This document shows, in pieces, positions 1 through 64,000 of a stretch of DNA of 64,000 bases. Source of the DNA: Polyangium spumosum. Lineage in GTDB: Bacteria > Myxococcota_A > Polyangia > Polyangiales > Polyangiaceae. The notes under the pieces are model-generated. The model searched no databases and was not told the DNA's origin. It saw nothing but the letters and a program-made list of their open reading frames with translations. A program made the translations under genes and the position numbers. The stretch spans positions 157,543 to 221,542 of the forward strand of contig NZ_WJIE01000011.1 of NCBI RefSeq assembly GCF_009649845.1. The letters are read 5' to 3'. Every line of letters begins with the position of its first letter. Position 1 is the first letter of the stretch.

Positions 1-1064
1 TCTGTGCACATTCCGGAGGCGCAGTCCGTGGCGTTTTCGCAATAACCGTCATTCTGTTTGCAACGCTTAGTTCCCATCGCGTCAGCAAGGCACTGGCCGC
101 TCAGACACTCTGCCCCGTTACTGCAAGTGGCGCCGTTTCGCTTGTTGTCTGTGGAGCTTTGACTAACACAGGCCTGCATGTTATTGCACGCTCTGCCGGA
201 GGTGCATGTGCCAACGTCACCAGCTGGTACATTCATGCAGGTCCCCAGATTGTTTTTGTAGTTACATTTTTTGCAGGGACCAATACAATCGACGTCACAG
301 CAAATCATGTCCTTGCATTCATTGCTTTTGCAGTCTTCGTCGTTTCCGTTGGCGCAGGGCTGGCCAGTACAAAGTAAACAAGGCTTGGAGCCAGATGTAG
401 CATAGCTACAATTGAGTCCGTCTTCATCTGGGTCCTGCACCATGTTGGAGCAGGAAGCGCACGTGGGTGTATTTAAGCTCAACAAACAGCGGCGATCGTC
501 TGGCTCGGTCCCCTCCGGACAATCGGTATCCGTGAGGCACTGGACGCACTCCTCCCCCTTACATACCCCACCATTACACGGTTTCCCGTCACCGAGAGTA
601 TCCGAGGATACCTGTCCGCCCATGCATACTGAAATACGGCAATCGTCAGGCACTCCATCATCCAGTTGCATGCCTTCATTTTGAGGCACTGGGGTACACG
701 TCCCAGTACCCATGTCGCATGTCGGCTTATTGCAATCGGTTGTTGGGCACGGGAACTCTGAGCCACAACGACAACTCTGCGGATCCGTCATGCAATCGAG
801 CACACACTTGCCCGCGTCGCACTTTCCACTGTTCGGTCCCGCCTGACAGGCCGTGCCGTCGGGAAGCGGCGGAAACATGAGGTTCCCGTTTTCACATAGG
901 ATACTCGTACACGGATTGCTGTCGTCCTTTGACTGATCGCAGACTCCGTTCTGCGCATTAATATCATCGATGCTTGTGCCGCAGCCGGCAGCTTGAAAAA
1001 AGAGACCCACCACCAGCGACGTCGCCCCTGACAACGTCAACACCCAATACTTACGCTGCGACAT
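1..1064 (-). CDS. Cys-rich lipoprotein, C-terminus cut by window edge
   Basis: I translated the minus strand from the ATG at 1062-1064, and the frame stays open to base 1, so at least 354 residues are present and the stop lies outside the window. The N-terminus has Lys/Arg then a hydrophobic stretch ending in a lipobox (QAAGC, Cys28), predicting a lipoprotein. The rest carries about 45 cysteines in irregular spacing (repeated C-x(3-9)-C, with CDS/CNNG-like turns), as in the secreted Cys-rich proteins common in myxobacteria. No catalytic motif is visible. Base composition is lower in GC than most of the window, which could mean transfer. The gene sits just upstream of a TPR/PEGA gene on the same strand. 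Function unknown; extracellular or outer-membrane location is inferred. Confidence 0.8.
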   Translation of the reverse strand, partial: MSQRKYWVLTLSGATSLVVGLFFQAAGCGTSIDDINAQNGVCDQSKDDSNPCTSILCENGNLMFPPLPDGTACQAGPNSGKCDAGKCVLDCMTDPQSCRCGSEFPCPTTDCNKPTCDMGTGTCTPVPQNEGMQLDDGVPDDCRISVCMGGQVSSDTLGDGKPCNGGVCKGEECVQCLTDTDCPEGTEPDDRRCLLSLNTPTCASCSNMVQDPDEDGLNCSYATSGSKPCLLCTGQPCANGNDEDCKSNECKDMICCDVDCIGPCKKCNYKNNLGTCMNVPAGDVGTCTSGRACNNMQACVSQSSTDNKRNGATCSNGAECLSGQCLADAMGTKRCKQNDGYCENATDCASGMCT

Positions 1065-1088
1065 GTTCGACCTCCAACCGGGCCCACG

Positions 1089-2168
1089 CTAAAAGCTACC
1101 GAACGCAACCAACCCCGAGAGCGTGGGCACCACCATGACCGTGGGCGCCTTATTTTCGTCTGCCTTCAAGCTCTTCGGCGTCGTCAGCGCAATCGCGATC
1201 GCCCCGGCAGCGCCAACACCAGCCAAGGCATAACCCACGATTCCAAAGCGCATCAAGCTATCCCGCTCATCGATGAGTTTGTTGAGCTTCACGCACCGCG
1301 GATCATTCTCAACCCCAAGCGGACAAATCGGGTTCGCCGTCGACGTGCGCACCTGCCAGTACAGCACCTCGTCGTCGACCTCCTGATTCTTGCCCTCCGC
1401 CGCAACCGTGAACCCAATCCCCACCCCGAGCCCCAACACCCCGAGCCCAATGCTCGTGTACATCAGCGGCTTCCGCCACCCCTGCTCCGTCGGCGGCGGG
1501 ACGATCGGCGGCCCGATCGGACCAGGACCGCCGGTCTCTCCCGCAGCGGCCAGCTTGAAATCAATCGGCAACTGCGCACCCGCAGCCACAGCCGTGAGCC
1601 TCGACGCCGGCACATGCCCCGGCGCTTTGGCTTCAATCGTGTAATTTCCTGGATCCACGTAAATAGGACTTGCGAGCGGGGCCTTGCCCACGCTGCGTCC
1701 ATCAACGAAAACCTCGGCCCCCGGCACGTCAACGGTCACCCGCAACGTGCCAATCTTCGCCAGGGCCTTCTTCTGCAAATCCTCAATTGCCGCACGCTCT
1801 GCGGGCGTGGCTGTCTTGTCTTCTCGAAAGAAGTAGTCGAAGTGCTCCGCGGCCTCGCGTGGCTTGCCTACCTCGAGTTCCGCGTTCCCCAGGTTTGCAG
1901 CAATTTGCGGCCGCGCATCAAGCTTGAACGCCTCCTCGAAGAGCGCTCGAGCCTTTTCATATTGACCCTTATCCGCCCAAAAAGCGCCGTCAACATAGAG
2001 CTTTTGGACACGCGTAGCGACATCACTCGCAGCCGGCTGCGGAGTTGCTCCGGCCTTCGCTCCCTGCCCGAGCACCGGCGCACTCACGAGCACCCCCGAC
2101 GCCATAAGCCCCAGCGTGAGCGCGCTTCCCCGCATCCAAGCCCCAAGCTGCCTCGACCCTGCCTTCAA
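1089..2168 (-). CDS. TPR/PEGA-domain membrane protein
   Basis: A 359-residue protein with a signal peptide (about residues 1-34), a short TPR-like helical region (about 48-120, containing GQYEKARALFEEAFKLD), a PEGA domain (about 143-205, VFVDGRSVGKAPL), a Pro/Gly linker and two hydrophobic helices (about 236-256 and 308-330). PEGA domains are beta-sandwich modules found in surface proteins. The start is TTG at 2168, supported by a GGAGG five bases upstream. An ATG 11 codons later is the alternative. The same architecture recurs at 24752-25834, so this is a family in this genome. It lies between a Cys-rich lipoprotein and a Ser/Thr kinase on the same strand. No enzymatic role is visible; an envelope or signalling scaffold is a guess. 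Confidence 0.85.
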   Translation of the reverse strand: MKAGSRQLGAWMRGSALTLGLMASGVLVSAPVLGQGAKAGATPQPAASDVATRVQKLYVDGAFWADKGQYEKARALFEEAFKLDARPQIAANLGNAELEVGKPREAAEHFDYFFREDKTATPAERAAIEDLQKKALAKIGTLRVTVDVPGAEVFVDGRSVGKAPLASPIYVDPGNYTIEAKAPGHVPASRLTAVAAGAQLPIDFKLAAAGETGGPGPIGPPIVPPPTEQGWRKPLMYTSIGLGVLGLGVGIGFTVAAEGKNQEVDDEVLYWQVRTSTANPICPLGVENDPRCVKLNKLIDERDSLMRFGIVGYALAGVGAAGAIAIALTTPKSLKADENKAPTVMVVPTLSGLVAFGSF

Positions 2169-2246
2169 CGTTGCCTCCGAGGGTGACCTTACCCGCGATC
2201 GGCATCCTGTCTCAAGCGGAGAGCGACGCGAGCATGGTGTTGCGGT

Positions 2247-4022
2247 TCAGCGTGCCCGCTTTTTCTGGCTGCACGGAATGAGCTTACCCCCGTCCTTGCA
2301 CAGCGGGATCACCCCGGGCAGCTTGGCCGTGGTGGTAGGTTGCGCCTGCGGCACGGGCACTGACCCTGGCGCGACGACCGGCTTCACGCTCGGTTCAGGT
2401 GCTGGCGATGATAGGGGGGTTGGAGCTGACGAAGGCGTTGACAACGGGGTCGGTGTTGGCATCGGGGCCACGGCGCTCGGTGTGGGCAGAGCCGCGCTTG
2501 CAGTTGGAGCCGTCGTCGCCTCCGCAGCAGCTCTGCCAGTTCCCCCTTCCTGTTGCGACACGAGCAGCACCACGACCACGACAACCGCAGACAGGACGCC
2601 AGCTCCCATCATCGCGAAGAACAGCTTCGAGCTACGCTTGCGCCGTTGATCTGCCCGCAAAGGACCTTGCGCAGGCGCCGACGCCGCTGAGGATGGGCTC
2701 GTCGACATCGATGTGATCGCCGACGTCGTCGCCGCACGCTCCGCGCGCATCACGACCTCTGGGTCGAGCGCTTGCGTGCCGCCGTGCACCGCGTCTGACG
2801 GCGCCGCCGCTTCGAGGCTCGCCGAGGACTGACGGCTCGTGCGCCACTGCTCCATCTCCTTCTTCCAGGCTGGCGCAGGTGATGCAACAGGCTGATCGGC
2901 AGACATGACCTGCGTCCCTGTCGCAGACTGCTCCTGCTTCGCAGACGCACCCTTCTGCGCGCTCATCTCGGCGAGCACTCGCCCTTGCATGGGCAACGTC
3001 GCAGCCTCGTCGCCGTCCATCGTCTGCGGCGTCGAAGGCATCGGAGGCCGCGCAGCCGACACCGGAGCGACATCAGGACCCGGCCATGTCGGCGTACGTT
3101 GCCGTCCGGGCGATGAAGGCGTCGTGACGCTCACCGGCATGCGCATGCTGCGGCTTGTCTCCGCGACCGACTTCAGCGCGAGCGCGAGCTCCGATGCGTT
3201 CGCGTATCGGCTGTCGCGCTCAGGGTTCATGCAGCGCGCGACGATCTCGTCGAGCTCCGGAGGCACACTGCGCACCTTCGTGGAAGGCGGCGGCACCTTG
3301 TTCACCTTCGTGAGCACGATCTGCCGGATCACTTCATCGACGTTGCCCACGAACGGGCGCACGCCTGCGAGCATCTCGTAGAGCACGACGCCGAGCGACC
3401 AGATGTCCGTGCGACCATCGAGATCCTTGCGCATGGCCACCTGCTCCGGGCTCATGTACGCGGGTGATCCCACCGCCACGTTGGTCACTGTCGCAGGCCC
3501 ATCTGCTCCACCTTCCAGGTTCTTGCTCACACCGAAGTCCAGCACCTTCACAAGGAACCGGTCCTCCGGCATCCCCTCTTCACGATGGAGGAAGATGTTC
3601 GCGGGCTTCAGATCGCGATGGATGATCTTCGCCGCATGCGCCACGGCGAGCGCGCCCGCGATCTCGGCACCGATGCGCGCGGCCATCGCCGGCTCGATGC
3701 GTCGCGTGTCCTTGAGCATCTCGTCGAGCGGCTTGCCGCGCAGGAGCTCGAGCACAAGGAACGGGTCGCCCTCCGACGTCGTACCTACATCGTAGATCTG
3801 AACGATGTTCCGGTGAGACAACTTACCGCAAGCCTTTGCTTCGCGGATGAGCCGCTGGCGGAGCTCCGGCGTGCGTTGCTCTGGAGCCGACGGGATGATG
3901 AGCTTGAGCGCGACCTTGCCGCCAGTGGCTTGGTTCTCCCCTGCCCAAACCTCGCCCATGGCCCCTGCACCGATCCTCTGGACCAGTCGGTACCTGCCCC
4001 CAAGGATGTCCCCGGATTTCAT
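2247..4022 (-). CDS. Ser/Thr protein kinase (PknB-like) with C-terminal membrane helix
   Basis: A Hanks-type kinase of 591 residues. Visible motifs are the Gly-rich loop GAGAMGEVW (about 18-26), catalytic Lys40 in VALKL, HRDLKPAN (about 133-140), DFGVS, and the activation-segment SPAYMSPEQ. The kinase domain ends near residue 275. It is followed by a long Ser/Ala/Pro-rich linker, a single membrane helix (about 464-485) and a Pro/Ala-rich external tail ending in a small Cys-containing segment. This is the usual bacterial membrane-kinase layout. I chose the ATG at 4022 because the sequence before it (to 4184) does not look like a kinase N-terminus. The gene is divergent from the sigma-factor gene 203 bases away, which suggests shared upstream control. 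Substrates are unknown. Confidence 0.93.
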   Translation of the reverse strand: MKSGDILGGRYRLVQRIGAGAMGEVWAGENQATGGKVALKLIIPSAPEQRTPELRQRLIREAKACGKLSHRNIVQIYDVGTTSEGDPFLVLELLRGKPLDEMLKDTRRIEPAMAARIGAEIAGALAVAHAAKIIHRDLKPANIFLHREEGMPEDRFLVKVLDFGVSKNLEGGADGPATVTNVAVGSPAYMSPEQVAMRKDLDGRTDIWSLGVVLYEMLAGVRPFVGNVDEVIRQIVLTKVNKVPPPSTKVRSVPPELDEIVARCMNPERDSRYANASELALALKSVAETSRSMRMPVSVTTPSSPGRQRTPTWPGPDVAPVSAARPPMPSTPQTMDGDEAATLPMQGRVLAEMSAQKGASAKQEQSATGTQVMSADQPVASPAPAWKKEMEQWRTSRQSSASLEAAAPSDAVHGGTQALDPEVVMRAERAATTSAITSMSTSPSSAASAPAQGPLRADQRRKRSSKLFFAMMGAGVLSAVVVVVVLLVSQQEGGTGRAAAEATTAPTASAALPTPSAVAPMPTPTPLSTPSSAPTPLSSPAPEPSVKPVVAPGSVPVPQAQPTTTAKLPGVIPLCKDGGKLIPCSQKKRAR

Positions 4023-4225
4023 GAACTCACATCTTCCCATGCGCGTGCATACCGACACAAGGAAGTTGTTCGTGAACGTCCTCGGCTGACGAACTTTATC
4101 CTGCGATACCAGACACGATCCGGATCCTGAATTGTTGTCATTGGGGCCACGGGTGTGCCGGCGGCTCTGGAGGAACGCGATCAAATCGTCTGTTACCCTC
4201 TCTCGCGCCCGGCCTTGTTCAGGTC

Positions 4226-5185
4226 ATGGGAAGATCTTCGAAGCCGACCGACTACCCGCCCGAGCTGGTCGCCGAGATCCTTGACCTCCGCCCAGAGGTC
4301 ACGCGCCTCGCAGGCGATGGTCTGGCGTACACACGGGATACCGTGGACGACAGGGTGCAGCGCGTGTTCGTGAACGTGCTGCGCAACCTCTGGAGGTACA
4401 CGCCGCACCCTGACGGCGCCAAGCCGTGGCTCACCGTCATCACGCGCAACGTCGTCCGCGAGGCGCACCGCGCCACGCGGCGCTACGACGCGGTGTTCGA
4501 GCCGGACGAAGGACACGCCGAGACGGCGGTGGCCCCGGGGGATTCGCCGGAACGGACGGCGGAGTTGCGAGAGGCCATCGAGCTGGTGATGGAAGTCTTG
4601 CAAGACATGCCGCGCTCGCAGGTCGAGGTGCTCTACCTTGTAGGCGTTGAGAAGCGGTCGCACGAGGAGGCCGGGGCGGTGCTCGGCATCTCGGAGGACG
4701 CCGCGAAGATGACGCTGTCCCGCGCGCGGAAGTACCTGCGTTTGCGGCTGGGCAACGACCCCTTCGTCATCGTTCCGCCTGTGCCGCTCGCGGTGCTCGA
4801 ACGCCGGGCGCTCCTGCGAAGGTTGTTCGACTACGTGTATCCGCTCGGGCACGTGTGGGCCGCGCTCATGGCCCTCGTGTTCTACCCGTTCATGTCGCGC
4901 GAACCGGCACCCACGCCGGCCGAGCTGCACGCCGTCGCCACAGGCTCGGCGCGCGTCGTCGCTGCGGCGGCGGCGGACGTCGTTCGCGTCGCGACCCCGA
5001 GCTCGTCGCCTGGGGACAGCGCCCCCGTGGCCGCTCCCGTCGTCACCTCTCCACTGCCGCACGTGATGCCAGCTCCACCCAGCAGCCATGCGCAGCCGAT
5101 GGCGCCGCGAGGAACCACCGCGACGAACCCCGAGCCCTTCGACCTTCCCCGACGGAAGGGCTTGGATTTCCGCCCGCGGTGGTGA
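4226..5185 (+). CDS. ECF-type sigma factor with C-terminal membrane segment
   Basis: A 319-residue protein. Residues about 20-88 match sigma region 2, including WLTVITRNVVREAHRATRR. Residues about 121-174 match sigma region 4 as a helix-turn-helix (RSHEEAGAVLGISEDAAKMTLSRARKYL). A predicted membrane helix follows (about 201-223, LFDYVYPLGHVWAALMALVF), then an Ala/Pro/Ser-rich tail of nearly 100 residues. ECF sigma factors are normally about 180-200 residues, so the membrane helix and tail are extra. The gene leads a same-strand run (4226-7638) with a TPR/PEGA protein and a lipoprotein, suggesting that it controls envelope genes. Which promoters it recognises cannot be told from the sequence. 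Confidence 0.85.
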   Translation: MGRSSKPTDYPPELVAEILDLRPEVTRLAGDGLAYTRDTVDDRVQRVFVNVLRNLWRYTPHPDGAKPWLTVITRNVVREAHRATRRYDAVFEPDEGHAETAVAPGDSPERTAELREAIELVMEVLQDMPRSQVEVLYLVGVEKRSHEEAGAVLGISEDAAKMTLSRARKYLRLRLGNDPFVIVPPVPLAVLERRALLRRLFDYVYPLGHVWAALMALVFYPFMSREPAPTPAELHAVATGSARVVAAAAADVVRVATPSSSPGDSAPVAAPVVTSPLPHVMPAPPSSHAQPMAPRGTTATNPEPFDLPRRKGLDFRPRW

Positions 5186-5244
5186 GGTTCGTCCCGTACA
5201 CCCCTCTCGCGTTCCACCGACCGCCGCGGTATCGTGTGCCGCGC

Positions 5245-6474
5245 ATGCGATCCCTAGGTGTCGCGCTCGTCGTCCTTCTCGGCCTAACGACCACCGCGCT
5301 CGCCGACGAACCGCGCGAGGCATCACCCGTGCCGCCGGACGCGCTCGAAGACGCGGCGAAGAAGGCACGCTTCACCTCGTACGTGATCGACGGGGATCGT
5401 GCGCGCGCTGCGGGACGAGCGACGGCCGCGGCGCGCGCGTACTCCGCCGCGCTCGACGTCCGCCACGATCCGCTGATCGCCGGCCGCCTCGGTGTGATCC
5501 TCGTGCAGCTCGGGAAGCCCGTAGATGCCGCGGATCTGCTGCTTGACGCGATCCAACGCGCGACGAACGCGACGAAGGAGGAACGTCAGGGCTTCTTGAA
5601 GGCGTACGACGCGGCGCGCGCGGAGATGACGTGGGTCGATGTCACGATCTCGCACGCGGGGACCAAGCTCACGCTCGACGGGGAGCCGAGGAACCGCGAG
5701 GGGTTCTCGGCCTTGTCCATGTTCGTCGCGCCCGGCGAGCACGAGCTGCGGGCGCGTCTCGATGGCTACGAGGACGCCGTGGAGACGTTCACGGCGCGGA
5801 AGGGGCAGGAGATGCGCGTCACGTTGACGTTGCGCGCGTTGCCTGAACCGCTCCCGCCTCCGTTGAAGCTGCGGCGCGAGAGACCGCGGAAGCCCGACTT
5901 GTCGTCGCTCGACGAGCCGCCGGAGGAGGAACCGCCGCGGGAGCCGATCATCGGGGGCGTGATCGGGGAGCAGAAGAGGTCCGGGGTGCGCGGGTCGGTG
6001 AGTGGCGGACCGATCGTCGTGTTCGGTGTCGCTTCATGGTCGCCTGCGGTGGGCGCGATGATCGCCGGAAGTTTGAGGCCAAACGACTACGTGTCCCTCG
6101 GGCTCGAGGCCCGCGCTGCGTGGCTCACGTCGGGCGTGGAGGGGCGGCCGATCAACGCGATGACGGCGGGGGGGCTTGCGAGCGTGTGCGGGCACTGGCG
6201 CTGGCTGTTCGGTTGTGCCCTCGGCCACCTGGGGGTGATCAACATCGAGGGGTCCGAAGGGAGCTACATGCGCGAGTCCTACGCCAACCTGCTGCCGGGA
6301 TTAGGCGCGCGGTTCGGGGCGCGATTGGAGCTGACGCGTTCTTTCTCGATGCAGGCGGGGGTAGACATCGTGGGGCTTACGCGCGGGCTAAAAATTGTCG
6401 CAGGGCAAACGGTTCTTGTCGAGCAGCCTCCGGTGTTGGCAGGCGCTCATTTGGTCGGCGGGTGGGAGTTTTAA
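5245..6474 (+). CDS. TPR/PEGA-domain exported protein
   Basis: Starting at the ATG at 5245 gives 409 residues with a clear signal peptide (MRSLGVALVVLLGLTTTALA). A TPR-like helical region (about 30-125) and a PEGA-type segment (about 130-205, KLTLDGEPRNREGFSALSMF) follow, then a charged Pro/Glu-rich linker. The C-terminal 170 residues are Gly-rich with alternating hydrophobics and end in Trp-Glu-Phe. That looks like an outer-membrane beta-barrel or porin-like domain with a C-terminal aromatic, but this is inferred. The gene begins 59 bases after the sigma factor and ends 3 bases before the lipoprotein gene, so the three are probably co-transcribed. An upstream in-frame extension overlaps the sigma gene and was not used. 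Confidence 0.85.
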   Translation: MRSLGVALVVLLGLTTTALADEPREASPVPPDALEDAAKKARFTSYVIDGDRARAAGRATAAARAYSAALDVRHDPLIAGRLGVILVQLGKPVDAADLLLDAIQRATNATKEERQGFLKAYDAARAEMTWVDVTISHAGTKLTLDGEPRNREGFSALSMFVAPGEHELRARLDGYEDAVETFTARKGQEMRVTLTLRALPEPLPPPLKLRRERPRKPDLSSLDEPPEEEPPREPIIGGVIGEQKRSGVRGSVSGGPIVVFGVASWSPAVGAMIAGSLRPNDYVSLGLEARAAWLTSGVEGRPINAMTAGGLASVCGHWRWLFGCALGHLGVINIEGSEGSYMRESYANLLPGLGARFGARLELTRSFSMQAGVDIVGLTRGLKIVAGQTVLVEQPPVLAGAHLVGGWEF

Positions 6475-6477
6475 AGT

Positions 6478-7638
6478 ATGCGATTGCTGGTCTGGTCCGC
6501 CTTTGTCTTTGCTGGCACTGTCCTCGCAACGGGCGCTTGCACGGCCCCACCATACGTCAACGTGCTCGATTGCGACCCAAACGCGCTGTTCCCTACTCCC
6601 GAGTGTGTCGACGCCGGCACGGATGCCGACGCCGGGACTGATGCGGAAGCAGGCCCCATCGAACCCGACGCGGGACAGTCCGCATGCACGGGGCGCTGCG
6701 TTCCCGTGCCGAGCGGCAACGCGGGCTACTGGACGGAACTCGCGGTCTCGTTGTTCGTCGCGGCGCCGGGCGCCCTTCCGACCGCGTGCCCCCCGGGCAC
6801 TTCCAGCGAGAAGTTCCGCCTCTTCGCCGACCTCGACGCGCCAGCCGCGGAGTGCGAGCCGTGCGAATGCGGGGCGTCGGGCGCGTGTACCGGATTGCCC
6901 GAGAAGATGGAGATCCGCGCCGGTGCGTGCGGAGAAAGCGGAGTCGCCTCCCTCCCTTTTGAGGAACCGGCCGGTTGGGATGGCTCGTGCACGAGCAACA
7001 ACGCCCTTCCGGCCGGTGCGCAGTGCGGGGGCGAGCCGTGTGCCCAATCCGTGTGGGTGTCCCCGCTCCCGGGGCCGACGAGCGAGTCATGCACTCCCAA
7101 GAGCGAGACGCCCGCGTTCACGAAGAAAACGGAGTGGAAACTCGCCGGCCTCGCATGCATGTCCAACACAAATGACGATGCGTGCTATTCGGACGGGGGG
7201 ACCGAGTATTGTGTGAGCGATCCCGGACCGGGGTGGCTCCAGTGCGTCGTGCGTGAAGGCGTGGACGTACCCTGTCCAGGGAATTACATTTACGCTCGTT
7301 ACGAAATGTTCCCGGACGACGCGGTCGTCGATGATCGCGGCTGCGCGACATGTGAATGCGGCCAGCCCTCGGGAGGCGGATGCACGGCCTCCCTGCGTCT
7401 CTACGAGGGGCCGGCATGCTCCTCGCAGTCCGAGCAGAGCGGCCTCCAGTTCCCCCACGACCAGTGCGTAAACATACTCCCCGTAGGCCACGCCATCGCC
7501 GGCAAGGCGATCACAGACCTCGCCTACGTGCCCGGGAGCTGCGAGGCCAGCGGCGGCGCGCCCACGGGCAGCGCCGTGCGTGACGTGACGAGGGCGGTCA
7601 CGTTCTGTTGCCTGCATCCCTTCTACCTGATCAAGTAG
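6478..7638 (+). CDS. Cys-rich lipoprotein, function unknown
   Basis: A 386-residue protein with a lipoprotein signal (LATGAC, lipid Cys21), then an Asp/Ala-rich low-complexity linker (DAGTDADAGTDAEAG). The remainder is a Cys-rich globular region with two related CEPCECGASGACTG / CATCECGQPSGGGCTA segments (about residues 122-136 and 297-311), suggesting an internal duplication of one domain. The start codon is three bases after the stop of the TPR/PEGA gene, so the two are very likely translationally linked. No catalytic motif was recognised. Probably anchored in the outer membrane facing outward. This protein type is common in myxobacterial genomes, but I cannot name a family. Confidence 0.85.
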   Translation: MRLLVWSAFVFAGTVLATGACTAPPYVNVLDCDPNALFPTPECVDAGTDADAGTDAEAGPIEPDAGQSACTGRCVPVPSGNAGYWTELAVSLFVAAPGALPTACPPGTSSEKFRLFADLDAPAAECEPCECGASGACTGLPEKMEIRAGACGESGVASLPFEEPAGWDGSCTSNNALPAGAQCGGEPCAQSVWVSPLPGPTSESCTPKSETPAFTKKTEWKLAGLACMSNTNDDACYSDGGTEYCVSDPGPGWLQCVVREGVDVPCPGNYIYARYEMFPDDAVVDDRGCATCECGQPSGGGCTASLRLYEGPACSSQSEQSGLQFPHDQCVNILPVGHAIAGKAITDLAYVPGSCEASGGAPTGSAVRDVTRAVTFCCLHPFYLIK

Positions 7639-8086
7639 AGAGACCGAACCGGGCCCGACCCCCCGCCGAAAAAATCGGCACCGCCCTCGTTACCCCGCTT
7701 CGAGCCCCAGCATTGTTTGTGTCTGAGGGGCGAACCGTTCGTCCTTCCCAGTGGGTCCGCGTGTAAGCCGGCCGCCCTTCCCCGGGGCTGTCCGGAGCAT
7801 TGCGGCCCCACTGGGGAGGGCGAAAGGGCTCGCCGCTCCGTTGGTCGCTCGCCGCTCGAAGTCGGGGCGCTGTCATTCAGCGCAAGGCGTATGCATGGCT
7901 CCGTTGCTCATTTCCGGTCACCCGGTGTGGCGCGTGGCAGCGTCTCGGCTTCGAGCGGCGAAGACTGACGAACGCCGAACAAGGAAACGACTCGCAGGAG
8001 GGGGTGGTGGGGAGTGGTTCTCTGGGCGAGCATTTCTCCTTTATCGCCCCCTCCTGGGGGGCGTTTCCTATCGCTTGGGAGGCCCA
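7639..8086 (+). other. Intergenic region with inverted repeat and leader hairpin
   Basis: No convincing gene lies in these 448 bases. Near the left end, GCCGA and TCGGC arms (7666-7680) flank an A-run and could form a small hairpin after the lipoprotein gene. A perfect 13-bp inverted repeat lies at 7849-7861 and 7949-7961 (TCGCCGCTCGAAG and its complement), about 87 bases apart. At 8045-8063 a hairpin (CGCCCCC / GGGGGCG) followed by TTTCC looks like a rho-independent terminator or attenuator. It sits only 23 bases before the next start codon. Roles are inferred. Confidence 0.5.
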
Positions 8087-8713
8087 ATGGATAGCTTGCG
8101 GGATATCGACGACGACGCAGCAACCACGGTCATGGACCGCCCAGCGCTTCCGCCGCAGAGTGGAACCCGCGTTAGCGCGGCTCATTCGGAGCCGCCGCGG
8201 GACACCATTGCGGACACGCCCTCCCTTTGGAGCCGCGCCCGTGCTATCGCGGGCGTGGTGTGGCGCGACTTGCGCGAGCGAGTCCGTCGAGCGCGTCTTT
8301 CGGATCGCCTCCCACCGATTCCGCCGCCGCGGTCCGCGAGGGCAACGCAGGTCTCGGCGGGCGCCGTTGGTCACGACGAGCGCGGGGAGTTGCTGTTGCT
8401 TGAAATCCTGCGCGCGGCCCTGGCGTATCAACACGCCGCTGTCTACGTCGCAAACTACGCCGTGGCACTCCGCAAGCAGGGACGCGAAGCGCACGCCGAA
8501 GGGGTCGTCCATTACGCGCTGTCGCGCATGCGGCCGGATGCCGACGGATTCGTCTCCTTTGCACGGCTTCGTGACATTCTGTGCGACATCTCGACTTCCG
8601 GGACACTTGTGCCAGCGCTGCTTCGCCTGGAGAACGCGGGCGTCGTCAGCATCGAGAGAACCCAGGAAGCACCTTCGCTACCCAATCGTGTCCAGCTCCG
8701 GATCCCACTGTGA
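8087..8713 (+). CDS. Hypothetical protein with possible winged-helix C-terminus
   Basis: A 208-residue protein that starts at the ATG at 8087, supported by a strong GGGAGG six bases before it. The N-terminal 70 residues are polar and probably flexible. From about residue 100, helices (ELLLLEILRAALAYQHAAVY) are followed by a segment resembling a winged helix (FARLRDILCDIS...LVPALLRLENAGVVSIER). That suggests DNA binding, but no family was recognised. It heads a tight run of four genes (8087-9822) ending in a SUFU-like protein. The hairpin 23 bases upstream of the start may control expression by termination. Confidence 0.65.
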   Translation: MDSLRDIDDDAATTVMDRPALPPQSGTRVSAAHSEPPRDTIADTPSLWSRARAIAGVVWRDLRERVRRARLSDRLPPIPPPRSARATQVSAGAVGHDERGELLLLEILRAALAYQHAAVYVANYAVALRKQGREAHAEGVVHYALSRMRPDADGFVSFARLRDILCDISTSGTLVPALLRLENAGVVSIERTQEAPSLPNRVQLRIPL

Positions 8714-8727
8714 GGAGGAAAGCCAAC

Positions 8728-9078
8728 ATGCCAACCACCCCGCCGACCATGGAGACCGAGCTTGTCATCGCAAGCGACGGCGCGATTTACGTTCGATTCG
8801 AGGACGAACCCCCCGCGGGCCGGCGCGTGTTCACCGGCTACGCGCTGACCGCCGAGGAACGCGCGAAGCATGGGACGCACGGCCTGCTCCGCTGGGCCTG
8901 TCTCCAACTCCTCGCGCTCGGGAGCGACGGATGCGTGTACATCGAGGAGGGGGTGATCGAGCCCGAAGGGCGGAAGGAGTTCAGGGGTTACGCCCTAACC
9001 CCGCAGGAAGCCGAACGCGTGGCCCAAGAGATCCACCGGACGGCGTTCAACGTGACCATAGCGATGCGGCTCAAGTGA
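8728..9078 (+). CDS. Small hypothetical protein with internal duplication
   Basis: A 116-residue protein starting at the ATG at 8728 behind an excellent ribosome site (TGAGGAGGAA). Its two halves are related: ASDGAIYVRFEDE...FTGYALTAEE in the first and GSDGCVYIEEGVI...FRGYALTPQE in the second, so the gene arose by tandem duplication of about 50 codons. It begins 14 bases after the previous stop and overlaps the next gene by 4 bases (GTGA). No signal peptide or membrane helix is present, so it is probably cytoplasmic. Function unknown; the operon context with a SUFU-like gene suggests a role in an immunity or conflict locus. Confidence 0.75.
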   Translation: MPTTPPTMETELVIASDGAIYVRFEDEPPAGRRVFTGYALTAEERAKHGTHGLLRWACLQLLALGSDGCVYIEEGVIEPEGRKEFRGYALTPQEAERVAQEIHRTAFNVTIAMRLK

Positions 9079-9269
9079 ACGCCAACCCCGACCCCGAGAA
9101 GGACGCGGCGGCAGCGGCGGTGATCAGCATCGTCGGCATGGGTGCAATTCTCGCCGCCGTTCTCCTCGCGCTGTTCACCAAGGGCGGGCCACAACCGTAC
9201 GTCTGCATCCTGATCGCCCTTCTCTTCACACCATTAGCGCTGCGCCTGATCGATCATGACTCCGAGTGA
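9075..9269 (+). CDS. Small two-helix membrane protein
   Basis: A 64-residue protein that begins at GTG 9075, overlapping the previous stop in a GTGA junction. It has a polar N-terminus and two hydrophobic helices (about residues 15-36, AAVISIVGMGAILAAVLLALF, and 42-58, YVCILIALLFTPLALRL), predicting a small inner-membrane protein. The overlap on both sides (4 bases upstream, 14 downstream) argues that it is translated with its neighbours. No family was recognised. Small two-helix membrane proteins occur near toxin and defence genes, but that is only a contextual hint. Confidence 0.65.
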   Translation: MNANPDPEKDAAAAAVISIVGMGAILAAVLLALFTKGGPQPYVCILIALLFTPLALRLIDHDSE

Positions 9270-9822
9270 CCTGCGAGCAGCTATGGCTGCCCATTTCGAC
9301 CGGCATCTGGGAAGAGGCCAGCTCGTGTTAGGGGACATGCGCGGCATGCTCGTCCCGAGGCACGTCTACGGCGCTCCGCCATGCGAGGGACGTCCGCATT
9401 GGGTTCTGCATACCTTGGGCGCATGCCTCTTGGTCCTGGCGGGGCGCAGGGGAGAGGAGCGACGCTTCGAATTCGTGATGTCACTGCCTGCGGATTGGAT
9501 TCCGAGCGAAAGATGGCCGGCCTACATGCTCCGGCGGGCATCGAGCGCGATCCTCGCCGTGGGCTCTGCGCCGGACGAGGGCGGCGTGGTCTTCAACTCG
9601 GCAGAGGTCGACCATGGTTCGCCGCATGTGTTCGCGCTTCTCGTCGCGCCTTCGCGCCAGCTCGGAGAGCGTGCGCATGTCCGCACACGGTCGCGCAGCT
9701 CGGTCGAGGTCTATGCGATGTATCCGCTCACCTTCGACCAGTGGCAGCTCCATCAGGGAGGGCACCTCGACATCGCCACGGTCCCAGAGATCATCGAGCA
9801 CTGGCGAGAAATGCTTAGGTAG
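9256..9822 (+). CDS. SUFU-like domain protein (possible immunity protein)
   Basis: A 188-residue protein whose pattern resembles bacterial suppressor-of-fused (SUFU) domain proteins: a central FEFVMSLPADWI, a WPAYMLRRASSAI helix, an ALLVAPSRQ strand, and a C-terminal VEVYAMYPLTFDQWQLHQGG block. In bacteria SUFU-type domains are known as immunity proteins in polymorphic-toxin loci. No toxin gene is seen next to it here. The gene overlaps the small membrane protein gene by 14 bases and ends the four-gene run from 8087. Assignment is from pattern recognition only; a profile search with the SUFU family would settle it. Confidence 0.6.
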   Translation: MTPSDLRAAMAAHFDRHLGRGQLVLGDMRGMLVPRHVYGAPPCEGRPHWVLHTLGACLLVLAGRRGEERRFEFVMSLPADWIPSERWPAYMLRRASSAILAVGSAPDEGGVVFNSAEVDHGSPHVFALLVAPSRQLGERAHVRTRSRSSVEVYAMYPLTFDQWQLHQGGHLDIATVPEIIEHWREMLR

Positions 9823-9903
9823 AGAGGGATGGACCGCGACGCCGCAAAATGGAAGTCTCGGGCGATGTAACTATCGCGGCGCTGCGGTCCAAGTAGGCGC
9901 CAA

Positions 9904-10434
9904 ATGTCCATCGACGTGACGTTGGCGGAGTGCGATCCGCCCCGGCTCGTTTTACATCGCTACCGCGATCGATTCATGGTCGAGGTTTACGTCTCCACTC
10001 GATTCGGTCCGCTGATCTTCGTATTCTTCGCTCGGTCGACCGGAAAGCGCGTCCGTATCCGCGATCTGTTCGTGGACTGCTATAAGGGCACCCGTTGGTT
10101 GGGTAGGGCGCAGGTCATTGATGAGAAAACGCGGGACGAAGTGTGTTGGCAGCATGTTCTTTTCTTGCCTCTCGTGCGCCACGCAGTCGAGTGGGCGACA
10201 CGGCGAAACCTGAGTCCGCGATGCTGGTGCCCGCTCGGACACCCGGAGAAGTGCTGGGGAATAAATCACGGCCCGCAGCCGGAGCTTCCCGATCTTCCGG
10301 AGCTGCGGCGCCGAGTCAAATCAACATGCAGGCGGCGGCATCGCGGTTGGTGTGTCGGCGCCCTTGGGCAACGTTCGCATATTATCAGGACGCGAGGGCC
10401 GCTGTTGGAGGGGTCCTGTGAGGGGCCCGCGTGA
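9904..10434 (+). CDS. Hypothetical protein, uncertain
   Basis: A 176-codon frame from the ATG at 9904, 81 bases after the SUFU-like gene on the same strand. The first 140 residues look protein-like, with hydrophobic strands (FMVEVYVSTRFGPLIFVFFA) and a Cys/Trp-containing region (CWCPLGHPEKCWG). The last 40 residues are Arg-rich and may be an over-extension. No ribosome site is obvious and no family was recognised. It could belong to the preceding operon or be spurious. Confidence 0.4.
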   Translation: MSIDVTLAECDPPRLVLHRYRDRFMVEVYVSTRFGPLIFVFFARSTGKRVRIRDLFVDCYKGTRWLGRAQVIDEKTRDEVCWQHVLFLPLVRHAVEWATRRNLSPRCWCPLGHPEKCWGINHGPQPELPDLPELRRRVKSTCRRRHRGWCVGALGQRSHIIRTRGPLLEGSCEGPA

Positions 10435-10875
10435 AGCGGGTGACGGCCTAACGCTCGGGATCCAATTCGGCGACCCCGACGCGCCCCGGAGGAGAAGGCC
10501 GAGCCGCGCCCGGTCGACACGGCCAAGCGTGGAAAATCCGTTTGGCCGACCCGACCTCCGGCCTCAACGACGACTTGTCTGGATCGGCCTGACATCGAGC
10601 TTGGCGAGGGTTGACCTCTGCGCTCTGGCCAGTCCACCTGCCCACGCCGCCGTGACCTCCGCGGGGGCTCCGCCCGCGCCGCGCGGCATCCGAGAGAAGA
10701 AGCCCAACATCTACGCCTACGTGATTGCGGCTGCCTAACTCCCCACTTTCCCGACGATTCAACGTGCGTCAGGGTCGCTCCTGTGCTAGCGGGGACCCAT
10801 GAGTGCCGTATGACGGACCTGCATCGATAGACGCTCATATCCACCAGCTTGCGAACGAGCTGACACCTGGCGACC
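10435..10875. other. Gene-free stretch
   Basis: I see no convincing coding region in these 441 bases. Open frames on both strands give Arg/Pro-rich, low-complexity translations without start signals. No clear terminator, repeat or RNA motif was identified. The stretch may hold the promoter of the HNH gene that starts at 10876. Confidence 0.4.
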
Positions 10876-11673
10876 ATGAATGAGGATGACTTTCCCGAGA
10901 GGGTCAAGCTCGAACTCGCCCGCCGAGTAGCATACCTGTGCTCCAATCCAGGTTGTAGCGCGCCCACCTCCGGCCCCCATACCGACCCAACTAAATCCGT
11001 GAGGATTGGGGAAGCCGCGCATATATGCGGCAAGGAAAGAGACGCCAAACGATACGATCCTGCCATGGCCAGCGAGGAGCGCAGGGCTATCGACAATGGC
11101 ATCTGGCTTTGCCGGAATTGCCACAAGCAGATTGATACCGATGAGCAACGATTTACGGTCGAACTGCTGAGGCTTTGGAAATTAAGGGCCGAACTAGCCG
11201 CCTCCGACCAGCTCGGCAAACCCAAAGAATCGCAAGAGCGGCGTTCGAGCGAACATCGCGGTCCACTGGTAGCTTCATACAATCAACGCGGCGGGCAGAC
11301 GGCATTACAAATTGTCAACAACGCACCACCGGCTCGGACGTTGGGCGGTCGCACAATGCCAGCGTCTTACGTAAGTCTCATTCGATTGAAACGGGTCGAT
11401 CCGCCGCGTGTCGCGGTATGCTCGGATCATCCGGAAACACTCCAGTTCGGCTGGGACATCACCGAAGCGCTTCTACAACTTGGATTGTTGGATCGAAAAC
11501 GCGGCCTCGATCGACTGATCAACAGCGGCATTAGGCGACTCACTGTAGAGTCGATGGCCTCGGACACGGATGAACCGTTGTGGTACTTTGCTGAATGGCT
11601 ACGCGGCGAAGATTTCGAGCTTGATTACGTGAACAGGCGCAACAGGAACCAGATAATCATCCCCCAGCAATAG
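10876..11673 (+). CDS. HNH-type nuclease domain protein with unknown C-terminal domain
   Basis: A 265-residue protein. The N-terminal 90 residues form an HNH zinc-finger nuclease domain: Cys pairs C22/C27 and C79/C82, with His49 (GEAAHICG), Asn74 (AIDNGIWLC) and His83 (CRNCHKQID) at the expected positions. A linker (YNQRGGQTALQIVNN, about 136-150) leads to a C-terminal domain of about 115 residues that I do not recognise, with an acidic/aromatic segment ending in polar residues. HNH proteins of this kind occur as effectors in anti-phage systems. GC content is below the local average, consistent with transfer. It is convergent with an XRE regulator. Sequence supports the nuclease; a role in defence is inferred. 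Confidence 0.8.
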   Translation: MNEDDFPERVKLELARRVAYLCSNPGCSAPTSGPHTDPTKSVRIGEAAHICGKERDAKRYDPAMASEERRAIDNGIWLCRNCHKQIDTDEQRFTVELLRLWKLRAELAASDQLGKPKESQERRSSEHRGPLVASYNQRGGQTALQIVNNAPPARTLGGRTMPASYVSLIRLKRVDPPRVAVCSDHPETLQFGWDITEALLQLGLLDRKRGLDRLINSGIRRLTVESMASDTDEPLWYFAEWLRGEDFELDYVNRRNRNQIIIPQQ

Positions 11674-11716
11674 GTGATGGCGGACCTCCTTTCCGAGGCG
11701 TGACTACCGGGGTTTG

Positions 11717-12058
11717 CTACGTTGGGGGCTCGTGCGTCGTGCGTCCTTCGAGTTCCTTCCGAAGCTTCCGGCGCTCGCCCTTCGGCAGCTTCCGGGCAAG
11801 GTCGGCGATACGATCCAGCTCATCGTCTGCCGGGAAGGTGATCACACAAAACGGGGACACGCCGAGCGCGGCTGCGATGCGTTCGACGGTCTCGATGGTG
11901 ATCGCCGCGAGACCTTGCTCGATGCTCGACAGGTGGCCTTTTGACATGGCGCCAGCTTCGGCGAGATCCTGCAAGGACATGCCACGCTCGGTCCGCAGTT
12001 CGCGGATACGAGCGCCAACTTTCAGGCAGAGCGGCTTGGGTTCGGTTCGTCTCGGCAC
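11717..12058 (-). CDS. XRE-family transcriptional regulator
   Basis: A 113-residue protein. Residues about 15-70 form a classic XRE/Cro helix-turn-helix (IRELRTERGMSLQDLAEAG, then MSKGHLSSIEQGLAAITIET), followed by a charged C-terminal region (KLPKGERRKLRKEL). It would bind DNA as a dimer. The gene is convergent with the HNH gene 43 bases away and next to the IS66 transposon. It may regulate itself or nearby accessory genes, but no operator was identified. Confidence 0.88.
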   Translation of the reverse strand: MPRRTEPKPLCLKVGARIRELRTERGMSLQDLAEAGAMSKGHLSSIEQGLAAITIETVERIAAALGVSPFCVITFPADDELDRIADLARKLPKGERRKLRKELEGRTTHEPPT

Positions 12059-12266
12059 GGTTCCTCCGTAAGTCCTCGCTCAGCACCGTCCGGCGGCCAT
12101 CGCCCTCGTGCCAGGCGCCGCACACGCCCGCCCCTGACGCGACATCCCCGCCTGCGAGCGTTCGCCGCCCCTCGCTCGACGAGTTCGTCAGACCCGCACA
12201 ATCAGCGGGCACACGTCCGCCTTCTTCGCGCCGATGCTCAGCGCGGACGATCCATCCATGCGCCCG

Positions 12267-13772
12267 TCAGCTTGCGCCCGACGGCGACGCCGCGACCTCG
12301 TGCGGCAGCGGAATCCGCTCCCCACGCAGAGCTGCGACCGTCGCCGTCCGCAGATACGCCTTCGGATCGATCCCGCAGAGCTTCGCGCTCTCGATGAAGG
12401 AATAGAAGAGCGCCGCGACCTCGGTTCCTCGCCGCGAGCGCGACCCGTAGTGGTTCTTTCGCCCGACCACGACGCCGCGCTCCGCTCTCTCGGTATGGTT
12501 GTTGTCGAGCGTGATCCGCGGATCCGAAAGGAATCGCGTCAGCCCGCTCCAGATACCCACCATGTACTGGATCGCCCCATCCAGCCGGCTCTTGGGCACC
12601 ACGTTCGTCGTCTCCGCGAAGGCTCGAATGCGCTCCACGAGCACCTTCGATTCCGCCTGCCGCAGCGCGAGACGCTCTTCATCTCCGTCGGGAGCCGGCT
12701 TGCACTTCGCTTCCACCGCGTAGAGGCCACGAATCAGATCGAGCACCACCTTCGCCTCCGCGGGAAACGACACCTCGGCCTCGATGAATTCCCTCCGCAC
12801 ATGCGCCCAGCAGTGCGCGAGCGTGAAGCCTTCCGTCTTCGCCAGCGATTTGTACACGGCATAGGCGTCGCACATGACGACGCCCTTGTACCCGCCGAGC
12901 ATCTTCCTGGCCTCCTCGGTCGAGCGGCCATCGAGGATTCGATAGGCGACCGCGTTCGTCGAAACCATCGACCAAGCATACCATCGCGACGGCTCGCTCT
13001 TGCCGAGCAGCGGCCATCGCGTCTCGTCGACCCCGAGGACGCCCTGCGCGAGCTGGTATTGCACCAGCGCCTCGTGTCCAGGGGCGAGCAGCCTCGCCAG
13101 GCGCTCGATCTGATCCCAGAGCGTCTGCGACTCCACGACCAGCCCCTCGCGTCGCATCTTCCGCACCTGGCGCTCCAGCGGAGCGTGGTCGTGGTACTTC
13201 TCGCTCGCGACCTCGATGGCGAAATCAATCGAGTAGCGCGCCCCCTCGAAGAGCTTCAAGGGCCCCGGCGCCGTCTCGACGCAGCCGCCGCACCGGCAAC
13301 GATACTTTTGCCGCTTGTGCAGCTTCAGCACGAAGCGGCGCGGCACGACATCGACCTCTTCCGATTGCTCGAATTGCCCCTCCCAGACGTCGAGCATCTC
13401 GCCACACGCGCTGCACACCCGATCGGCCTCGTCGAGGACGTGGGGGACCTCCTCGATCGGCAACGACGGCTGCGCTTTGGGACCGTGCCCTTTCTGCGGG
13501 GGCTTCGGCGGCGTGGGCGGCGCGGGCGGCGCGCTCTCCTCGTCACTCGCGCGCCGCTCCGATTTCTCGCCAAAGAGCATGCGGTTCTTCGAGGCGATCT
13601 GCCGCTCGAGCTCGGCGATGCGCAGCTTGAGCTGCTCGGGGTCGCCGCCCTTCAACGTGAGCAGCTCTCGCGTCAGCTCGATGATCTTCTTCGCGAGCTT
13701 CTGGTTCTCGCGTTCGAGCAGCAGCGCCGCCTGGCGGAGGATCTCGGGGTCGTTCTCGGTCTCGAAATTCAT
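12267..13772 (-). CDS. tnpC: IS66 transposase (TnpC)
   Basis: A 501-residue transposase starting at the ATG at 13772. It has an N-terminal coiled coil (about 10-55), a Lys/Arg/Pro-rich linker, a zinc-binding segment with CSAC and CRCGGC, and a DDE catalytic core. In that core, VLGVDETRW (first Asp), VVMCDAYAVYKSLA (second Asp) and NNHTERAERGVVVGRKN (Glu) are visible, followed by the usual C-terminal region with SFIESAKLCGIDPKAYL. All catalytic acids are in place. An in-frame extension to 13982 overlaps tnpB and was rejected. Confidence 0.95.
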   Translation of the reverse strand: MNFETENDPEILRQAALLLERENQKLAKKIIELTRELLTLKGGDPEQLKLRIAELERQIASKNRMLFGEKSERRASDEESAPPAPPTPPKPPQKGHGPKAQPSLPIEEVPHVLDEADRVCSACGEMLDVWEGQFEQSEEVDVVPRRFVLKLHKRQKYRCRCGGCVETAPGPLKLFEGARYSIDFAIEVASEKYHDHAPLERQVRKMRREGLVVESQTLWDQIERLARLLAPGHEALVQYQLAQGVLGVDETRWPLLGKSEPSRWYAWSMVSTNAVAYRILDGRSTEEARKMLGGYKGVVMCDAYAVYKSLAKTEGFTLAHCWAHVRREFIEAEVSFPAEAKVVLDLIRGLYAVEAKCKPAPDGDEERLALRQAESKVLVERIRAFAETTNVVPKSRLDGAIQYMVGIWSGLTRFLSDPRITLDNNHTERAERGVVVGRKNHYGSRSRRGTEVAALFYSFIESAKLCGIDPKAYLRTATVAALRGERIPLPHEVAASPSGAS

Positions 13773-13840
13773 CGGGCGTTCCTGCCCGTATAATGTCGTC
13801 AGACCCCTCGAATGTACCGACGGTCCGAAAAAAACGTCAC

Positions 13841-14218
13841 TTAGCCCCAGCGCAGCACCCGATTGGTGGGCGCATATGCGGGAGGCGAGAGCGGCATGCG
13901 CGCGATCAGATCGCTGCCTTCGAGCAGGAGCGCGAGCTCGCTCGTGGTGAGCACGAGCGGGCCGTCCCCGGCCCGCGTCCACGGCGCGGCGAAGTACCCT
14001 TTCGCGAGGCGCTTCGCGAAAAGACAGAGCCCCGTGCCATCCCAGTACAGGACCTTGGCCCGCTGCCGCGTGCGGCTCACGAAGACGAAGAGGTCACCCG
14101 ACATCACGTCGCGTCGTAGGCCCTGGATGACGAGCGCGGTGAGCGTGTCGAAGGACTTGCGCATGTCGACCGGAGCCCGGTAGGCATAGACCGTGATCTG
14201 CCGCGTCGAGCCAATCAC
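13841..14218 (-). CDS. tnpB: IS66 accessory protein TnpB (Orf2)
   Basis: A 125-residue protein beginning at GTG 14218, which overlaps the stop of tnpA (GTGA). It contains the family signature: YAYRAPVDMRKSFDTLTALV, then MSGDLFVFVSRTRQRAKVLYWDGTGLCLFAKRL, then TSELALLLEGSDL. TnpB is needed with TnpA for IS66 transposition, though its biochemical role is not established. The gap to tnpC is 68 bases. A longer frame reaching 14635 is an artefact of the overlap with tnpA. Confidence 0.93.
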   Translation of the reverse strand: MIGSTRQITVYAYRAPVDMRKSFDTLTALVIQGLRRDVMSGDLFVFVSRTRQRAKVLYWDGTGLCLFAKRLAKGYFAAPWTRAGDGPLVLTTSELALLLEGSDLIARMPLSPPAYAPTNRVLRWG

Positions 14219-14583
14219 GACAGCCTCCGCAGAAGCTCGACGAGCGAATCGAGATCGAGCCCCTCGATTCGAACTCCCGAGCGATGTTCGACGACGAAAG
14301 GCCCGGGGGGGCGGATGGCCGGAGCGTCGAGGATCTCGACGGGAGCAAAGTCCGCGGTCGAGAGCTCGTGGCCTTGGTTCCTCGTCGCCCAGGCATACAC
14401 GGTCCGCCATGGAATGCCGAGCTCGGCGCCGATCTCCGCTATCGTGATACCGGCGTCGCGGCGCGATCGAAAATAGGTAACCGCGAGCCGACGTACGTGC
14501 TCCGGGTACGCCCTGCCTCGTCCTCGGTCCTCGAGATGCTCGAGCTCGGCGCGAATGGCCGCCGCTTGCTGATGATGCCGCAT
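14215..14583 (-). CDS. tnpA: IS66 accessory protein TnpA (Orf1)
   Basis: A 122-residue protein with a helix-turn-helix of the transposase type (RRLAVTYFRSRRDAGITIAEIGAELGIPWRTVYAW shows as two pieces around residues 30-65), followed by a segment with DAPAIRPPG and a C-terminal Leu-rich helix. It is the first gene of the IS66 operon. The upstream side is rich in short inverted repeats but no clear terminal repeat was found. Confidence 0.88.
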   Translation of the reverse strand: MRHHQQAAAIRAELEHLEDRGRGRAYPEHVRRLAVTYFRSRRDAGITIAEIGAELGIPWRTVYAWATRNQGHELSTADFAPVEILDAPAIRPPGPFVVEHRSGVRIEGLDLDSLVELLRRLS

Positions 14584-14782
14584 CGGGTCCTCCTTCGGGA
14601 CCCCAAGCGTTGGGGAAGGAGGCCGGCGATGTCACGACGGGGGTGGGCGAGGAGATACGTTCCTCCCTACTCGCGCATGAGGGTGTCCGAGATCCCTACC
14701 ACAGCTCCCTCGCTAAGACAAACCCCGCGGACAGACGATCCCGCGAGCCCCCCCAGATGCGAGGGGGTCGCGGGAGGATGGA

Positions 14783-15091
14783 TCATCGTCGCTTCATGGC
14801 CCGGAGAAGCTTGGCGACGGCCATGTGCGCCGCTCGCGCGGCGGCCATGTCGTCACCGGTGTCCGGCATCATCGCGAGGAGCCTGCCGGCAGCCTCATGC
14901 GCGACCATCGTGGCGTCGAGGTCGCCTGCCGCCGCCGCCGTGACCTCCCCTTGCACGAGCACAGCCAGAAGGGCCCGGCGGGGTCGGCTCCGGCCGCCTG
15001 CCGCCGCCGCCGCCGTAACCTCCCCTTGCACGAGCACAGCCAGAAGGGCCCGGCGTGGGTCGGCTCCGGCGGGGCCCCAAAGGGCGGCTCC
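14783..15091 (-). pseudogene. Decayed paralogue of the 16937-17170 short gene
   Basis: Read on the minus strand, this stretch encodes a sequence clearly related to the protein at 16937-17170: both share ALWG, GADPR, LLAVLVQGEVTAAA and the identical end LLRAMKRR. Here the segment carrying LLAVLVQGEVTAAAA is present twice because of a 75-bp in-frame duplication. The position that is the GTG start of the other copy has no start codon here, so translation could begin only from an internal GTG. That is why I call it a remnant. Function of the family is unknown. Confidence 0.45.
14931..15082. repeat. 75-bp tandem duplication
   Basis: Two near-identical copies with a 75-bp period: one with its core from about 14941 and the other from about 15016. 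Each contains ACCTCCCCTTGCACGAGCA followed by CAGCCAGAAGGGCCCGGCG. The period is a multiple of three, so the duplication keeps the minus-strand frame open. A diverged third version lies at 17094-17165 within the related sequence near drmD. Confidence 0.8.
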
Positions 15092-15250
15092 ACGCCCCGG
15101 CGATGGGCCTCCGGCGGGGGGGGACCGTAGGGACCCCTACGCACGCCAAACGGGCCATGTTGCATGGCCTGTTACTCGCGTTGCTCCCCGAGACCCCTCT
15201 GCCCTCTTGATCCAGCGTTCGGCAGAGTGTAGGAGAGTCTTCTCCAACAC

Positions 15251-15787
15251 ATGAAGCAGTTCGTTTCGGCATTCAAGCAGGCGGCGAATAAATGTCGGAC
15301 CTCGGCGCAAGGGATACTCGATGCGCTAGAGGATGGTGATCTAGACCTCGTGGTAGAGGCGGAAGAAGCGGCGCTAAAGGTACATAGGCAGCTAACCAGC
15401 TCGGTCCTGCAACAGCTTGACGGTTGGTTGGATGCGCAGCCACCCAATGCGCAAACTCGCGATCGCCGGAATCTTATTGAGGCCGAGCTGAACTTTAGTC
15501 AAGAATTGCCGCGTTCGCGGTCACATAAGAAACAGCTCGTCAACCTTGAGAACTACTTAAGGGATATGGCGGAGCGGTTCCTGCGAGTCGCCGGACACTT
15601 TCACTACATGTCGGCACACATCCGTGCGACAACATCCGGAAGTGAGACGGCGCAACCTAACGCGCGCGAAATTCATAACTATCATGGTCCGGTTGTGACC
15701 AACTCAAGCGTAGGCGGTATGGCAGTCGGTGGCCAGAAGGCCGAAGCGAAAGGGAAGACCACCACCGTTCGTCCACGGAAAAGGTAA
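15251..15787 (+). CDS. Small helical partner of the TIR protein
   Basis: A 178-residue protein that starts at the ATG at 15251. Residues 1-125 are predicted mostly helical, with charged amphipathic segments (LEDGDLDLVVEAEEAALKVHRQL, split over two helices, and VNLENYLRDMAERFL). The tail has a short strand-like segment (EIHNYHGPVVTNSSVGG) and a basic Lys/Arg-rich end. No family was recognised. It ends 6 bases before the TIR gene, so the two are one operon. GC content is well below that of the surrounding DNA, suggesting recent acquisition. By analogy with other paired TIR systems it could sense infection or hold the TIR protein inactive; this is inference only. Confidence 0.7.
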   Translation: MKQFVSAFKQAANKCRTSAQGILDALEDGDLDLVVEAEEAALKVHRQLTSSVLQQLDGWLDAQPPNAQTRDRRNLIEAELNFSQELPRSRSHKKQLVNLENYLRDMAERFLRVAGHFHYMSAHIRATTSGSETAQPNAREIHNYHGPVVTNSSVGGMAVGGQKAEAKGKTTTVRPRKR

Positions 15788-15793
15788 AAAGAG

Positions 15794-16867
15794 ATGTCCC
15801 GCAACAAGAAGCCTCAAGGCGGCCCGTCAACTACTGTCGCAGCAGTTGTTACCGGGGGGCGCTCGTCGACGGCTAAAGCTAAGGGAACCACAACATCTGC
15901 TAGCGGGCGTGCTGCCAAAGTCAGGGAGAGTTTAGACCCGAGTAAGACGTTAATGTCGATCAAACCGCTGCGGGACCTTTCCCAGCGCGCTCGCGTACAG
16001 CTGAAGGGGCTACTCCTGCTTTCAGAGCCGCACTGGCCCAGAGCTGCTGGCATCGGATTAAACCAAGAGTTTATCAGCGGGAGACCTGCTCCAATATTCG
16101 ACGCTGTGAACCCCCTCCTTCAGGAGAGCGTCGGGTTGGACCTTCAGCAAGTAGGGTGCTTCTCGACCGCGGACGCGTGCTTAAAGCTTCCTGCGAATGA
16201 CTTGGTTGACTTTTTATATGCCGCGCAGGCGTATCTCGTCCGCGAAGCTAACCGGACTTCCGGACGCACTGTCCCTATAGCGCCGGTCGAATTTGGACGC
16301 CGCGCACTCGAAATACTTACGTCCACCGATTCCAGCGATACTATAGACGCAGGCAAGGATATGAATCACGTTCTCGCTTTTATCAGTCACTCATCCAGGG
16401 ACAAGGAACTTGCCAAGGCACTGGTAGATTGCCTTGAAGCCTGCATCCAGTTCATAGGAGCGGAAAGCGCGATTCGCTGCACCTCTGTGGAGGGGCACCA
16501 ACTCGACCCAGGTGATCACGCAGGGGAAGTTCTTCGCCAAAACCTGGAGCAGTGTAAGGTTGTGCTTGGGCTCCTCACGAAGGAGGGTCTAAAATCAAGC
16601 TTTGTCACTATGGAGCTTGGAGCCGCATGGGCCCTTAAAAAAAGAACATGCGCACTGCTGACACGCGACGTGGCCTTTAGTCGCATTCCTGGGCCTTTGA
16701 GGGAGCGACACGCCATCAAAGTGGAGTCTGCCGAGCAAATGACGCAGCTGATGGAGTCGATCGCCAAAGAGACAGGCTTGCAAATGAGGTCTGCAACCAA
16801 GGTCGCGGCCGAAGTGAACCAGTTCGTGGCCAAGGCAGCTCGGCTAGCCGGCAAGCCGACAGGCTAG
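15794..16867 (+). CDS. TIR-domain effector protein
   Basis: A 357-residue protein. Residues 1-50 are basic and low-complexity, about 55-185 form a globular region I do not recognise, and about 190-310 form a TIR domain. TIR features seen are the first strand and loop (HVLAFISHSSRDKELAK, from residue 192) and the catalytic-glutamate helix SFVTMELGAAWALKK with Glu274. Many bacterial TIR domains with this glutamate cleave NAD+ to stop phage growth, so NADase activity is likely but not shown. The gene sits 6 bases after the small helical gene, just upstream of DISARM. Lower GC suggests transfer. The N-terminal region may be the sensor or an oligomerisation domain. Confidence 0.82.
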   Translation: MSRNKKPQGGPSTTVAAVVTGGRSSTAKAKGTTTSASGRAAKVRESLDPSKTLMSIKPLRDLSQRARVQLKGLLLLSEPHWPRAAGIGLNQEFISGRPAPIFDAVNPLLQESVGLDLQQVGCFSTADACLKLPANDLVDFLYAAQAYLVREANRTSGRTVPIAPVEFGRRALEILTSTDSSDTIDAGKDMNHVLAFISHSSRDKELAKALVDCLEACIQFIGAESAIRCTSVEGHQLDPGDHAGEVLRQNLEQCKVVLGLLTKEGLKSSFVTMELGAAWALKKRTCALLTRDVAFSRIPGPLRERHAIKVESAEQMTQLMESIAKETGLQMRSATKVAAEVNQFVAKAARLAGKPTG

Positions 16868-16936
16868 AAGGCCGCGCCCGCGGTGTCGGGCTGGGGCCCC
16901 TCGCTCCAGAGGGACCCCCGCCAGGACAGGGACGAC

Positions 16937-17170
16937 CTACCGCCGCTTCATGGCACGGAGTAGCTTGCCGACGGCATCGTGCGCGGCTCGCGCGGCGGCC
17001 GTGCTCTCATCCGCGTCCGACAGCAGTGCCAGAAGCCTTTCTGCCGCGTCGTGAGCCACCGCCGAGGCTTCAAAATCGCCCCAAGCCGCCGCCGTGACCT
17101 CTCCCTGGACGAGGACGGCGAGAAGGGTACTGCGTGGGTCCGCTCCAGGGATGCCCCAAAGGGCGGCCAC
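16937..17170 (-). CDS. Short hypothetical protein, intact copy of the flanking pair
   Basis: A 77-codon frame from GTG 17170. It is Ala-rich and helical, with ADPRSTLLAVLVQGEVTAAA and a basic end LLRAMKRR. The sequence at 14783-15091 is related, at roughly three quarters identity by eye. Together they bracket the TIR operon as direct copies in the same orientation. No family was recognised. Its 5' end overlaps a possible long extension of drmD on the other strand, which is one reason to start drmD later at 17257. Confidence 0.45.
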   Translation of the reverse strand: MAALWGIPGADPRSTLLAVLVQGEVTAAAWGDFEASAVAHDAAERLLALLSDADESTAAARAAHDAVGKLLRAMKRR

Positions 17171-17256
17171 GGGGTCCGAAGTGGCACCAACGCTCGCCAG
17201 CGGCGCCGATCCGTCGTCAGCAGGACGAGGATCCAGCGGGTTACGCCGGGTCAGGG

Positions 17257-20200
17257 GTGCTAGAACTGTTCTCGGGGAAAACCGCGATCCGGCCGAACCC
17301 CAGCCCCGACGACCCCCGGACCTTCGCGGCCTACCTCCACGCGCTGCGCTGGGGGTGCGTGACCTCCACCGATCCCACGCTTTTCCAGGCGCCGCTTCGC
17401 GCGGGCATCGTCCCGAAGAGCTACCAGCTCGAGCCGCTGCGCAAGGCCCTCGCGCTCCCGCGGGTGAACCTGTTCATCGCGGATGACGTCGGCCTCGGCA
17501 AGACCATCGAGGCGGGCCTCGTGCTTCAGGAGCTCTTGCTCCGCCAGCGTGTCCACCGCGTCGTCATCGCGGCGCCCGCATCGGTCGTCCTGCAGTGGCG
17601 TGACGAGCTCGGCCAGCGCTTCGGGCTCGCGTTTGCCGTCCTCGACAAGGCGTACGTGAACGCCCGGCGCCGCGAGCGTGGCTTCGGCGTGAACCCGTGG
17701 ACCACGCACCGGCATTTCCTGATCAGCCACAATCTCCTGCGTGACGAGGACTATCTCATCGGGCTTCGCGACTGGCTCGGCGACTTCTGCCCGGGCAGCC
17801 TCTTCATCCTCGACGAGGCGCACGTCGCGGCGCCCGCGTCCGAGAGCAAGTATGCGATCGACTCGCAGACGACGCGCGCGGTCCGCGACATCGCCCGGCG
17901 CTTCGAGCATCGCCTGTTTCTCTCGGCCACGCCGCACAATGGGCACTCGAACTCGTTCTCGGCGCTCCTCGAGATCCTCGACCCGCAGCGCTTCACGCGT
18001 GGCGTGCCCCCGAAAAACGCGAATGCGCTCAAGCCCGTGATGGTGCGGCGGCTCAAGGGGGAGTTGCGCAAGCACATCGGCTCGCAGATCCCCGAGCGTG
18101 AGGTGCGTCAGATCGATCTCGGTAATCTCCCGCCGGATACGCCCGAGATCCTCCTGTCCGAGAAGCTCGCCGAGTACACCGAGATCCTCGAACGACGTCT
18201 CGCCGCGGCGAGCAACCGGGCGAAGGCCGCCGGCAAGCTCGTCACCATTGCCCTCCAGAAGCGGCTCTTGTCGTCCGTCGAGGCGTTCGCCCGGACGCTC
18301 TCCGTGCACCGGAAGAGCGCGGCCAAGTCCCTCCTCGCCAGCGCGGCGAAGGCTCCGGCTGCCGTGCAAACGTCCCTCTTCGAGAGCGACGAGGACCTCA
18401 CGGACGAGGTGATCGCCGAGCTCGAAGACGTCGCCGTGGCCCGGGCGACGCAGGAAGGGGCCGCGGCTTCCGATGATGCGCGCGCTCAGGTCTTGCTCGA
18501 CGAGATGTCGGAGATCGCCGAGCGCGCGCGGGGGCTCTCGGATGCGAAGATTCGCTGGCTCGTCGGCTGGATTCGCGAGAATCAATGCCCCAAGGTCAAG
18601 GGGAAGGCCACCTGGCTCCCGCGTCGCATGCTCATCTTCACCGAGTATGTCGACACGAAGAATTACCTCGTCCGCGAGCTCGAAGCGGCGATCGCCGGGA
18701 CCGACCTCGCCGAGGAGCGGATCTTGACGCTCCACGGTGGAATGGACGAGGAGGCGCGCGAGCGGGTAAAGCAGGCGTTCAACGATGCCTCGCATCCGGT
18801 GCGGATCCTGATCGGCACCGACGCCGCGCGCGAAGGCGTGAACCTCCAGGCGCAATGTGCGGACCTGTTCCATTTCGATTTGCCGTGGAACCCGGGCCGG
18901 ATGGAGCAGCGCAACGGCCGCATCGACCGCATGCTCCAGCCGGAGAAGGTCGTGCGGTGCCATTACTTCGTTTACCCGCAGCGGCCCGAGGACGCCGTGC
19001 TCGCGGCGCTCGTCAAGAAGACGGAGCGCATTCGCAAGCAGCTCGGGTCTCTCGCCGACGTCGTCGAGCGTCGCCTGGAAAACAGCCTGAAGGACGGGAT
19101 CAGGCGCTCGCGGGCCTTGGAGCTCGCGAAGACGATCACCGAGGTCGTCCCCGAGGAGGGGCGTGATCCCGTCGTCGAGGAGGAGCTCGAGCAGGCCCGC
19201 GACAAGGAGATCGTCGCGCAACTCGAAGAGCTACAGAAGCTCGATCAGAAGGCCACGGAGCACCTCGATCTGAAGCCCGAACGGCTGCGGGACGTGGTGA
19301 ACGTGGGCTTGCGCCTCGCGAGCTTGCCGCCGCTCACCGAGAGGAAGGCGGCCACCGGCAGCTACGACGTGCCGCCGCTCGACAAGCTCGCCGGTACGGA
19401 TGCGACGTGGCGGGACATCATGGATACCCTTCGGGCGCCGCGCACGCGCAAGCTGCCCGAGTGGGAGTGGCGGGCGAAGAATCCCCCGCGGCCCGTGAGC
19501 TTCGAGCCTTCCACGACGCTCGCGTCCGAGACCGTGCAACTCCACCTCCAGCACAAGCTCACGCAGCGCGTCCTCGCCCAGTTCCGGGCGCAGGCGTTCG
19601 GGGAGGATCGGCTCTCGCGCGTGACCGTAGCCGTCGATGCGACGCACCGGCGCAATCGCGTGCTCGCGCTCGGGCGGCTCTCGCTGTATGGCGTGGGCGC
19701 GTCGCGCCTCCACGAGGAGATCCTGGTCGTCGCGGCGTACTGGTCGGAGGGGGACGATCCTTCCCGGCTCAAGGCATTCGAGACGGCCGAGGCCGAGGAG
19801 CGCGCGCTCGAGTCGCTGTTCGGTGTCCTCGGAAAGGAAAATCAGCTTAAGGTCGCGGACCACGTCGTCGAGAAGCTCATGCAATCGGCGCCGAAGGACG
19901 AGGATGCCCTCTGGGAGACGCTGAAATCGAAGGCTCTGCGGCGTATCTTCTGGGCCGAGGAGAAGCTGCGCGTGCGGGGGCGCGCCGAGGCCGCGGAGAT
20001 GGAGCGGATCCTGCTCGCGCAGAAGACCCTGATCGGCAAGGAGCTCGTGGACCGGAAGCAGCTCACGCTGCCGTGGGCGACGGACGAGGAAGAGCAGAAG
20101 CACCAGTTCGAGGCGGATACGCGCCACATGGAGAAGCGCGCCGCGGAGCTCGACAAGGAGCTCGAGCGGGAGCCGCAGCGGATTCGGGAGCAGTACGAGG

Positions 20201-20259
20201 TGAGGCACCACCGGCTGGAGCGGGTGGGGCTCGTGTATCTGTGGCCGGCGACGTCGTGA
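17257..20259 (+). CDS. drmD: DISARM SNF2-like helicase DrmD
   Basis: A 1000-residue SNF2-type helicase when started at GTG 17257. The first motor domain has Walker A GLGKTIEAG (from residue 79) and DEAH (about 186-189), with SATPHNGHSNSF as motif III. The second has TLHGGMDEEARERV, ILIGTDAAREGVNLQ and MEQRNGRIDRM (arginine finger). The C-terminal 400 residues are charged and helical. Together with the next genes this fits DrmD of class 1 DISARM, a phage-restriction system. The start is uncertain: an earlier GTG at 17134 would overlap the short minus-strand gene. It ends 19 bases before the methyltransferase gene, so the two form one transcription unit. Confidence 0.9.
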   Translation: MLELFSGKTAIRPNPSPDDPRTFAAYLHALRWGCVTSTDPTLFQAPLRAGIVPKSYQLEPLRKALALPRVNLFIADDVGLGKTIEAGLVLQELLLRQRVHRVVIAAPASVVLQWRDELGQRFGLAFAVLDKAYVNARRRERGFGVNPWTTHRHFLISHNLLRDEDYLIGLRDWLGDFCPGSLFILDEAHVAAPASESKYAIDSQTTRAVRDIARRFEHRLFLSATPHNGHSNSFSALLEILDPQRFTRGVPPKNANALKPVMVRRLKGELRKHIGSQIPEREVRQIDLGNLPPDTPEILLSEKLAEYTEILERRLAAASNRAKAAGKLVTIALQKRLLSSVEAFARTLSVHRKSAAKSLLASAAKAPAAVQTSLFESDEDLTDEVIAELEDVAVARATQEGAAASDDARAQVLLDEMSEIAERARGLSDAKIRWLVGWIRENQCPKVKGKATWLPRRMLIFTEYVDTKNYLVRELEAAIAGTDLAEERILTLHGGMDEEARERVKQAFNDASHPVRILIGTDAAREGVNLQAQCADLFHFDLPWNPGRMEQRNGRIDRMLQPEKVVRCHYFVYPQRPEDAVLAALVKKTERIRKQLGSLADVVERRLENSLKDGIRRSRALELAKTITEVVPEEGRDPVVEEELEQARDKEIVAQLEELQKLDQKATEHLDLKPERLRDVVNVGLRLASLPPLTERKAATGSYDVPPLDKLAGTDATWRDIMDTLRAPRTRKLPEWEWRAKNPPRPVSFEPSTTLASETVQLHLQHKLTQRVLAQFRAQAFGEDRLSRVTVAVDATHRRNRVLALGRLSLYGVGASRLHEEILVVAAYWSEGDDPSRLKAFETAEAEERALESLFGVLGKENQLKVADHVVEKLMQSAPKDEDALWETLKSKALRRIFWAEEKLRVRGRAEAAEMERILLAQKTLIGKELVDRKQLTLPWATDEEEQKHQFEADTRHMEKRAAELDKELEREPQRIREQYEVRHHRLERVGLVYLWPATS

Positions 20260-20278
20260 ATCGGGGACTCGAAGCGTG

Positions 20279-23200
20279 ATGGACACCAACGAACGCCTCC
20301 ACACCGAATGGCTCGGCATGGCGCAGCCCGAGGGGCTCGTCGTCACCACCGCCGCCCTCAAGGCCGCCGAGGCGAACATCACCTGGCCGGTGATCGAGCT
20401 CCAGGCCACGCTGCGCGAGCTCGCCGGGGAACGGAAGCACATCGCCGATCTGCGCGGCTTCCTCCGCGACATCCTCGACTGGGGAGGCGAGCAGCTCGTC
20501 TCCGGCGCCGAGCTCCCGCACTCCCTCCGCGTGCATCTCGACGGCGGCGAGTGGCTCGTCCCGACGTTCGCGCTCCGCTCGATCGACGAGCCGGAGACGT
20601 TCGTCCTCCTCGTCGAGGAGACGCACCGGAAGGAGCTCGACGCCGCCTCGGACGACAAGCGCTGGAGCGCCACGCCCCACCAGCGCTTCGAGCGGCTCCT
20701 GCGCGAGACGGGGGTGCCCATGGGGCTCCTCTCGAATGGGCGCGATTTCCGGCTCGTGTACGCGCCCAAGGGAGAGAGCGCCGGGTGGGTGACGTTCCGG
20801 CTCGCCGAGATGCTCAGCGTGGACGGGCGTCCGCTGCTCGGCGCGATGCACATGCTCCTCAACGAGCGGCGTATCCTCTCGCTGGAGGACAAGAAGCGCC
20901 TCGGCGCGCTGCTCGCCGCGAGCCGCGAGTACCAGAACACCGTCTCGAACAAGCTCCGCGAGCAGATCCTCGCCGCCTTGCGCGAGCTGCTCGGCGGGTT
21001 CGAGCGGGCGGATCGGATCGCCGAGGGCGCCATTCTCGGGGACGTGCGGCGCGACCATCGGCAGGAGATTTACACGGGCCTCGTCACCGTGCTCATGCGT
21101 ATGGTGTTCGTCCTGTACGCCGAGGAGCGGGGCCTACTCCCGATGGAGTCGGACCTCTACGCGAGCGGCTACTCGCTCTCGCGCCTGCATGCGCTGCTCA
21201 CGGAGGATCGCAATCGGTACGGCGACACGATCGACGATCGTTATGGCGCGTGGGGCCGGGTGATCACGCTGTTCCGGCTCCTGCACGACGGCGTGCGCGC
21301 AGCCGATGGCCTCTCCCTTCCGCCGCGGAAGGGCTCGTTCTTCGATCCGGACGCGTTCCCTTTCCTCGAAGGCCGCCCGCGGGGCGCGGTGCGGCAGGCG
21401 GGGGAGATCCTCGACTTGCCGCGCGTCAGTGACGGCGTGGTCCATCGCGTGCTCGATCGGCTGCTCGTGCTCGATGGCGAGCGGCTCCAGTACAAGGGGC
21501 TCGACGTCGAGCAGATCGGGAGCGTGTACGAAGGGCTGATGGGCTTCGAGATCGAGGTGGCGGAGGGGGATTCGCTTTGCCTGATGCCCGAGCACGTGGT
21601 GGTGGATCTCGAATCACTCGTGCGGCTCTCGGGCGCGGAGCGGGTGAAGGAGATCAAGGCGCGGGCGAACCTCGATTTGAAGGACAAGGCCGGGGCCGAG
21701 GTGAAAAACGCCAGCAGCGTGGAGGCGCTCGCGGCGGCGCTCGGGAAGAGGGTTTCGCCGAGGCAACCGGGGATCCTGGCGAAGGGGTCTTTGTATTTGC
21801 AGCCCGGGGAGGAGCGGCGGCGGACGGGGTCGCATTACACGCCGCGGTCGCTCACGTTGCCGATCGTGGAGACGACGCTGCGGCCGGTGCTGGAGCGGCT
21901 CGGGAAGGAGGTGCGGCCGGAGGGGATCCTCGACCTGAAGATCTGCGATCCTGCGATGGGGTCGGGAGCGTTTTTGGTGGAGGCGTGCCGGCAGCTCGCG
22001 GACAAGCTGGTGGACGCGTGGCGGCGGACGGGGACGATGCCGGAGCTGCCGCGGGACGAGGATCCGGTGCTGCATGCACGGCGGTTGATCGCGCAGAAGT
22101 GCATTTACGGGGTGGACAAGAACCCGCTCGCGGTGGACCTGGCGCGGCTGTCGATGTGGCTCGTGACGTTTGCGAAGGAGCATCCGTTCACGTTTGTGGA
22201 TCATTCGCTGCGGCATGGGGATTCGCTGGTCGGGCTTTCGAAGGAGCAGATCGCGAGCCTTTCGCTTGATGTCTCGAAGGGGAAGCAGATCGAGACGGTG
22301 CGGGCGGTCGTCTCCGAGAAGGTGAAGGAGGCGGAGGCGCTGCGGGCGCGGATTCATGCGATGGGGGATCCGCCGGAGAACGACGAGCTGCGGGAGCTGT
22401 GGGAGGCGGCGAACGAGGCGCTCGGGACGGTGCGGATGCTGGGGGATCTGGTCGTCGCGGCGTACTTCGCGGAGGGTTCGGACAAGGCGCGGAAGAAGGC
22501 GATCGAGGACGTCGGGGTGAAGGTCGGGGTGTGGCTCGCGACGGGGCAGTTCGACGCGGAGCTACGGGGGATGGTGGCGGGGCTGCGGGAGGGGGAGCGG
22601 GCGGTGCCGGCTTTCCATTGGGAGATCGAGTTTCCGGAGGTGTTTGGGCGGGGGAATCCGGGGTTCGATTGTTTCGTGGGGAATCCGCCGTTCGCCGGTA
22701 AGAATACGATTGGCGCATCGAGCGGCGCCATGTACATCGAGTGGCTGGTACTCAGCGCCGCCGGGTCGAATGGCAAGAGTGATTTGGTCGGCTACTTTTT
22801 CCGACGCGCCTTCGAGCTGACACGTGATCGAGGGACCATGGGTATGATTGCCACGAACACGCTGTCGCAGGGAGATACGCGGGCGAGTTCGCTCACGCCG
22901 ATCCTGCTGAATGGTGGATCGATCTACGCTGCGAGGCGACGCGTGACATGGCCACACGCTGCCGCGGTGATCGTCAGCATCGTGCACATCATCAAACGGG
23001 CCGTCCCTGTCGACTGCAATCTCGACGGCAAGGTCGTCGGGCGAATATCTGCATTCTTGTTCGACGGGCAGAACGACACGGACCCGGCCCGTCTCGTGAT
23101 CAACGAGAACAAGAGCTTTCAAGGTAGCAACATCAGCGGTAAAGGGTTCACGTTCGACGACCAAACGGACGGCGCCTCACCGGTTGCGCGGATGAGAGAA

Positions 23201-24178
23201 GTCATCGCGGCGAACCCCGCGAGCCAGGATCGAATCTTCCCGTACATCGGGGGCGAGGAGCTGAACTCGAGCCCGGCCCAAAGCCCTCATCGTTGGGTCA
23301 TCCGGTTTGGTCGACTCGGCGAGGAAGAGTGTCGAGACAAATGGCCGGGGCTAATGGCGATTGTCGAGGCTCTGGTAAAGCCCGTCCGCGAAGCAGGACC
23401 TCGGAATCCGCAGGCAGACTACTTGCGTGCTCGGTGGTGGCATTGGCACACGGAGCGTCCCAGCCTCTACGAGGCGATGGAGTCACGAAAGTTGGTGCTC
23501 GCCAACTCCCAGGTCAGTGCACACTTAGCCTTTGCTGCTCAGCCGACAGATCGGGTCTTCGGCCACACCTTAAACATATTCGTACTGCCGATTGAACGTG
23601 GCTTTGCGATTCTGCAATCACGGGTCCATGAGTGCTGGGCGCGGTTCTTCGGCTCGTCGATGAAGGACGACCTTCGCTACACCCCCTCCGACTGCTTCGA
23701 AACCTTCCCCTTCCCGCCGAACTACGAACAAAATCCCACCCTCGAATCCATCGGCCGCGAATACTACGGCTTCCGCGCCGCCCTCATGATCGAGAACAAC
23801 GAGGGCCTCACCAAGACCTACAACCGCTTCCACAACCCCGACGAGCGCTCACCCCAAATCAAAAAACTCCGCGACCTCCACGCCCAGATGGACCGCGCCG
23901 TCCTCGACGCCTACGGTTGGACCGACATCCAGCCCGTCTACGACTTCCGGCCCCAGCTCGACGAGTCCATCCGGTTCACCTGGGGCGAGGACACGCGCGA
24001 CGAGGTCCTCGCGCGGCTGCTCGAGCTCAATCGCGTGATCGCCGCGAAGGAGGCCGAGGAGGCGAAACAGGCCGAGGCGAAGAAGCCCACCAAGAAGGGC
24101 GGCGGAGGGAAGAAGCGGGGGAAGAAGGACGAGGCGACGCTGGAGTTGCCCATGGGGAAGGGCGGGGAGAAGGCGTAA
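20279..24178 (+). CDS. drmMI: DISARM adenine-specific DNA methyltransferase DrmMI
   Basis: A 1299-residue protein like the large N6-adenine methyltransferases of class 1 DISARM. The SAM-binding motif DPAMGSGAFL begins at Asp557 and the catalytic NPPF is at residues 802-805. Residues 1-500 form an N-terminal domain of restriction-enzyme-like type. The part after NPPF (about 810-1135) should be the target-recognition region, and a Lys-rich tail ends the protein. The methyltransferase marks host DNA so the other Drm proteins spare it. Codon use changes abruptly inside the gene: bases about 22695-23690 are less GC-rich than the rest, suggesting exchange of the recognition domain. The ATG at 20279 follows GTG 20276; either could be used. 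Confidence 0.9.
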   Translation: MDTNERLHTEWLGMAQPEGLVVTTAALKAAEANITWPVIELQATLRELAGERKHIADLRGFLRDILDWGGEQLVSGAELPHSLRVHLDGGEWLVPTFALRSIDEPETFVLLVEETHRKELDAASDDKRWSATPHQRFERLLRETGVPMGLLSNGRDFRLVYAPKGESAGWVTFRLAEMLSVDGRPLLGAMHMLLNERRILSLEDKKRLGALLAASREYQNTVSNKLREQILAALRELLGGFERADRIAEGAILGDVRRDHRQEIYTGLVTVLMRMVFVLYAEERGLLPMESDLYASGYSLSRLHALLTEDRNRYGDTIDDRYGAWGRVITLFRLLHDGVRAADGLSLPPRKGSFFDPDAFPFLEGRPRGAVRQAGEILDLPRVSDGVVHRVLDRLLVLDGERLQYKGLDVEQIGSVYEGLMGFEIEVAEGDSLCLMPEHVVVDLESLVRLSGAERVKEIKARANLDLKDKAGAEVKNASSVEALAAALGKRVSPRQPGILAKGSLYLQPGEERRRTGSHYTPRSLTLPIVETTLRPVLERLGKEVRPEGILDLKICDPAMGSGAFLVEACRQLADKLVDAWRRTGTMPELPRDEDPVLHARRLIAQKCIYGVDKNPLAVDLARLSMWLVTFAKEHPFTFVDHSLRHGDSLVGLSKEQIASLSLDVSKGKQIETVRAVVSEKVKEAEALRARIHAMGDPPENDELRELWEAANEALGTVRMLGDLVVAAYFAEGSDKARKKAIEDVGVKVGVWLATGQFDAELRGMVAGLREGERAVPAFHWEIEFPEVFGRGNPGFDCFVGNPPFAGKNTIGASSGAMYIEWLVLSAAGSNGKSDLVGYFFRRAFELTRDRGTMGMIATNTLSQGDTRASSLTPILLNGGSIYAARRRVTWPHAAAVIVSIVHIIKRAVPVDCNLDGKVVGRISAFLFDGQNDTDPARLVINENKSFQGSNISGKGFTFDDQTDGASPVARMREVIAANPASQDRIFPYIGGEELNSSPAQSPHRWVIRFGRLGEEECRDKWPGLMAIVEALVKPVREAGPRNPQADYLRARWWHWHTERPSLYEAMESRKLVLANSQVSAHLAFAAQPTDRVFGHTLNIFVLPIERGFAILQSRVHECWARFFGSSMKDDLRYTPSDCFETFPFPPNYEQNPTLESIGREYYGFRAALMIENNEGLTKTYNRFHNPDERSPQIKKLRDLHAQMDRAVLDAYGWTDIQPVYDFRPQLDESIRFTWGEDTRDEVLARLLELNRVIAAKEAEEAKQAEAKKPTKKGGGGKKRGKKDEATLELPMGKGGEKA

Positions 24179-24181
24179 ATC

Positions 24182-24610
24182 GCTCCAAAGAGAGGTCCGG
24201 ACGTCCCGAGTCGCCTCCGCACCCGCGCCAAAGAGAGGTCGGGACGCCCGGAGATGTCTTCGCACCTGCGCCAAGGAGAGGTCGGGACGTCCCGAGGTGG
24301 CTTCGCACCTGCGCCAAGGAGAGCTCGGGACGTCCGGAGGTGGCTTCGCACCTGCGCCAAGCGATGGTCGAGACGTCGGGAGGTGGCTTCGCACCTGCGC
24401 CAAAGCCAGGTCGGGACGTCCGGAGGTGGCTTCGCACCTGCGCCATGCTCGTCTCGGGACGCCCGGAGGTGGCTTCGCACCTGCGCCAAAGCCAGGTCGG
24501 GACGTCCGGAGGTGGCTTCGCACCTGCGCCATGCTCGTCTCGGGACGCCCGGAGGTGGCTTCGCACCTGCGCCAAAGCCAGGTCGGGACGTCCGGACCTG
24601 GCTTTGGCGC
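24182..24610. repeat. 43-bp tandem repeat array, about 10 units
   Basis: Units begin at 24182, 24225, 24268, 24311, 24354, 24397, 24440, 24483, 24526 and 24569, exactly 43 bases apart. The shared part is GGTGGCTTCGCACCTGCGCC plus GGGACG. A block of about 12 bases varies: from 24397 on it alternates between AAAGCCAGGTC and ATGCTCGTCTC, giving an 86-bp higher-order period. Each unit contains small palindromes (AGGTG/CACCT around GCTTCG, and GGACGTCC). Frames through the array on both strands are open only because of composition. The array follows the drmMI stop by 4 bases. Function unknown. Confidence 0.95.
24569..24610 (+). terminator. Perfect 16-bp hairpin closing the repeat array
   Basis: GCGCCAAAGCCAGGTC (24569-24584) is followed ten bases later by its exact complement GACCTGGCTTTGGCGC (24595-24610), then GTTTTC. 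This very stable hairpin appears because the last array unit is inverted. It could end the drmD-drmMI transcript, since a short T-run follows, but it could equally be a recombination or structural feature. Confidence 0.5.
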
Positions 24611-24706
24611 GTTTTCTGTGAGAGGTCGCACCGGTTTGCTCGTCCGAGGGACGTCTACGGGCGTGCCCTCAGGGCCGCGGTGACAGGAGTTCGCCGGTCC
24701 AGGTTT

Positions 24707-24735
24707 TTGGCGTACTAGTTTGGATCATGTACCCT
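24707..24735 (+). promoter_or_regulatory. Possible sigma-70-type promoter for the TPR/PEGA gene
   Basis: TTGGCG (24707-24712), a 17-base spacer and TACCCT (24730-24735) lie about 17 bases before the ATG at 24752. The -35 is good and the -10 is poor. Listed because this gene probably has its own promoter after the repeat array and hairpin. Visual match only. Confidence 0.3.
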
Positions 24736-24751
24736 CGGTGGCCGAGGTGAC

Positions 24752-25834
24752 ATGATGACGCCTACACGGTTCTTGGGGTCCGTGCTCGCGCTCCTCGTCT
24801 GCGCGGCGCCACGGGTGGTCTTCGCACAGGATGTCGCCATGGCCGAAGCGCTCTTCAATCGCGGCGTGGAGCACATGCAGCGGGGGCGGTTCGCCGCGGG
24901 ATGTCCAGCGATCGCGGAGAGCATGAAGCTCGACCCACTGCCAGGGACACAGCACACCCTCGCCGATTGCCTGGCGAGCGCCGGGAAGCTCGTCGGGGCC
25001 GTGGAGGCATACGATGAGTTCCTGAAAATGGTCGAGGCGCTGCCCACGTGGAAGCGCGGGAGGTACCTCGAGCGCGTCGAAAAGGCCACGCAGAAGAAGG
25101 AGGAGCTGGCTCCCGTGATCCCACGGCTCACGTTGCGGTTTCCGGGAGGCGGGGCGCGAGGCGTCCGGGTCTTTCTGGATGACACCGAGGTGTTCGAGGG
25201 GTCGCGTGGTGTCGCGCGGCTTGTGGATCCGGGTGAACACATCGTGGTGATGGTCGCGCCGGGGCAGCCACGCGTGGAGCGCCAGGTCACGCTGGCCAAG
25301 GGGGAGGCGAAGACGGTGGATCTCGATGCGTCGAACGTGCCCGTGGAGACCACGCGTGAGCCGTTTTCCAGGTGGTACACGCGCAAGCCCATCGCGTGGG
25401 TCGGCTCGGGCGTCACCGTCGTCGGCCTCGGCCTCGGCCTGGGGTTCACCCTCGGCGCGAGCGCCGCGATCGACAGGGCCAACGCGCGCGCGGACGCGAT
25501 CCGCGACCAAGCCGCGGCCGATCCCATCACGAACTACGGCAACAACAAACCCTGCGGCTCGCCCGACACGAGCGGCTCCGATCTGCCGGGCTACGAGGCT
25601 GCGTGCGACGTGCTCCGCAAGGACATTGCCGACTACAACACGAACGCCACCGCCGCCACCGTCGGTTGGGTGGTCTTCGGCGTCGGCGCGATCGGCACCG
25701 GCCTCTTTACGCTCTTCGATTGGTACCTGCCGAAGAAGACCTCGACCACGGCGACGAACGGCCCGAAGGTCCTCGCCATCACGCCAAGCTTCTCCTCGAC
25801 GTACCAGGGCGTCGGCGTCGTCGGCACGTTCTGA
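24752..25834 (+). CDS. TPR/PEGA-domain exported protein inserted in the DISARM locus
   Basis: A 360-residue protein with a signal peptide (LALLVCAAPRVVFAQ), a TPR-like region (about 28-110, NRGVEHMQRGRFAAG), a PEGA-type region (about 120-195) and two membrane helices (about 215-240 and 305-328). It has the same domain plan as 1089-2168, so it belongs to a host family of envelope proteins. It is not a known DISARM component. It lies between drmMI and drmA, where class 1 DISARM operons normally continue directly. Whether it is a passenger or has a part in this DISARM variant is open. Start at 24752; an in-frame ATG follows at 24755. A GAGGTGA ribosome site precedes it. Confidence 0.85.
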   Translation: MMTPTRFLGSVLALLVCAAPRVVFAQDVAMAEALFNRGVEHMQRGRFAAGCPAIAESMKLDPLPGTQHTLADCLASAGKLVGAVEAYDEFLKMVEALPTWKRGRYLERVEKATQKKEELAPVIPRLTLRFPGGGARGVRVFLDDTEVFEGSRGVARLVDPGEHIVVMVAPGQPRVERQVTLAKGEAKTVDLDASNVPVETTREPFSRWYTRKPIAWVGSGVTVVGLGLGLGFTLGASAAIDRANARADAIRDQAAADPITNYGNNKPCGSPDTSGSDLPGYEAACDVLRKDIADYNTNATAATVGWVVFGVGAIGTGLFTLFDWYLPKKTSTTATNGPKVLAITPSFSSTYQGVGVVGTF

Positions 25835-25917
25835 TCTCGCGCCTTGATGGGTAACGAGGATTCACGCCGCCGGAAGCAGTTCCATCCTTCGCCGCTCTCG
25901 GTGTAACCTCCCGGACG

Positions 25918-28900
25918 ATGGCCACCCCCGCCACCGTCCGCGCCGATCTCGTCTACACCCTCCGCGACGATCTCCTCGGCCCCGACCCCGACGACCCTCG
26001 CGACGCCGCGCACGCCACCGAGACCCTCACCTCCTCGCCCGCGCACTGGTACCTGACGGGTTTCCTCGCGCCCACGGGTCAGAAGGCCGAGGAGAAGGAG
26101 GACGAGGAGGCCGGGGATGACCTCTCCTCGGCGCTCGACGACGCGTCCGAAGGCGAGGCCGATGCGCCCGCCGCGCGTCGCCCCGTGTTCCCGTCGAGCA
26201 TGGGCCTCAGCGTCCTCGTGCGCGCGGCGAGCAAGCGCCTCACGGTGCGCGTCACCTTCGGCACCTACGCTCCCGCCTCTCCGCCCCCTTCTCCACGAAG
26301 TGGAGAGGGGTTGGGGGTGAGGCCCGACAGTGACATCCCCCCCGCCGAAGACGCCCGCTCCCGCCACCACTGGGTCCGCACGCCCTACGAGCACACCGTC
26401 ACGATTCCGCTCGACGACAAACCGCGGTTCGACGTGCTGCTCGAAGGATCGGGCGGCGTGGTGTTGCGTGTCGTGCTCCGGCCCGTCCCGGAGACGGAGC
26501 TCGCGTTCGTCGAGAAAGGGACGCGGTATGCGACCATCTTCCTCGTCAACCAGCGCGACCCCATCCCGCGCCCGGAGGAGGACCGAGGGTTCATCTTTCA
26601 GACCCGATTCACGGTTTCCTGCACCGAGGATTTCGTCCCGCGGCCGAACCTGCGCGGGGCGAGCCCGGACGCCGACATCGACGAGAAGGTCGGCGACCTG
26701 CTCTATCGCGATTGTTTCGAGTATGCGGTGGGCCACGGCGTCTCCACGGTCGCCAAGGTGCAGGGGCAGGGCAGGGACCCGTTTTGCAATGAGGTCTCCA
26801 CGACGTGGCTGCCCACGGCCGAGATCGAGAAGGTCGAGCCGTCGGAGGTCAAAGGTGTCACCCTCGAAATGCGCGAGCTCGCCAAGATCGAGGACGCCGA
26901 GACGCTGAAGGACAAGGTCGGGAAGCTCGTGACCGCCTACGGCGAATGGATCGAGGCGCAGGCGGACACGGACCTGGACGGGCACGCGACGCGGATGGAT
27001 ACGGCGGCGGGATTGCTCGACGCCGCACGCCGCGCGAAGGCGCGAATCGAGCGAGGCATTCGTATCCTCGGGGAGAGCCCTGCCGCGCTCGAGGCGTTCC
27101 GCGTCGCGAACGACGTGATGGCCGATGCGCAGACCCAGCGGGAGAAACGAAAGGATCCGGCGAGCGTCGCGTCGGGCAAATTCGTCCCGAAGTGGCGTCC
27201 GTTCCAGCTCGCGTTTTTGCTGATGAACGTCGCCGCGCAGGTGGAGCCGACGAGCGACGAGCGCGACTGGGTGGACCTCATCTTCTTCCCGACGGGCGGC
27301 GGTAAAACCGAGGCGTACCTCGGCCTCGCGGCCTTCACGCTCGTCTTGCGCAGGCTCACGCACCCGGGGATCGGCTCGGCGGGCGTGACGGTGCTCATGC
27401 GGTACACGCTCCGCCTGCTCACGCTCGACCAGCTCGAGCGCGCGGCGGCGCTGATCTGCGCACTCGAACTGCGCCGGCGGAAGGATCCGCAGAAGCTCGG
27501 GCCGCAGCGGTTCTCCATTGGCCTCTGGGTCGGCAAGAGCGCGACGCCGAACCGCTTCGGGACGGATCAGGATCACGACGAGTCGACAGCGCTGAACCGG
27601 GTGAAGAAGTTCCGGGAGGACCCGAAGAAGAACCCTTCGCCCATCCCGCTCGACCGGTGCCCCTGGTGCGGAGAATCGTTCCATCAGGACACGTTCGAGC
27701 TGAAGCCCGATTTCAAGGCGCCGGACCGGCTGCGGGTGGTCTGCACGGGGAAATGCGAGTTCCGCTGGCAGAAGGACCACCCCGAGGGGATCCCGATCCT
27801 CGCGGTGGACGACGAGATCTATCGCGAGTTGCCCTGTTTCCTGATCGCCACCGTCGACAAGTTCGCCGGGCTGCCGTGGGTTGGCAAGACGGGGCTCCTG
27901 CTGGGCAAGAACGTCACCCACCACAACCAGCTCGGCTTTTACGGCCCGGCGGAGATGCCCCCGACCGCGCGCCCCTTGCCCGAGCCGCTCTTGCCGCCGG
28001 ACCTCATCATCCAGGACGAGCTGCACCTCATCTCGGGCCCGCTCGGGACGATGGTCGGGCTTTACGAGACGGCGATCGACCATTTGACGACGCGGCAGAT
28101 TGGCGAGAAGCGGGTGCGGCCGAAGATCGTCGCGTCCACGGCGACGGTGCGGCGGGCGCAGGCGCAGATTCGAGCGCTCTTTGGTCGATCGGAGGTCGAG
28201 GTCTTCCCGCCGCCAGGTCCGAATCGAAGGACCTCGTTTTTCGCCGAGACGGTGCCGACCACGAAGGCGAATGCGCGCCAGTACGTGGGCCTCTCGGCCC
28301 CGGGCCGCAGCCAGAAGGTGCTGCTCATGCGGACGTACATCGCGCTGCTTTCTGCCGCGCAGCGCACGTTCCTCGAGGACCCGAAGGCCGCGGACCCGTA
28401 CATGACGCTCGTCGGGTACTTCAATAGCTTGCGCGAGCTCGGGGGCTCGCAGCGCATCGTGGAGGAGGAGGTCCGCGCGAGGCTCATGCGCGCGAGCCTG
28501 CGTCATCGCGCGGGAGAGACGAGCGCGCATTTCGTCGATCGGAAGATCGCATTCGAGTGCGTAGAATTGACGAGCCGGCGAACGACGGACGAGGTGAAGG
28601 AGGCCAAGGAGCGGCTGGAGCAGGTCCACTTCGAGAAATCGAAGAAGCACGCGCCGGTCGACGTTGCGCTCGCGTCGAACATGATCTCCGTCGGCGTCGA
28701 CATCCAGCGATTGGGTCTCATGGTCGTCTGTGGTCAACCCAAGACGACGGCGGAATACATCCAGGCCACGAGCCGCGTCGGCCGTGACGCGAAGAGGCCC
28801 GGGCTCGTGGTGACCCTGCTCAACGCGCACAAGCCACGCGACCGCTCGCATTTCGAGCACTTCGCCGCGTACCATCAATCCTTCTACCGTGGCGTAGAGG

Positions 28901-29403
28901 CCACGAGCATCACGCCCTTCTCGCCTCGCGCAGTGGACCGCGGCATCGCCGGTCTCGTCGTGGCGCTGGCCCGGCTCGGCGATCCGCGCCTCACGGCACC
29001 CGACGCCGCGGAAAAAGTTGGCGACGTCAAGACCGAGCTCGGGTTCATCGGTGACGTGATCGCGAACCGCGCCGAGGCCCACCGGAAGGGGCAAACGGGG
29101 GACGACCCGATCGATGACGTGAAGGCCGTGCTGCGGGCGAGGATCGACGCGTTGCTCGATAGCTGGACCCGCGTCGTGAAGGATGATCCCACGAAGGACG
29201 GGCTCGCTTATCAGAAATACGAAGAGCAATCCTCGAAGAGGCCGCTGCTCCGGATGCCTCTCGATGAGGACCTCGCGAAGTGCAAAGACCACGAGAAGGT
29301 CTTCGTGGCGAACCGCTCCATGCGTGACGTCGAGGGCACGACGGACGTGTACGTCGCAGACCTGCGGGCGAGCCAGAACGCTTTGGCGAGGGCCGAATCA
29401 TGA
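25918..29403 (+). CDS. drmA: DISARM helicase DrmA
   Basis: A 1161-residue protein matching DrmA. It has a 450-residue N-terminal region, then a helicase core with Walker A FFPTGGGKTEAY (about 456-466), DELH as the Walker B variant (about 699-702), and ASTATVRRA. The second motor has VDIQRLGLMVVCGQP and QATSRVGRDAKRPGLVV (arginine finger). Zn-binding CPWCGESF / CTGKCEF pairs lie between (about 580-620). With DrmB it forms the core complex that engages unmethylated phage DNA. It overlaps drmB in an ATGA junction. A hairpin repeat at 26284-26322 is read through in frame as SPRSGEGLGVR, an odd insertion in the N-terminal region. The 83 bases upstream must hold its promoter if drmD-drmMI transcripts stop at the array. 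Confidence 0.92.
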   Translation: MATPATVRADLVYTLRDDLLGPDPDDPRDAAHATETLTSSPAHWYLTGFLAPTGQKAEEKEDEEAGDDLSSALDDASEGEADAPAARRPVFPSSMGLSVLVRAASKRLTVRVTFGTYAPASPPPSPRSGEGLGVRPDSDIPPAEDARSRHHWVRTPYEHTVTIPLDDKPRFDVLLEGSGGVVLRVVLRPVPETELAFVEKGTRYATIFLVNQRDPIPRPEEDRGFIFQTRFTVSCTEDFVPRPNLRGASPDADIDEKVGDLLYRDCFEYAVGHGVSTVAKVQGQGRDPFCNEVSTTWLPTAEIEKVEPSEVKGVTLEMRELAKIEDAETLKDKVGKLVTAYGEWIEAQADTDLDGHATRMDTAAGLLDAARRAKARIERGIRILGESPAALEAFRVANDVMADAQTQREKRKDPASVASGKFVPKWRPFQLAFLLMNVAAQVEPTSDERDWVDLIFFPTGGGKTEAYLGLAAFTLVLRRLTHPGIGSAGVTVLMRYTLRLLTLDQLERAAALICALELRRRKDPQKLGPQRFSIGLWVGKSATPNRFGTDQDHDESTALNRVKKFREDPKKNPSPIPLDRCPWCGESFHQDTFELKPDFKAPDRLRVVCTGKCEFRWQKDHPEGIPILAVDDEIYRELPCFLIATVDKFAGLPWVGKTGLLLGKNVTHHNQLGFYGPAEMPPTARPLPEPLLPPDLIIQDELHLISGPLGTMVGLYETAIDHLTTRQIGEKRVRPKIVASTATVRRAQAQIRALFGRSEVEVFPPPGPNRRTSFFAETVPTTKANARQYVGLSAPGRSQKVLLMRTYIALLSAAQRTFLEDPKAADPYMTLVGYFNSLRELGGSQRIVEEEVRARLMRASLRHRAGETSAHFVDRKIAFECVELTSRRTTDEVKEAKERLEQVHFEKSKKHAPVDVALASNMISVGVDIQRLGLMVVCGQPKTTAEYIQATSRVGRDAKRPGLVVTLLNAHKPRDRSHFEHFAAYHQSFYRGVEATSITPFSPRAVDRGIAGLVVALARLGDPRLTAPDAAEKVGDVKTELGFIGDVIANRAEAHRKGQTGDDPIDDVKAVLRARIDALLDSWTRVVKDDPTKDGLAYQKYEEQSSKRPLLRMPLDEDLAKCKDHEKVFVANRSMRDVEGTTDVYVADLRASQNALARAES
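26284..26322 (+). repeat. REP-like palindromic repeat inside drmA
   Basis: The arms CCCCTTCTCCAC and GTGGAGAGGGG surround GAA, followed by TTGGGGGTGAGG. This matches the general look of the short hairpin repeats scattered through many GC-rich proteobacterial genomes, which often encode the peptide PSPRSGEG when they insert into genes. Here the translation stays in frame (SPRSGEGLGVR), so drmA is not broken. Attribution to a mobile REP family is inferred from the pattern. Confidence 0.6.
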
Positions 29404-31289
29404 GCAAGGATCTCTGGAAGGTCGGGGTGAAGTGGCGAGAGAAGCGGCCCGAGGGCACGATCCGCCATAGCCAGATCATCACGACGTACGGCCCGGGGGC
29501 GCTGGTCGATTTCGTCGACGACGCGGCGATCGTCGCGGGGCTCTCGTGGTGGGCGAAGGGCGAGCAGATCACGGAGGATCGGCTGCTCGCGATGCTGTCG
29601 AAGGAGCCCGATTTCCGGAACGTGAAGCTCCACGCGCCCCCAGCATCCGGGCGGGAGCTCGAGTCGCCCGATCGAAAGTGGATCAAGGCATTCCGGTTCC
29701 CGGAGTGGTTCATTTGCCAGAACGAGCATTGCTGGGAGGACGGCGGGCTCGCGCCACGCAAGGATGGCGCGAAGCCGAGGCGGCTTCTGCGGATCAACCA
29801 GCTCGACGGGACGGGGCACAAGTGCAAGGGAGGGAAGGGGAAGGCGAGCAAGGTGCAGCCGGTGCGCTTCACGCGTGCGTGCCCCGCCGGGCACCTCGAC
29901 GACATCGCGTGGATCGATCTCGCCCATCTCCGCCGCAAGGAGGCCGACCCGTGCCGCCGCCCGATTCTGTGGATCGACGAGGCCGCGGCGAGCGGCGACC
30001 TGGACGACGTGCGGCTTTCGTGCACCGGATGCGGCGCGACGATTCGCATGAGTTACGCCACGCGGCGCATGGTGGAGGACCATCCTCCGCTCGGCTATTG
30101 CGACGGAAGGCGGCCCTGGCTTGGGACCGACGAGAAGGTCGAATGCAAAGCACCGATGCGCTTCTTGCTGCGCTCGGCGTCCCATGCGTATTTCTCGGTG
30201 CCGGCGAGCGTCATTCACATCCCGGACCGCGACGCCGCCATGCGCGAGAAGGTGACGAGCGTCCACGATACCATCAAGGGCGCGGACGACGCCGACGATG
30301 TGCGGTTCTTCCGCAAGAAGGTCGAGGCCGTGCGCGTCGCGCTCGAAGGGATGTCCGATGACGCCGTATTCGCGGAGATCCTCCGTCGGCGCGAGGGGCA
30401 AACGGTCGCGCGGAAGAAGATCAAGCAAGCGGAGCTCGAGGTCCTGCTCGCCGGGGACGAGTCCCAGAACAACGAGCGTTTCGCCCTGAAGAACGTGCCC
30501 CTGCCGAAGCACCGGAAGGGCATCCTGTCGCGGATCGGCAAGGTGGTGCTGCTTCCCCGCCTGACCGAGGTTCGCGCGCTCTGCGGCTTCACGCGGTTCG
30601 AGCAACGAACGACGGACATCGACGGCGAGCTCGACATCGGGGCCGAGGTGGCCCGGCTCGACGAGCCGGTGACATGGCTCCCCGCCGTGGAGAACCCGGG
30701 CGAAGGTTTTTTCTTTTCGCTGGACGAATCCGCCCTTCTCGCTTGGCTTCGCGACAAACCTGGCGTGGAAGCGCGCGACCGGCTCATCAAGGCCGGTTTC
30801 AAAGCATGGCAGGAGCAGCGCGACGACCGGAAGAAGGCGAAGGACGACTTCGCGAACGTGCGTTACGTCCTCCTGCACTCGCTGGCGCACTTGCTGATCA
30901 CCGCCGTGTCCCTGGAGTGTGGTTACTCGGCGAGCTCGATCCGGGAGCGCATCTATGCGGGTGCCGGGGGCTCGGGCATTCTTCTCTACACGGCGTCGCC
31001 CGGGGCCGAGGGCTCGCTCGGTGGACTCGTGGAGGTGGGGCGGCACCTCGAGCGGTATCTCGCACAGGCCCTCGACCTGGGCCGGCTTTGCTCGAACGAT
31101 CCCGTATGTGCAGCGCATCTACCCGACCACGAGGTCGGTGGCGGAGACCGTTACCTCGAAGGGGCGTCGTGCCACGGATGCTTGCTCATCTCGGAGCCTT
31201 CGTGCGAGCGAATGAACCTGTACCTCGACCGCACCTTGGTCGTCGGGACCGTCGAATCCTCGGACGCTGCGTTCTTCGAGGGCGTGTGA
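29400..31289 (+). CDS. drmB: DISARM protein DrmB (DUF1998)
   Basis: A 629-residue protein with the C-terminal DUF1998 domain: LLHSLAHLLITAVSLECGYS, SSIRERIYAG, GILLYTASPGAEGSLGGLV, and the closing GASCHGCLLISEPSCERMN with its cysteines. The middle part has further Cys/His groups (CQNEHC, CTGCG) that may bind zinc. DrmB works with DrmA in phage-DNA recognition. The start overlaps the drmA stop by 4 bases (ATGA) and the end overlaps drmC by 4 (GTGA), so drmA-B-C are translationally coupled. Confidence 0.92.
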   Translation: MSKDLWKVGVKWREKRPEGTIRHSQIITTYGPGALVDFVDDAAIVAGLSWWAKGEQITEDRLLAMLSKEPDFRNVKLHAPPASGRELESPDRKWIKAFRFPEWFICQNEHCWEDGGLAPRKDGAKPRRLLRINQLDGTGHKCKGGKGKASKVQPVRFTRACPAGHLDDIAWIDLAHLRRKEADPCRRPILWIDEAAASGDLDDVRLSCTGCGATIRMSYATRRMVEDHPPLGYCDGRRPWLGTDEKVECKAPMRFLLRSASHAYFSVPASVIHIPDRDAAMREKVTSVHDTIKGADDADDVRFFRKKVEAVRVALEGMSDDAVFAEILRRREGQTVARKKIKQAELEVLLAGDESQNNERFALKNVPLPKHRKGILSRIGKVVLLPRLTEVRALCGFTRFEQRTTDIDGELDIGAEVARLDEPVTWLPAVENPGEGFFFSLDESALLAWLRDKPGVEARDRLIKAGFKAWQEQRDDRKKAKDDFANVRYVLLHSLAHLLITAVSLECGYSASSIRERIYAGAGGSGILLYTASPGAEGSLGGLVEVGRHLERYLAQALDLGRLCSNDPVCAAHLPDHEVGGGDRYLEGASCHGCLLISEPSCERMNLYLDRTLVVGTVESSDAAFFEGV

Positions 31290-32068
31290 AGTTCGACGCG
31301 TGGCTCGACGAGGCGACCGCGTCGGACCTCGCGGCGCTTTCGCAATGCCTCGTGGACGGCCGTATCCCGTTCCCGCCGCGCCGGAGCTCGGTCCAGCTCG
31401 CGGGCTTCGGCGAGAGCGCGGTGGCCTTCCTGGAAGGGCTCCAGGGCACCGACCCGAAGGTCATCGCCTGGATGCTCGAGCGCCTTGCCGAGGAGCGGAG
31501 GCACGCCGATGATCGTTACGCGAGCATGGTGCGGCTCGTGTGGAGCGGCGCGAGCGAGCGGACGCAGGGCTTCCGGGATACCCGCGAGGTGCTCGACGGC
31601 CTCTTCGCGAAGGCGGAGCGGCAGGTGCTCATCTCGACGTATGTGATCCACAACGGCCGAAGCGTATTCGCGCCGCTGGCGAGGCGTATCCGGGAGCGTC
31701 CGGGGATCGAGGTCGAGCTGTACGTGAACCTGCCGTCGAGAACGGGCCTTCCCGCCGATGAGCGGGCCGATGTCGCGGCATACCGGGAGACATTCGCACG
31801 GGAGCACTGGCCCGAGGATTTGCTCTTGCCGGCTATGTATTACGATCCCGAGAGCCGGAAGCTCGACGCTTCACGCGCGAGCCTGCACGCGAAGTGCGTG
31901 GTCGTCGACGCGCGCTGGGCGTTCGTGACGTCGGCGAATTTCACGGAGGCGGCGCAGGAGCGAAACATCGAGGCGGGCGTATTGCTGGATCACCCGAGGG
32001 TGGCCGAAGCGCTGGCGGGGAGGTTCCGGGCGTTGCGGGAGGCGGGGAGGCTGCGGGTCTTGGGGTGA
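31286..32068 (+). CDS. drmC: DISARM phospholipase-D-like protein DrmC
   Basis: A 260-residue protein beginning at GTG 31286, which overlaps the drmB stop. The C-terminal half contains the phospholipase D motif SLHAKCVVVDARWAFVTSANFTE (His-x-Lys and Asp from about residue 199; longer piece shown only for orientation, key residues are HxK and D). A strand set (VLISTYVIHN) precedes it. Members of this superfamily include nucleases, but DrmC is reported as dispensable for DISARM activity. No other catalytic copy is present, so a dimer would be needed for activity. Confidence 0.88.
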   Translation: MKFDAWLDEATASDLAALSQCLVDGRIPFPPRRSSVQLAGFGESAVAFLEGLQGTDPKVIAWMLERLAEERRHADDRYASMVRLVWSGASERTQGFRDTREVLDGLFAKAERQVLISTYVIHNGRSVFAPLARRIRERPGIEVELYVNLPSRTGLPADERADVAAYRETFAREHWPEDLLLPAMYYDPESRKLDASRASLHAKCVVVDARWAFVTSANFTEAAQERNIEAGVLLDHPRVAEALAGRFRALREAGRLRVLG

Positions 32069-32203
32069 GGCTACCGCGGCGAGGCCAAATGTGAAGCCAT
32101 TTGTCCGTTGAGTTCGCGCGGATCGACGACCGTCTCCGCTCCTTTTTTTGCCCTACGGTACGGTAGGCGCATACGGTACCGCCAAGGCCACAGCAGGGCC
32201 TTA

Positions 32204-33169
32204 TCATGTCGATTCCGTCACAAACGGACGCGGGGGAGGTTTTCGGAGTGAAGCCTTGGATCCGAAGGCGGGCGAAGCAGCGCAAGGATGGTCGCTTGGT
32301 CTACGTGACGACGGTCGTCTTCGATGCACATGCATTCGACGAGCTGTGCGATCACGTGGAGGAAGAAGGCCAGCGGAGCGCGCTGCTGAACGAAGCATTG
32401 CGGCACGTGCTGGATACGCCGGGATGGATCCCGTTGACGCTGGCGAGGTTGTTCCCGGAGACGTACGACGCGCATCCACCTCCACGCTCGAACTCGCGGG
32501 GAGTTCCGTCGTCGCGCTCTCCGGCGTCGCGACCGGCGCCTTCCTCGCGAGCACCACGGGCTCGAGGGAGGGGCTCTCACGGCGCTTCCTCGACTCGTCA
32601 CCCGCCATCGTATCCGAGCCGCTCCGAGGCTCCGCGCCAAGCTCGTTCGGAAACGACCCGGCCGCGAGCGTAACGCCCGCAGGTTCGCCCTGCGCATTGA
32701 CTTGAGCGGGCTTCGCCGAGGGGACCGGAGCAGGCGCGGCCGGTGCCTCGTCTTTTTCGGGAAGGCTCACGGCGTCCAGCACCGCATTTGCGAGCGCCCG
32801 CAACACGGCCGATTTGCCGTACTGCCAGCGAACCAAGAGCAGCCATCCTTCGTCGCCGAGCGGATCGTTCCCGTCGAACGGCACACGCACGCGACACGCG
32901 CGCATGAACCAATCCGCAAGCTGACGAAGCCGCGGATCCTCGAGCGCCGCCTGCGCCGCGGCATACCACCTCGGATGTGCGAGGCTCCGCTGGATCCGCG
33001 CCCCCACGTTGCCCCGCCGGATGGCCCCGGGCAGCTCCCGGATTCCGAACATCACGAGCTTCAACGCAACCGCGAGCTCGATCAACGGCTGTGAAGTCTC
33101 GCAGAGCGCGATGAGCGCGATCACGGTGGGCGTGTCTGTCGATGCGTCGTGAAGGGGACTCGTGACCAT
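32204..33169 (-). CDS. Hypothetical protein, 3' part doubtful
   Basis: A 321-codon frame starting at ATG 33169 behind an ACGGAG ribosome site. The first 150 residues look real: LHDASTDTPTVIALIALCE, LVMFGIRELPGAI, and RWYAAAQAALEDPRLRQLADWF. An Ala/Pro linker follows. The last 95 codons overlap a plus-strand frame tail to tail and become Arg/Pro-rich, so the true end was probably lost at about 32483. No family was recognised. Confidence 0.5.
   Translation of the reverse strand: MVTSPLHDASTDTPTVIALIALCETSQPLIELAVALKLVMFGIRELPGAIRRGNVGARIQRSLAHPRWYAAAQAALEDPRLRQLADWFMRACRVRVPFDGNDPLGDEGWLLLVRWQYGKSAVLRALANAVLDAVSLPEKDEAPAAPAPVPSAKPAQVNAQGEPAGVTLAAGSFPNELGAEPRSGSDTMAGDESRKRRESPSLEPVVLARKAPVATPESATTELPASSSVEVDARRTSPGTTSPASTGSIPAYPARAAMLRSAARSAGLLPPRDRTARRMHVHRRRPSSRRPSDHPCAASPAFGSKASLRKPPPRPFVTEST
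32206..32673 (+). CDS. Hypothetical protein, C-terminus probably replaced
   Basis: A 155-codon frame. The first 90 residues look like a genuine small cytoplasmic protein (KQRKDGRLVYVTTVVFDAHAFDELCDHVEEEGQ, split over a strand and a helix, then GWIPLTLARLFPETYDA). After about residue 92 the translation turns into Ser/Pro/Arg runs that are simply the other strand of the minus gene. I infer that a rearrangement joined two unrelated gene ends near 32483. A near-palindrome CCTACGGTACGGTAGG lies 50 bases upstream and could be an operator. Confidence 0.5.
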   Translation: MSIPSQTDAGEVFGVKPWIRRRAKQRKDGRLVYVTTVVFDAHAFDELCDHVEEEGQRSALLNEALRHVLDTPGWIPLTLARLFPETYDAHPPPRSNSRGVPSSRSPASRPAPSSRAPRARGRGSHGASSTRHPPSYPSRSEAPRQARSETTRPRA

Positions 33170-34015
33170 GCGGTTGCTCCGTGAGGCCACGATACCTGTA
33201 CGCGCGATGCTGGAGTCAACGAAAAACACGCTTGCCATGCACGGTAATGCGTCCGCATAGAATGCGTAATACGGGACGGGTGTCACAGTCCGTCTGCACT
33301 GCACGGTTCTCTTGTCCAAGCCCGAGACAAACCACAAAAAGCCATGCGCGGTATCGAACTTCCGGGAGTACCCCTCTTGTTTCCCCGCGTCGAGATCCGA
33401 AAGAGCCAAGCGACGAAGTGGGTTTTTGCTCCGATCGGCTCACGACCCATCCAGCCAGCGATGTTTCACGGTGGCCACCCCAACATTCGAGCCCAGCGCA
33501 AGGACCGTGCCCTCCTCAGACAAACCGCGAAATCGACGCGTTTGATCCATGCTGCCGGCCCTCGTCCCCTTGTTTCGCCGTGTCACCGATCCATGTGTTC
33601 CATCGAAACGATCCACTTTTCGCTCATCGAGGGCCATGCCTTCCGGCTCAAAAATGTTTCACGGGCGTTCCAGTAACAGGCTTCACGTATGCGCCATGCC
33701 CCGGTGCACTCGCCTACGGAATCGACGCTCCCAGAGAAACTCAGCAAAGCCCATCAAAAGCCATGGTTCTCCATGGCCGAGCCATGCCCCGAGCCATGGC
33801 TCAGCCATACCCCCGATCATGGCTCTGCCGCAGACCTCCCCGACCGCTCGTCGAGCACGCCAACCCGCGACGCCATATTCCGTATTACGCAACATGCATT
33901 CCGTAATGTGTATAGAACTGCCCCGCGCTTTTCGATTTCGCTTGGCCCGGACCTGAAAACAACGACAAGACTGCACTCGTGCCGCGGCGCTCTCTGCGGC
34001 AGGAGGGGCAGATTC
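33170..34015. other. Non-coding stretch with inverted repeats
   Basis: No convincing gene is present in these 846 bases. Frames on both strands are short, Arg/Pro-rich and without start signals. GCGTAATACGG at about 33265-33275 is repeated inverted as CCGTATTACGC at about 33880-33890. Around 33760-33830 there is a cluster of CCATGG / GCCATG words that can pair with each other. GC content is lower than in the flanks. It may be the control region of the integrase operon or the eroded interior of the integrated element. Confidence 0.45.
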
Positions 34016-34306
34016 ATGTCCATCGATTCCAGCAACTCGAGCGGCTGCATCAGCGAGCACACGCAGCCCACAGACGACAGCCCAGTCGAGGCCGCCGGTC
34101 TTCCTGCCATGCTGACCGTCAACGAGCTCGCCACGCTGCTCCGGCTCGACCGCAAGACCGTCTACGGCGAGATCGCCGCTGGCAGGATCCCCGGCATCCG
34201 GCGCTTCGGCGCCCGCCGCCCGGTCTATCGAGCCCACCGCGACACCGTGCTAACTTGGCTCGCAGGTCAGTACCAGCAGGCGCGTCCATCGAGGAGAACA
34301 CGATGA
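34016..34306 (+). CDS. Excisionase-like helix-turn-helix protein
   Basis: A 96-residue protein starting at ATG 34016 behind AGGAGG. Residues about 35-85 are a MerR/excisionase-type DNA-binding domain: LTVNELATLLRLDRKTVYGEI then GRIPGIRRFG and YRAHRDTVLTWL. The stop overlaps the integrase start by 4 bases (ATGA). Such pairs control the direction of site-specific recombination. It would bind near the attachment site and favour excision. The N-terminal 30 residues are polar and poorly defined. Confidence 0.8.
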   Translation: MSIDSSNSSGCISEHTQPTDDSPVEAAGLPAMLTVNELATLLRLDRKTVYGEIAAGRIPGIRRFGARRPVYRAHRDTVLTWLAGQYQQARPSRRTR

Positions 34307-35406
34307 GCGTGCGAAAACGGAAAGACGGACGATGGCAGGTAAGCTTCTACTACATGCGCGGCGGCGAGCGCGTGCGACACCGCGAGGCCGCCATGGGCGC
34401 GAAGAGTCGCTCCGAGGCCCTCGCCTACGAGCGGCGGAGGCGAACAGAGCTCGAGGCGGGAGCGGCGCTCCTGGCTCAGGCGAGCGCGCCTCTCTTCAGT
34501 GACTTCGCGCAGGAGTTTCTGGACGTGTACGCCGCAGCGAACAACAAACCCAGCGAGATCGAATCGAAACGGATGATCCTCGACCGGCACCTCAAGCCGT
34601 TCTTTGGTCACCTCCGGCTCGATCGCATCGATACACAGCACATCGATGCATTCAAAGCAAAACAGCGCAAGGCCGAGCTCGCGCACAAGACGATCAACAA
34701 TCAGCTCACGGTGCTGGGCAAGCTGTTCAATGTGGCGAAGGAATGGCGCAAGGTCGCCGCCGTTCCTCGCATTGGCTTTCTCCCCACGGCGGAGCCGGAA
34801 TTCGATTTCCTCGACTTCGAGGAGGCCACGCGCCTCGTCGAGGGCGCGGAGTCGGATTTCCACCCGATGATTCTGCTCGGCCTCCGGACCGGGCTGCGTC
34901 AGGGAGAGCTGCTCGAGCTCCGGTGGACCGACGTGGATCTCGTGAAGGGCCTGCTTCGGGTGAAGCGATCGATCTGGAAAGGAAAGATTTCGACCCCGAA
35001 GGGCGGCAAGGGCCGCGACGTGCCGCTCTCCGACGAGGCGCGCACGGCGCTCCGGTCGCTTTCTTCACGTTTCGCTGGAGGGCTCGTCTTTCCCGGGAAG
35101 GGTGGGCGCCACCTGACCAAGGGGGAGTGCAAGCACCCCCTCTGGCGGGCGTGCCGGCGCGCAGGGCTCCGGCTGATCGGCTGGCACGTGCTCAGGCACA
35201 CGTTCGCCAGCCACCTCGTCATGCGGGGCGTGCCGCTCAAGGCCATCCAGGAGCTGCTCGGTCACACGACGATCGACATGACCATGCGTTACGCCCACCT
35301 CTCGCCGGAGGTCGGACGGGACGCCGTGCTCCTGCTCGACGGCCCGGTCCGAGATGATCGGTCTGGGCACGATTTGGGCACGATCGGGGTGAAAACAGCG
35401 AAGTAA
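34303..35406 (+). CDS. Tyrosine-type site-specific integrase
   Basis: A 367-residue tyrosine recombinase. The N-terminus (VRKRKDGRWQVSFYYM) is an arm-type DNA-binding domain, and about residues 65-165 a SAM-like core-binding domain. The catalytic domain shows the first Arg in GLRTGLRQGE, HVLRHTFASH (HxxR), LLGHTTIDMTMRYAHL with the nucleophilic Tyr, and the active-site Lys region. All catalytic residues seem intact. It starts in an ATGA overlap with the excisionase-like gene and ends 15 bases from the 3' end of tmRNA, the classic target of such integrases. Confidence 0.93.
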   Translation: MSVRKRKDGRWQVSFYYMRGGERVRHREAAMGAKSRSEALAYERRRRTELEAGAALLAQASAPLFSDFAQEFLDVYAAANNKPSEIESKRMILDRHLKPFFGHLRLDRIDTQHIDAFKAKQRKAELAHKTINNQLTVLGKLFNVAKEWRKVAAVPRIGFLPTAEPEFDFLDFEEATRLVEGAESDFHPMILLGLRTGLRQGELLELRWTDVDLVKGLLRVKRSIWKGKISTPKGGKGRDVPLSDEARTALRSLSSRFAGGLVFPGKGGRHLTKGECKHPLWRACRRAGLRLIGWHVLRHTFASHLVMRGVPLKAIQELLGHTTIDMTMRYAHLSPEVGRDAVLLLDGPVRDDRSGHDLGTIGVKTAK

Positions 35407-35420
35407 CGCGGCAAATTTGA

Positions 35421-35766
<346 letters not shown>

Positions 35767-35805
35767 TCGTGGTGACCTCGAACCTCGAAAGGTCCGAGCC
35801 CCGGA

Positions 35806-35833
35806 AGCATAAGGCACCGGGGTGCGGCGTCAA
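35806..35833 (-). promoter_or_regulatory. ssrA promoter
   Basis: On the minus strand TTGACG (35828-35833), a 16-base spacer and TATGCT (35806-35811) lie about 40 bases upstream of the mature tmRNA 5' end. The -35 matches the consensus TTGACA in five of six positions. The leader between would be removed by 5' processing. A good housekeeping sigma-70 type promoter by eye. Confidence 0.65.
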
Positions 35834-36071
35834 CCTCCCCCTTCGACGATCGAGGCCACGATGGCGAGCCTACCTCCCGAGCCGTGTCCCCGAAGCCCCG
35901 CCTGGCGCGCGGCTCCCGTCGGATGGCGCCTGGGGCCTTCGTCGTTGGTCGTCAATCCTTCCGCGTTGGGGGCGCGCCCCTCGACGACCTTTCGGGCCTC
36001 GACTACACGGTGAGGGGGCCCGGAGCGGCGCCGGACGGGCGTCCTCGGCCGGGTGAACCAGTGAGGTCGAC

Positions 36072-36347
36072 ATGGCGAGGATGGTGCAGTGCGTGAAGCT
36101 CGGGCAGGAGGCGGAGGGGCTGGACAAGCCGCCTTTCAAGGGGCCCCTGGGTCAGCGCGTGTTCGAGAACGTCTCCAAGCAGGCGTGGAGGATGTGGCTC
36201 GAGCACTCGAAGATGCTCATCAACGAGTTTCGCCTCGACCTCATGAGCGAGCACGGTCAGCGCATCTGGATGACCGAGTGCGAGAAGTACTTCTTCGGTG
36301 AGGGCGCCGCGCTCCCGCCCGACTTCAAGCCCGAAGAGAGCAAGTAG
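36072..36347 (+). CDS. yggX: Fe(2+)-trafficking/oxidative-damage protection protein YggX
   Basis: A 91-residue protein with the whole family length and signature: MVQCVKLGQEAEGLDKPPF, then GPLGQRVFENVSKQAWRMWLEHSKMLINEFRL, and EKYFFGEGAALPPDF. The family is small and cytoplasmic, and in Escherichia coli and Salmonella protects Fe-S proteins from oxidative damage. A GAGGT ribosome site precedes ATG 36072. The gene stands alone after ssrA and is convergent with the large lipoprotein gene. Confidence 0.95.
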   Translation: MARMVQCVKLGQEAEGLDKPPFKGPLGQRVFENVSKQAWRMWLEHSKMLINEFRLDLMSEHGQRIWMTECEKYFFGEGAALPPDFKPEESK

Positions 36348-36368
36348 CCGGGCGGGCGAGGGCGCGGT

Positions 36369-39300
36369 TCACTGGAGCTTCCAGACCGCGCCCGTCGTGA
36401 CCGTCTCCGTCTCCACGAGGTAGAGCGTCTTCGTCACTCGGTCGAACGTCATCCCGTAGTCCGACGTGTCGCCGAGCGTCGCGATGTTGGCGACCTGCAC
36501 GGGCGCCGGCCCCGCGGGGTCCACGATCGCGTGGATGTCTCCACCGTACTCGCGCACGTACAGGTGTTGCGGGGCCACGAGGTCGTCGAGCGCCAGGGCG
36601 TTGCGGATCGTGCTCGCGTCGAGCGTGGCGATCTTCATCGCCGTGGTCGTGATCGCCGCGCGCGGGATGCGGTAGAGGCCTTCGTTCGACGTGCCCGTCT
36701 CTTGCCCGACGACGTAGAAGAACTGCGCGTCGGCCGCGAAGCCCACCACGTAGTCCACGCTCGTGTTCGTGCCGAGGTGCACCGGCACGCCGGGCGCCGT
36801 CGGCGCGAACGTGTAGAAGTCGACCTTGCCCGAGACGTTCCGCGTGGCCGTGACGAGGTTCGTCCCGTCGAACGTGATCGTGTACGAGGAAGAGCTCGCG
36901 GGGTAGGACGGCGTCAGATCCCAGGCCGTCGGGCCCCACGTCGTGCCGTTCAGGATGCGGAAGATGCGGCTCACGTTCGTCGTCGCGGTGCTGTCGACGC
37001 TGAAGAGCTGGTTGCTCGCGAACGTGAGGTCGTAGCCGAGGTGCGTGGTCGTGATGCCGTCGGCTGTGCCTCGCTCGATGGCTTGCGCGCCGCCCGTGAT
37101 CGGGAACTGGAAGACCTTGCTCCCGTTGCCGAGGAAGATCTCCGTGCCGCTCACGGCCATGCCGTACATCGACGAGGCCGTCGTGGGGAACGTGACGCCG
37201 AGGGGCACGAGCGTGCTCACGCCGGTGTAGGCGACGTCGGTGATCGCGAGGGACGTGATCGTCCCGCCGATCGGGACCGCGGCGTAGAGCTTCGTGCCCG
37301 GCGCGAACACGCCGCCGAGGCCCGGGGCCGCGCTGGCCGTGCCGCAGAAGAGCGGCTGGTTGCCCTCGTCGAAGAGCGCGAGCGTGCCCGCGGGCGCCGC
37401 TTGCACGGCCACGGCGCCGTTCTGCACGGTGTACACGTACCAGTGCACGTTCACCCCGTCGGGGAAGCAGCTCGGCGCGTCGAGCCGCCTCATGGACGTC
37501 GGGCTCAGCGGGACCGAGCCTGCCGGGATCGGCTCCGCGGTCCCCCAGCTCTCGCCGGGGCCGGGGTTGATCTCGCGGATCTTCACGCTCGCGCCCTTGA
37601 ACTCCTGGCTCGTGGCCTCGGTGCTCACCCAGACGTAGAGCGGGCCCTGCGGCGCGGGGAGCGTGAGGTCGTGCGTGTCGGCGTTGGCGCGGCAGTTGTA
37701 CGAGATTTTCGCCGGCGACTCGGGATCACACGCGTTCAGGACCTCGACGTTGAGCGCGCTCTGCGCGGGGGACGGGTCGAGGTTCTGCACCTCGACCTGG
37801 AGGATGCTCGTGGGCGAGGCCTTGTCGTACTCGATGACCGCGTCCACGCCGTGGATGTCGCCGTAGGTCGTGTGGTTGTCGCAGGAGATCGAGCCGGGCT
37901 CGCCCCACGTCGCGGCCATGTCGAACGAGTTGATCGAGTCCGGCAGCGTCCACGTGTGACCGTCGTCGGGCTGCACGGGGGGCGTGTAGTTCCAGCTCGA
38001 CGTCGTGTACGGCGCGAAGCAGCCCTCGCCCTCGGCCATCCCGGGATCGATCTCCTCGATCGTCGCCAGGACGGGCGGGAAGGGCGTGCCGGTCGCGTTC
38101 CTCGCGATCCAGACGAAGTACGTGCCGGCCGGGACGTCGACGTTCGCGCCCCACGTCTGCTTGTACCAGAGGCATTTCTCCGACACGGCCAGCGTGGGGT
38201 CGCAGGTGCCGCTCATGATCTCCACGTTGAGCAGCGAGCTCGCCGTGGTGTTCGGCGTGCGCGCCTCGACGCGCAGGAGCTTGCCGCCGTTCGCGAGATC
38301 CGGAGACGTCTTCTCGTATTTGATGACGACGTCGGGGCCGCTGCCGTTCGGGTCGCAGGCGAACGCGCCGTTGATCGCCGTGACGCTGCCTTCGGCGATG
38401 TTCCATCGGTAGCCGTTGCCGGTGACGAGCGCGTTTTGCACCGTGAGCGGCTCGGCGCAGGTGTCGCCGGACGCCGCCTGGCAGTTGGGCAAGCAGCCGT
38501 CGTCGGTCGCCGGATTGCCGCCGTCGTCGCACTCCTCGGCGCCCGCGGCGATGCCGTCGCCGCAGGTCGTCATGCACGCGCTCGGCGCGCCGCTGCAGCT
38601 CCAGCCGGTCTCGATCGCGCAGGTCACGCCGCAGCCGTCGTTCCCCGTCGTGTTGCCGTCGTCGCAGCTCTCCGTGCCGATCATCTGCCCGTCGCCGCAG
38701 AGGCCGTCGCATACGCTCGGCGCCTCGCCGCAGGCCCAGCCGGGCTCGACGGCGCACGCGTTGCAGCCGTCGTTCGGCGTGTCGTTCGCGTCGTCGCAGC
38801 CCTCGGTCCCCGCGGGGATGCCGTCGCCGCAGCTCGTCACGCACGCGCTCGGCGCGCCGCTGCAGCTCCAGCCGCTCATGACGGCGCAGGCTTCGCAGCC
38901 GTCGTTCGGCGCGTCGTTCGCGTCGTCGCAGGCCTCGGCGCCGGCGAGGATGCCGTCGCCGCACGTCGGCAAGCAGGCGCTCGGCGCGCCGCTGCAGGCC
39001 CACCCGATCTCGACGGCGCACGTGCTGTCGCAGCCGTCGTTCGGGGCCATGTTGGTGTCGTCGCAGGCCTCGGCGCCGGCGAGGATGCCGTCGCCGCACA
39101 TCGTCAGGCAGGCGCTCGGCGCGCCGTCACAGAGCCATCCAGGCTCGACGCCACACGCGTCGCTGCAGCCGTCGTTCGCCGCCGTGTTGCCGTCGTCGCA
39201 GGCCTCTGCGCCCACCACGAGTCCGTCGCCGCAGAGCGCGCTGCACGCGCTCGGCGCGCCGTCGCAGCCCCATCCGGCTTCGACGTCGCACTGCTCGTCG

Positions 39301-39776
39301 CACCCGTCGCCCGCCGCGACGTTGCCGTCGTCGCAGACCTCTGCGCCTTCGATCGCGCCATCTCCGCAGAGCACGCCGGCGCCGCCGCCCGCGCCGCCTG
39401 CGCCGCCTGCGCCGCCTGCTCCTCCCGCTCCGCCTGCGCCGCCGGCTCCTCCCGCGCCGCCGGAACCTCCTGCGCCGCCGATGCCACCTGCGCCGCCGGC
39501 TCCACCTTCACCACCCGCGCCGCCCGCGCCGCCGATCCCGCCCGAGCCCCCTGCGCCACCCGAGCCACCGATCCCGCCCGCGCCGCCTGCGCCGCCGATG
39601 CCGCCTGTGCCTCCGGAGCCACCTTCACCGCCGGCTCCACCGGCCCCGCCGCCGCCGCCGCTGCTGCTGCTGCTGCTCGTGGTCGTGCCCGGGGGCCTGG
39701 GATTTTCTTCTTCGCACGCGACGAGAAAGGCCGTCGCCGCGAGCGTCACCATCGACATCCAGCGCGTTCGTTTCAT
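36369..39776 (-). CDS. Large Cys-rich-repeat lipoprotein
   Basis: A 1135-residue protein starting at ATG 39776, with a lipobox (FLVAC, Cys21). It is followed by a Ser-run and a Gly/Ala-rich linker of about 100 residues (GGAGGAGGEGG type) and then seven repeats of about 44 residues (pattern CGDG..AGAEACDD.N....GC...C.....GW.C.GAPSAC). This is the Cys-rich repeat of myxobacterial surface proteins (DUF4215-type). The remaining 650 residues alternate strands and may form beta-sandwich and propeller domains. No catalytic site was recognised. It is likely an outer-surface adhesin or sensor. An in-frame extension to 39830 was rejected because it destroys the signal peptide. Confidence 0.9.
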   Translation of the reverse strand: MKRTRWMSMVTLAATAFLVACEEENPRPPGTTTSSSSSSGGGGGAGGAGGEGGSGGTGGIGGAGGAGGIGGSGGAGGSGGIGGAGGAGGEGGAGGAGGIGGAGGSGGAGGAGGAGGAGGAGGAGGAGGAGGGAGVLCGDGAIEGAEVCDDGNVAAGDGCDEQCDVEAGWGCDGAPSACSALCGDGLVVGAEACDDGNTAANDGCSDACGVEPGWLCDGAPSACLTMCGDGILAGAEACDDTNMAPNDGCDSTCAVEIGWACSGAPSACLPTCGDGILAGAEACDDANDAPNDGCEACAVMSGWSCSGAPSACVTSCGDGIPAGTEGCDDANDTPNDGCNACAVEPGWACGEAPSVCDGLCGDGQMIGTESCDDGNTTGNDGCGVTCAIETGWSCSGAPSACMTTCGDGIAAGAEECDDGGNPATDDGCLPNCQAASGDTCAEPLTVQNALVTGNGYRWNIAEGSVTAINGAFACDPNGSGPDVVIKYEKTSPDLANGGKLLRVEARTPNTTASSLLNVEIMSGTCDPTLAVSEKCLWYKQTWGANVDVPAGTYFVWIARNATGTPFPPVLATIEEIDPGMAEGEGCFAPYTTSSWNYTPPVQPDDGHTWTLPDSINSFDMAATWGEPGSISCDNHTTYGDIHGVDAVIEYDKASPTSILQVEVQNLDPSPAQSALNVEVLNACDPESPAKISYNCRANADTHDLTLPAPQGPLYVWVSTEATSQEFKGASVKIREINPGPGESWGTAEPIPAGSVPLSPTSMRRLDAPSCFPDGVNVHWYVYTVQNGAVAVQAAPAGTLALFDEGNQPLFCGTASAAPGLGGVFAPGTKLYAAVPIGGTITSLAITDVAYTGVSTLVPLGVTFPTTASSMYGMAVSGTEIFLGNGSKVFQFPITGGAQAIERGTADGITTTHLGYDLTFASNQLFSVDSTATTNVSRIFRILNGTTWGPTAWDLTPSYPASSSSYTITFDGTNLVTATRNVSGKVDFYTFAPTAPGVPVHLGTNTSVDYVVGFAADAQFFYVVGQETGTSNEGLYRIPRAAITTTAMKIATLDASTIRNALALDDLVAPQHLYVREYGGDIHAIVDPAGPAPVQVANIATLGDTSDYGMTFDRVTKTLYLVETETVTTGAVWKLQ
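39365..39660. repeat. Minisatellite coding for the Gly-rich linker
   Basis: A run of repeated 3-, 9- and 15-base blocks (plus-strand CCGCCTGCGCCGCCTGC type) encodes the Gly/Ala-rich linker of the lipoprotein. Such runs change length by slippage, so the linker length probably varies between strains. Confidence 0.8.
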
Positions 39777-39906
39777 CAGACAAACCCTTGCACCTGTGGC
39801 CGGTACGCCCGGCAGCCCACTATCGGACAAACCGCTACACGCGCGAACAAATTCGTGACGCGGGAGGTGACGGGAGGGTGTACCGAGAGCGTGACGGGGA
39901 TGCGCG

Positions 39907-40377
39907 TTACTTGGGGAAGCCGAACGCGCGGATCATGTCGGCCCCTGCCGCGTGGCAGTCGGTGCAGATCGACGGCGCCCCCGAGTAGAGCGACTCACCG
40001 TCGGGATCCCACTCCGCGTAGAACCATGCGCCGCCGCGCTTCTCCATCGCGGCCACGATGTGCGGGCTCCCGTCGTCGTCGAAGCCGTCCTTCACGACGA
40101 TCGAGCCCTCCGGCCACGCCGTGATGGCCGGCCCGTCGAGCGCGCCCGCGACCACGTCGTTCACGAAAATCTCCACCTGGTCGCCGTGCGGCGCGCTCGA
40201 CGCCTTGCGGCTCTCGTAGCCGGGCGCGCGCTCCCACGCGCGGTACTTCGCGTCCTGGATCCGCGTCCAGAGCTCGTCTGCGCCGGCCGGATCGTCGTCC
40301 TGACGGCAGCCCGGCGCCGCGGCGGCGAAGAGCGCCATCGCCGCGATCCACAACAGTCTCTCGAGCCTCGTTTGCAT
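39907..40377 (-). CDS. Cytochrome P460-like lipoprotein with one c-type haem motif
   Basis: A 156-residue protein with a lipobox (AAAPGC, Cys24) and start ATG 40377 behind AGGAGG. The body matches the cytochrome P460 pattern: HGDQVEIFVNDVVAGAL, WPEGSIVVKDGF, and WFYAEWDPDG, ending with a haem-binding CTDCH. In some members the haem is linked to a Lys and oxidises hydroxylamine, but many myxobacterial homologues have no known role. It is 20 bases downstream of the following lipoprotein gene on the same strand. A longer upstream frame was rejected. Confidence 0.75.
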   Translation of the reverse strand: MQTRLERLLWIAAMALFAAAAPGCRQDDDPAGADELWTRIQDAKYRAWERAPGYESRKASSAPHGDQVEIFVNDVVAGALDGPAITAWPEGSIVVKDGFDDDGSPHIVAAMEKRGGAWFYAEWDPDGESLYSGAPSICTDCHAAGADMIRAFGFPK

Positions 40378-40397
40378 GAAGACCTCCTCTTCTCCCC

Positions 40398-41165
40398 TCA
40401 CGGAAGCGCCTGCGGAGGTGGCAACGCGCCTCCGCGCCGCACGAACGCGACGATCGCCTTCCCCAGCGCCTTCTGCGCCTTCTCGCACTTCGTGTTCGTC
40501 TGGCCCCGCGACACGCCCTTGCACTCCTTCTTTTGCTCGGCGGCGCGCGTCGCGATCTTCTCGTCTTTCAAGAGCGCTTGCTGCACGTCGTCGTCGAGCT
40601 TGCGCCACGGGATCGCGGCGTGCAGCGGCTCGGGGGGCACGCGCATCCGGAGCTCCTCGGCCTGCAGCGAGGCGCAGCTCCCGTTCCAGCGCAGCACGTC
40701 GTAGCTGCCGGTCGCGCCGCTCACGACCATGCCGCCGGTGTTCGGCGTTCGCTTCACGAGGATGAGCACCTCCTCGTCGAACTCGAGCTTGTTGCTCGAC
40801 GACGGCCCGCCGGAGGCGTCCCACGCCTCGGTCGCGCGGGCCAGATAGCCGCGCACCCACGGCGTCCCCTTCGCGAACATGGCGAGCGAGAGCTCGGGCT
40901 TCCCCGCGGCGCAGAGCTTCTCCACGAACACCTTCGGCGGCACGCAGATGCCCTCGCCTTCGTTCGAGCACGCCGTGGGGAACACGACGGGCTCCTCCTT
41001 CGGCTCCTCGAGGCCATCACCGATGTCGACTTTGGGCGGAGGTCTCGTCTCTTGCGCCGCGTCCTTCGGCGGCTCCGCGGAGCCGCCGCAGCCGGAGAGC
41101 GCGATCGTGATCGCGGCGGCGACGAGGACGGATCGTCGAGAGGGATCGTGAGAGGCCACGTTCAT
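40398..41165 (-). CDS. Lipoprotein of unknown function
   Basis: A 255-residue protein with an Arg-Arg-containing signal and lipobox (ALSGC, Cys26), then a Pro/Glu-rich linker. The rest is a helical domain with four or more cysteines and a basic C-terminus (QKALGKAIVAFVRRGGALPP). It precedes the cytochrome P460-like gene by 20 bases, so the two probably form an operon and may act together in the periplasm or on the outer membrane. No family was recognised. Confidence 0.8.
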   Translation of the reverse strand: MNVASHDPSRRSVLVAAAITIALSGCGGSAEPPKDAAQETRPPPKVDIGDGLEEPKEEPVVFPTACSNEGEGICVPPKVFVEKLCAAGKPELSLAMFAKGTPWVRGYLARATEAWDASGGPSSSNKLEFDEEVLILVKRTPNTGGMVVSGATGSYDVLRWNGSCASLQAEELRMRVPPEPLHAAIPWRKLDDDVQQALLKDEKIATRAAEQKKECKGVSRGQTNTKCEKAQKALGKAIVAFVRRGGALPPPQALP

Positions 41166-41321
41166 ACGCTCCCGAAGTTATCCGAACGTCCGGCGCGTCG
41201 GGGACCGAACTCGGATCGTCCCGGCGGGTGGGAAGCCGTGTTTCCAGGGCCGTGCATTCTTGACGCGACGCGGGCCTCGTTCGACGCTTCACGTGCCTTC
41301 TCACGCTTTGGAGGGATGGAA

Positions 41322-42449
41322 ATGCGCTTGCTCGACCGGACGTTCGCCGCGCACGTGTGGCCAGGGTGCTCGCTCGTTTTGATGGGCCTCGCCGCTGCGT
41401 GTGGTTCGGCCGGAGAGACCACGTCGAGCGGCTCGCCGGGCGGCGGCGGCGGAAACGGCGGCGTGCTCACGGGCGTCGGCGTCGGCGGCGAGGGAGGCGC
41501 GTCGACCGCGTCGTCGTCGACGGCGTCGAGCGGCGAGGGCGGATCCGGCGGCGTCGTGGTGAAGCTCGGCCCGCCTTATCCGATCGTGCTCTCGCACGGG
41601 TTCTTCGGGTTCGAAGATTTCGCCGGGGCGGGGTTTCTGACCTACTTCTTCGAGGTCAAAGATCACCTCGCGTCGCAGGGCGAGATGCTCGTGTTCACGC
41701 CGGCGGTCGATCCGTTCAACTCGTCGGATTTCCGCGGCGCGCAGCTCGTCGAGCACATCGAGCAGATCCTCGCCATCACCGGGCACGAGAAGGTAAACAT
41801 CATCGGCCACTCGCAGGGCGGGCTCGACGCGCGCGTCGCGGCGAACCTGCGGCCCGACCTCGTGGCCAGCGTGGTCACGGTGGCGACGCCGCACGGCGGA
41901 TCACGCATCGCGGACATCGCGCTCGAGCTCGTGAACGAGCCTTCGGCGCAGGACGTGGTGAGCGACCTGCTCGAGCTCATCGGCGCGCCGCTCTACGACG
42001 AGTTCGGCGAGCAGACCGACGTGTGGAAGCCCCTCGAGCTCTTCAGCCAGCCCGGGATCGCGGCCTTCAACAAGGCGCATCCGGACGAGCCGGGCGTGTT
42101 TTATGCATCGATCGCCGGGCGCACGGACCTGCACATCGGCGGCGATCCCTGCGACGCCGACGTCTCGCTCCCGTTCATCGCCGAGTGGCAAGGCAAGGTC
42201 GACACGGTGGATCCGCTGCTCTCGCTTTTCGAGACGGTCCTCGACGGCGGGTTTGGCGATCCGTACCCGAACGACGGCCTCGTGCGCGTCGTCGATTCGA
42301 AGCGCGGCGAGTTCTGGGGCTGCTTGCCCGTCGATCACCTCGACGAGGTGGGCCAGCTCTTCGGAGACTCGGCCGGCCTCGGCAACGGCTGGAAGTACAA
42401 GGTCTTCTACGCCGACGTCGTGGCCGAGCTACGCAAGCGCGGATTCTGA
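41322..42449 (+). CDS. Triacylglycerol lipase-like lipoprotein
   Basis: A 375-residue alpha/beta hydrolase. ATG 41322 is preceded by GGAGGG six bases away, and an ATG two codons earlier is too close to that site. A lipobox (GLAAAC) and Ser/Gly-rich linker (to about 80) come first. The core has HGFFGFE (oxyanion region), IIGHSQGGLDAR (nucleophilic Ser), an Asp region near DPYPNDGLVRV, and a His in LPVDHLDEVGQ. This matches the secreted lipase family typified by Pseudomonas LipA. Likely substrate is lipid esters outside the cell. The gene is divergent from the lipoprotein gene at 41165. Confidence 0.88.
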   Translation: MRLLDRTFAAHVWPGCSLVLMGLAAACGSAGETTSSGSPGGGGGNGGVLTGVGVGGEGGASTASSSTASSGEGGSGGVVVKLGPPYPIVLSHGFFGFEDFAGAGFLTYFFEVKDHLASQGEMLVFTPAVDPFNSSDFRGAQLVEHIEQILAITGHEKVNIIGHSQGGLDARVAANLRPDLVASVVTVATPHGGSRIADIALELVNEPSAQDVVSDLLELIGAPLYDEFGEQTDVWKPLELFSQPGIAAFNKAHPDEPGVFYASIAGRTDLHIGGDPCDADVSLPFIAEWQGKVDTVDPLLSLFETVLDGGFGDPYPNDGLVRVVDSKRGEFWGCLPVDHLDEVGQLFGDSAGLGNGWKYKVFYADVVAELRKRGF

Positions 42450-42765
42450 GCGCGCAACGCGCGGAGCACGATCCGAACAAGGTAGCAGTTTTCCAGCGGC
42501 CGGCGCCGTCGATATGCGCCGCGTTCGAAGAACGACGGGGACGAAGCGGCGAAGGGTTGACGCTTCGTGGCCACGAGCCCCCGCGGATTTCCCGCATTCT
42601 TCGCTTCTTTGGGGCGAACTTGTGTTCGGGTGCGGTCTCCTACACGAGCGCGCCGCGGCGTGGATGCTTTTCGTGGACCGTTGCCGGCAGCAGTCGTCTT
42701 CCGATTGCGGTTCGTGTATATCCTGAGCGTCTGCGCGTGCTTCGTCGGCACCGTCGGAGGCGAGT
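42450..42765. other. Intergenic region upstream of the stressosome operon
   Basis: The 316 bases between the lipase and rsbR hold no gene that I can support. A GCGCG-CAA-CGCGC hairpin just after the lipase stop could be a weak terminator. TATATC near 42717 is a possible -10 for rsbR but no convincing -35 was found. A GGAGG at 42756-42760 serves the TTG start. Confidence 0.45.
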
Positions 42766-43761
42766 TTGGAAGAGGGTCATCAAGGTTCGGAGATCGAGCG
42801 GCTGAAGGCCGAAATGTCGGCCCTTCGGCAGAAGCTCGAGGAGCGTGAGCGCTCCGAAGCCGCCCTGCGCGCGGAGAACGAGACCTTGCGCGCGATCCTC
42901 GATCAGCTCCCGGCGGCGGTCTACGCCACGGATACGACGGGCAAGCTCGTCTATAGCAACGCCGAGGCGAGCCGCATCGGCGGGGCGCCGGGGGAGGCGC
43001 CCGTCGAAGACTGGGCCTCGGCGTACGGTTTTTTCCTTCCCGACAAGGTCACGCCTCATCCGGTGGAGGGGCTGCCGCTCGTGCGCGCGCTCCGAGGGGA
43101 GGTCGTGCGTACGGCGGAGCTCTTCCTCCGGACCAACAACCGGCCCGACGGCGCGTGGATCGAGGCGCACGCCGCGCCGCTGCGTGACACCTCCGGCGAG
43201 CAGAAGGGCGCGGTCTCGGTGTTCATCAACAGCGAGGCGCGCAAGAGCTTCGAGGAAGAGGTCGAGCTGCGGAACAAGGAGCTCGTCGCGAGCGAGTCGG
43301 AGAAGTCCGAGCTCATCGCGCGGCTGCGCATGGCCGTGCAGGAGCTCTCGACGCCGATCCTGACGCTCTGGGAGGACGTGCTCGCGTTGCCCGTGATCGG
43401 CGTGGTCGACTCGCGGCGGAGCGCGGAGATGATGGAGCGGCTGCTCGACGAGATCGTGCGCAGCCAGTCGCGCTTCGTCATCATCGATCTGACGGGGGTC
43501 GAGGTCATCGACACCTCGACCGCCGATCACTTCATGAAGCTGGTCAAGGCCGTCGGGCTGATCGGCGCGCGTTGCGTGCTGACCGGTATCCGGCCCGCGG
43601 TCGCGCAAACGCTGGTCGATCTCGACGTCAACTTCGGCCAGCTCGAAACACTGCGAAATTTGAAGCACGGGCTTCGCTACTGTCTGCGTTGGCTCGATGC
43701 CGAAGATACCGGGCAAAACACGGTGAGCGAGGGCGAGGCCAGGAGGGCCCGATGGTCATGA
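42766..43761 (+). CDS. rsbR: RsbR-like stressosome protein (PAS-like + STAS)
   Basis: A 331-residue protein. Residues 9-40 are a coiled coil, about 41-160 a PAS-like sensory domain (LPAAVYATDTTGKLVYSN), and about 193-305 a STAS domain with VIDTSTADH, where Thr240 and Thr242 are the likely phosphorylation sites. In Bacillus, RsbR and RsbS form the stressosome that holds RsbT until stress. The start is TTG 42766, supported by GGAGG 5 bases upstream. The gene overlaps rsbS by 10 bases. A PAS domain instead of the globin fold of Bacillus RsbR suggests a different signal. Confidence 0.85.
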   Translation: MEEGHQGSEIERLKAEMSALRQKLEERERSEAALRAENETLRAILDQLPAAVYATDTTGKLVYSNAEASRIGGAPGEAPVEDWASAYGFFLPDKVTPHPVEGLPLVRALRGEVVRTAELFLRTNNRPDGAWIEAHAAPLRDTSGEQKGAVSVFINSEARKSFEEEVELRNKELVASESEKSELIARLRMAVQELSTPILTLWEDVLALPVIGVVDSRRSAEMMERLLDEIVRSQSRFVIIDLTGVEVIDTSTADHFMKLVKAVGLIGARCVLTGIRPAVAQTLVDLDVNFGQLETLRNLKHGLRYCLRWLDAEDTGQNTVSEGEARRARWS

Positions 43762-44180
43762 TGATGGAAACGCAGCGGATCCCGATCGTACGCCTGTCTG
43801 GAAAGCTGATCGTATCGATCCAGACCGCGCTTTCGGACACCGTGGTGGATCGGCTGCAGCAGGACGTCGCGGCCGCTTGCGAGCGTGGAGACGCGCGCGG
43901 GCTCGTCGTGGACGTCTCCGGTGTCGACGTGCTCGACAGCTACATCACGCGCAGCCTGCGTGACCTCGCGGTCATGGCGCGGCTCATGGGCGTGGAGACC
44001 GTGGTCTGCGGGCTCCGGCCGGCCGTGGCGATGACGCTCGTCGAGATGGGCATGGAGCTGCCCGGCGTGCGCACCGCGCTGAACCTCGATCGCGCGCTCG
44101 CGCTGCTCGACTCACTCCAGCCCGAGGGGCTGCCGAACGACCTCGCCGGCGAAGGGGACGAGTGGGAGGGCGAGGCGTGA
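43752..44180 (+). CDS. rsbS: RsbS-like stressosome scaffold
   Basis: A single STAS domain. From ATG 43752 the protein is 142 residues, and there are further ATGs at 43758, 43761 and 43764. The motif GVDVLDSYITRSL contains Ser63, which becomes residue 59 if translation starts at 43764. That matches the phosphorylated Ser59 of Bacillus RsbS. AGGAGGG lies 4 bases before 43752, favouring the first ATG. It would form the stressosome core with RsbR and be phosphorylated by RsbT. A Glu/Asp-rich tail extends beyond the usual family length. Confidence 0.85.
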   Translation: MVMMMETQRIPIVRLSGKLIVSIQTALSDTVVDRLQQDVAAACERGDARGLVVDVSGVDVLDSYITRSLRDLAVMARLMGVETVVCGLRPAVAMTLVEMGMELPGVRTALNLDRALALLDSLQPEGLPNDLAGEGDEWEGEA

Positions 44181-44223
44181 CCCACGTCTTCCGGACGACG
44201 GGGCGGAGGAGGAGGCGCGATCG

Positions 44224-44910
44224 ATGAACGAGATTGCGGGGGAAATCCTCGCCATCTTGCGGCGGTACCTCTCGGAGCCGACGAGCCGCTCGCTTCTCAC
44301 CTCCGCCGCGAGACGAGCGAGCGTGAGGCTCGAGGTGCTGTCGCGCTCCGAGATCCCGCAGCTCGTCCAGCAGCTCGGTCCGGGCCTGAACATCTTCTTG
44401 CAGGAGCCGGAGAAGCTCCAGAACTGCAAGAGCCTGCTCGCGCTCGTGGCCGTGGAGAACGCTCCGTCCGTCCACCACTATTCGGAGCCGCAGCCGCCGC
44501 AGGCCGAGTCGCGCCCCGATGGCATCAGCGTCCCCATCCGCGCCGAGCACGACGTCGTTCGTGCACGCACGCTCGGCAAGGACATGGCCAAGCAGCTCGG
44601 CTTCTCCGAGGTCGTCCAGACGAAGGTCGCGACCGCGGTCTCCGAGCTCGCGCGCAACATCTTCCAGTACGCAGGGACGGGCGAGATCCGGATCCGGCGG
44701 ATCGAAGGCAAGAGGCGCGGCATCGAGGTCGTGGCCCGTGATCAAGGGCCCGGCATCTCCGATCCGGCGCTGATCCTGAGCGGCGCCTACCGCTCGAAGT
44801 GGGGCATGGGCGCGGGCCTGCGCGGCACCAAGCGGCTCGTCGACGAGTTCGAACTCGACACGCACCCAGGCCTCGGCACCACCGTCCGCATCCGAAAGTA
44901 CGCCGAGTAG
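44224..44910 (+). CDS. rsbT: RsbT-like anti-sigma serine kinase, N-terminally extended
   Basis: A 228-residue protein. The C-terminal 125 residues are a GHKL ATPase with the N-box Asn in VSELARNIFQYA, and a DQGPGI motif. This is the RsbT type that phosphorylates RsbS and RsbR. The first 100 residues have no match in RsbT and include a helical region (LTSAARRASVRLEVL). The gene follows rsbS by 43 bases. It probably acts in the cytoplasm, bound to the stressosome until released by stress. Confidence 0.82.
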   Translation: MNEIAGEILAILRRYLSEPTSRSLLTSAARRASVRLEVLSRSEIPQLVQQLGPGLNIFLQEPEKLQNCKSLLALVAVENAPSVHHYSEPQPPQAESRPDGISVPIRAEHDVVRARTLGKDMAKQLGFSEVVQTKVATAVSELARNIFQYAGTGEIRIRRIEGKRRGIEVVARDQGPGISDPALILSGAYRSKWGMGAGLRGTKRLVDEFELDTHPGLGTTVRIRKYAE

Positions 44911-44913
44911 CCC

Positions 44914-45483
44914 GTGGACGTAGGCACGGCAGAGCGCCCCGCAGATGGGGAAACCGTCTGCGGCGACGCGCACCTCGTTCTGGAGCGCAAGCCCCGCACG
45001 CTCATCGTCGTCGCCGACGGACTCGGCCACGGCCCCCACGCGGCCCTCGCCGCCTCGACGCTCTGCAGGTTCGTCGAGGAGCACGCCGACGAGCCGCTCG
45101 AGATGCTCCTTCGCGGCGCCGACAGGGCCGTGGCCAGCACGCGCGGCGCCGCCGTGATGCTCGCCCGCGTCGACGCAGAGGCGGCGACCCTCGACGTCGC
45201 CGGCGTGGGCAACGTCGCGCTTCGTTCGTGGAGCAAGGAAAAGATCCAGCCCCTGCCCGCGCGCGGCGTGCTCGGACGCGGCATCCGCCACGTGCGGATC
45301 TTCCGCTACGGCCTCGCGCACGGCGACATGTTCGCGCTCTACACGGACGGCATCTCCGGCAGCTTCGACATCGATCAGGTCAAGCACCAGAGCGCCACGG
45401 CGATCGCACGCTCGGTCCTCGAGGGCTTCCGGAAATCCTACGACGACGCGACGTGCGTGGTCGTGCGTTACCTGGACCGCTGA
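44914..45483 (+). CDS. rsbX: RsbX-like PP2C phosphatase
   Basis: A 189-residue PP2C-type serine phosphatase beginning at GTG 44914, three bases after the rsbT stop. Metal-binding motifs are CGDAHLVLE (Asp), VVADGLGHGPHAA, and YTDGISGSFD, with DDATCVVVR at the end. RsbX resets the stressosome by removing phosphates from RsbR and RsbS. It overlaps the following gene by 1 base (TGATG). Its presence in the operon supports the functional assignment of the whole set. Confidence 0.82.
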   Translation: MDVGTAERPADGETVCGDAHLVLERKPRTLIVVADGLGHGPHAALAASTLCRFVEEHADEPLEMLLRGADRAVASTRGAAVMLARVDAEAATLDVAGVGNVALRSWSKEKIQPLPARGVLGRGIRHVRIFRYGLAHGDMFALYTDGISGSFDIDQVKHQSATAIARSVLEGFRKSYDDATCVVVRYLDR

Positions 45484-45998
45484 TGTCGAAGCTGCCCCCG
45501 CCCGTGCCCGAGCCGCTCTCGTTCGACATCGGCAACGAGCACGACCGGTTCTGGTGCGCCGCGGAGGGACGACGTTACGCCGCCGTGATCGGCTTCGACG
45601 CCAAGGCCCAGGGCGAGGTCGCGATCGTCATCGCCGAGCTCGTCTCGAACGTCGCCAAGTTCGCCGGCCGGGGCACCTTCAAGCTCTCGACCGTGTACGA
45701 GCCGCGCCCCGGCATCCGCATCGTCGTCGAGGACGCGGGCCCCGGCATCGAGGACCCGGAGCGCGTGTTCCAGGACGGCTTCTCCGAGGGGAAAAGGCTC
45801 GAGCCGGGCACGCAGAGGCGCAGCGGGCAAGGGCTCGGCGTCGGGCTCGGCGCCGTGGCGCGCATGATGAGCCACGTCGAGATGGAGAACGTGCCCGGCC
45901 GTGGCTTGCGGGTCGTCTGCATCAAGTGGCTCGATCTGCCGCGCGGAGGATCCGGCGCGTACTCGGCCTCGGGGCCGGGCAGCGTGCGCAACGGCTAA
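45483..45998 (+). CDS. Second GHKL-type serine kinase of the Rsb operon
   Basis: A 171-residue protein with an ATPase fold like RsbT/RsbW: IAELVSNVAKFA (N-box Asn), VVEDAGPGIEDP, and the Gly-rich lid GQGLGVGLGAVARMM. It starts at the ATG overlapping the rsbX stop. It could be a second RsbT-type switch or an anti-sigma kinase such as RsbW. No sigma factor or anti-anti-sigma follows in the operon, so its output is unclear. It is convergent and overlaps the SGNH gene by 4 bases. Confidence 0.78.
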   Translation: MSKLPPPVPEPLSFDIGNEHDRFWCAAEGRRYAAVIGFDAKAQGEVAIVIAELVSNVAKFAGRGTFKLSTVYEPRPGIRIVVEDAGPGIEDPERVFQDGFSEGKRLEPGTQRRSGQGLGVGLGAVARMMSHVEMENVPGRGLRVVCIKWLDLPRGGSGAYSASGPGSVRNG

Positions 45999-47629
45999 CG
46001 CGGCGCCTCGCGCCCGGCGCCCCGCGCGAGGAAGGCCTCGTAGCCCTCCATCAACGCGAGGTAGATCCAGCCGCCGAGCACCTCGGCGCCGGCGCTCGAA
46101 GGGTGCGCGAGGTCGGCCCCGCCGAGGCCACGCTGCACCCACACGCCCATCGAGCCGAGGCCTCCCATCGCGCTCAGCGTGTCCCAGTACCCGCAGCCGA
46201 CCTCCGCCGCGACCTTGCGCTGGATCGCCGCGAGCTTCGGCACGACGGGGCGGCTCGTGTAGCCCGAGCCCTTCTTGTCCGCGCGATCCATCGGCCCGAC
46301 GAGCAGGCACGAGCTCTCGGGCAACGCCGCGCGCACCTGCACGAGCACCGCCTTCATCGTGGACTCGTACTGATCGAGCGGGAAGAGCTCGCCGTCCTCG
46401 CTCTCGTTCATGCCGTACTGGAAGACGGTGAGCGCAGGATCACGCATCGCGAGCTGCTCGGCGAAATGCGCGTCGTCGCTCTTGTCGAGGAAGCGGATGC
46501 GGCAGCCCTGGATGCCGATCGCGTCGAGCACGGCGCCGGGCACGTCGCGCTCCATGACCACGCCGAACGCGCGCACGCCCGGCCCCTCGGCGCGCACCTC
46601 GAGCTCGTGCGGGCCGTCGGGGACCTCGTAGACGCGCTGCCGCGCCGCGGAGACATCCCCGCGTGTGTCGATCGAATCGCGGGGCGCGCCGTCGATGCTG
46701 ATGGTCATCGGACCGCCGCCTTCATGCTCGAGGTACGTCACGGCGAAGCGCGAGACGGCGCGGCCGAAGGTGCCCGTCTTCGTCGTCGAGAAGCGCGAGA
46801 AGGCGCCCTTGCCTTGCGCGCGGAACGAGACGCCGCCGAGCCCGTAGAAGCCGTCCTTCGCGAAGGGGCCGACGACGCGGCTCACCTGCCAGCCCGGGGC
46901 CGCGAAGCGCACGACGTCGTTGTGGAAGTAGCCAGGCCAGGCGTTCGCCATGAGCATGAAGCCATGGCCCGCGTCGCCGAAGCGGCGCTGGAGCTTGCGG
47001 CGCAAGGTCGCCGTGACGAAGTCGCTCGCCACGATCGAGTCGCCGAAGTAGGTGACACGCGCGATCGACTTGGGCTCCTTGCGTTCGACGGCGGCGAGGC
47101 GCGCGTAAAACGCGTCGAGCGCGTGGCCCGTGGGATCCTCGATCGATCGCGGGGGTTTGCCCGTCTCGGTGGTGCTCGCCGCGGGCACGATCTCGGCTGC
47201 CGCGGGCGGGAGCGCGACCTCCTCGGGCAGGCGGAGCTCGGCCTGCTCCGTCGTCTCCATGGCGAGCGCCGTCTCGCCGACGGAGGCTGCGGGCTGCGGC
47301 GCGGGCGACACCGCGACGAGGCCCTCTCCCTCGGGCAGCGGCGTGAGCAAGCGCAGGCGCGCGAGCGACGGGATGGCGTAAGGCGCCGCGACGAGCGCGA
47401 CGAGCGTCATCAGCGCGATCGCGGCCTGCGAGTGCAGCCCGTTGATCCTGGGCGTCTCCGCTTCGTCGACAGCGTCCGCGGGCCGTGCCGTCGCCTCTGC
47501 GGGCGAAGGCGAGATGCGCGGAGCTTCCGCGGCCTGCGGCGCGGCCTCGGGCGCTTCGTTTTTCGGGGGAGAGAGCTTTGCTCGCGGGCGCGGGGAGGCG
47601 GGCGCGCGACGCCGACGACGACCGGACAT
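45995..47629 (-). CDS. SGNH/GDSL-type hydrolase, membrane-anchored
   Basis: A 544-residue protein with a basic Pro/Ala-rich N-terminus and a membrane helix (about 70-88). The C-terminal 380 residues hold an SGNH hydrolase: RVTYFGDSIVASDF (block I Ser), FQYGMNESEDG (block III Asn), and LAHPSSAGAEVLGG (block V His, with Asp lost or shifted). Such enzymes act on acyl groups of polysaccharides or peptidoglycan. It is the first of two same-strand genes with the FHA protein 10 bases upstream. Substrate unknown. Confidence 0.8.
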   Translation of the reverse strand: MSGRRRRRAPASPRPRAKLSPPKNEAPEAAPQAAEAPRISPSPAEATARPADAVDEAETPRINGLHSQAAIALMTLVALVAAPYAIPSLARLRLLTPLPEGEGLVAVSPAPQPAASVGETALAMETTEQAELRLPEEVALPPAAAEIVPAASTTETGKPPRSIEDPTGHALDAFYARLAAVERKEPKSIARVTYFGDSIVASDFVTATLRRKLQRRFGDAGHGFMLMANAWPGYFHNDVVRFAAPGWQVSRVVGPFAKDGFYGLGGVSFRAQGKGAFSRFSTTKTGTFGRAVSRFAVTYLEHEGGGPMTISIDGAPRDSIDTRGDVSAARQRVYEVPDGPHELEVRAEGPGVRAFGVVMERDVPGAVLDAIGIQGCRIRFLDKSDDAHFAEQLAMRDPALTVFQYGMNESEDGELFPLDQYESTMKAVLVQVRAALPESSCLLVGPMDRADKKGSGYTSRPVVPKLAAIQRKVAAEVGCGYWDTLSAMGGLGSMGVWVQRGLGGADLAHPSSAGAEVLGGWIYLALMEGYEAFLARGAGREAPR

Positions 47630-47639
47630 CGGCGCGCGC

Positions 47640-49157
47640 TCAGCCGCCCTGCTTTTGCTTGAGCATCGCGATCGCGCGGTCTTTGCAGGCGGTGTCGCGC
47701 TGGTGCCGGCAGATCGCGATGAGCATCTTGATGTCCGCTTCGCTCGCCTTGCCGGACCAGACCCTCGGCTCGAGGCCCTTGCGGATCGCGTTCTCGTCGA
47801 ACTGTCCGGGCGGAGGAGGCGCCGTGGGCGTCGACGTCGGCTCCGCGGTCTTCACCGGCGCGGTGGCGCCGCCGTTCGTGCCGCCCGCGTTCGTGCTCGT
47901 GCTGCCGGCGTTCCCGCCGCCCGGGTTTGGCGGGACGTACGAGCCTCCGCCTTGCTGCGGCGGGGGCGTCGTCGGCTCGGGCCCGGCGAGGGCATGGAGC
48001 TGGTCGGCGGCCTTCTTGCGCTGGTCTGCGCTCACGCTCGGCGTCGAGGCGATCTGCTGCAGGATGCGCTTCTTCTCGGCGACGTCCTGGAGCTGATCGG
48101 CCTTGCTGAACATCCAGTCGGCCCACTTGGACTCGATGTCCTTGAAGGGCTGGCTCTCGCGGACGGGGGAGTTGTCGTTGATCGCCTGGAGCTTCGTGTG
48201 CGCGCGATCGAAGTCCTTCGCTTCGACGAGCTCCGTGGCTTCCTTCAGGACCTGCGCCTCGAAGGCGCTCATCTCCGGTTCCTCGACCGTGTTCGTCGTG
48301 GCGGTCGTGGTCGTGCGGGTCATCCCGAAGATCACGCCGATCACGACGAGGCCGACGACCGCGCCGATGCCGATGAGCTTTCCGAGGCTCGGGCCGCGCG
48401 GCGGGGCCACGGGCGTGCCCACGCTCGTCGCGACGTTGTCGAACGAGCCCATCGGCCGCATGGCCTGGCCGTCGACGCCGAGGCCCATGCCCGCGCGGAA
48501 GATCTTGCCCGCGCCGACGAAGCGCAGCCGCACGTCGCCGAGCTCGAGCGCGTCACCGGCCTCGAGGATGCCGCGCTTGAGCTCCACGCCGTTGATGCGG
48601 ATGCCGTTCGCGCTGCCCTTGTCGATGATCTCGTAGCGGCCGTTGCCGAGCGCGATGAGCTCGGCGTGCAGGCGGCTGACGGAGCTGTGGTTGATCGAGA
48701 TCGTCGCCTCTTCGGCGCGACCGATCGTGAAGTGCTCGCGATCGAGCGGATACTCGGCGCCTGGGTTCGGCCCGACGACCACCACGAGCCGGTTCGGCCG
48801 CTGATGGACCGGCACCTGCGCGAGCGCGCCTTGTTGCGCGTTCGGGTCCTGTGCAGGCACCACCTTCGACTCGTCGACCAGCTCGATCCGGTAGTCACCG
48901 AGCTGGATGACGTCGCCGCCGTTGATCGCCTGTTCCCCGACGACACGGACGCCGTTGACGAAGGTGCCGTTGTAGCTCGATGCGTCGGAGATCGACCATC
49001 CCTGGCCGCTCCGCTTGAGCTGCGCGTGTTTACGCGAGACGTTGCGGTCGGTCAGGCGAATCGAGTTACCTTCGCCGCGTCCGAGCCCGTACTCGTCGTG
49101 GGCGAGAGGGAGTACGGTCTGTTTCCCCTCGTCGTCCTCGATCGTTAGCTTCCACAT
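47640..49157 (-). CDS. Double FHA-domain membrane protein
   Basis: A 505-residue protein with two forkhead-associated domains (about 1-95, YGLGRGEGNSIRLTDRNVSRKHAQL, and about 120-215, FTIGRAEEATISINHSSVSRLHAEL). A Gly-rich linker, a membrane helix (about 262-284) and a long helical, partly TPR-like C-terminal part with a Pro/Gly tail follow. FHA domains bind phosphothreonine, so the protein is likely a partner of the Ser/Thr kinases of the cell. It lies 10 bases before the SGNH gene and may share its transcript. Confidence 0.9.
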   Translation of the reverse strand: MWKLTIEDDEGKQTVLPLAHDEYGLGRGEGNSIRLTDRNVSRKHAQLKRSGQGWSISDASSYNGTFVNGVRVVGEQAINGGDVIQLGDYRIELVDESKVVPAQDPNAQQGALAQVPVHQRPNRLVVVVGPNPGAEYPLDREHFTIGRAEEATISINHSSVSRLHAELIALGNGRYEIIDKGSANGIRINGVELKRGILEAGDALELGDVRLRFVGAGKIFRAGMGLGVDGQAMRPMGSFDNVATSVGTPVAPPRGPSLGKLIGIGAVVGLVVIGVIFGMTRTTTTATTNTVEEPEMSAFEAQVLKEATELVEAKDFDRAHTKLQAINDNSPVRESQPFKDIESKWADWMFSKADQLQDVAEKKRILQQIASTPSVSADQRKKAADQLHALAGPEPTTPPPQQGGGSYVPPNPGGGNAGSTSTNAGGTNGGATAPVKTAEPTSTPTAPPPPGQFDENAIRKGLEPRVWSGKASEADIKMLIAICRHQRDTACKDRAIAMLKQKQGG

Positions 49158-49311
49158 AGACGGGTTGCCGCGAGGCGTGGCTCGACGGATAGAGGTACTT
49201 TACCGATGGATCCCCGCCGAACGCAATGCTCGTTTGTGTACGGGGGCGAGGGGCTCCGATGCGAGGTGCGCGACGAGACCGGTGTGTCTTCGGGCCTCGT
49301 CGCGCGCACGG

Positions 49312-49998
49312 TCAAGATTTCGCTTTGACCGAGCGGAACGGGTGCAGGAACGACGCGAGCGAGCTCGGGTTGCGGGTCTGCAGCCAGAGGCGGCCCTGAC
49401 CCTGGAAGTTGCACACGAGGCCCTCGCCGCCGAGGAAGAGGCTCTTCAGCCCGCCGACCTTGCTGATGTTGTACTGGAGGCCCTGCGTGAACGCGACCAT
49501 GTGCGTGTTGTCGCAGATGTAGCCGTGGTACTGCTGGCCGATGTCGAGCGTGTGCGCGCCGCCGTAGCAGTTGAACCAGAGGTAGCCCTGGCCGTACGCG
49601 CGGATGAGGAAGAGGCCGCCCGAGAAGAAGCCCTTCGCGCCCTGCCACTTCGTGTCGAGCGTGACGCCGGGCGTGGAGGCGAGGTAAGCGCCGGACTGCA
49701 GGAAGAGCTCCATCCCAGGCTGCATCGTGATGCACACGATCGCGCCCTCGGGCGCGGGCGCGAACCACATGCTCTGCCCCGGCGCCGTCGCCGTGAACGT
49801 GTTCTGGAAGAGGCTCTCGCCGCCGAGGAGCTTGCGCTTCAAGGCGCCGCCGATGCCGCCCTGCAAGCTCGTCTTCATCTCGATGCCCGTGTCGCGCGCG
49901 ACCATCGCGCCGCTCTCGGTGATGATCTGCTCGCCGGGTTGGTCGAAGAAGACCTGGACCAGGCCGAAGTCGGGGTTGTGACGGATCTCGTGTCGCAC
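49312..49998 (-). CDS. AIM24-family protein
   Basis: A 228-residue AIM24 protein (DUF124/TIGR00266 type) with the usual beta-rich core: LVQVFFDQPGEQIITESGAMV, FFSGGLFLIRAYGQGYLW, and GLVCNFQGQGRLWLQTRNP. Three such genes lie in a row on this strand (49312-51410). The fold is a TRAP-like double beta-helix, and roles are mostly unknown; in yeast the relative is mitochondrial. No signal peptide is present. Confidence 0.9.
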   Translation of the reverse strand: MRHEIRHNPDFGLVQVFFDQPGEQIITESGAMVARDTGIEMKTSLQGGIGGALKRKLLGGESLFQNTFTATAPGQSMWFAPAPEGAIVCITMQPGMELFLQSGAYLASTPGVTLDTKWQGAKGFFSGGLFLIRAYGQGYLWFNCYGGAHTLDIGQQYHGYICDNTHMVAFTQGLQYNISKVGGLKSLFLGGEGLVCNFQGQGRLWLQTRNPSSLASFLHPFRSVKAKS

Positions 49999-50011
49999 GG
50001 TTAGGACCTCT

Positions 50012-50680
50012 TCACTGCTGGCGCGGTGGCAAGAGAGCGCCGATCGTCGAGCCGTACTCGGCGGCGTTGCGGGACTGCAGGTACACCGTGCCCTGCCCCT
50101 CGAAGTGGCAAACGAGGCCCTCGCCCGAGAGGAACGAGGCGATCCAGCCGGATCCGCTCTTGCCGACCTTGTACTGGAGCGTGGACTCCCACGCCGCGAG
50201 GTGGCCGGTGTCGATCACCATGCTGCCGTCGACCTGCACCTGCTCGAGCGCGCCGAACGTGCCGATGACGACCTGCCCCATCCCCGACGTCTCGAGCAGG
50301 AAGAGCCCCGCGCCGGAGAACATGCCCTTGAAGCCGCCGGTCTTCGTCTTCACGTCGACCGAGGGGCTCGAGGCCACGTAGGCGCTGTTCTGGATGCACC
50401 ACTGCTTGTGGCCAGCCTCGAGCACCGCCATGTCCCCGCAGAGCGGCGTGGCGAAGAGGACCTCGCCCTGACCACCCTGCGCGGTGAAGGTGTTGCGGAA
50501 GAACGACTCGCCGCCGAAGAGCCGCTTCAGGCCCTTCATCAGGCCGCCAGACTGCGTCTGCATCTGGACGTTGGTCGACATGCCGACCATCGCCCCGCTC
50601 TCGGCGACCACGGACTCGCCGTTCTGCAACCAGCACTGCGCGAGCGCTTGGGACGGGCGGTAAAGAAGGTTCACTTGCAT
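50012..50680 (-). CDS. AIM24-family protein (second)
   Basis: A 222-residue protein of the same family as its neighbours, with ESVVAESGAMVGM, GLFLLETSGMGQVV and GLVCHFEGQGTVYLQSRN. It starts 34 bases after the third AIM24 gene and 13 bases before the first. Close paralogues in tandem imply duplication followed by divergence; they may form a hetero-oligomer. Confidence 0.9.
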   Translation of the reverse strand: MQVNLLYRPSQALAQCWLQNGESVVAESGAMVGMSTNVQMQTQSGGLMKGLKRLFGGESFFRNTFTAQGGQGEVLFATPLCGDMAVLEAGHKQWCIQNSAYVASSPSVDVKTKTGGFKGMFSGAGLFLLETSGMGQVVIGTFGALEQVQVDGSMVIDTGHLAAWESTLQYKVGKSGSGWIASFLSGEGLVCHFEGQGTVYLQSRNAAEYGSTIGALLPPRQQ

Positions 50681-50714
50681 CGCTGTTCGTCCTTATCTCC
50701 GGAAGCCCCCCGCC

Positions 50715-51410
50715 TCAGGGCGGCAGCATCGGCGTGAGCCAGTCGACGAGAGAGCTCGTGTTGCGCGACTGGATGAGGATCTTGCCCTGGCCCTGGAACT
50801 CGCAAACGATGCCCTCGCCCGAGGCCATGAAGCCGAGGAGGCCGCCGCCGCCGCTCCGGATCTTGAAGTCGAGCGACGAGTCGAAGCCCACGATGTGGCC
50901 GTTGTCGACGATGTAGCTGCCGTTGCACTGGATCTCGTCGATCGCGCCGTAGCTCGTGACGAAGATCTGCCCGTTGCCGGAGGCCTCGACGAAGAAGGCG
51001 CCCTCCTTCGCGAGCAGCGCGCGGAGGCCACCCCAGCGCATCTTGAGGTCGATGTCGCCCGAGCTCGCGAGGAACGCGCCCGCGCTGAAGATCATGGAGT
51101 TGCCCGCGAGCTGGATCGGCTTGATGCCGCCCGAGAGCGAAGGCGCGAGCCACACCCAGCCGCCTTGCGGGCTGGAGAAGTGGTTCACGAAGAACGTTTC
51201 ACCACCAACGATCTTGCGGATGATCGCGATGAAGAACGCCTTCATTTTGCCGAAAAATCCGGCGTTTTTTCCCGCGTTGAGCTTGACCTCCATCGTGAGG
51301 CTGCTCGAGCGGGCGACCATGGACCCTGCCTCCGCGATGATGGTCTCGCCTGGCGCGAGGCTCACCTGGAGCATCGAGAACGTCGGCTCGTACTTGACGA
51401 TGTGTTGCAT
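50715..51410 (-). CDS. AIM24-family protein (third)
   Basis: A 231-residue AIM24 protein starting at ATG 51410 behind an AAGGA site, with ETIIAEAGSMVARSS, AFFVEASGNGQIFV and GIVCEFQGQGKILIQSRN. A hydrophobic stretch FFGKMKAFFIAIIRKIVGG is specific to this copy. The 108 bases to the divergent M48 gene must hold the promoters of both. A longer upstream frame was rejected as it overlaps that gene. Confidence 0.9.
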   Translation of the reverse strand: MQHIVKYEPTFSMLQVSLAPGETIIAEAGSMVARSSSLTMEVKLNAGKNAGFFGKMKAFFIAIIRKIVGGETFFVNHFSSPQGGWVWLAPSLSGGIKPIQLAGNSMIFSAGAFLASSGDIDLKMRWGGLRALLAKEGAFFVEASGNGQIFVTSYGAIDEIQCNGSYIVDNGHIVGFDSSLDFKIRSGGGGLLGFMASGEGIVCEFQGQGKILIQSRNTSSLVDWLTPMLPP

Positions 51411-51518
51411 CCGAATCCTTCCCCTTCGTTCGGGAGGAGGCCTTTCGGCCGGGACGGCGTGCGTATCGACGCGCTCCCCCCACGGGCGGCCGAGAGGCGG
51501 GCAGGGTATAACGGAGAC

Positions 51519-52328
51519 ATGTCGGGAGCGGAAGCGGGAAGTAAGCAAAGTGCGTCCAGTACGGGATTCGGGCACAGCCCGCGTCGCTTGGCTGCCGAGC
51601 TCGGGCTCCTGCTGCTCGCGATCGTCCTGCTGATCTTCGGCGCGCGGAGCTGCGCGGGATGCGCGGCCACGGCCATCGTCGCGGCGATCCCGCCCGACGC
51701 CGACGCAGCGATCGGCAAGAGCGCCGGCGAGGCGATGCGCGCGCAGCACGGCCTCTCCGGCGCGCCGACCGAGGAGCAGAAGGCGCGCGTGGATCGCATC
51801 TTCGAGGAGCTCCGATCGGGCCTGACAGACGAGGAAAAAGCGATCCTCGTGGCGCCACGCGTGACGGTCGTGAAGGACGATCAGGTCAACGCGTTCGCGC
51901 TGCCCGGCGGCGAGGTCTTCGTGCTGACGGGGCTGCTCGATCGCGCGAAGGACGACGACGATCAGGTGCGCGGCGTGCTCGCGCACGAGATCGGGCACGC
52001 GGTGAAGAGGCACGGCGTGCGCTCGCTCGTCCGCAACGCGGTCTTCGGGCTGACGATCGCGTTCGTCGTGGGCGACCTGAACGACGTCACGGCGACGGTG
52101 ATCGCAGGCGCCTCGCAGCTCGACACGCTGAGCTACAGCCGCTCGATGGAGGAGGAGGCCGACGCGTTCGGGGTGGATCTGCTCGGGCGCCGCAAGTACA
52201 GCCCCGAAGGGCTCGCGCGTTTCCTGGAGAGCCTCGAGTCCGCGCCCGTGCCGGAGCTGCTCTCGACGCACCCGGACAGCGACGCGCGCGCGAAGGCGAT
52301 CCGCGAGCGGATGCAGTCCGGGAAGTAG
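51519..52328 (+). CDS. M48-family metalloprotease
   Basis: A 269-residue membrane-anchored zinc protease. A membrane helix (about 25-45, LGLLLLAIVLLIFGA) precedes the catalytic domain. The zinc site is HEIGH in GVLAHEIGHAVKRHG, and the third ligand Glu is in MEEEADAFGVDLL. This is the HtpX/BepA/LoiP type of M48. Likely role is quality control of envelope proteins. The gene is divergent from the AIM24 row. Confidence 0.9.
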   Translation: MSGAEAGSKQSASSTGFGHSPRRLAAELGLLLLAIVLLIFGARSCAGCAATAIVAAIPPDADAAIGKSAGEAMRAQHGLSGAPTEEQKARVDRIFEELRSGLTDEEKAILVAPRVTVVKDDQVNAFALPGGEVFVLTGLLDRAKDDDDQVRGVLAHEIGHAVKRHGVRSLVRNAVFGLTIAFVVGDLNDVTATVIAGASQLDTLSYSRSMEEEADAFGVDLLGRRKYSPEGLARFLESLESAPVPELLSTHPDSDARAKAIRERMQSGK

Positions 52329-52332
52329 ATCG

Positions 52333-52857
52333 TCAGGTCCTCAGGTTGCGCGACGCCGAGCTCACGGCGGGCACGAGCGTGTCGCCCTCGACGCGGCCGA
52401 ACACGTCGAGCACGGTGCGGCCCTCTGCGTCGCGGCCAGGGCGCTCGCGGGTGTAACGCGAAGGCGCCGCCGCGAGGACGACGCCGAGCTCGGTGGCGAC
52501 GTCGATGAGCGGACCGGTGAGCTCGTCGTCGATGGCGCGGCCGCGCGCCTCGTGCGAGCTGCCCGGCGGGACGTGGACCGCGATCGAGCCGACGACGCGC
52601 GCCCCCTTCGCGACGATCGCGTGCTCCTTGCCGGTCCGCTCGAAGAGCTCGAGCGCCGCCTCCGCGTCCTTCAGCGCCTCACGCGCGCCCGTGAGCGTGG
52701 CCTTGCGGCGACGGAGCTCGGATTTGCGATCGGGCGAGTCGTCTCCGAGCGCTGCGATCTTCTCGGCGAGCTCGTCGTGCTTGGCCTTCGATCGCTCGAC
52801 CTCGGCTTCTGCGGCCTTCCGGGCGGCCTCGAGCCTCTCTCGAACCTCACTGCTCAT
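52333..52857 (-). CDS. Coiled-coil protein, function unknown
   Basis: A 174-residue protein. The first 75 residues form a coiled coil with heptads (EVRERLEAARKAAEAEVERSK, key a/d residues Leu/Ala). The C-terminal 95 residues form a small alpha/beta region (GARVVGSIAVHVP, LGVVLAAAPS). It is convergent with the M48 gene, 4 bases apart, and 56 bases after the UbiB gene on its strand. No family was recognised. Confidence 0.75.
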   Translation of the reverse strand: MSSEVRERLEAARKAAEAEVERSKAKHDELAEKIAALGDDSPDRKSELRRRKATLTGAREALKDAEAALELFERTGKEHAIVAKGARVVGSIAVHVPPGSSHEARGRAIDDELTGPLIDVATELGVVLAAAPSRYTRERPGRDAEGRTVLDVFGRVEGDTLVPAVSSASRNLRT

Positions 52858-52913
52858 GATCCGAACGTTGACGTTCGTCCCGCCCCACCGTCAACGGGGG
52901 AAGCGCGGGACCT

Positions 52914-54683
52914 CTACTTCGTCCGCGCGAACAGGATGCTCCCGAGCAGGAGCACGCCCGCGCCGGCGGCGCCGTAGAGGCAGTAGCGGGCGAGGTGCGC
53001 TTGCCCGGCGAGGTGGAGCTGCAAGGCCGCGAAGCCCGAGGCGATGCCGAGCGCCGCGTAGATGAGCTGCCGGATCCCGGTGTAGACGAGCCGGGCCGCG
53101 CTCGGCAGGCCCTTCACGCGGAGCTCGAACTCGCCGCGGTTCGCGCGGTTCAGGTACTTGCGCAGGTCCTCGGGGATCGTGATGGCCTTGAGGGCCATGT
53201 CCTTCGCGGCCTCGACCGCGATCTGCGCCCAGTCGCGGTTGCCGAGCACGAAGTCCTGCAGGTACGGCCGGATGACCTCCATCGGCGAGAGCTCGGGATC
53301 GAGCTGCGTGCAGAGGCCCGTGAGCAGGAGGATCGTGCGCTCGAGCAGGACCCAGTCGCGCGGGATGTGGAAGGCGCCCGAGAGCTCCTTCAGCCCGATG
53401 TTCATCTTGCGCAGATCGACGAGGCTCTCGATGCCCTTCTGCGGATCGAGCTTGATGTCCTTCAGGTTGAAGGTCTCGATCTTCACCTCGTCCTGGAAGC
53501 GCTGGTGGAAGAACTCGATGACCTTCTCGCTCACGTCGGGCGCGTCCGCGCGCGAGAGGAAGCCCATCTTGCGCATGGCCTTGATGAGCTGATCGGTGTC
53601 CCTGCGGATCACGCCCTCCAAGAACTCGGGGATGCCCTCGCGCATCTGCGGCGAGAGCTCCGCGACGGCGCCGAAATCGAGCAGGATGAGCGCGCCGTCG
53701 TCGCCGACGAGCATGTTCCCGGGGTGCGGATCGGCGTGGTAGACGCCGTCGATGAAGATCTGCTGGCAGAAGACCCGGACGACCTTGCGGGCGAGCGCCT
53801 TGCGATCGACGCCGCGCGCGTCGAGGGCGGCGATGTCGCCGATCTTCACGCCGGGCACGAAGTCCGTCGTCAGCACGCGGCTCGTGCAGTAGCCCTCGAC
53901 GGGGCGCGGGAAGCGCACCGTGGGATCGCGGAGGAAGTTGTCGGCGATGCGCGTGATGTTCCGCGCCTCGCTCTGGAAATCGAGCTCCTCCAGGATCATC
54001 GAGCGGACCTGGTGGTAGTAGGCGTCCAGGCCCTGCACGGGGACGAAGATGCTGACGATCTGCATGATGCGGCGGATCGTCGTGAGATCGAGCCGCACGA
54101 TCTCGTCGATGTTCTGGTGCTGGACCTTGACCGCGACGTGCGCGCCGTCCTTGAGCCAAGCCTCGTGCACCTGGCCGAGCGACGCGCTCGCGATCGGCTC
54201 CTCGCAGATGCGCTCGAAGACGTCGCCGACGGGCTTGCCGAGCTCGCGCTCGATGCGCTCGGCGATCTCCCGATAAGGCCGCGGCGGGACCTGATCCTGC
54301 AGCGCCTCGAGGCCCGAGCGGAACTGCGCGGGCAGGAAGTTCGCCATGATGCTGAGGAGCTGCCCGACCTTGATGAAGAGGCCCTGGAGCTCGACGATCG
54401 TGGAGAGCACGCGGCGCGCGTTGCGCCCGTGCACGTCGGCCATGCGCGCGTCGAGCCACGCCTGTCCGAAGAAGCGCCCGAGGAAGAAGAACCCGAGGTA
54501 GCTGCCGAGGACGACGAAGGTCGTGTAGTAGGCGCGGATGAAGCGGTAGCTCTGCCGGCCCTTGGGGCGGAACCCGCGCGGAGCCGTGCGCTTCGTGCTC
54601 GCCTTCGAAGGCGCCTTCGCCGCGGGCGGGACGAGGCTCGCGCGACGTGGATCTTCCGGCAGGGATGGGGCGCCTGACGACAC
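52914..54683 (-). CDS. UbiB/ABC1-family atypical kinase
   Basis: A 589-residue protein of the UbiB/AarF family. It has the family KxGQ motif (FIKVGQLLSIM), the Ala-rich loop (IASASLGQVHEAWL), AVKVQ with the ATP-binding Lys, HADPHPGNM and LLDFGAVAEL. Two hydrophobic helices near the C-terminus (about 530-585) suggest membrane attachment. The family supports ubiquinone and lipid metabolism, probably as an ATPase on a lipid-like substrate. An N-terminal basic region of about 45 residues precedes the conserved part. The next upstream gene on this strand (the hydrolase) starts beyond 54693. Confidence 0.93.
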   Translation of the reverse strand: MSSGAPSLPEDPRRASLVPPAAKAPSKASTKRTAPRGFRPKGRQSYRFIRAYYTTFVVLGSYLGFFFLGRFFGQAWLDARMADVHGRNARRVLSTIVELQGLFIKVGQLLSIMANFLPAQFRSGLEALQDQVPPRPYREIAERIERELGKPVGDVFERICEEPIASASLGQVHEAWLKDGAHVAVKVQHQNIDEIVRLDLTTIRRIMQIVSIFVPVQGLDAYYHQVRSMILEELDFQSEARNITRIADNFLRDPTVRFPRPVEGYCTSRVLTTDFVPGVKIGDIAALDARGVDRKALARKVVRVFCQQIFIDGVYHADPHPGNMLVGDDGALILLDFGAVAELSPQMREGIPEFLEGVIRRDTDQLIKAMRKMGFLSRADAPDVSEKVIEFFHQRFQDEVKIETFNLKDIKLDPQKGIESLVDLRKMNIGLKELSGAFHIPRDWVLLERTILLLTGLCTQLDPELSPMEVIRPYLQDFVLGNRDWAQIAVEAAKDMALKAITIPEDLRKYLNRANRGEFELRVKGLPSAARLVYTGIRQLIYAALGIASGFAALQLHLAGQAHLARYCLYGAAGAGVLLLGSILFARTK

Positions 54684-54692
54684 GCGGCGAGC

Positions 54693-55820
54693 TTATCCCG
54701 CGCGCATGGCCTCCACCATGGCGTCGTAGGCGGCCGGCCGGGCGCGCCGGATGGCGAGCGAGGTGCGCGTCGGGTGGACCCGGTTCGTGAGCAGAACGCC
54801 GACGAAACCCGCGTCCGGATCCATCCAGACGCTCGTGCCCGTGAAGCCGAGGTGGCCGAAGGTGCGCGGCCCGAGGCGCGCGCCGGAGCTCGGATCGTCG
54901 CCGCTGCGCTGATCGAAGCCCGCGAGCAGCGATCCGCCCGGACGAGGACGGACGAGCGGCGCGACGTCCTCGGGGCCGAGGAAATCGTCCCGCTCCCCCG
55001 CGAGCGCCTCGAGCACGGCGACGCCGAGCCGCACGACCGAACGCGCATCACCGAAGAGCCCCGCGTGCCCCGCGGACGCGCGTCCCACGAGCGCCCAGGC
55101 GTTCTCGTCGTGCACCACGCCGCGCACGAGCCCGTCGCGGAACGGCACGATCTCGGTCGGCGCGACGCGCGTGTCGAAAGACGCATCCATCGCGTGCAGT
55201 CGACGCGCCGATCCGATCCCGAGCTCCAGAGGTCCCGTGACCTCCCGCGTCACGAGCGCGTCGAGCTCGACCCCGCTCCGCCGCGCGAGCGCCGCGCCGA
55301 GCAGCACGTATCCGAGGTCACTGTAGACGGGTGGAAACCCTTCGGGCGGCGGATCGCCGGCGCAGCCTTCGCGTCGCATGTCGGCGGCCATGGCGAGCGC
55401 GGCCTCGACGTCGACGGGCTCGCCGCGCACGAGCGGCGCGTAGAGGGGGCCGTGCGCGTCGAGGCCTGCGCGGTGGGCCGAGAGCAGGTCGAGCGAGACG
55501 CGCGCCGAGCGCGTGTTTGCGAGGGCGGGCACGAGATCGGCGAGCGGCTCCGAGCGAGCGAGCGAGCCTCGGCGGGCGAGCCGCGCCATCACGAGCGCGG
55601 TGACGGGCTTCGTGAGCGAGGCCAGATCGAAGGGGGTTTCGACGTCCGCGAGTGGCGCGTCTTGCTCGAACGAGAGCGTGCCCGCCGCGCCTCTGCCGTA
55701 CACCCAGCCCGAGCTCGTCCGCCTCGCGGCGGCCACGACGGCGCAAGGCGCGGCGCGGTGATCTTCCACGACGAGGCGCGCTGCGGCCGTGAGGTCGATG
55801 TCGGGGGCGGGGTTCTTCAC
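54693..55820 (-). CDS. Serine hydrolase of the beta-lactamase fold
   Basis: A class C beta-lactamase/esterase-type protein, about 375 residues from GTG 55820. The SxxK motif is SLTK (in FDLASLTKPVTAL), the Tyr motif is YSD (PPVYSDLGYVLLG), and the third is HLGFTGTS. A TTG 30 bases further upstream (55850) is an alternative start, and neither has a strong ribosome site. No signal peptide is obvious. Substrate unknown; beta-lactamase, D-aminopeptidase or esterase activities occur in the family. It ends 9 bases before the UbiB-family gene, so the two probably share a transcript. Confidence 0.85.
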   Translation of the reverse strand: MKNPAPDIDLTAAARLVVEDHRAAPCAVVAAARRTSSGWVYGRGAAGTLSFEQDAPLADVETPFDLASLTKPVTALVMARLARRGSLARSEPLADLVPALANTRSARVSLDLLSAHRAGLDAHGPLYAPLVRGEPVDVEAALAMAADMRREGCAGDPPPEGFPPVYSDLGYVLLGAALARRSGVELDALVTREVTGPLELGIGSARRLHAMDASFDTRVAPTEIVPFRDGLVRGVVHDENAWALVGRASAGHAGLFGDARSVVRLGVAVLEALAGERDDFLGPEDVAPLVRPRPGGSLLAGFDQRSGDDPSSGARLGPRTFGHLGFTGTSVWMDPDAGFVGVLLTNRVHPTRTSLAIRRARPAAYDAMVEAMRAG

Positions 55821-55919
55821 GGTGTGAAGGATATCTCGTGGTGCGAGCAATCTTGCGGTCTCTTTGACCCCGAGCGCGCTCGCCCCTTATCCTGGTAGGC
55901 CGGGAGTCGAGCAAAAACC

Positions 55920-57140
55920 ATGGCCGAGTTTGCGTGGGAGGCACGTGCCCGGACCGGAGAGGTCCGCAAGGGCGTGATGGATGCGGAGAGCGAGGCCGCC
56001 GTACAGAACCGCCTCCGCGGTCTGCAGCTCAACCCGACGAAGATCACGCCGAAGAGGAAGGGCCTCGATCTCAAGAACGTCACGCTCGGCTCGGGCGTCA
56101 GCTCGCAGGATCTCGTCAAGTTCACGCGTCAGTTCGCGACGATGATCGACGCTGGCCTCCCGCTCGTGCAGTGCCTCGACATCCTCGCGAACCAGGAGCC
56201 GAACCCGCGCTTCCAGGTCGCGCTTCGCGACATCAAGAACAGCGTCGAGCAAGGCGCGACGTTCAGCGACTCGCTCCGGAGGCACCCGAAGATCTTCGAT
56301 GAGCTCTTCGTGAATCTCGTCCAGGCCGGCGAGGTCGGCGGCATCCTCGACACGATCATGAACCGCCTCGCGGGCTACATCGAGAAGCGCGCGAAGCTCG
56401 CGCGTCAGGTGCGCGGCGCGATGGCGTACCCGATCGCCGTCATCATCATCATGATCGTCGTCATCGTCGTGCTGATGACCTTCGTGATCCCGGCCTTCGA
56501 GGGCATGTTCGCCGAGTTCGGCGCGAAGGACGCGCTGCCCGGGTTGACGAAGGCGGTCATCGCCACCTCGCGCGCCTTCGTCAGCGCGTTGCCCTTCACG
56601 ATCGTCGGCTCCATCGGCCTCGTGTTCGGGTCGATCCAGCTCTACAAGAACCCGAAGGGCAAACGCATGGTGCACAAGCTCATGCTGAAGCTGCCGATCT
56701 TCGGGCCCGTGATGCAGAAGATCGCGGTCGCGCGGTTCACGCGGACGCTCGGCACCTTGCTCGGCTCGGGTGTGCCGATCCTCGACGCGCTCGACATCGT
56801 GGCGAGGACGGCGGGCAACGTGATCATCGAGGAGGGGCTCGTCTACGCGCGGGCCAGGATCTCCGAGGGCAAGAACATGGCCGAGCCGCTCGAGGAGATC
56901 AAAGTCTTCCCCGGCATGGTCGTGCAGATGGTGGCCGTCGGCGAGCAGACCGGCGCGCTCGACACCATGCTGAACAAGATCGCCGACTTCTACGAGGAGG
57001 AGGTCGACGTCGCGGTCTCGGCGTTGACCTCGCTCCTCGAGCCTTTGCTCATGGTGGTCGTCGGCGCGGTCGTCGGGGTGGTGCTCATCTCGATGTACCT
57101 CCCGATCTTCAGCCTGGCAGGCAACATCAAGGGCGAGTGA
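55920..57140 (+). CDS. pilC: Type IV pilus inner-membrane protein PilC
   Basis: A 406-residue protein of the PilC/GspF family. Two repeated domains (about 60-190 and 260-390) each contain the typical FTRQFATMIDAGLPLVQCL / FTRTLGTLLGSGVPILDAL pattern, and membrane helices lie at about 170-195, 220-240 and 375-398. The family spans the inner membrane and links the pilus motor to the growing fibre; in myxobacteria it is needed for social motility. It starts at ATG 55920, overlaps pilS by 1 base, and no pilB or pilT lies upstream in the window. Confidence 0.95.
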   Translation: MAEFAWEARARTGEVRKGVMDAESEAAVQNRLRGLQLNPTKITPKRKGLDLKNVTLGSGVSSQDLVKFTRQFATMIDAGLPLVQCLDILANQEPNPRFQVALRDIKNSVEQGATFSDSLRRHPKIFDELFVNLVQAGEVGGILDTIMNRLAGYIEKRAKLARQVRGAMAYPIAVIIIMIVVIVVLMTFVIPAFEGMFAEFGAKDALPGLTKAVIATSRAFVSALPFTIVGSIGLVFGSIQLYKNPKGKRMVHKLMLKLPIFGPVMQKIAVARFTRTLGTLLGSGVPILDALDIVARTAGNVIIEEGLVYARARISEGKNMAEPLEEIKVFPGMVVQMVAVGEQTGALDTMLNKIADFYEEEVDVAVSALTSLLEPLLMVVVGAVVGVVLISMYLPIFSLAGNIKGE

Positions 57141-58447
57141 TGAGGCTCGGCCTCCGCGACGGCGCCGAGACCTCGTTCGCGGTCCGCTTCGCGTGGCTGA
57201 CAGGGCTGCGCCTGATCGTCTTGACGATCGTGCTGATCGTGATGATCACGATCTACCTCGGCGGGCTCGGGACACGCGCGGACTCGAGCCGGATCGCGAT
57301 GCTCACGTTCGCGGTCGCGTTCGCGCTCACGGGCGTCTACGCCGCGGTGCTCCGGCTCGGCAAGGGGCTGCCCTTGCTCGCGTACGGGCAGATGTTCGTC
57401 GACCAGATCGCGTGGTCGATGATCGTCTACGTCTCCGGCGGCGCGACGAGCGGCGCGACCTCGCTCTACGGCTTCACGTGCCTCTGCGGGGCGATCCTGC
57501 TCGGCCTGCGCGGCGCGCTGCTCGGGCTCATCGCGGGGGCCTCGTCGTACGCGCTTTTGTGCATGCTGCTCGTGCAGGACTACCTGCAGCCGCCGGCGGA
57601 TCAGCCGCTCGAAGCGTACGCGACCGAGTGGTCGGAGGTGGCGTTCCCGCTCGTGCTCAACCTCCTGGCGATGAGCGTGGTCGCGCTGCTCGGCAGTTAT
57701 CTGGCCGAGCGGCTCCGCGTCACGGACGGCAGGCTCGTCGTCGCGACGGCGCGCGCCGAGCAAGCCGAGCGCCTCGCTGCGCTGGGCCGGCTCGCGGCCG
57801 GGCTCGCGCACGAGATCCGAAACCCGCTCGGCTCGATCGTGGCCTCCATCGAGCTCTTGCGCACGGGTAGCTCCCTGGGCCCCGAGGACGACGCGCTCTG
57901 CGCGATCATCGAGCGGGAGACGACGCGCCTCAACGAGCTCGTGACCGACATGCTCGACGTCTCGCGGCCGCGCGCGCCTTCGAAGGCGCCGATGGACCTC
58001 GCCAGGACCGCGCGCGACGTGGTGATGCTGGCCGGGACGTCGGGCCGCGGCCGCGACGTGCCGCTGCGCTTCGTGGGCCCCGACGCGCTCGTAATCGTGG
58101 CCGACACGGCGCAGATGCGGCAGGTCGTGTGGAACCTCCTGCGCAACGCGATCCAGGCGAGCTCCGCCGGGGCGGAGGTGATCGTGCGGGTGACGGCGGA
58201 GGCGAGCGGCGCGGTCTCGCTCGCGGTGGAGGATCACGGCGCGGGGATCCCGCCGGAGGCGCGTGATCGGCTCTTCGACGTGTTCTTCACCACGCGATCT
58301 CAAGGCATGGGCATCGGCCTCGCGGTGGTGAAGCGGATCCTCGACGATCACGGCTTCACGATCGAGGTGGAGAGCGAGCCGGGCAGAGGCACGACGTTCC
58401 GCGTGCGGATCCCGGCTTCGACCGAGCTCGCGCTCGCGCCGGGCTGA
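57140..58447 (+). CDS. pilS: Membrane sensor histidine kinase, PilS-like
   Basis: A 435-residue kinase starting at ATG 57140, overlapping the pilC stop. Six or so membrane helices (about 20-190) form the sensor. The transmitter has an H-box (GLAHEIRNPLGSI), an N-box (VVWNLLRNAIQASS), and G-boxes (VEDHGAGIPPEA, GMGIGLAVVKRIL). The order pilC-pilS fits the pil operon of myxobacteria, in which pilS is followed by the regulator pilR. Here no response regulator follows on this strand. The PilS name rests mainly on the context with pilC. Confidence 0.8.
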   Translation: MRLGLRDGAETSFAVRFAWLTGLRLIVLTIVLIVMITIYLGGLGTRADSSRIAMLTFAVAFALTGVYAAVLRLGKGLPLLAYGQMFVDQIAWSMIVYVSGGATSGATSLYGFTCLCGAILLGLRGALLGLIAGASSYALLCMLLVQDYLQPPADQPLEAYATEWSEVAFPLVLNLLAMSVVALLGSYLAERLRVTDGRLVVATARAEQAERLAALGRLAAGLAHEIRNPLGSIVASIELLRTGSSLGPEDDALCAIIERETTRLNELVTDMLDVSRPRAPSKAPMDLARTARDVVMLAGTSGRGRDVPLRFVGPDALVIVADTAQMRQVVWNLLRNAIQASSAGAEVIVRVTAEASGAVSLAVEDHGAGIPPEARDRLFDVFFTTRSQGMGIGLAVVKRILDDHGFTIEVESEPGRGTTFRVRIPASTELALAPG

Positions 58448-58451
58448 GCGA

Positions 58452-58691
58452 TCAGGGCTCCTCGAAGGGCGCGGCCGGGGGATCGATCTGGAGCGAGGCG
58501 TCCGGGAGCAGGACGATCGACGCGGCGTCGATGAGCAGGATCGGGTCGTGCGGCCCGGCGTCGTGTGGCTCGGAGGTCCCTGGGGCGCGGGGCTCGGGGG
58601 GCGAAAATCCGCGCGACGCGAGCCATCCGAGGGCGAAGAAGCCGAGCGCGCCGGCGAGCCCCGCAGCGAGGAGGATCGGGCGCCGCTTCAT
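58452..58691 (-). CDS. Small membrane-anchored protein
   Basis: A 79-residue protein from ATG 58691 with a membrane anchor (about 5-25, PILLAAGLAGALGFFALGWL), then a Pro/Asp-rich external tail with a short repeated LLIDAAS / LLPDAS motif. It is convergent with pilS, 4 bases apart. An ATG 12 codons upstream is a possible alternative start. No family was recognised. Confidence 0.55.
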   Translation of the reverse strand: MKRRPILLAAGLAGALGFFALGWLASRGFSPPEPRAPGTSEPHDAGPHDPILLIDAASIVLLPDASLQIDPPAAPFEEP

Positions 58692-58890
58692 GGCCCGATG
58701 GTGCTCCGCGAGCGACGGAGGCGCCATGCGTGTCGTGGTCGCCCGTTCACAGGGGTTCTCGTCGGGTCCTGGAAATGCGCTAGATCGGGGGCGTGGCACG
58801 GAAGGTGAATAAACGCGGAGCAAGGACGTCTGCCTGCAGTTCCGCGGCGCCCAGGCGGCGAAGAGCGGTGAAGGCAGGAGGAGCTGGATC

Positions 58891-59478
58891 GTGAAACGAA
58901 CGAACTTTGTCGGAGCGCTGGTCTTGTCGTTCGCCGTGTCGATTGCGAGCCTCGCGCACGCCGGACCGGCGACGGACGTGGTGAAGGCCAAGCAGACGGC
59001 CTTGTTCGATCTCCTGAAGAAGCCCGGGAACGACGCGAAGGTCAGCGCGATGTTCGACGAGCTTCTCGACTACCAGGCGCTCGCGGAGGCCTCGCTCGGG
59101 TCGGAGTGGGCGGCCCGGACTGACGCCGAGAAGGCCGAGTTCAGCGCTCTCTTGAAGCAGCTCGTCCGCAAGTCGTACGAGCGAAACCTCAAGAAGACGA
59201 TCGATTTCAACATCGAGTACATGGCCGAGGCGAAGAAGGGCGACGCGATCGTGGTGAAGACGCGCGCCGTCTCGAAGAAGGACGCGCGCAGCGAGCCGGT
59301 CGAGATCGCGTACGTGATGGCCGAGAAGAACGGCGCCTGGCGGGTGAAGGACATCATCACGGACGACGTGAGCCTGGTGTCGAGCTACCGCTCCCAGTTC
59401 ACCAAGATCGTCAAGAAAGACGGCTTCCCGACGCTCATCAAGAAGATGAAGGACAAGATCGCGAAGGGCGACGTCTGA
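58891..59478 (+). CDS. MlaC/Ttg2D-family periplasmic lipid-binding protein
   Basis: A 195-residue protein starting at GTG 58891 with a signal peptide (ALVLSFAVSIASLAHA). The body matches the MlaC/Ttg2D pattern: YQALAEASLGSEWAARTDAEKAEF, LVRKSYERNL, and WRVKDIITDDVSLVSSYRSQF. MlaC carries phospholipid between the outer- and inner-membrane Mla complexes. No mlaA, mlaB, mlaD, mlaE or mlaF gene is adjacent, so it is a solitary member and may serve another transporter. Confidence 0.88.
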   Translation: MKRTNFVGALVLSFAVSIASLAHAGPATDVVKAKQTALFDLLKKPGNDAKVSAMFDELLDYQALAEASLGSEWAARTDAEKAEFSALLKQLVRKSYERNLKKTIDFNIEYMAEAKKGDAIVVKTRAVSKKDARSEPVEIAYVMAEKNGAWRVKDIITDDVSLVSSYRSQFTKIVKKDGFPTLIKKMKDKIAKGDV

Positions 59479-59599
59479 AGCCGCTCTTCGAGGGAGCGCG
59501 CGGCCCTCGGGCAGACCTGCCCGGGGGCCGTTTGCCTTTCGAGGGCCCTTTCCCTCGGAAATTCGTGGTGCGGCGCGCCTCTTTGGTAGGCTAGGGCGC

Positions 59600-61930
59600 G
59601 TGGCTTTTGGTGTCGGGCCGGGTGGGCGGGTGCGCCCCTTCGGACGCGCTGAGCCGCTCCGCGTGCCGACCACGACGAGGAGCAGCAGCGCGGAGGCGAA
59701 GCCTCGCCCGACGGACCGGCCGATCCTCTTGCTCTCGGTGCAGCGCGGGACGCTCTCGATCGAGCTCGACGCGCCGTTCGCGGTAGGGCCGATCGTCGTC
59801 GACGAGCTCGCGATCGCCCTGCCGAGCGTGCGTTTTCCGGTGGACCTCACGGGCGGCGTGACGCGTTTCCGGCACCGGCGCGGCGTGCTCGGGCGGCTCG
59901 TGGTGTCGGCGAGGACCGAAGATCTCGCCGCCTTCGTCGCGCCGCGCCTGCGAGGCGTGCTCGGGGAAGGGGCGCCCGAGATCGGGATCGTGACGACGGA
60001 CGTGGGGCTACGCGTGGGCATGCGGCTCGGGCGCGCGGCGCTCGCGTTCGACGTGGTGATCGCGCCGAACGAGCGGGACGTGCGGCTCGTACCCGAGCGC
60101 GCGCGCGGCGTGGGCCTCGGCGCGCCGCCGCACGTGCTCGCGCTGCGCGCGCTCGCCGAGGTTTGTCGGCCCTTCGGGCGCCTCGCCGGCAGCGCGGTGA
60201 TCCTGCCCGACGCGGCAACTTCGCTCGTGCGGCACGTGATGCCGGCGGCCGGGGCGCGCGCGCCTTCGGTGCACGGAGTTCGCTGGGAAGCGCCGGCCGT
60301 GCAGGAGGGGAGTTTGTCCCTGCACGCCGATGCGACCGCGGCGCCGCCGGCGCTCGCGCCCGCGGCGATCCGCGCGATCGAGCAGGCCGACCTCGCGGCC
60401 GACGCGGACACGATCGCGGCCTCCGGTGACCTCGAAGAGGCGCGCAGGTGTTATCTGCTCGCGCTGGAGCGCGCGCCGCGGCACCCCGAGATCTCGTCGC
60501 GGATCGCGTGGATCGACGTCGCCGAGGGAGAGCGCGCCGAGGCCGCGCTCTCGACGCTGGTGGACGCGATCCCGGCGATCGACGCTGGGTTGCTCGGCGG
60601 CGCGCTGCTCGCCGCGATCGGCGACGACGGCGGGGCGATCGCGGCCTACTCGCGCGCGGCACACGCGGAGGCGTTCGGGCCGCTCGCGGCGCTCGTCTGG
60701 CTCGAGGTCGCGCGGATCACGTCCGAGCACGGACAGCGGCTCGACGCGCTGGATCAAGCCGTCGCGCGCTCCCCGATGCTGGAAGATGCGCGCTGGGCGC
60801 GGCTCGAAGCGCGGCTCGACGTGGGCGACGCGCAGGGCGCGACGGCCGACGCCGAGCACCTCGAGGCCGCCGCGCGCGGGCCCGAGGCGCGCCATCACGT
60901 CTGGAGCCGCGCGGCCGAAGCGTTCCTGTCGCGCAACTACGTCGCCGAGGCGCGCGTGCTCTTCGAGCGGGCGCTCCGGTACGCGCCCGACAGCCCCGAG
61001 GCGGCGCTTGGTCTCGCGCTGTCGCTGCGCGCCGCAGGGGAGGGCCGACGTGCCCTCGATCTGCTCGCGCGCGCCGCGTCGCTGGCCTCGCGCGCCGGGC
61101 GCACCTTGCCCTCGGTCGAGATCGAGCTCGCGCGCGCGCTCGTCGAGCATGCCTCGGATCGTCCGGCCGCGATCGCGCGGGTCCGCGCGATCCCGCCGGG
61201 GCTCGCGCAGACCGCGGAGGCGCGCGCGCTCGAAGGCCGCTGGCGCGCCGAGCTCGGGGACCTCGCGGGCGCCTCGCTCGCCCTCGCGCGCCTGCGCGAC
61301 GCGGCCGAGGTGGTCTCTCCGGACGATCCCGATCGCGCCGCGGCCGTGGCGGCGATGCTCGTCGAGGCCGCCGACATCGAAGAGAACGCCCGCGGGGATC
61401 TACGCGCCGCCCAGCGTCACCTCGGCGTCGCGCTCCGGCTGCGCCCGCGGGATCGCCAGATCGGAGCCACCTTCCGCCGCATCTCGACCGAGCTCGGCCG
61501 TGTGGCGCCTGCGCCGCCGCCCGCGCCCGTACCCATCGAGCACGCCGCGCCGTCCGAGCGTGCGCCCTCGGCGACGCCTCCTGCGCCCTCGGTCGAGCCT
61601 GCTCGGTCGATCGAGGAAGCGCACACCAGCGAGGACGAGGGCGAGAGCGACGAGCTCCTCGTCGAGCGCCTCACCGACAAGCTCCGCGCGAACCCTCACG
61701 ATCACGAGGTCGCGCTCCGCCTCGCCGACGCGCTCGCTCGGCTGGGCCGGGATCTCGAGCTCTTCGCGCTCCTCTCGGCGCGCATCGAGGAGGGCGGCGA
61801 CGAGGTCCGGCGTGAGCTCTGGCCGCGGCGACGCGTGGTGCTCGAGCGCCTCGCGGAGACGGCGCGGGCCGAGGGCAGGCCCTCGGAGGCAGAGCTCTAC
61901 GAGATGATGGCGGCGAGCGAAGAGGAGTAG
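59600..61930 (+). CDS. TPR-repeat protein of unknown function
   Basis: A 776-residue Ala/Arg-rich protein starting at GTG 59600. The first 250 residues form a beta-rich domain of unknown type. From about 260 to 600, TPR repeats are visible (LEEARRCYLLALERAPRHPE, AEARVLFERALRYAPDSPEAA, GLALSLRAAGEGRRAL). A Pro/Ala linker (about 630-665) and a final TPR-like region (LRANPHDHEVALRLADALARLG) close it. It lacks a signal peptide, so it is probably cytoplasmic. The next gene is lysC, 88 bases downstream. Confidence 0.8.
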   Translation: MAFGVGPGGRVRPFGRAEPLRVPTTTRSSSAEAKPRPTDRPILLLSVQRGTLSIELDAPFAVGPIVVDELAIALPSVRFPVDLTGGVTRFRHRRGVLGRLVVSARTEDLAAFVAPRLRGVLGEGAPEIGIVTTDVGLRVGMRLGRAALAFDVVIAPNERDVRLVPERARGVGLGAPPHVLALRALAEVCRPFGRLAGSAVILPDAATSLVRHVMPAAGARAPSVHGVRWEAPAVQEGSLSLHADATAAPPALAPAAIRAIEQADLAADADTIAASGDLEEARRCYLLALERAPRHPEISSRIAWIDVAEGERAEAALSTLVDAIPAIDAGLLGGALLAAIGDDGGAIAAYSRAAHAEAFGPLAALVWLEVARITSEHGQRLDALDQAVARSPMLEDARWARLEARLDVGDAQGATADAEHLEAAARGPEARHHVWSRAAEAFLSRNYVAEARVLFERALRYAPDSPEAALGLALSLRAAGEGRRALDLLARAASLASRAGRTLPSVEIELARALVEHASDRPAAIARVRAIPPGLAQTAEARALEGRWRAELGDLAGASLALARLRDAAEVVSPDDPDRAAAVAAMLVEAADIEENARGDLRAAQRHLGVALRLRPRDRQIGATFRRISTELGRVAPAPPPAPVPIEHAAPSERAPSATPPAPSVEPARSIEEAHTSEDEGESDELLVERLTDKLRANPHDHEVALRLADALARLGRDLELFALLSARIEEGGDEVRRELWPRRRVVLERLAETARAEGRPSEAELYEMMAASEEE

Positions 61931-62018
61931 CCTCGCCGCGTGTTTGCCCCTCTCCGTCGGCTCGTGCTAGCCGTCGGCACGAGCGCGCTCGCGCGCTCCT
62001 TCCTCCTCGAGGTACCTC

Positions 62019-63254
62019 GTGCAAGGCAGTGAGTCTCCCGGAAGGCGGCGCCCGATCATCGTCCAGAAGTACGGCGGCTCCTCGGTGGCCGACGTCGAGA
62101 AGCTCGGGCGCGTGGCCGATCGTGTCGTCGCCGCGAAGCGCGCGGGCAACGACGTCGTCGTCGTCGTGAGCGCGATGGGCAAGACGACCGACGGGCTGCT
62201 CTCGCTCGCGCGTCAGGTCGCGGGCCAGGCCGGGGGCGCCGCCGATCCGCCGCGGCGTGAGCTCGACATGCTCCTCTCGACCGGCGAGCGCGTCTCGATG
62301 GCCCTGCTCTCGATCGCGATCCAGGCGCGCGGCGAGGCGGCGATCTCCTTCACCGGCTCGCAGTCCGGCATCCTCACGAACGACCGGCACTTCGACGCGC
62401 GGATCATCGAGGTCCGGCCGCACCGCATCGAGGACGAGCTCGCGCGCGGGCAGATCGTGATCATCGCGGGCTACCAGGGCATGAGCTACCGGCGCGAGAT
62501 CACGACCCTCGGCCGCGGCGGCTCCGACACCACCGCGGTCGCGCTCGCCGCCGCGCTCGAGGCCGAGCGGTGTGAGATCTACAGCGACGTCGACGGCGTG
62601 TACTCGGCCGATCCGCGCGTCGTGCCCGACGCCAAGCACCTGCCCGAGCTCGACCACGCCGTGCTGCAGGAGATGGCCGAGTGCGGCGCGAAGGTCGTCT
62701 GCGCGCAGGCCGTCGAGTGGGCGCGGCGCGCGAACATCGCGATCTACGCGCGCTCGACGTTCGACGCGGACGACGAAGGCGCGAAGCAGACCGTGGTGCG
62801 CAAGTTCGGCCCGCGCGAGGATCTCCGCGCGCGCGCCGTCGTCGGCGAGGGCAACGTCGCGCTCGGGAGCCTGCCCGACGTGGCGAGGCTCGACGAGCTC
62901 TTGCGTGTCGCCGGCGAGGCGAAGGTGCCCCTCAAGGATCTCTCGGTGAACGAGCGCGGCGCGAGCTTCGTGATCTCGCTGCTCAACGTCCCCGATTGGC
63001 GCGGCGCCAAGCAGAGGCTCGAGAGCGCGCTGCCGTCGCTCGAGCTCGCCCCGGACGTCGCCGTCGTCAGCGTCGTCGGCGATGGTCTGGCCGCGACGAC
63101 CGAGCCCCTCGCGCGTCTCCTCGCCACGCTCCGCGGCGTCTCCGCGAGCCCGCGCGCGCTCACCGCCACGCCGCTGCGCCTCGGCGCCGTCCTGCCCGCG
63201 AGCGCTCTCGCCGAGGCCCAGCGCGCGCTGCACCGGGCCTTCGTCGAGGGTTGA
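62019..63254 (+). CDS. lysC: Aspartate kinase
   Basis: A 411-residue aspartokinase, the first enzyme of Lys, Met, Thr and diaminopimelate synthesis. The kinase domain shows [31 protein letters not shown], the Asp-binding region STGERVS, and [15 protein letters not shown]. Two ACT regulatory domains (about 268-410) would bind Lys/Thr for feedback control. The start is GTG 62019; no strong ribosome site is seen. Length fits the single-function form. Confidence 0.95.
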
Positions 63255-63263
63255 GCTTCTGCG

Positions 63264-64000
63264 TCAGTGCCGCCGCGCAGGGCCGAGCGCGACGAGGCCG
63301 AGTCGGCTCGCGATCCAGACGAGCTCGCGCGCGCCGTCCCACGCGATCGACGCCTCCCCGAGGCCCGTGCCGTCCTGCCCGCGTAGCTCCGCGACGCGCG
63401 AGAGATCGCCGTCCTCGCCCACGCGCACGACGTACGACGCCGCGTCTCCCGGCGGCGCCACCAGCGCGTAGAGCGGGTCCTGCTCCTCGTCGCCCGCGAA
63501 ACACGCGTCGATCACGCCGTGCAAATCGATCGACTCGAACGATCGCGCGCCGTCGTTCGACAGGAGCAGGCCGCGCGGCGACACGATCACCACGCGCCGC
63601 CCCGCCGCGGCGACGGCCAGGCCGGGCCTCGGATCCGCCGTGGCGAGCTCGGCGGCCGCGCCTTCGAGCGGCGCTCTCTGCCAGGCTTCGTCGTCGCCGC
63701 GCAGACGCTCGATCGCGGCTCCCTCCGGCCGCGTCGCGAGCACCACGAGCGTCCCGCCGGCCGCCTTGATCGCCCGCACGCCGCCCTCCCGCGCGAGCAC
63801 CGGCGTGCCTTCGTGGCCCGTCATCGACCAGAGCGAGCCCTCGTGCAGGATCCAGATCCGCCCCGGCGTCGCCGCGAGCTCCACGGGGCTCTTGCCCGAT
63901 CGGAACCCTGCGACCGGCGTCGCCGACGCGCATCCGTCGCGGCTCACGAGCAGCCCGCCTCGCGCCGACGCTGCGACCGTCATCTCGTCCGTCGCGACCA
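63264..64000 (-). CDS. Beta-propeller-like protein, N-terminus cut by window edge
   Basis: A frame open from 63264 to the window end on the minus strand (no start fixed; the codons up to 64000 have no stop). At least 245 residues are present, with repeated strand-turn units of about 45 residues (GRIWILHEGSLWSM, GRRVVIVSPRGLLLSNDGARSFESI, RELVWIASRLGLVAL). The SNDGARSFESI type resembles Asp-box or YVTN repeats of propeller proteins. It is convergent with lysC, 9 bases apart. No catalytic motif is recognised. Confidence 0.75.
   Translation of the reverse strand, partial: VATDEMTVAASARGGLLVSRDGCASATPVAGFRSGKSPVELAATPGRIWILHEGSLWSMTGHEGTPVLAREGGVRAIKAAGGTLVVLATRPEGAAIERLRGDDEAWQRAPLEGAAAELATADPRPGLAVAAAGRRVVIVSPRGLLLSNDGARSFESIDLHGVIDACFAGDEEQDPLYALVAPPGDAASYVVRVGEDGDLSRVAELRGQDGTGLGEASIAWDGARELVWIASRLGLVALGPARRH

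What the first reader, a model, noticed from the sequence alone, without database searches (positions are those of the whole stretch)
17257..32068. Complete class 1 DISARM locus split after drmMI
All five components (DrmD, DrmMI, DrmA, DrmB, DrmC) are intact by motif inspection. In class 1 DISARM these genes normally run together, but here drmMI and drmA are separated by about 1.74 kb that holds a repeat array and an envelope-type gene. drmA-B-C are translationally coupled, while drmD-drmMI would need separate transcription.
Basis: partly seen in the sequence, partly recalled or inferred. Interest (0 to 1): 0.65.

Follow-up and report, generated by a model that had tools for sequence, protein, structure and literature searches.

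The report
Class 1 DISARM split after drmMI
A complete bacterial anti-phage system (class 1 DISARM) has an unrelated gene and a repeat array wedged between its DNA-marking genes and its attack genes; comparison shows that this very junction is often opened in relatives and often holds genes resembling other anti-phage genes.

Summary
drmD, drmMI, drmA, drmB and drmC are full-length, in order and on one strand (17134-32068), with 1,739 bp between drmMI and drmA. That gap holds a 9.8-copy, 43-bp tandem array ending in a strong terminator-like hairpin, and one gene for a probably exported TPR protein without a PADLOC match. The premise that class 1 genes normally run together does not hold at this junction. 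Among 67 class 1 loci where it could be measured, 39 have at least 500 bp there, against 3 of 85 at drmD-drmMI, 0 of 59 at drmA-drmB and 0 of 34 at drmB-drmC. The nearest relative found (about 70% identical, another genus of the family) is split at the same point by 3.9 kb of unrelated DNA with a candidate defence gene. On a DrmA tree the state changes at least 18 times. In 24 of 35 slots scanned, cargo matches a PADLOC model (Septu PtuA and PtuB, IetS, an Argonaute, GmrSD type and others). So this is an ordinary, probably functional class 1 DISARM, probably in two transcription units, opened at a recurrent cargo slot; here the cargo is host-lineage DNA, not a known defence gene.

The parts
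17134..20259 (+). drmD (SNF2/RapA-like helicase); start GTG 17134 or 17257
   Evidence: PADLOC DrmD E 7.6e-287; Pfam SNF2-rel_dom, Helicase_C
20276..24178 (+). drmMI (N6-adenine methyltransferase, Eco57I/MmeI-like)
   Evidence: PADLOC DrmMI E 0; Pfam Eco57I, MmeI_Mtase, N6_Mtase, MmeI_TRD; N803-P-P-F and D558-P-A..G562-S-G-A-F invariant in 12 aligned homologues
24185..24604 (+). 43-bp tandem array, 9.8 copies, imperfect-palindrome units
   Evidence: similar arrays elsewhere in the genome and genus
24569..24610 (+). closing near-perfect palindrome followed by TTTT: terminator-like hairpin
   Evidence: two 21-nt arms, 95% complementary; RNA fold of 24560-24630 -43.3 kcal/mol, z -6.25, 0 of 200 shuffles as low; NOT listed by the simple terminator scan
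24752..25834 (+). slot gene: TPR protein with a signal-peptide-like start (read by eye); N and C halves have relatives in two different host-lineage genes; no PADLOC match
   Evidence: TPR_2 E 6.3e-6, 26.4 bits, just under the Pfam cut-off 27; 0 PADLOC families; halves:
25918..29403 (+). drmA (YprA-family helicase)
   Evidence: PADLOC DrmA E 2.9e-288; Pfam Helicase_C
29400..31289 (+). drmB (DUF1998/MZB)
   Evidence: PADLOC DrmB E 1.2e-79, Pfam MZB E 4.5e-10
31286..32068 (+). drmC (PLD nuclease; HxK(x)4D read by eye in the sequence)
   Evidence: PADLOC DrmC E 6.5e-56, Pfam PLDc_2 and PLDc; sequence

Best explanation
This is a complete, probably functional class 1 DISARM made of two tight modules: the self-marking module drmD-drmMI and the coupled effector module drmA-drmB-drmC. 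They are probably made from two transcripts: drmD-drmMI ending at the hairpin that closes the 43-bp array, and drmA-B-C read with, or from upstream of, the slot gene. The junction between the modules is a recurrent cargo slot of class 1 DISARM, because DNA that lands there leaves both modules whole. Elsewhere it is often occupied by genes matching defence families. Here it holds a probably exported TPR protein and a repeat array, both typical of the host lineage, most likely passengers with no part in restriction. Shown: gene content, order, couplings, hairpin prediction, junction statistics, repeated change of the split state, different slot contents in the nearest relative. Inferred: two transcripts, functionality, tolerance of insertion as the cause, neutrality of the passenger.
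For: Matches of all five genes. In 56 loci where three junctions were measured, drmMI-drmA is >=500 bp in 28, drmD-drmMI in 1, drmA-drmB in 0; the 27 loci discordant between drmMI-drmA and drmD-drmMI all go one way, p 1.5e-8. Nearest relative G200 (DrmA 68-69%, DrmB 68%, DrmC 64%, DrmD 70%): 3,924 bp between drmMI and drmA, with no similarity to the window's gap beyond matches of 12-19 bases and, next to drmA, a gene matching PDC-M03B over its length, E 6e-70. At least 18 changes of state on a 61-row DrmA tree, 12 forced by starred branches. Sister loci keep intact drmMI ends and drmA starts in both states, e.g. L062 (4-bp ATGA overlap) and L076 (1.6 kb). In 7 of 39 slots the largest predicted ORF lies on the opposite strand. 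Second DISARM of this genome split by 2.3 kb (L056). Slot protein halves and array have relatives in all 6 genomes of the genus.
Against: No expression or restriction data. The hairpin is followed by only four T and is not listed by the simple terminator scan; the same scan found no sigma-70-like promoter in 24000-26000. The slot gene ends 83 bp before drmA on the same strand, so it could belong to the drmA-B-C transcript and have a role. Order is not fixed everywhere: A-B-C-MI in L065/L117 and in G088, so modules also move in other ways. Defence enrichment of the slot over ordinary flanks is not significant in my small control (8 of 10 against 3 of 10, p 0.07).
Confidence: 0.75

Rival explanations
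1. The slot gene is a functional accessory of this DISARM, such as an envelope-anchored sensor or regulator, kept beside drmA for co-expression.
For: Same strand, 83 bp upstream of drmA. In other loci HTH-IrrE regulator-like genes lie in the slot upstream of drmA.
Against: No PADLOC match. 50 further matches in its own genome (51 with itself, E <= 1e-3). Searched in 101 loci (L056, L061-L155, L182-L186), its only match at E <= 1e-3 is L182, which showed no drm match above 60 bits; no match above 50 bits in the loci, the nearest relative G200 included.
Confidence: 0.15
2. The split has inactivated the system: drmA-B-C are cut off from their promoter and the locus is decaying.
For: A strong hairpin follows drmMI; no promoter-like site was found.
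Against: All five frames are open and full-length and couplings are intact. Loci with slots of 2-9 kb keep recognisable drm genes. The nearest relative keeps long drmA, drmB and drmC matches with a 3.9-kb slot.
Confidence: 0.1
3. Assembly artefact or false join in the array.
For: Tandem repeats can break assemblies; a similar array lies about 80 kb away on the same contig. In G200 drmD with the start of drmMI and drmMI's end with drmA lie on different contigs, so this region does assemble badly there.
Against: Array and gene lie inside one contig, and DrmA and DrmMI keep the usual order and strand. The same junction is split in 38 other loci.
Confidence: 0.04

Closest known systems
Class 1 (type I) DISARM
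   Same: Five core genes drmD, drmMI, drmA, drmB, drmC in order on one strand; tight drmD-drmMI and drmA-drmB-drmC
   Different: drmMI and drmA are separated by 1.7 kb with an array and an unrelated gene; but 39 of 67 class 1 loci measured here are split at that point
Defence genes embedded in other defence loci (for example BrxU in BREX, or the 'HEC' genes of Hma loci: recalled, from no call)
   Same: Extra genes carried between core genes of a defence system
   Different: In this window the embedded gene has no defence match; in the DISARM loci measured, insertion is nearly confined to one junction between two modules

Membership tests
Class 1 (type I) DISARM | DrmA, DrmB, DrmC, DrmD and DrmMI all present (PADLOC definition, figure-legend passage of PMC9252829) | tested here: met
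Class 1 (type I) DISARM | drmE absent (same definition) | tested here: inconclusive
   The rows shown for the six ORFs hold no DrmE (best 25 families shown for three of them); the rest of the window was not scanned with PADLOC
Class 1 (type I) DISARM | Genes close together on one strand | tested here: met
   17134-32068, + strand, one 1.7-kb interruption
Class 1 (type I) DISARM | Restriction of phage and methylation of host DNA | not testable with these tools
   needs experiment
CRISPR array (considered for the 43-bp repeat) | Conserved repeats separated by unrelated spacers | tested here: not met
   The whole 43-bp unit repeats head to tail at 85% match

The most novel reading that the evidence does not exclude
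The drmMI|drmA junction is a general nested-cargo slot of class 1 DISARM: a permissive point between the self-marking and effector modules that repeatedly gains and loses other systems, so that unknown genes found there (for example the AAA + metallo-beta-lactamase-like pair shared by L067 and L068, or the beta-CASP gene of L105) are candidates for new defence genes. The exported TPR gene of this window would be one such candidate.
Probability: 0.6. Interest if true: 0.6.

Novelty: new member of a known kind. Interest (0 to 1): 0.42.

Why it matters
For this locus alone, little: it is another class 1 DISARM. The comparison matters more. If class 1 DISARM has one preferred insertion point, that point separates methylation from attack, suggests the two modules can be expressed apart, and gives a simple place to look for unrecognised defence genes. 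It also warns against calling split loci broken.

Tried and rejected
The longer drmC ORF (from 30674) was rejected: the best DrmC model matches from residue 217, and the upstream part overlaps drmB in another frame. Long open frames that seemed to fuse drmD with drmMI in L061 and L069 were rejected, because the two alignments lie in different frames (coordinates). A CRISPR reading of the array was rejected. A plasmid source for the gap was sought and not found (0 matches among 72,556 plasmid records). G200 carries drmD and the start of drmMI on one contig and the end of drmMI with drmA-B-C on another; that both are one locus is likely, not shown.

Flank control: I scanned 10 of the 17 upstream flank genes that one search found (19 loci tried, 2 without); 3 of 10 have a PADLOC match, against 8 of 10 slots of the same loci, Fisher p 0.07. 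Several slot proteins were scanned in some loci against one flank protein each, so this control leans towards the slot.

Literature: nothing on a cargo slot of DISARM came up in the held library by searches (listings seen). The founding DISARM paper (PMC5739279) is not held, so it may describe such genes; I did not see it. Of PMC9142583, PMC12458937, PMC8565338, PMC9252829 and PMC7205518 I saw found passages only.

Full report
The observation. PADLOC and Pfam scans confirm the five class 1 DISARM proteins in order on the + strand: drmD 17134-20259 (or from GTG 17257), drmMI 20276-24178, drmA 25918-29403, drmB 29400-31289, drmC 31286-32068. The drmA/drmB (ATGA) and drmB/drmC (GTGTGA) overlaps were read in the sequence. 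The 1,739-bp gap contains a 43-bp tandem array at 24185-24604 (9.8 copies) that begins 6 bases after the drmMI stop, and an ORF at 24752-25834.

The host. The window lies in a 10.76-Mb genome of 61 contigs. Genome G082 is scored as the same family; its contig stretch L063 is identical, over the 900 bases tested, to a record titled Polyangiaceae bacterium SJ329 (L079). The host is therefore inferred to belong to that family. The same genome has a second class 1 DISARM on contig C8 (L056), order D-MI-A-B-C, with about 2.3 kb between drmMI and drmA. That slot holds an HD-domain protein with a dGTPase-like PADLOC match (E 5.6e-10), on the opposite strand.

The comparison set. Two duplicate rows (L079, L117) were left out of the counts. 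Not all junctions lie on every contig. At least 500 bp were found at drmMI-drmA in 39 of 67, at drmD-drmMI in 3 of 85, at drmA-drmB in 0 of 59 and at drmB-drmC in 0 of 34 (drmC counted only where tblastn with this drmC found it). Of the 67, 22 have 60 bp or less and 6 lie between. An earlier pass with ORFs printed 66 loci, again 39 split. In the 56 loci with the first three junctions measured, split counts are 28 (drmMI-drmA), 1 (drmD-drmMI) and 0 (drmA-drmB). Loci whose contig ends before drmA are left out, which works against long slots: for two of them more DNA was fetched, and drmA lies about 9 kb (G267) and about 11 kb (G192) beyond drmMI. Against a fixed order, L065/L117 and G088 have A-B-C before MI, and L118 shows no drmA within 10 kb.

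The nearest relatives. A DrmA search over 183 genomes of the order found G200, another genus of the same family, at 69%. Its drmD is 70%, drmB 68%, drmC 64% identical. Its drmMI lies in two pieces on two contigs, each about 70-71% identical. Between the drmMI end and drmA lie 3,924 bp without similarity to the window's gap except matches of 12-19 bases. Directly upstream of drmA is a gene matching the candidate defence family PDC-M03B (E 6e-70). Of the other stretches fetched for this check, G298 is split by about 3.9 kb (its drmA reads in two frames), G208 by about 1.3 kb, G162 by about 10 kb. G260 (DrmA 58-61%) has only an end piece of drmMI about 1.1 kb before drmA, its main drmMI match being on another contig. 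G082 shows no drmMI within 2.2 kb of drmA, and G088 is rearranged. In G212, of the host's own genus (DrmA 47%), drmMI and drmA on one contig are about 7.7 kb apart. These loci are not in the 67.

History of the split. A quick maximum-likelihood tree of DrmA needs at least 18 changes between split and tight over 61 rows, 12 forced by starred branches; shuffled labels need 20.3 on average, and 95 of 500 shuffles are as low. So the state turns over almost freely. Six rows with short DrmA pieces (L080, L093, L106, L120, L124, L138, all split) were dropped. The tree is quick (LG+G4, SH-aLRT only), one row is under half filled, and G200 is not in it. The count cannot tell gain from loss, so the ancestral state is open. 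In 20 loci compared at the junction, drmMI ends and drmA starts are intact in both states; tight junctions can overlap, as in L062 (ATGA) and L127 (TGATG).

What fills the slot. Of 41 slots (the 39 plus G267 and G192), 33 had at least one protein scanned with PADLOC, and so had the slots of G200 (L226) and G298 (L229): 35 in all. In 24 of 35 a protein matches a model at E <= 1e-5. In 11 none does: window, L067, L068, L075, L077, L105, L115, L122, L125, G267, G192. Not every slot protein was scanned, ORFs were called by a simple rule, and these are model matches, not system calls; some are weak. The strongest include PtuA and PtuB of Septu (L069), IetS beside an AAA ATPase (L106), an Argonaute (L100), GmrSD type (L078), PDC-S01 (L080), PDC-M28B (L120), PDC-M56A (L076), NsnB (L116), PDC-S03 (L083), HEC-05 (L128), PDC-M70B (L149), PDC-M03B (G200) and a Fic protein (L123). 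Eight loci of Alphaproteobacteria (class recalled from the record titles: L114, L119, L121, L130, L135, L136, L137, L144) share one cluster of slot proteins (transitive links, which also catch short ORFs of L077 and L115); its two scanned members are HTH-IrrE proteins with RmrA-model matches (L114, L130). Slots also hold RHS-repeat genes (G267), a SIR2-STAND protein (G192, L115) and a transposase (L115). As a control, 3 of 10 upstream flank genes match PADLOC against 8 of 10 slots of the same loci (p 0.07): suggestive only.

This slot. The slot protein starts like a signal peptide (read by eye in the translation) and has a TPR match just below the Pfam cut-off. Its halves have different relatives. 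The first 199 residues are 55% identical to a gene of G214 (49% over a longer alignment). Residues 200-360 are 67% identical to the end of a different gene, which is present in all 6 genomes of the genus, this one included. It has 50 further matches in its own genome. The array too belongs to the lineage: all 6 genomes, this one included, have similar stretches, and in 17 of 17 array loci examined TRF finds period 43, though unit sequences differ (these loci were picked by similarity to this array). The closed palindrome seen here is largely this genome's own: with up to 3 mismatches it occurs in 3 of 6 genomes, 21 times here and once each in two others. By contrast the DISARM genes have no close match in the genus (DrmA: G212 47%, G196 41%, no match in the other three at E <= 1e-60). 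So DISARM that is foreign or rare in the genus encloses DNA typical of the genus. The array ends in a near-perfect palindrome before TTTT that folds at -43.3 kcal/mol, z -6.25; I read it as a likely terminator of drmD-drmMI, although the simple scan does not list it.

Mechanism. In published DISARM work (passages of PMC9142583), methyltransferases are thought to mark host DNA, and DrmAB to sense unmarked DNA. The junction drmMI|drmA therefore separates marking from attack. I infer that both modules can be transcribed apart, which the 7 of 39 slots whose largest ORF faces the other way support, and that insertion there is tolerated whereas insertion in drmD-drmMI or in the coupled drmA-B-C rarely is. 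Transcription and activity remain untested.

Verdict. The feature is real, the five-gene call is right, and the split is an instance of a frequent arrangement with exchangeable contents. The locus is a new member of a known kind; the recurrent slot is the part worth following.

Noticed in passing
window 24185-24604; L162, L168, L011, L157-L161, L163-L165, L169-L173: Family of tandem arrays in the genus with period 43 in 17 of 17 loci examined but differing unit sequence; in this genome the unit is about a 34-bp imperfect palindrome plus 9 bp. Function unknown.
   Followed up: partly
window 15794-16867: TIR-domain protein gene upstream of drmD (Pfam TIR_2 E 3.2e-9).
   Followed up: no
window 14787-14983 and 16941-17137: A 197-bp direct repeat (75% identical) lies on both sides of the TIR gene, with a further 75-bp tandem duplication at 14928-15070.
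   Followed up: partly
L056 (G000:C8:372100-391900): Second class 1 DISARM in the same genome, also split between drmMI and drmA.
   Followed up: yes
L067:3680-6942, L068:3650-6908: Two proteins shared as a pair in two slots: in L068 a weak AAA match and a metallo-beta-lactamase-like protein; the larger protein has no PADLOC match in either locus. Candidate defence pair.
   Followed up: partly
L065/L117 and L228 (G088): Rearranged DISARM with drmA-B-C before drmMI.
   Followed up: no
L227 (G260:C7): An end piece of drmMI about 1.1 kb before drmA-B-C, with the main drmMI match on another contig: remnant or assembly break.
   Followed up: no
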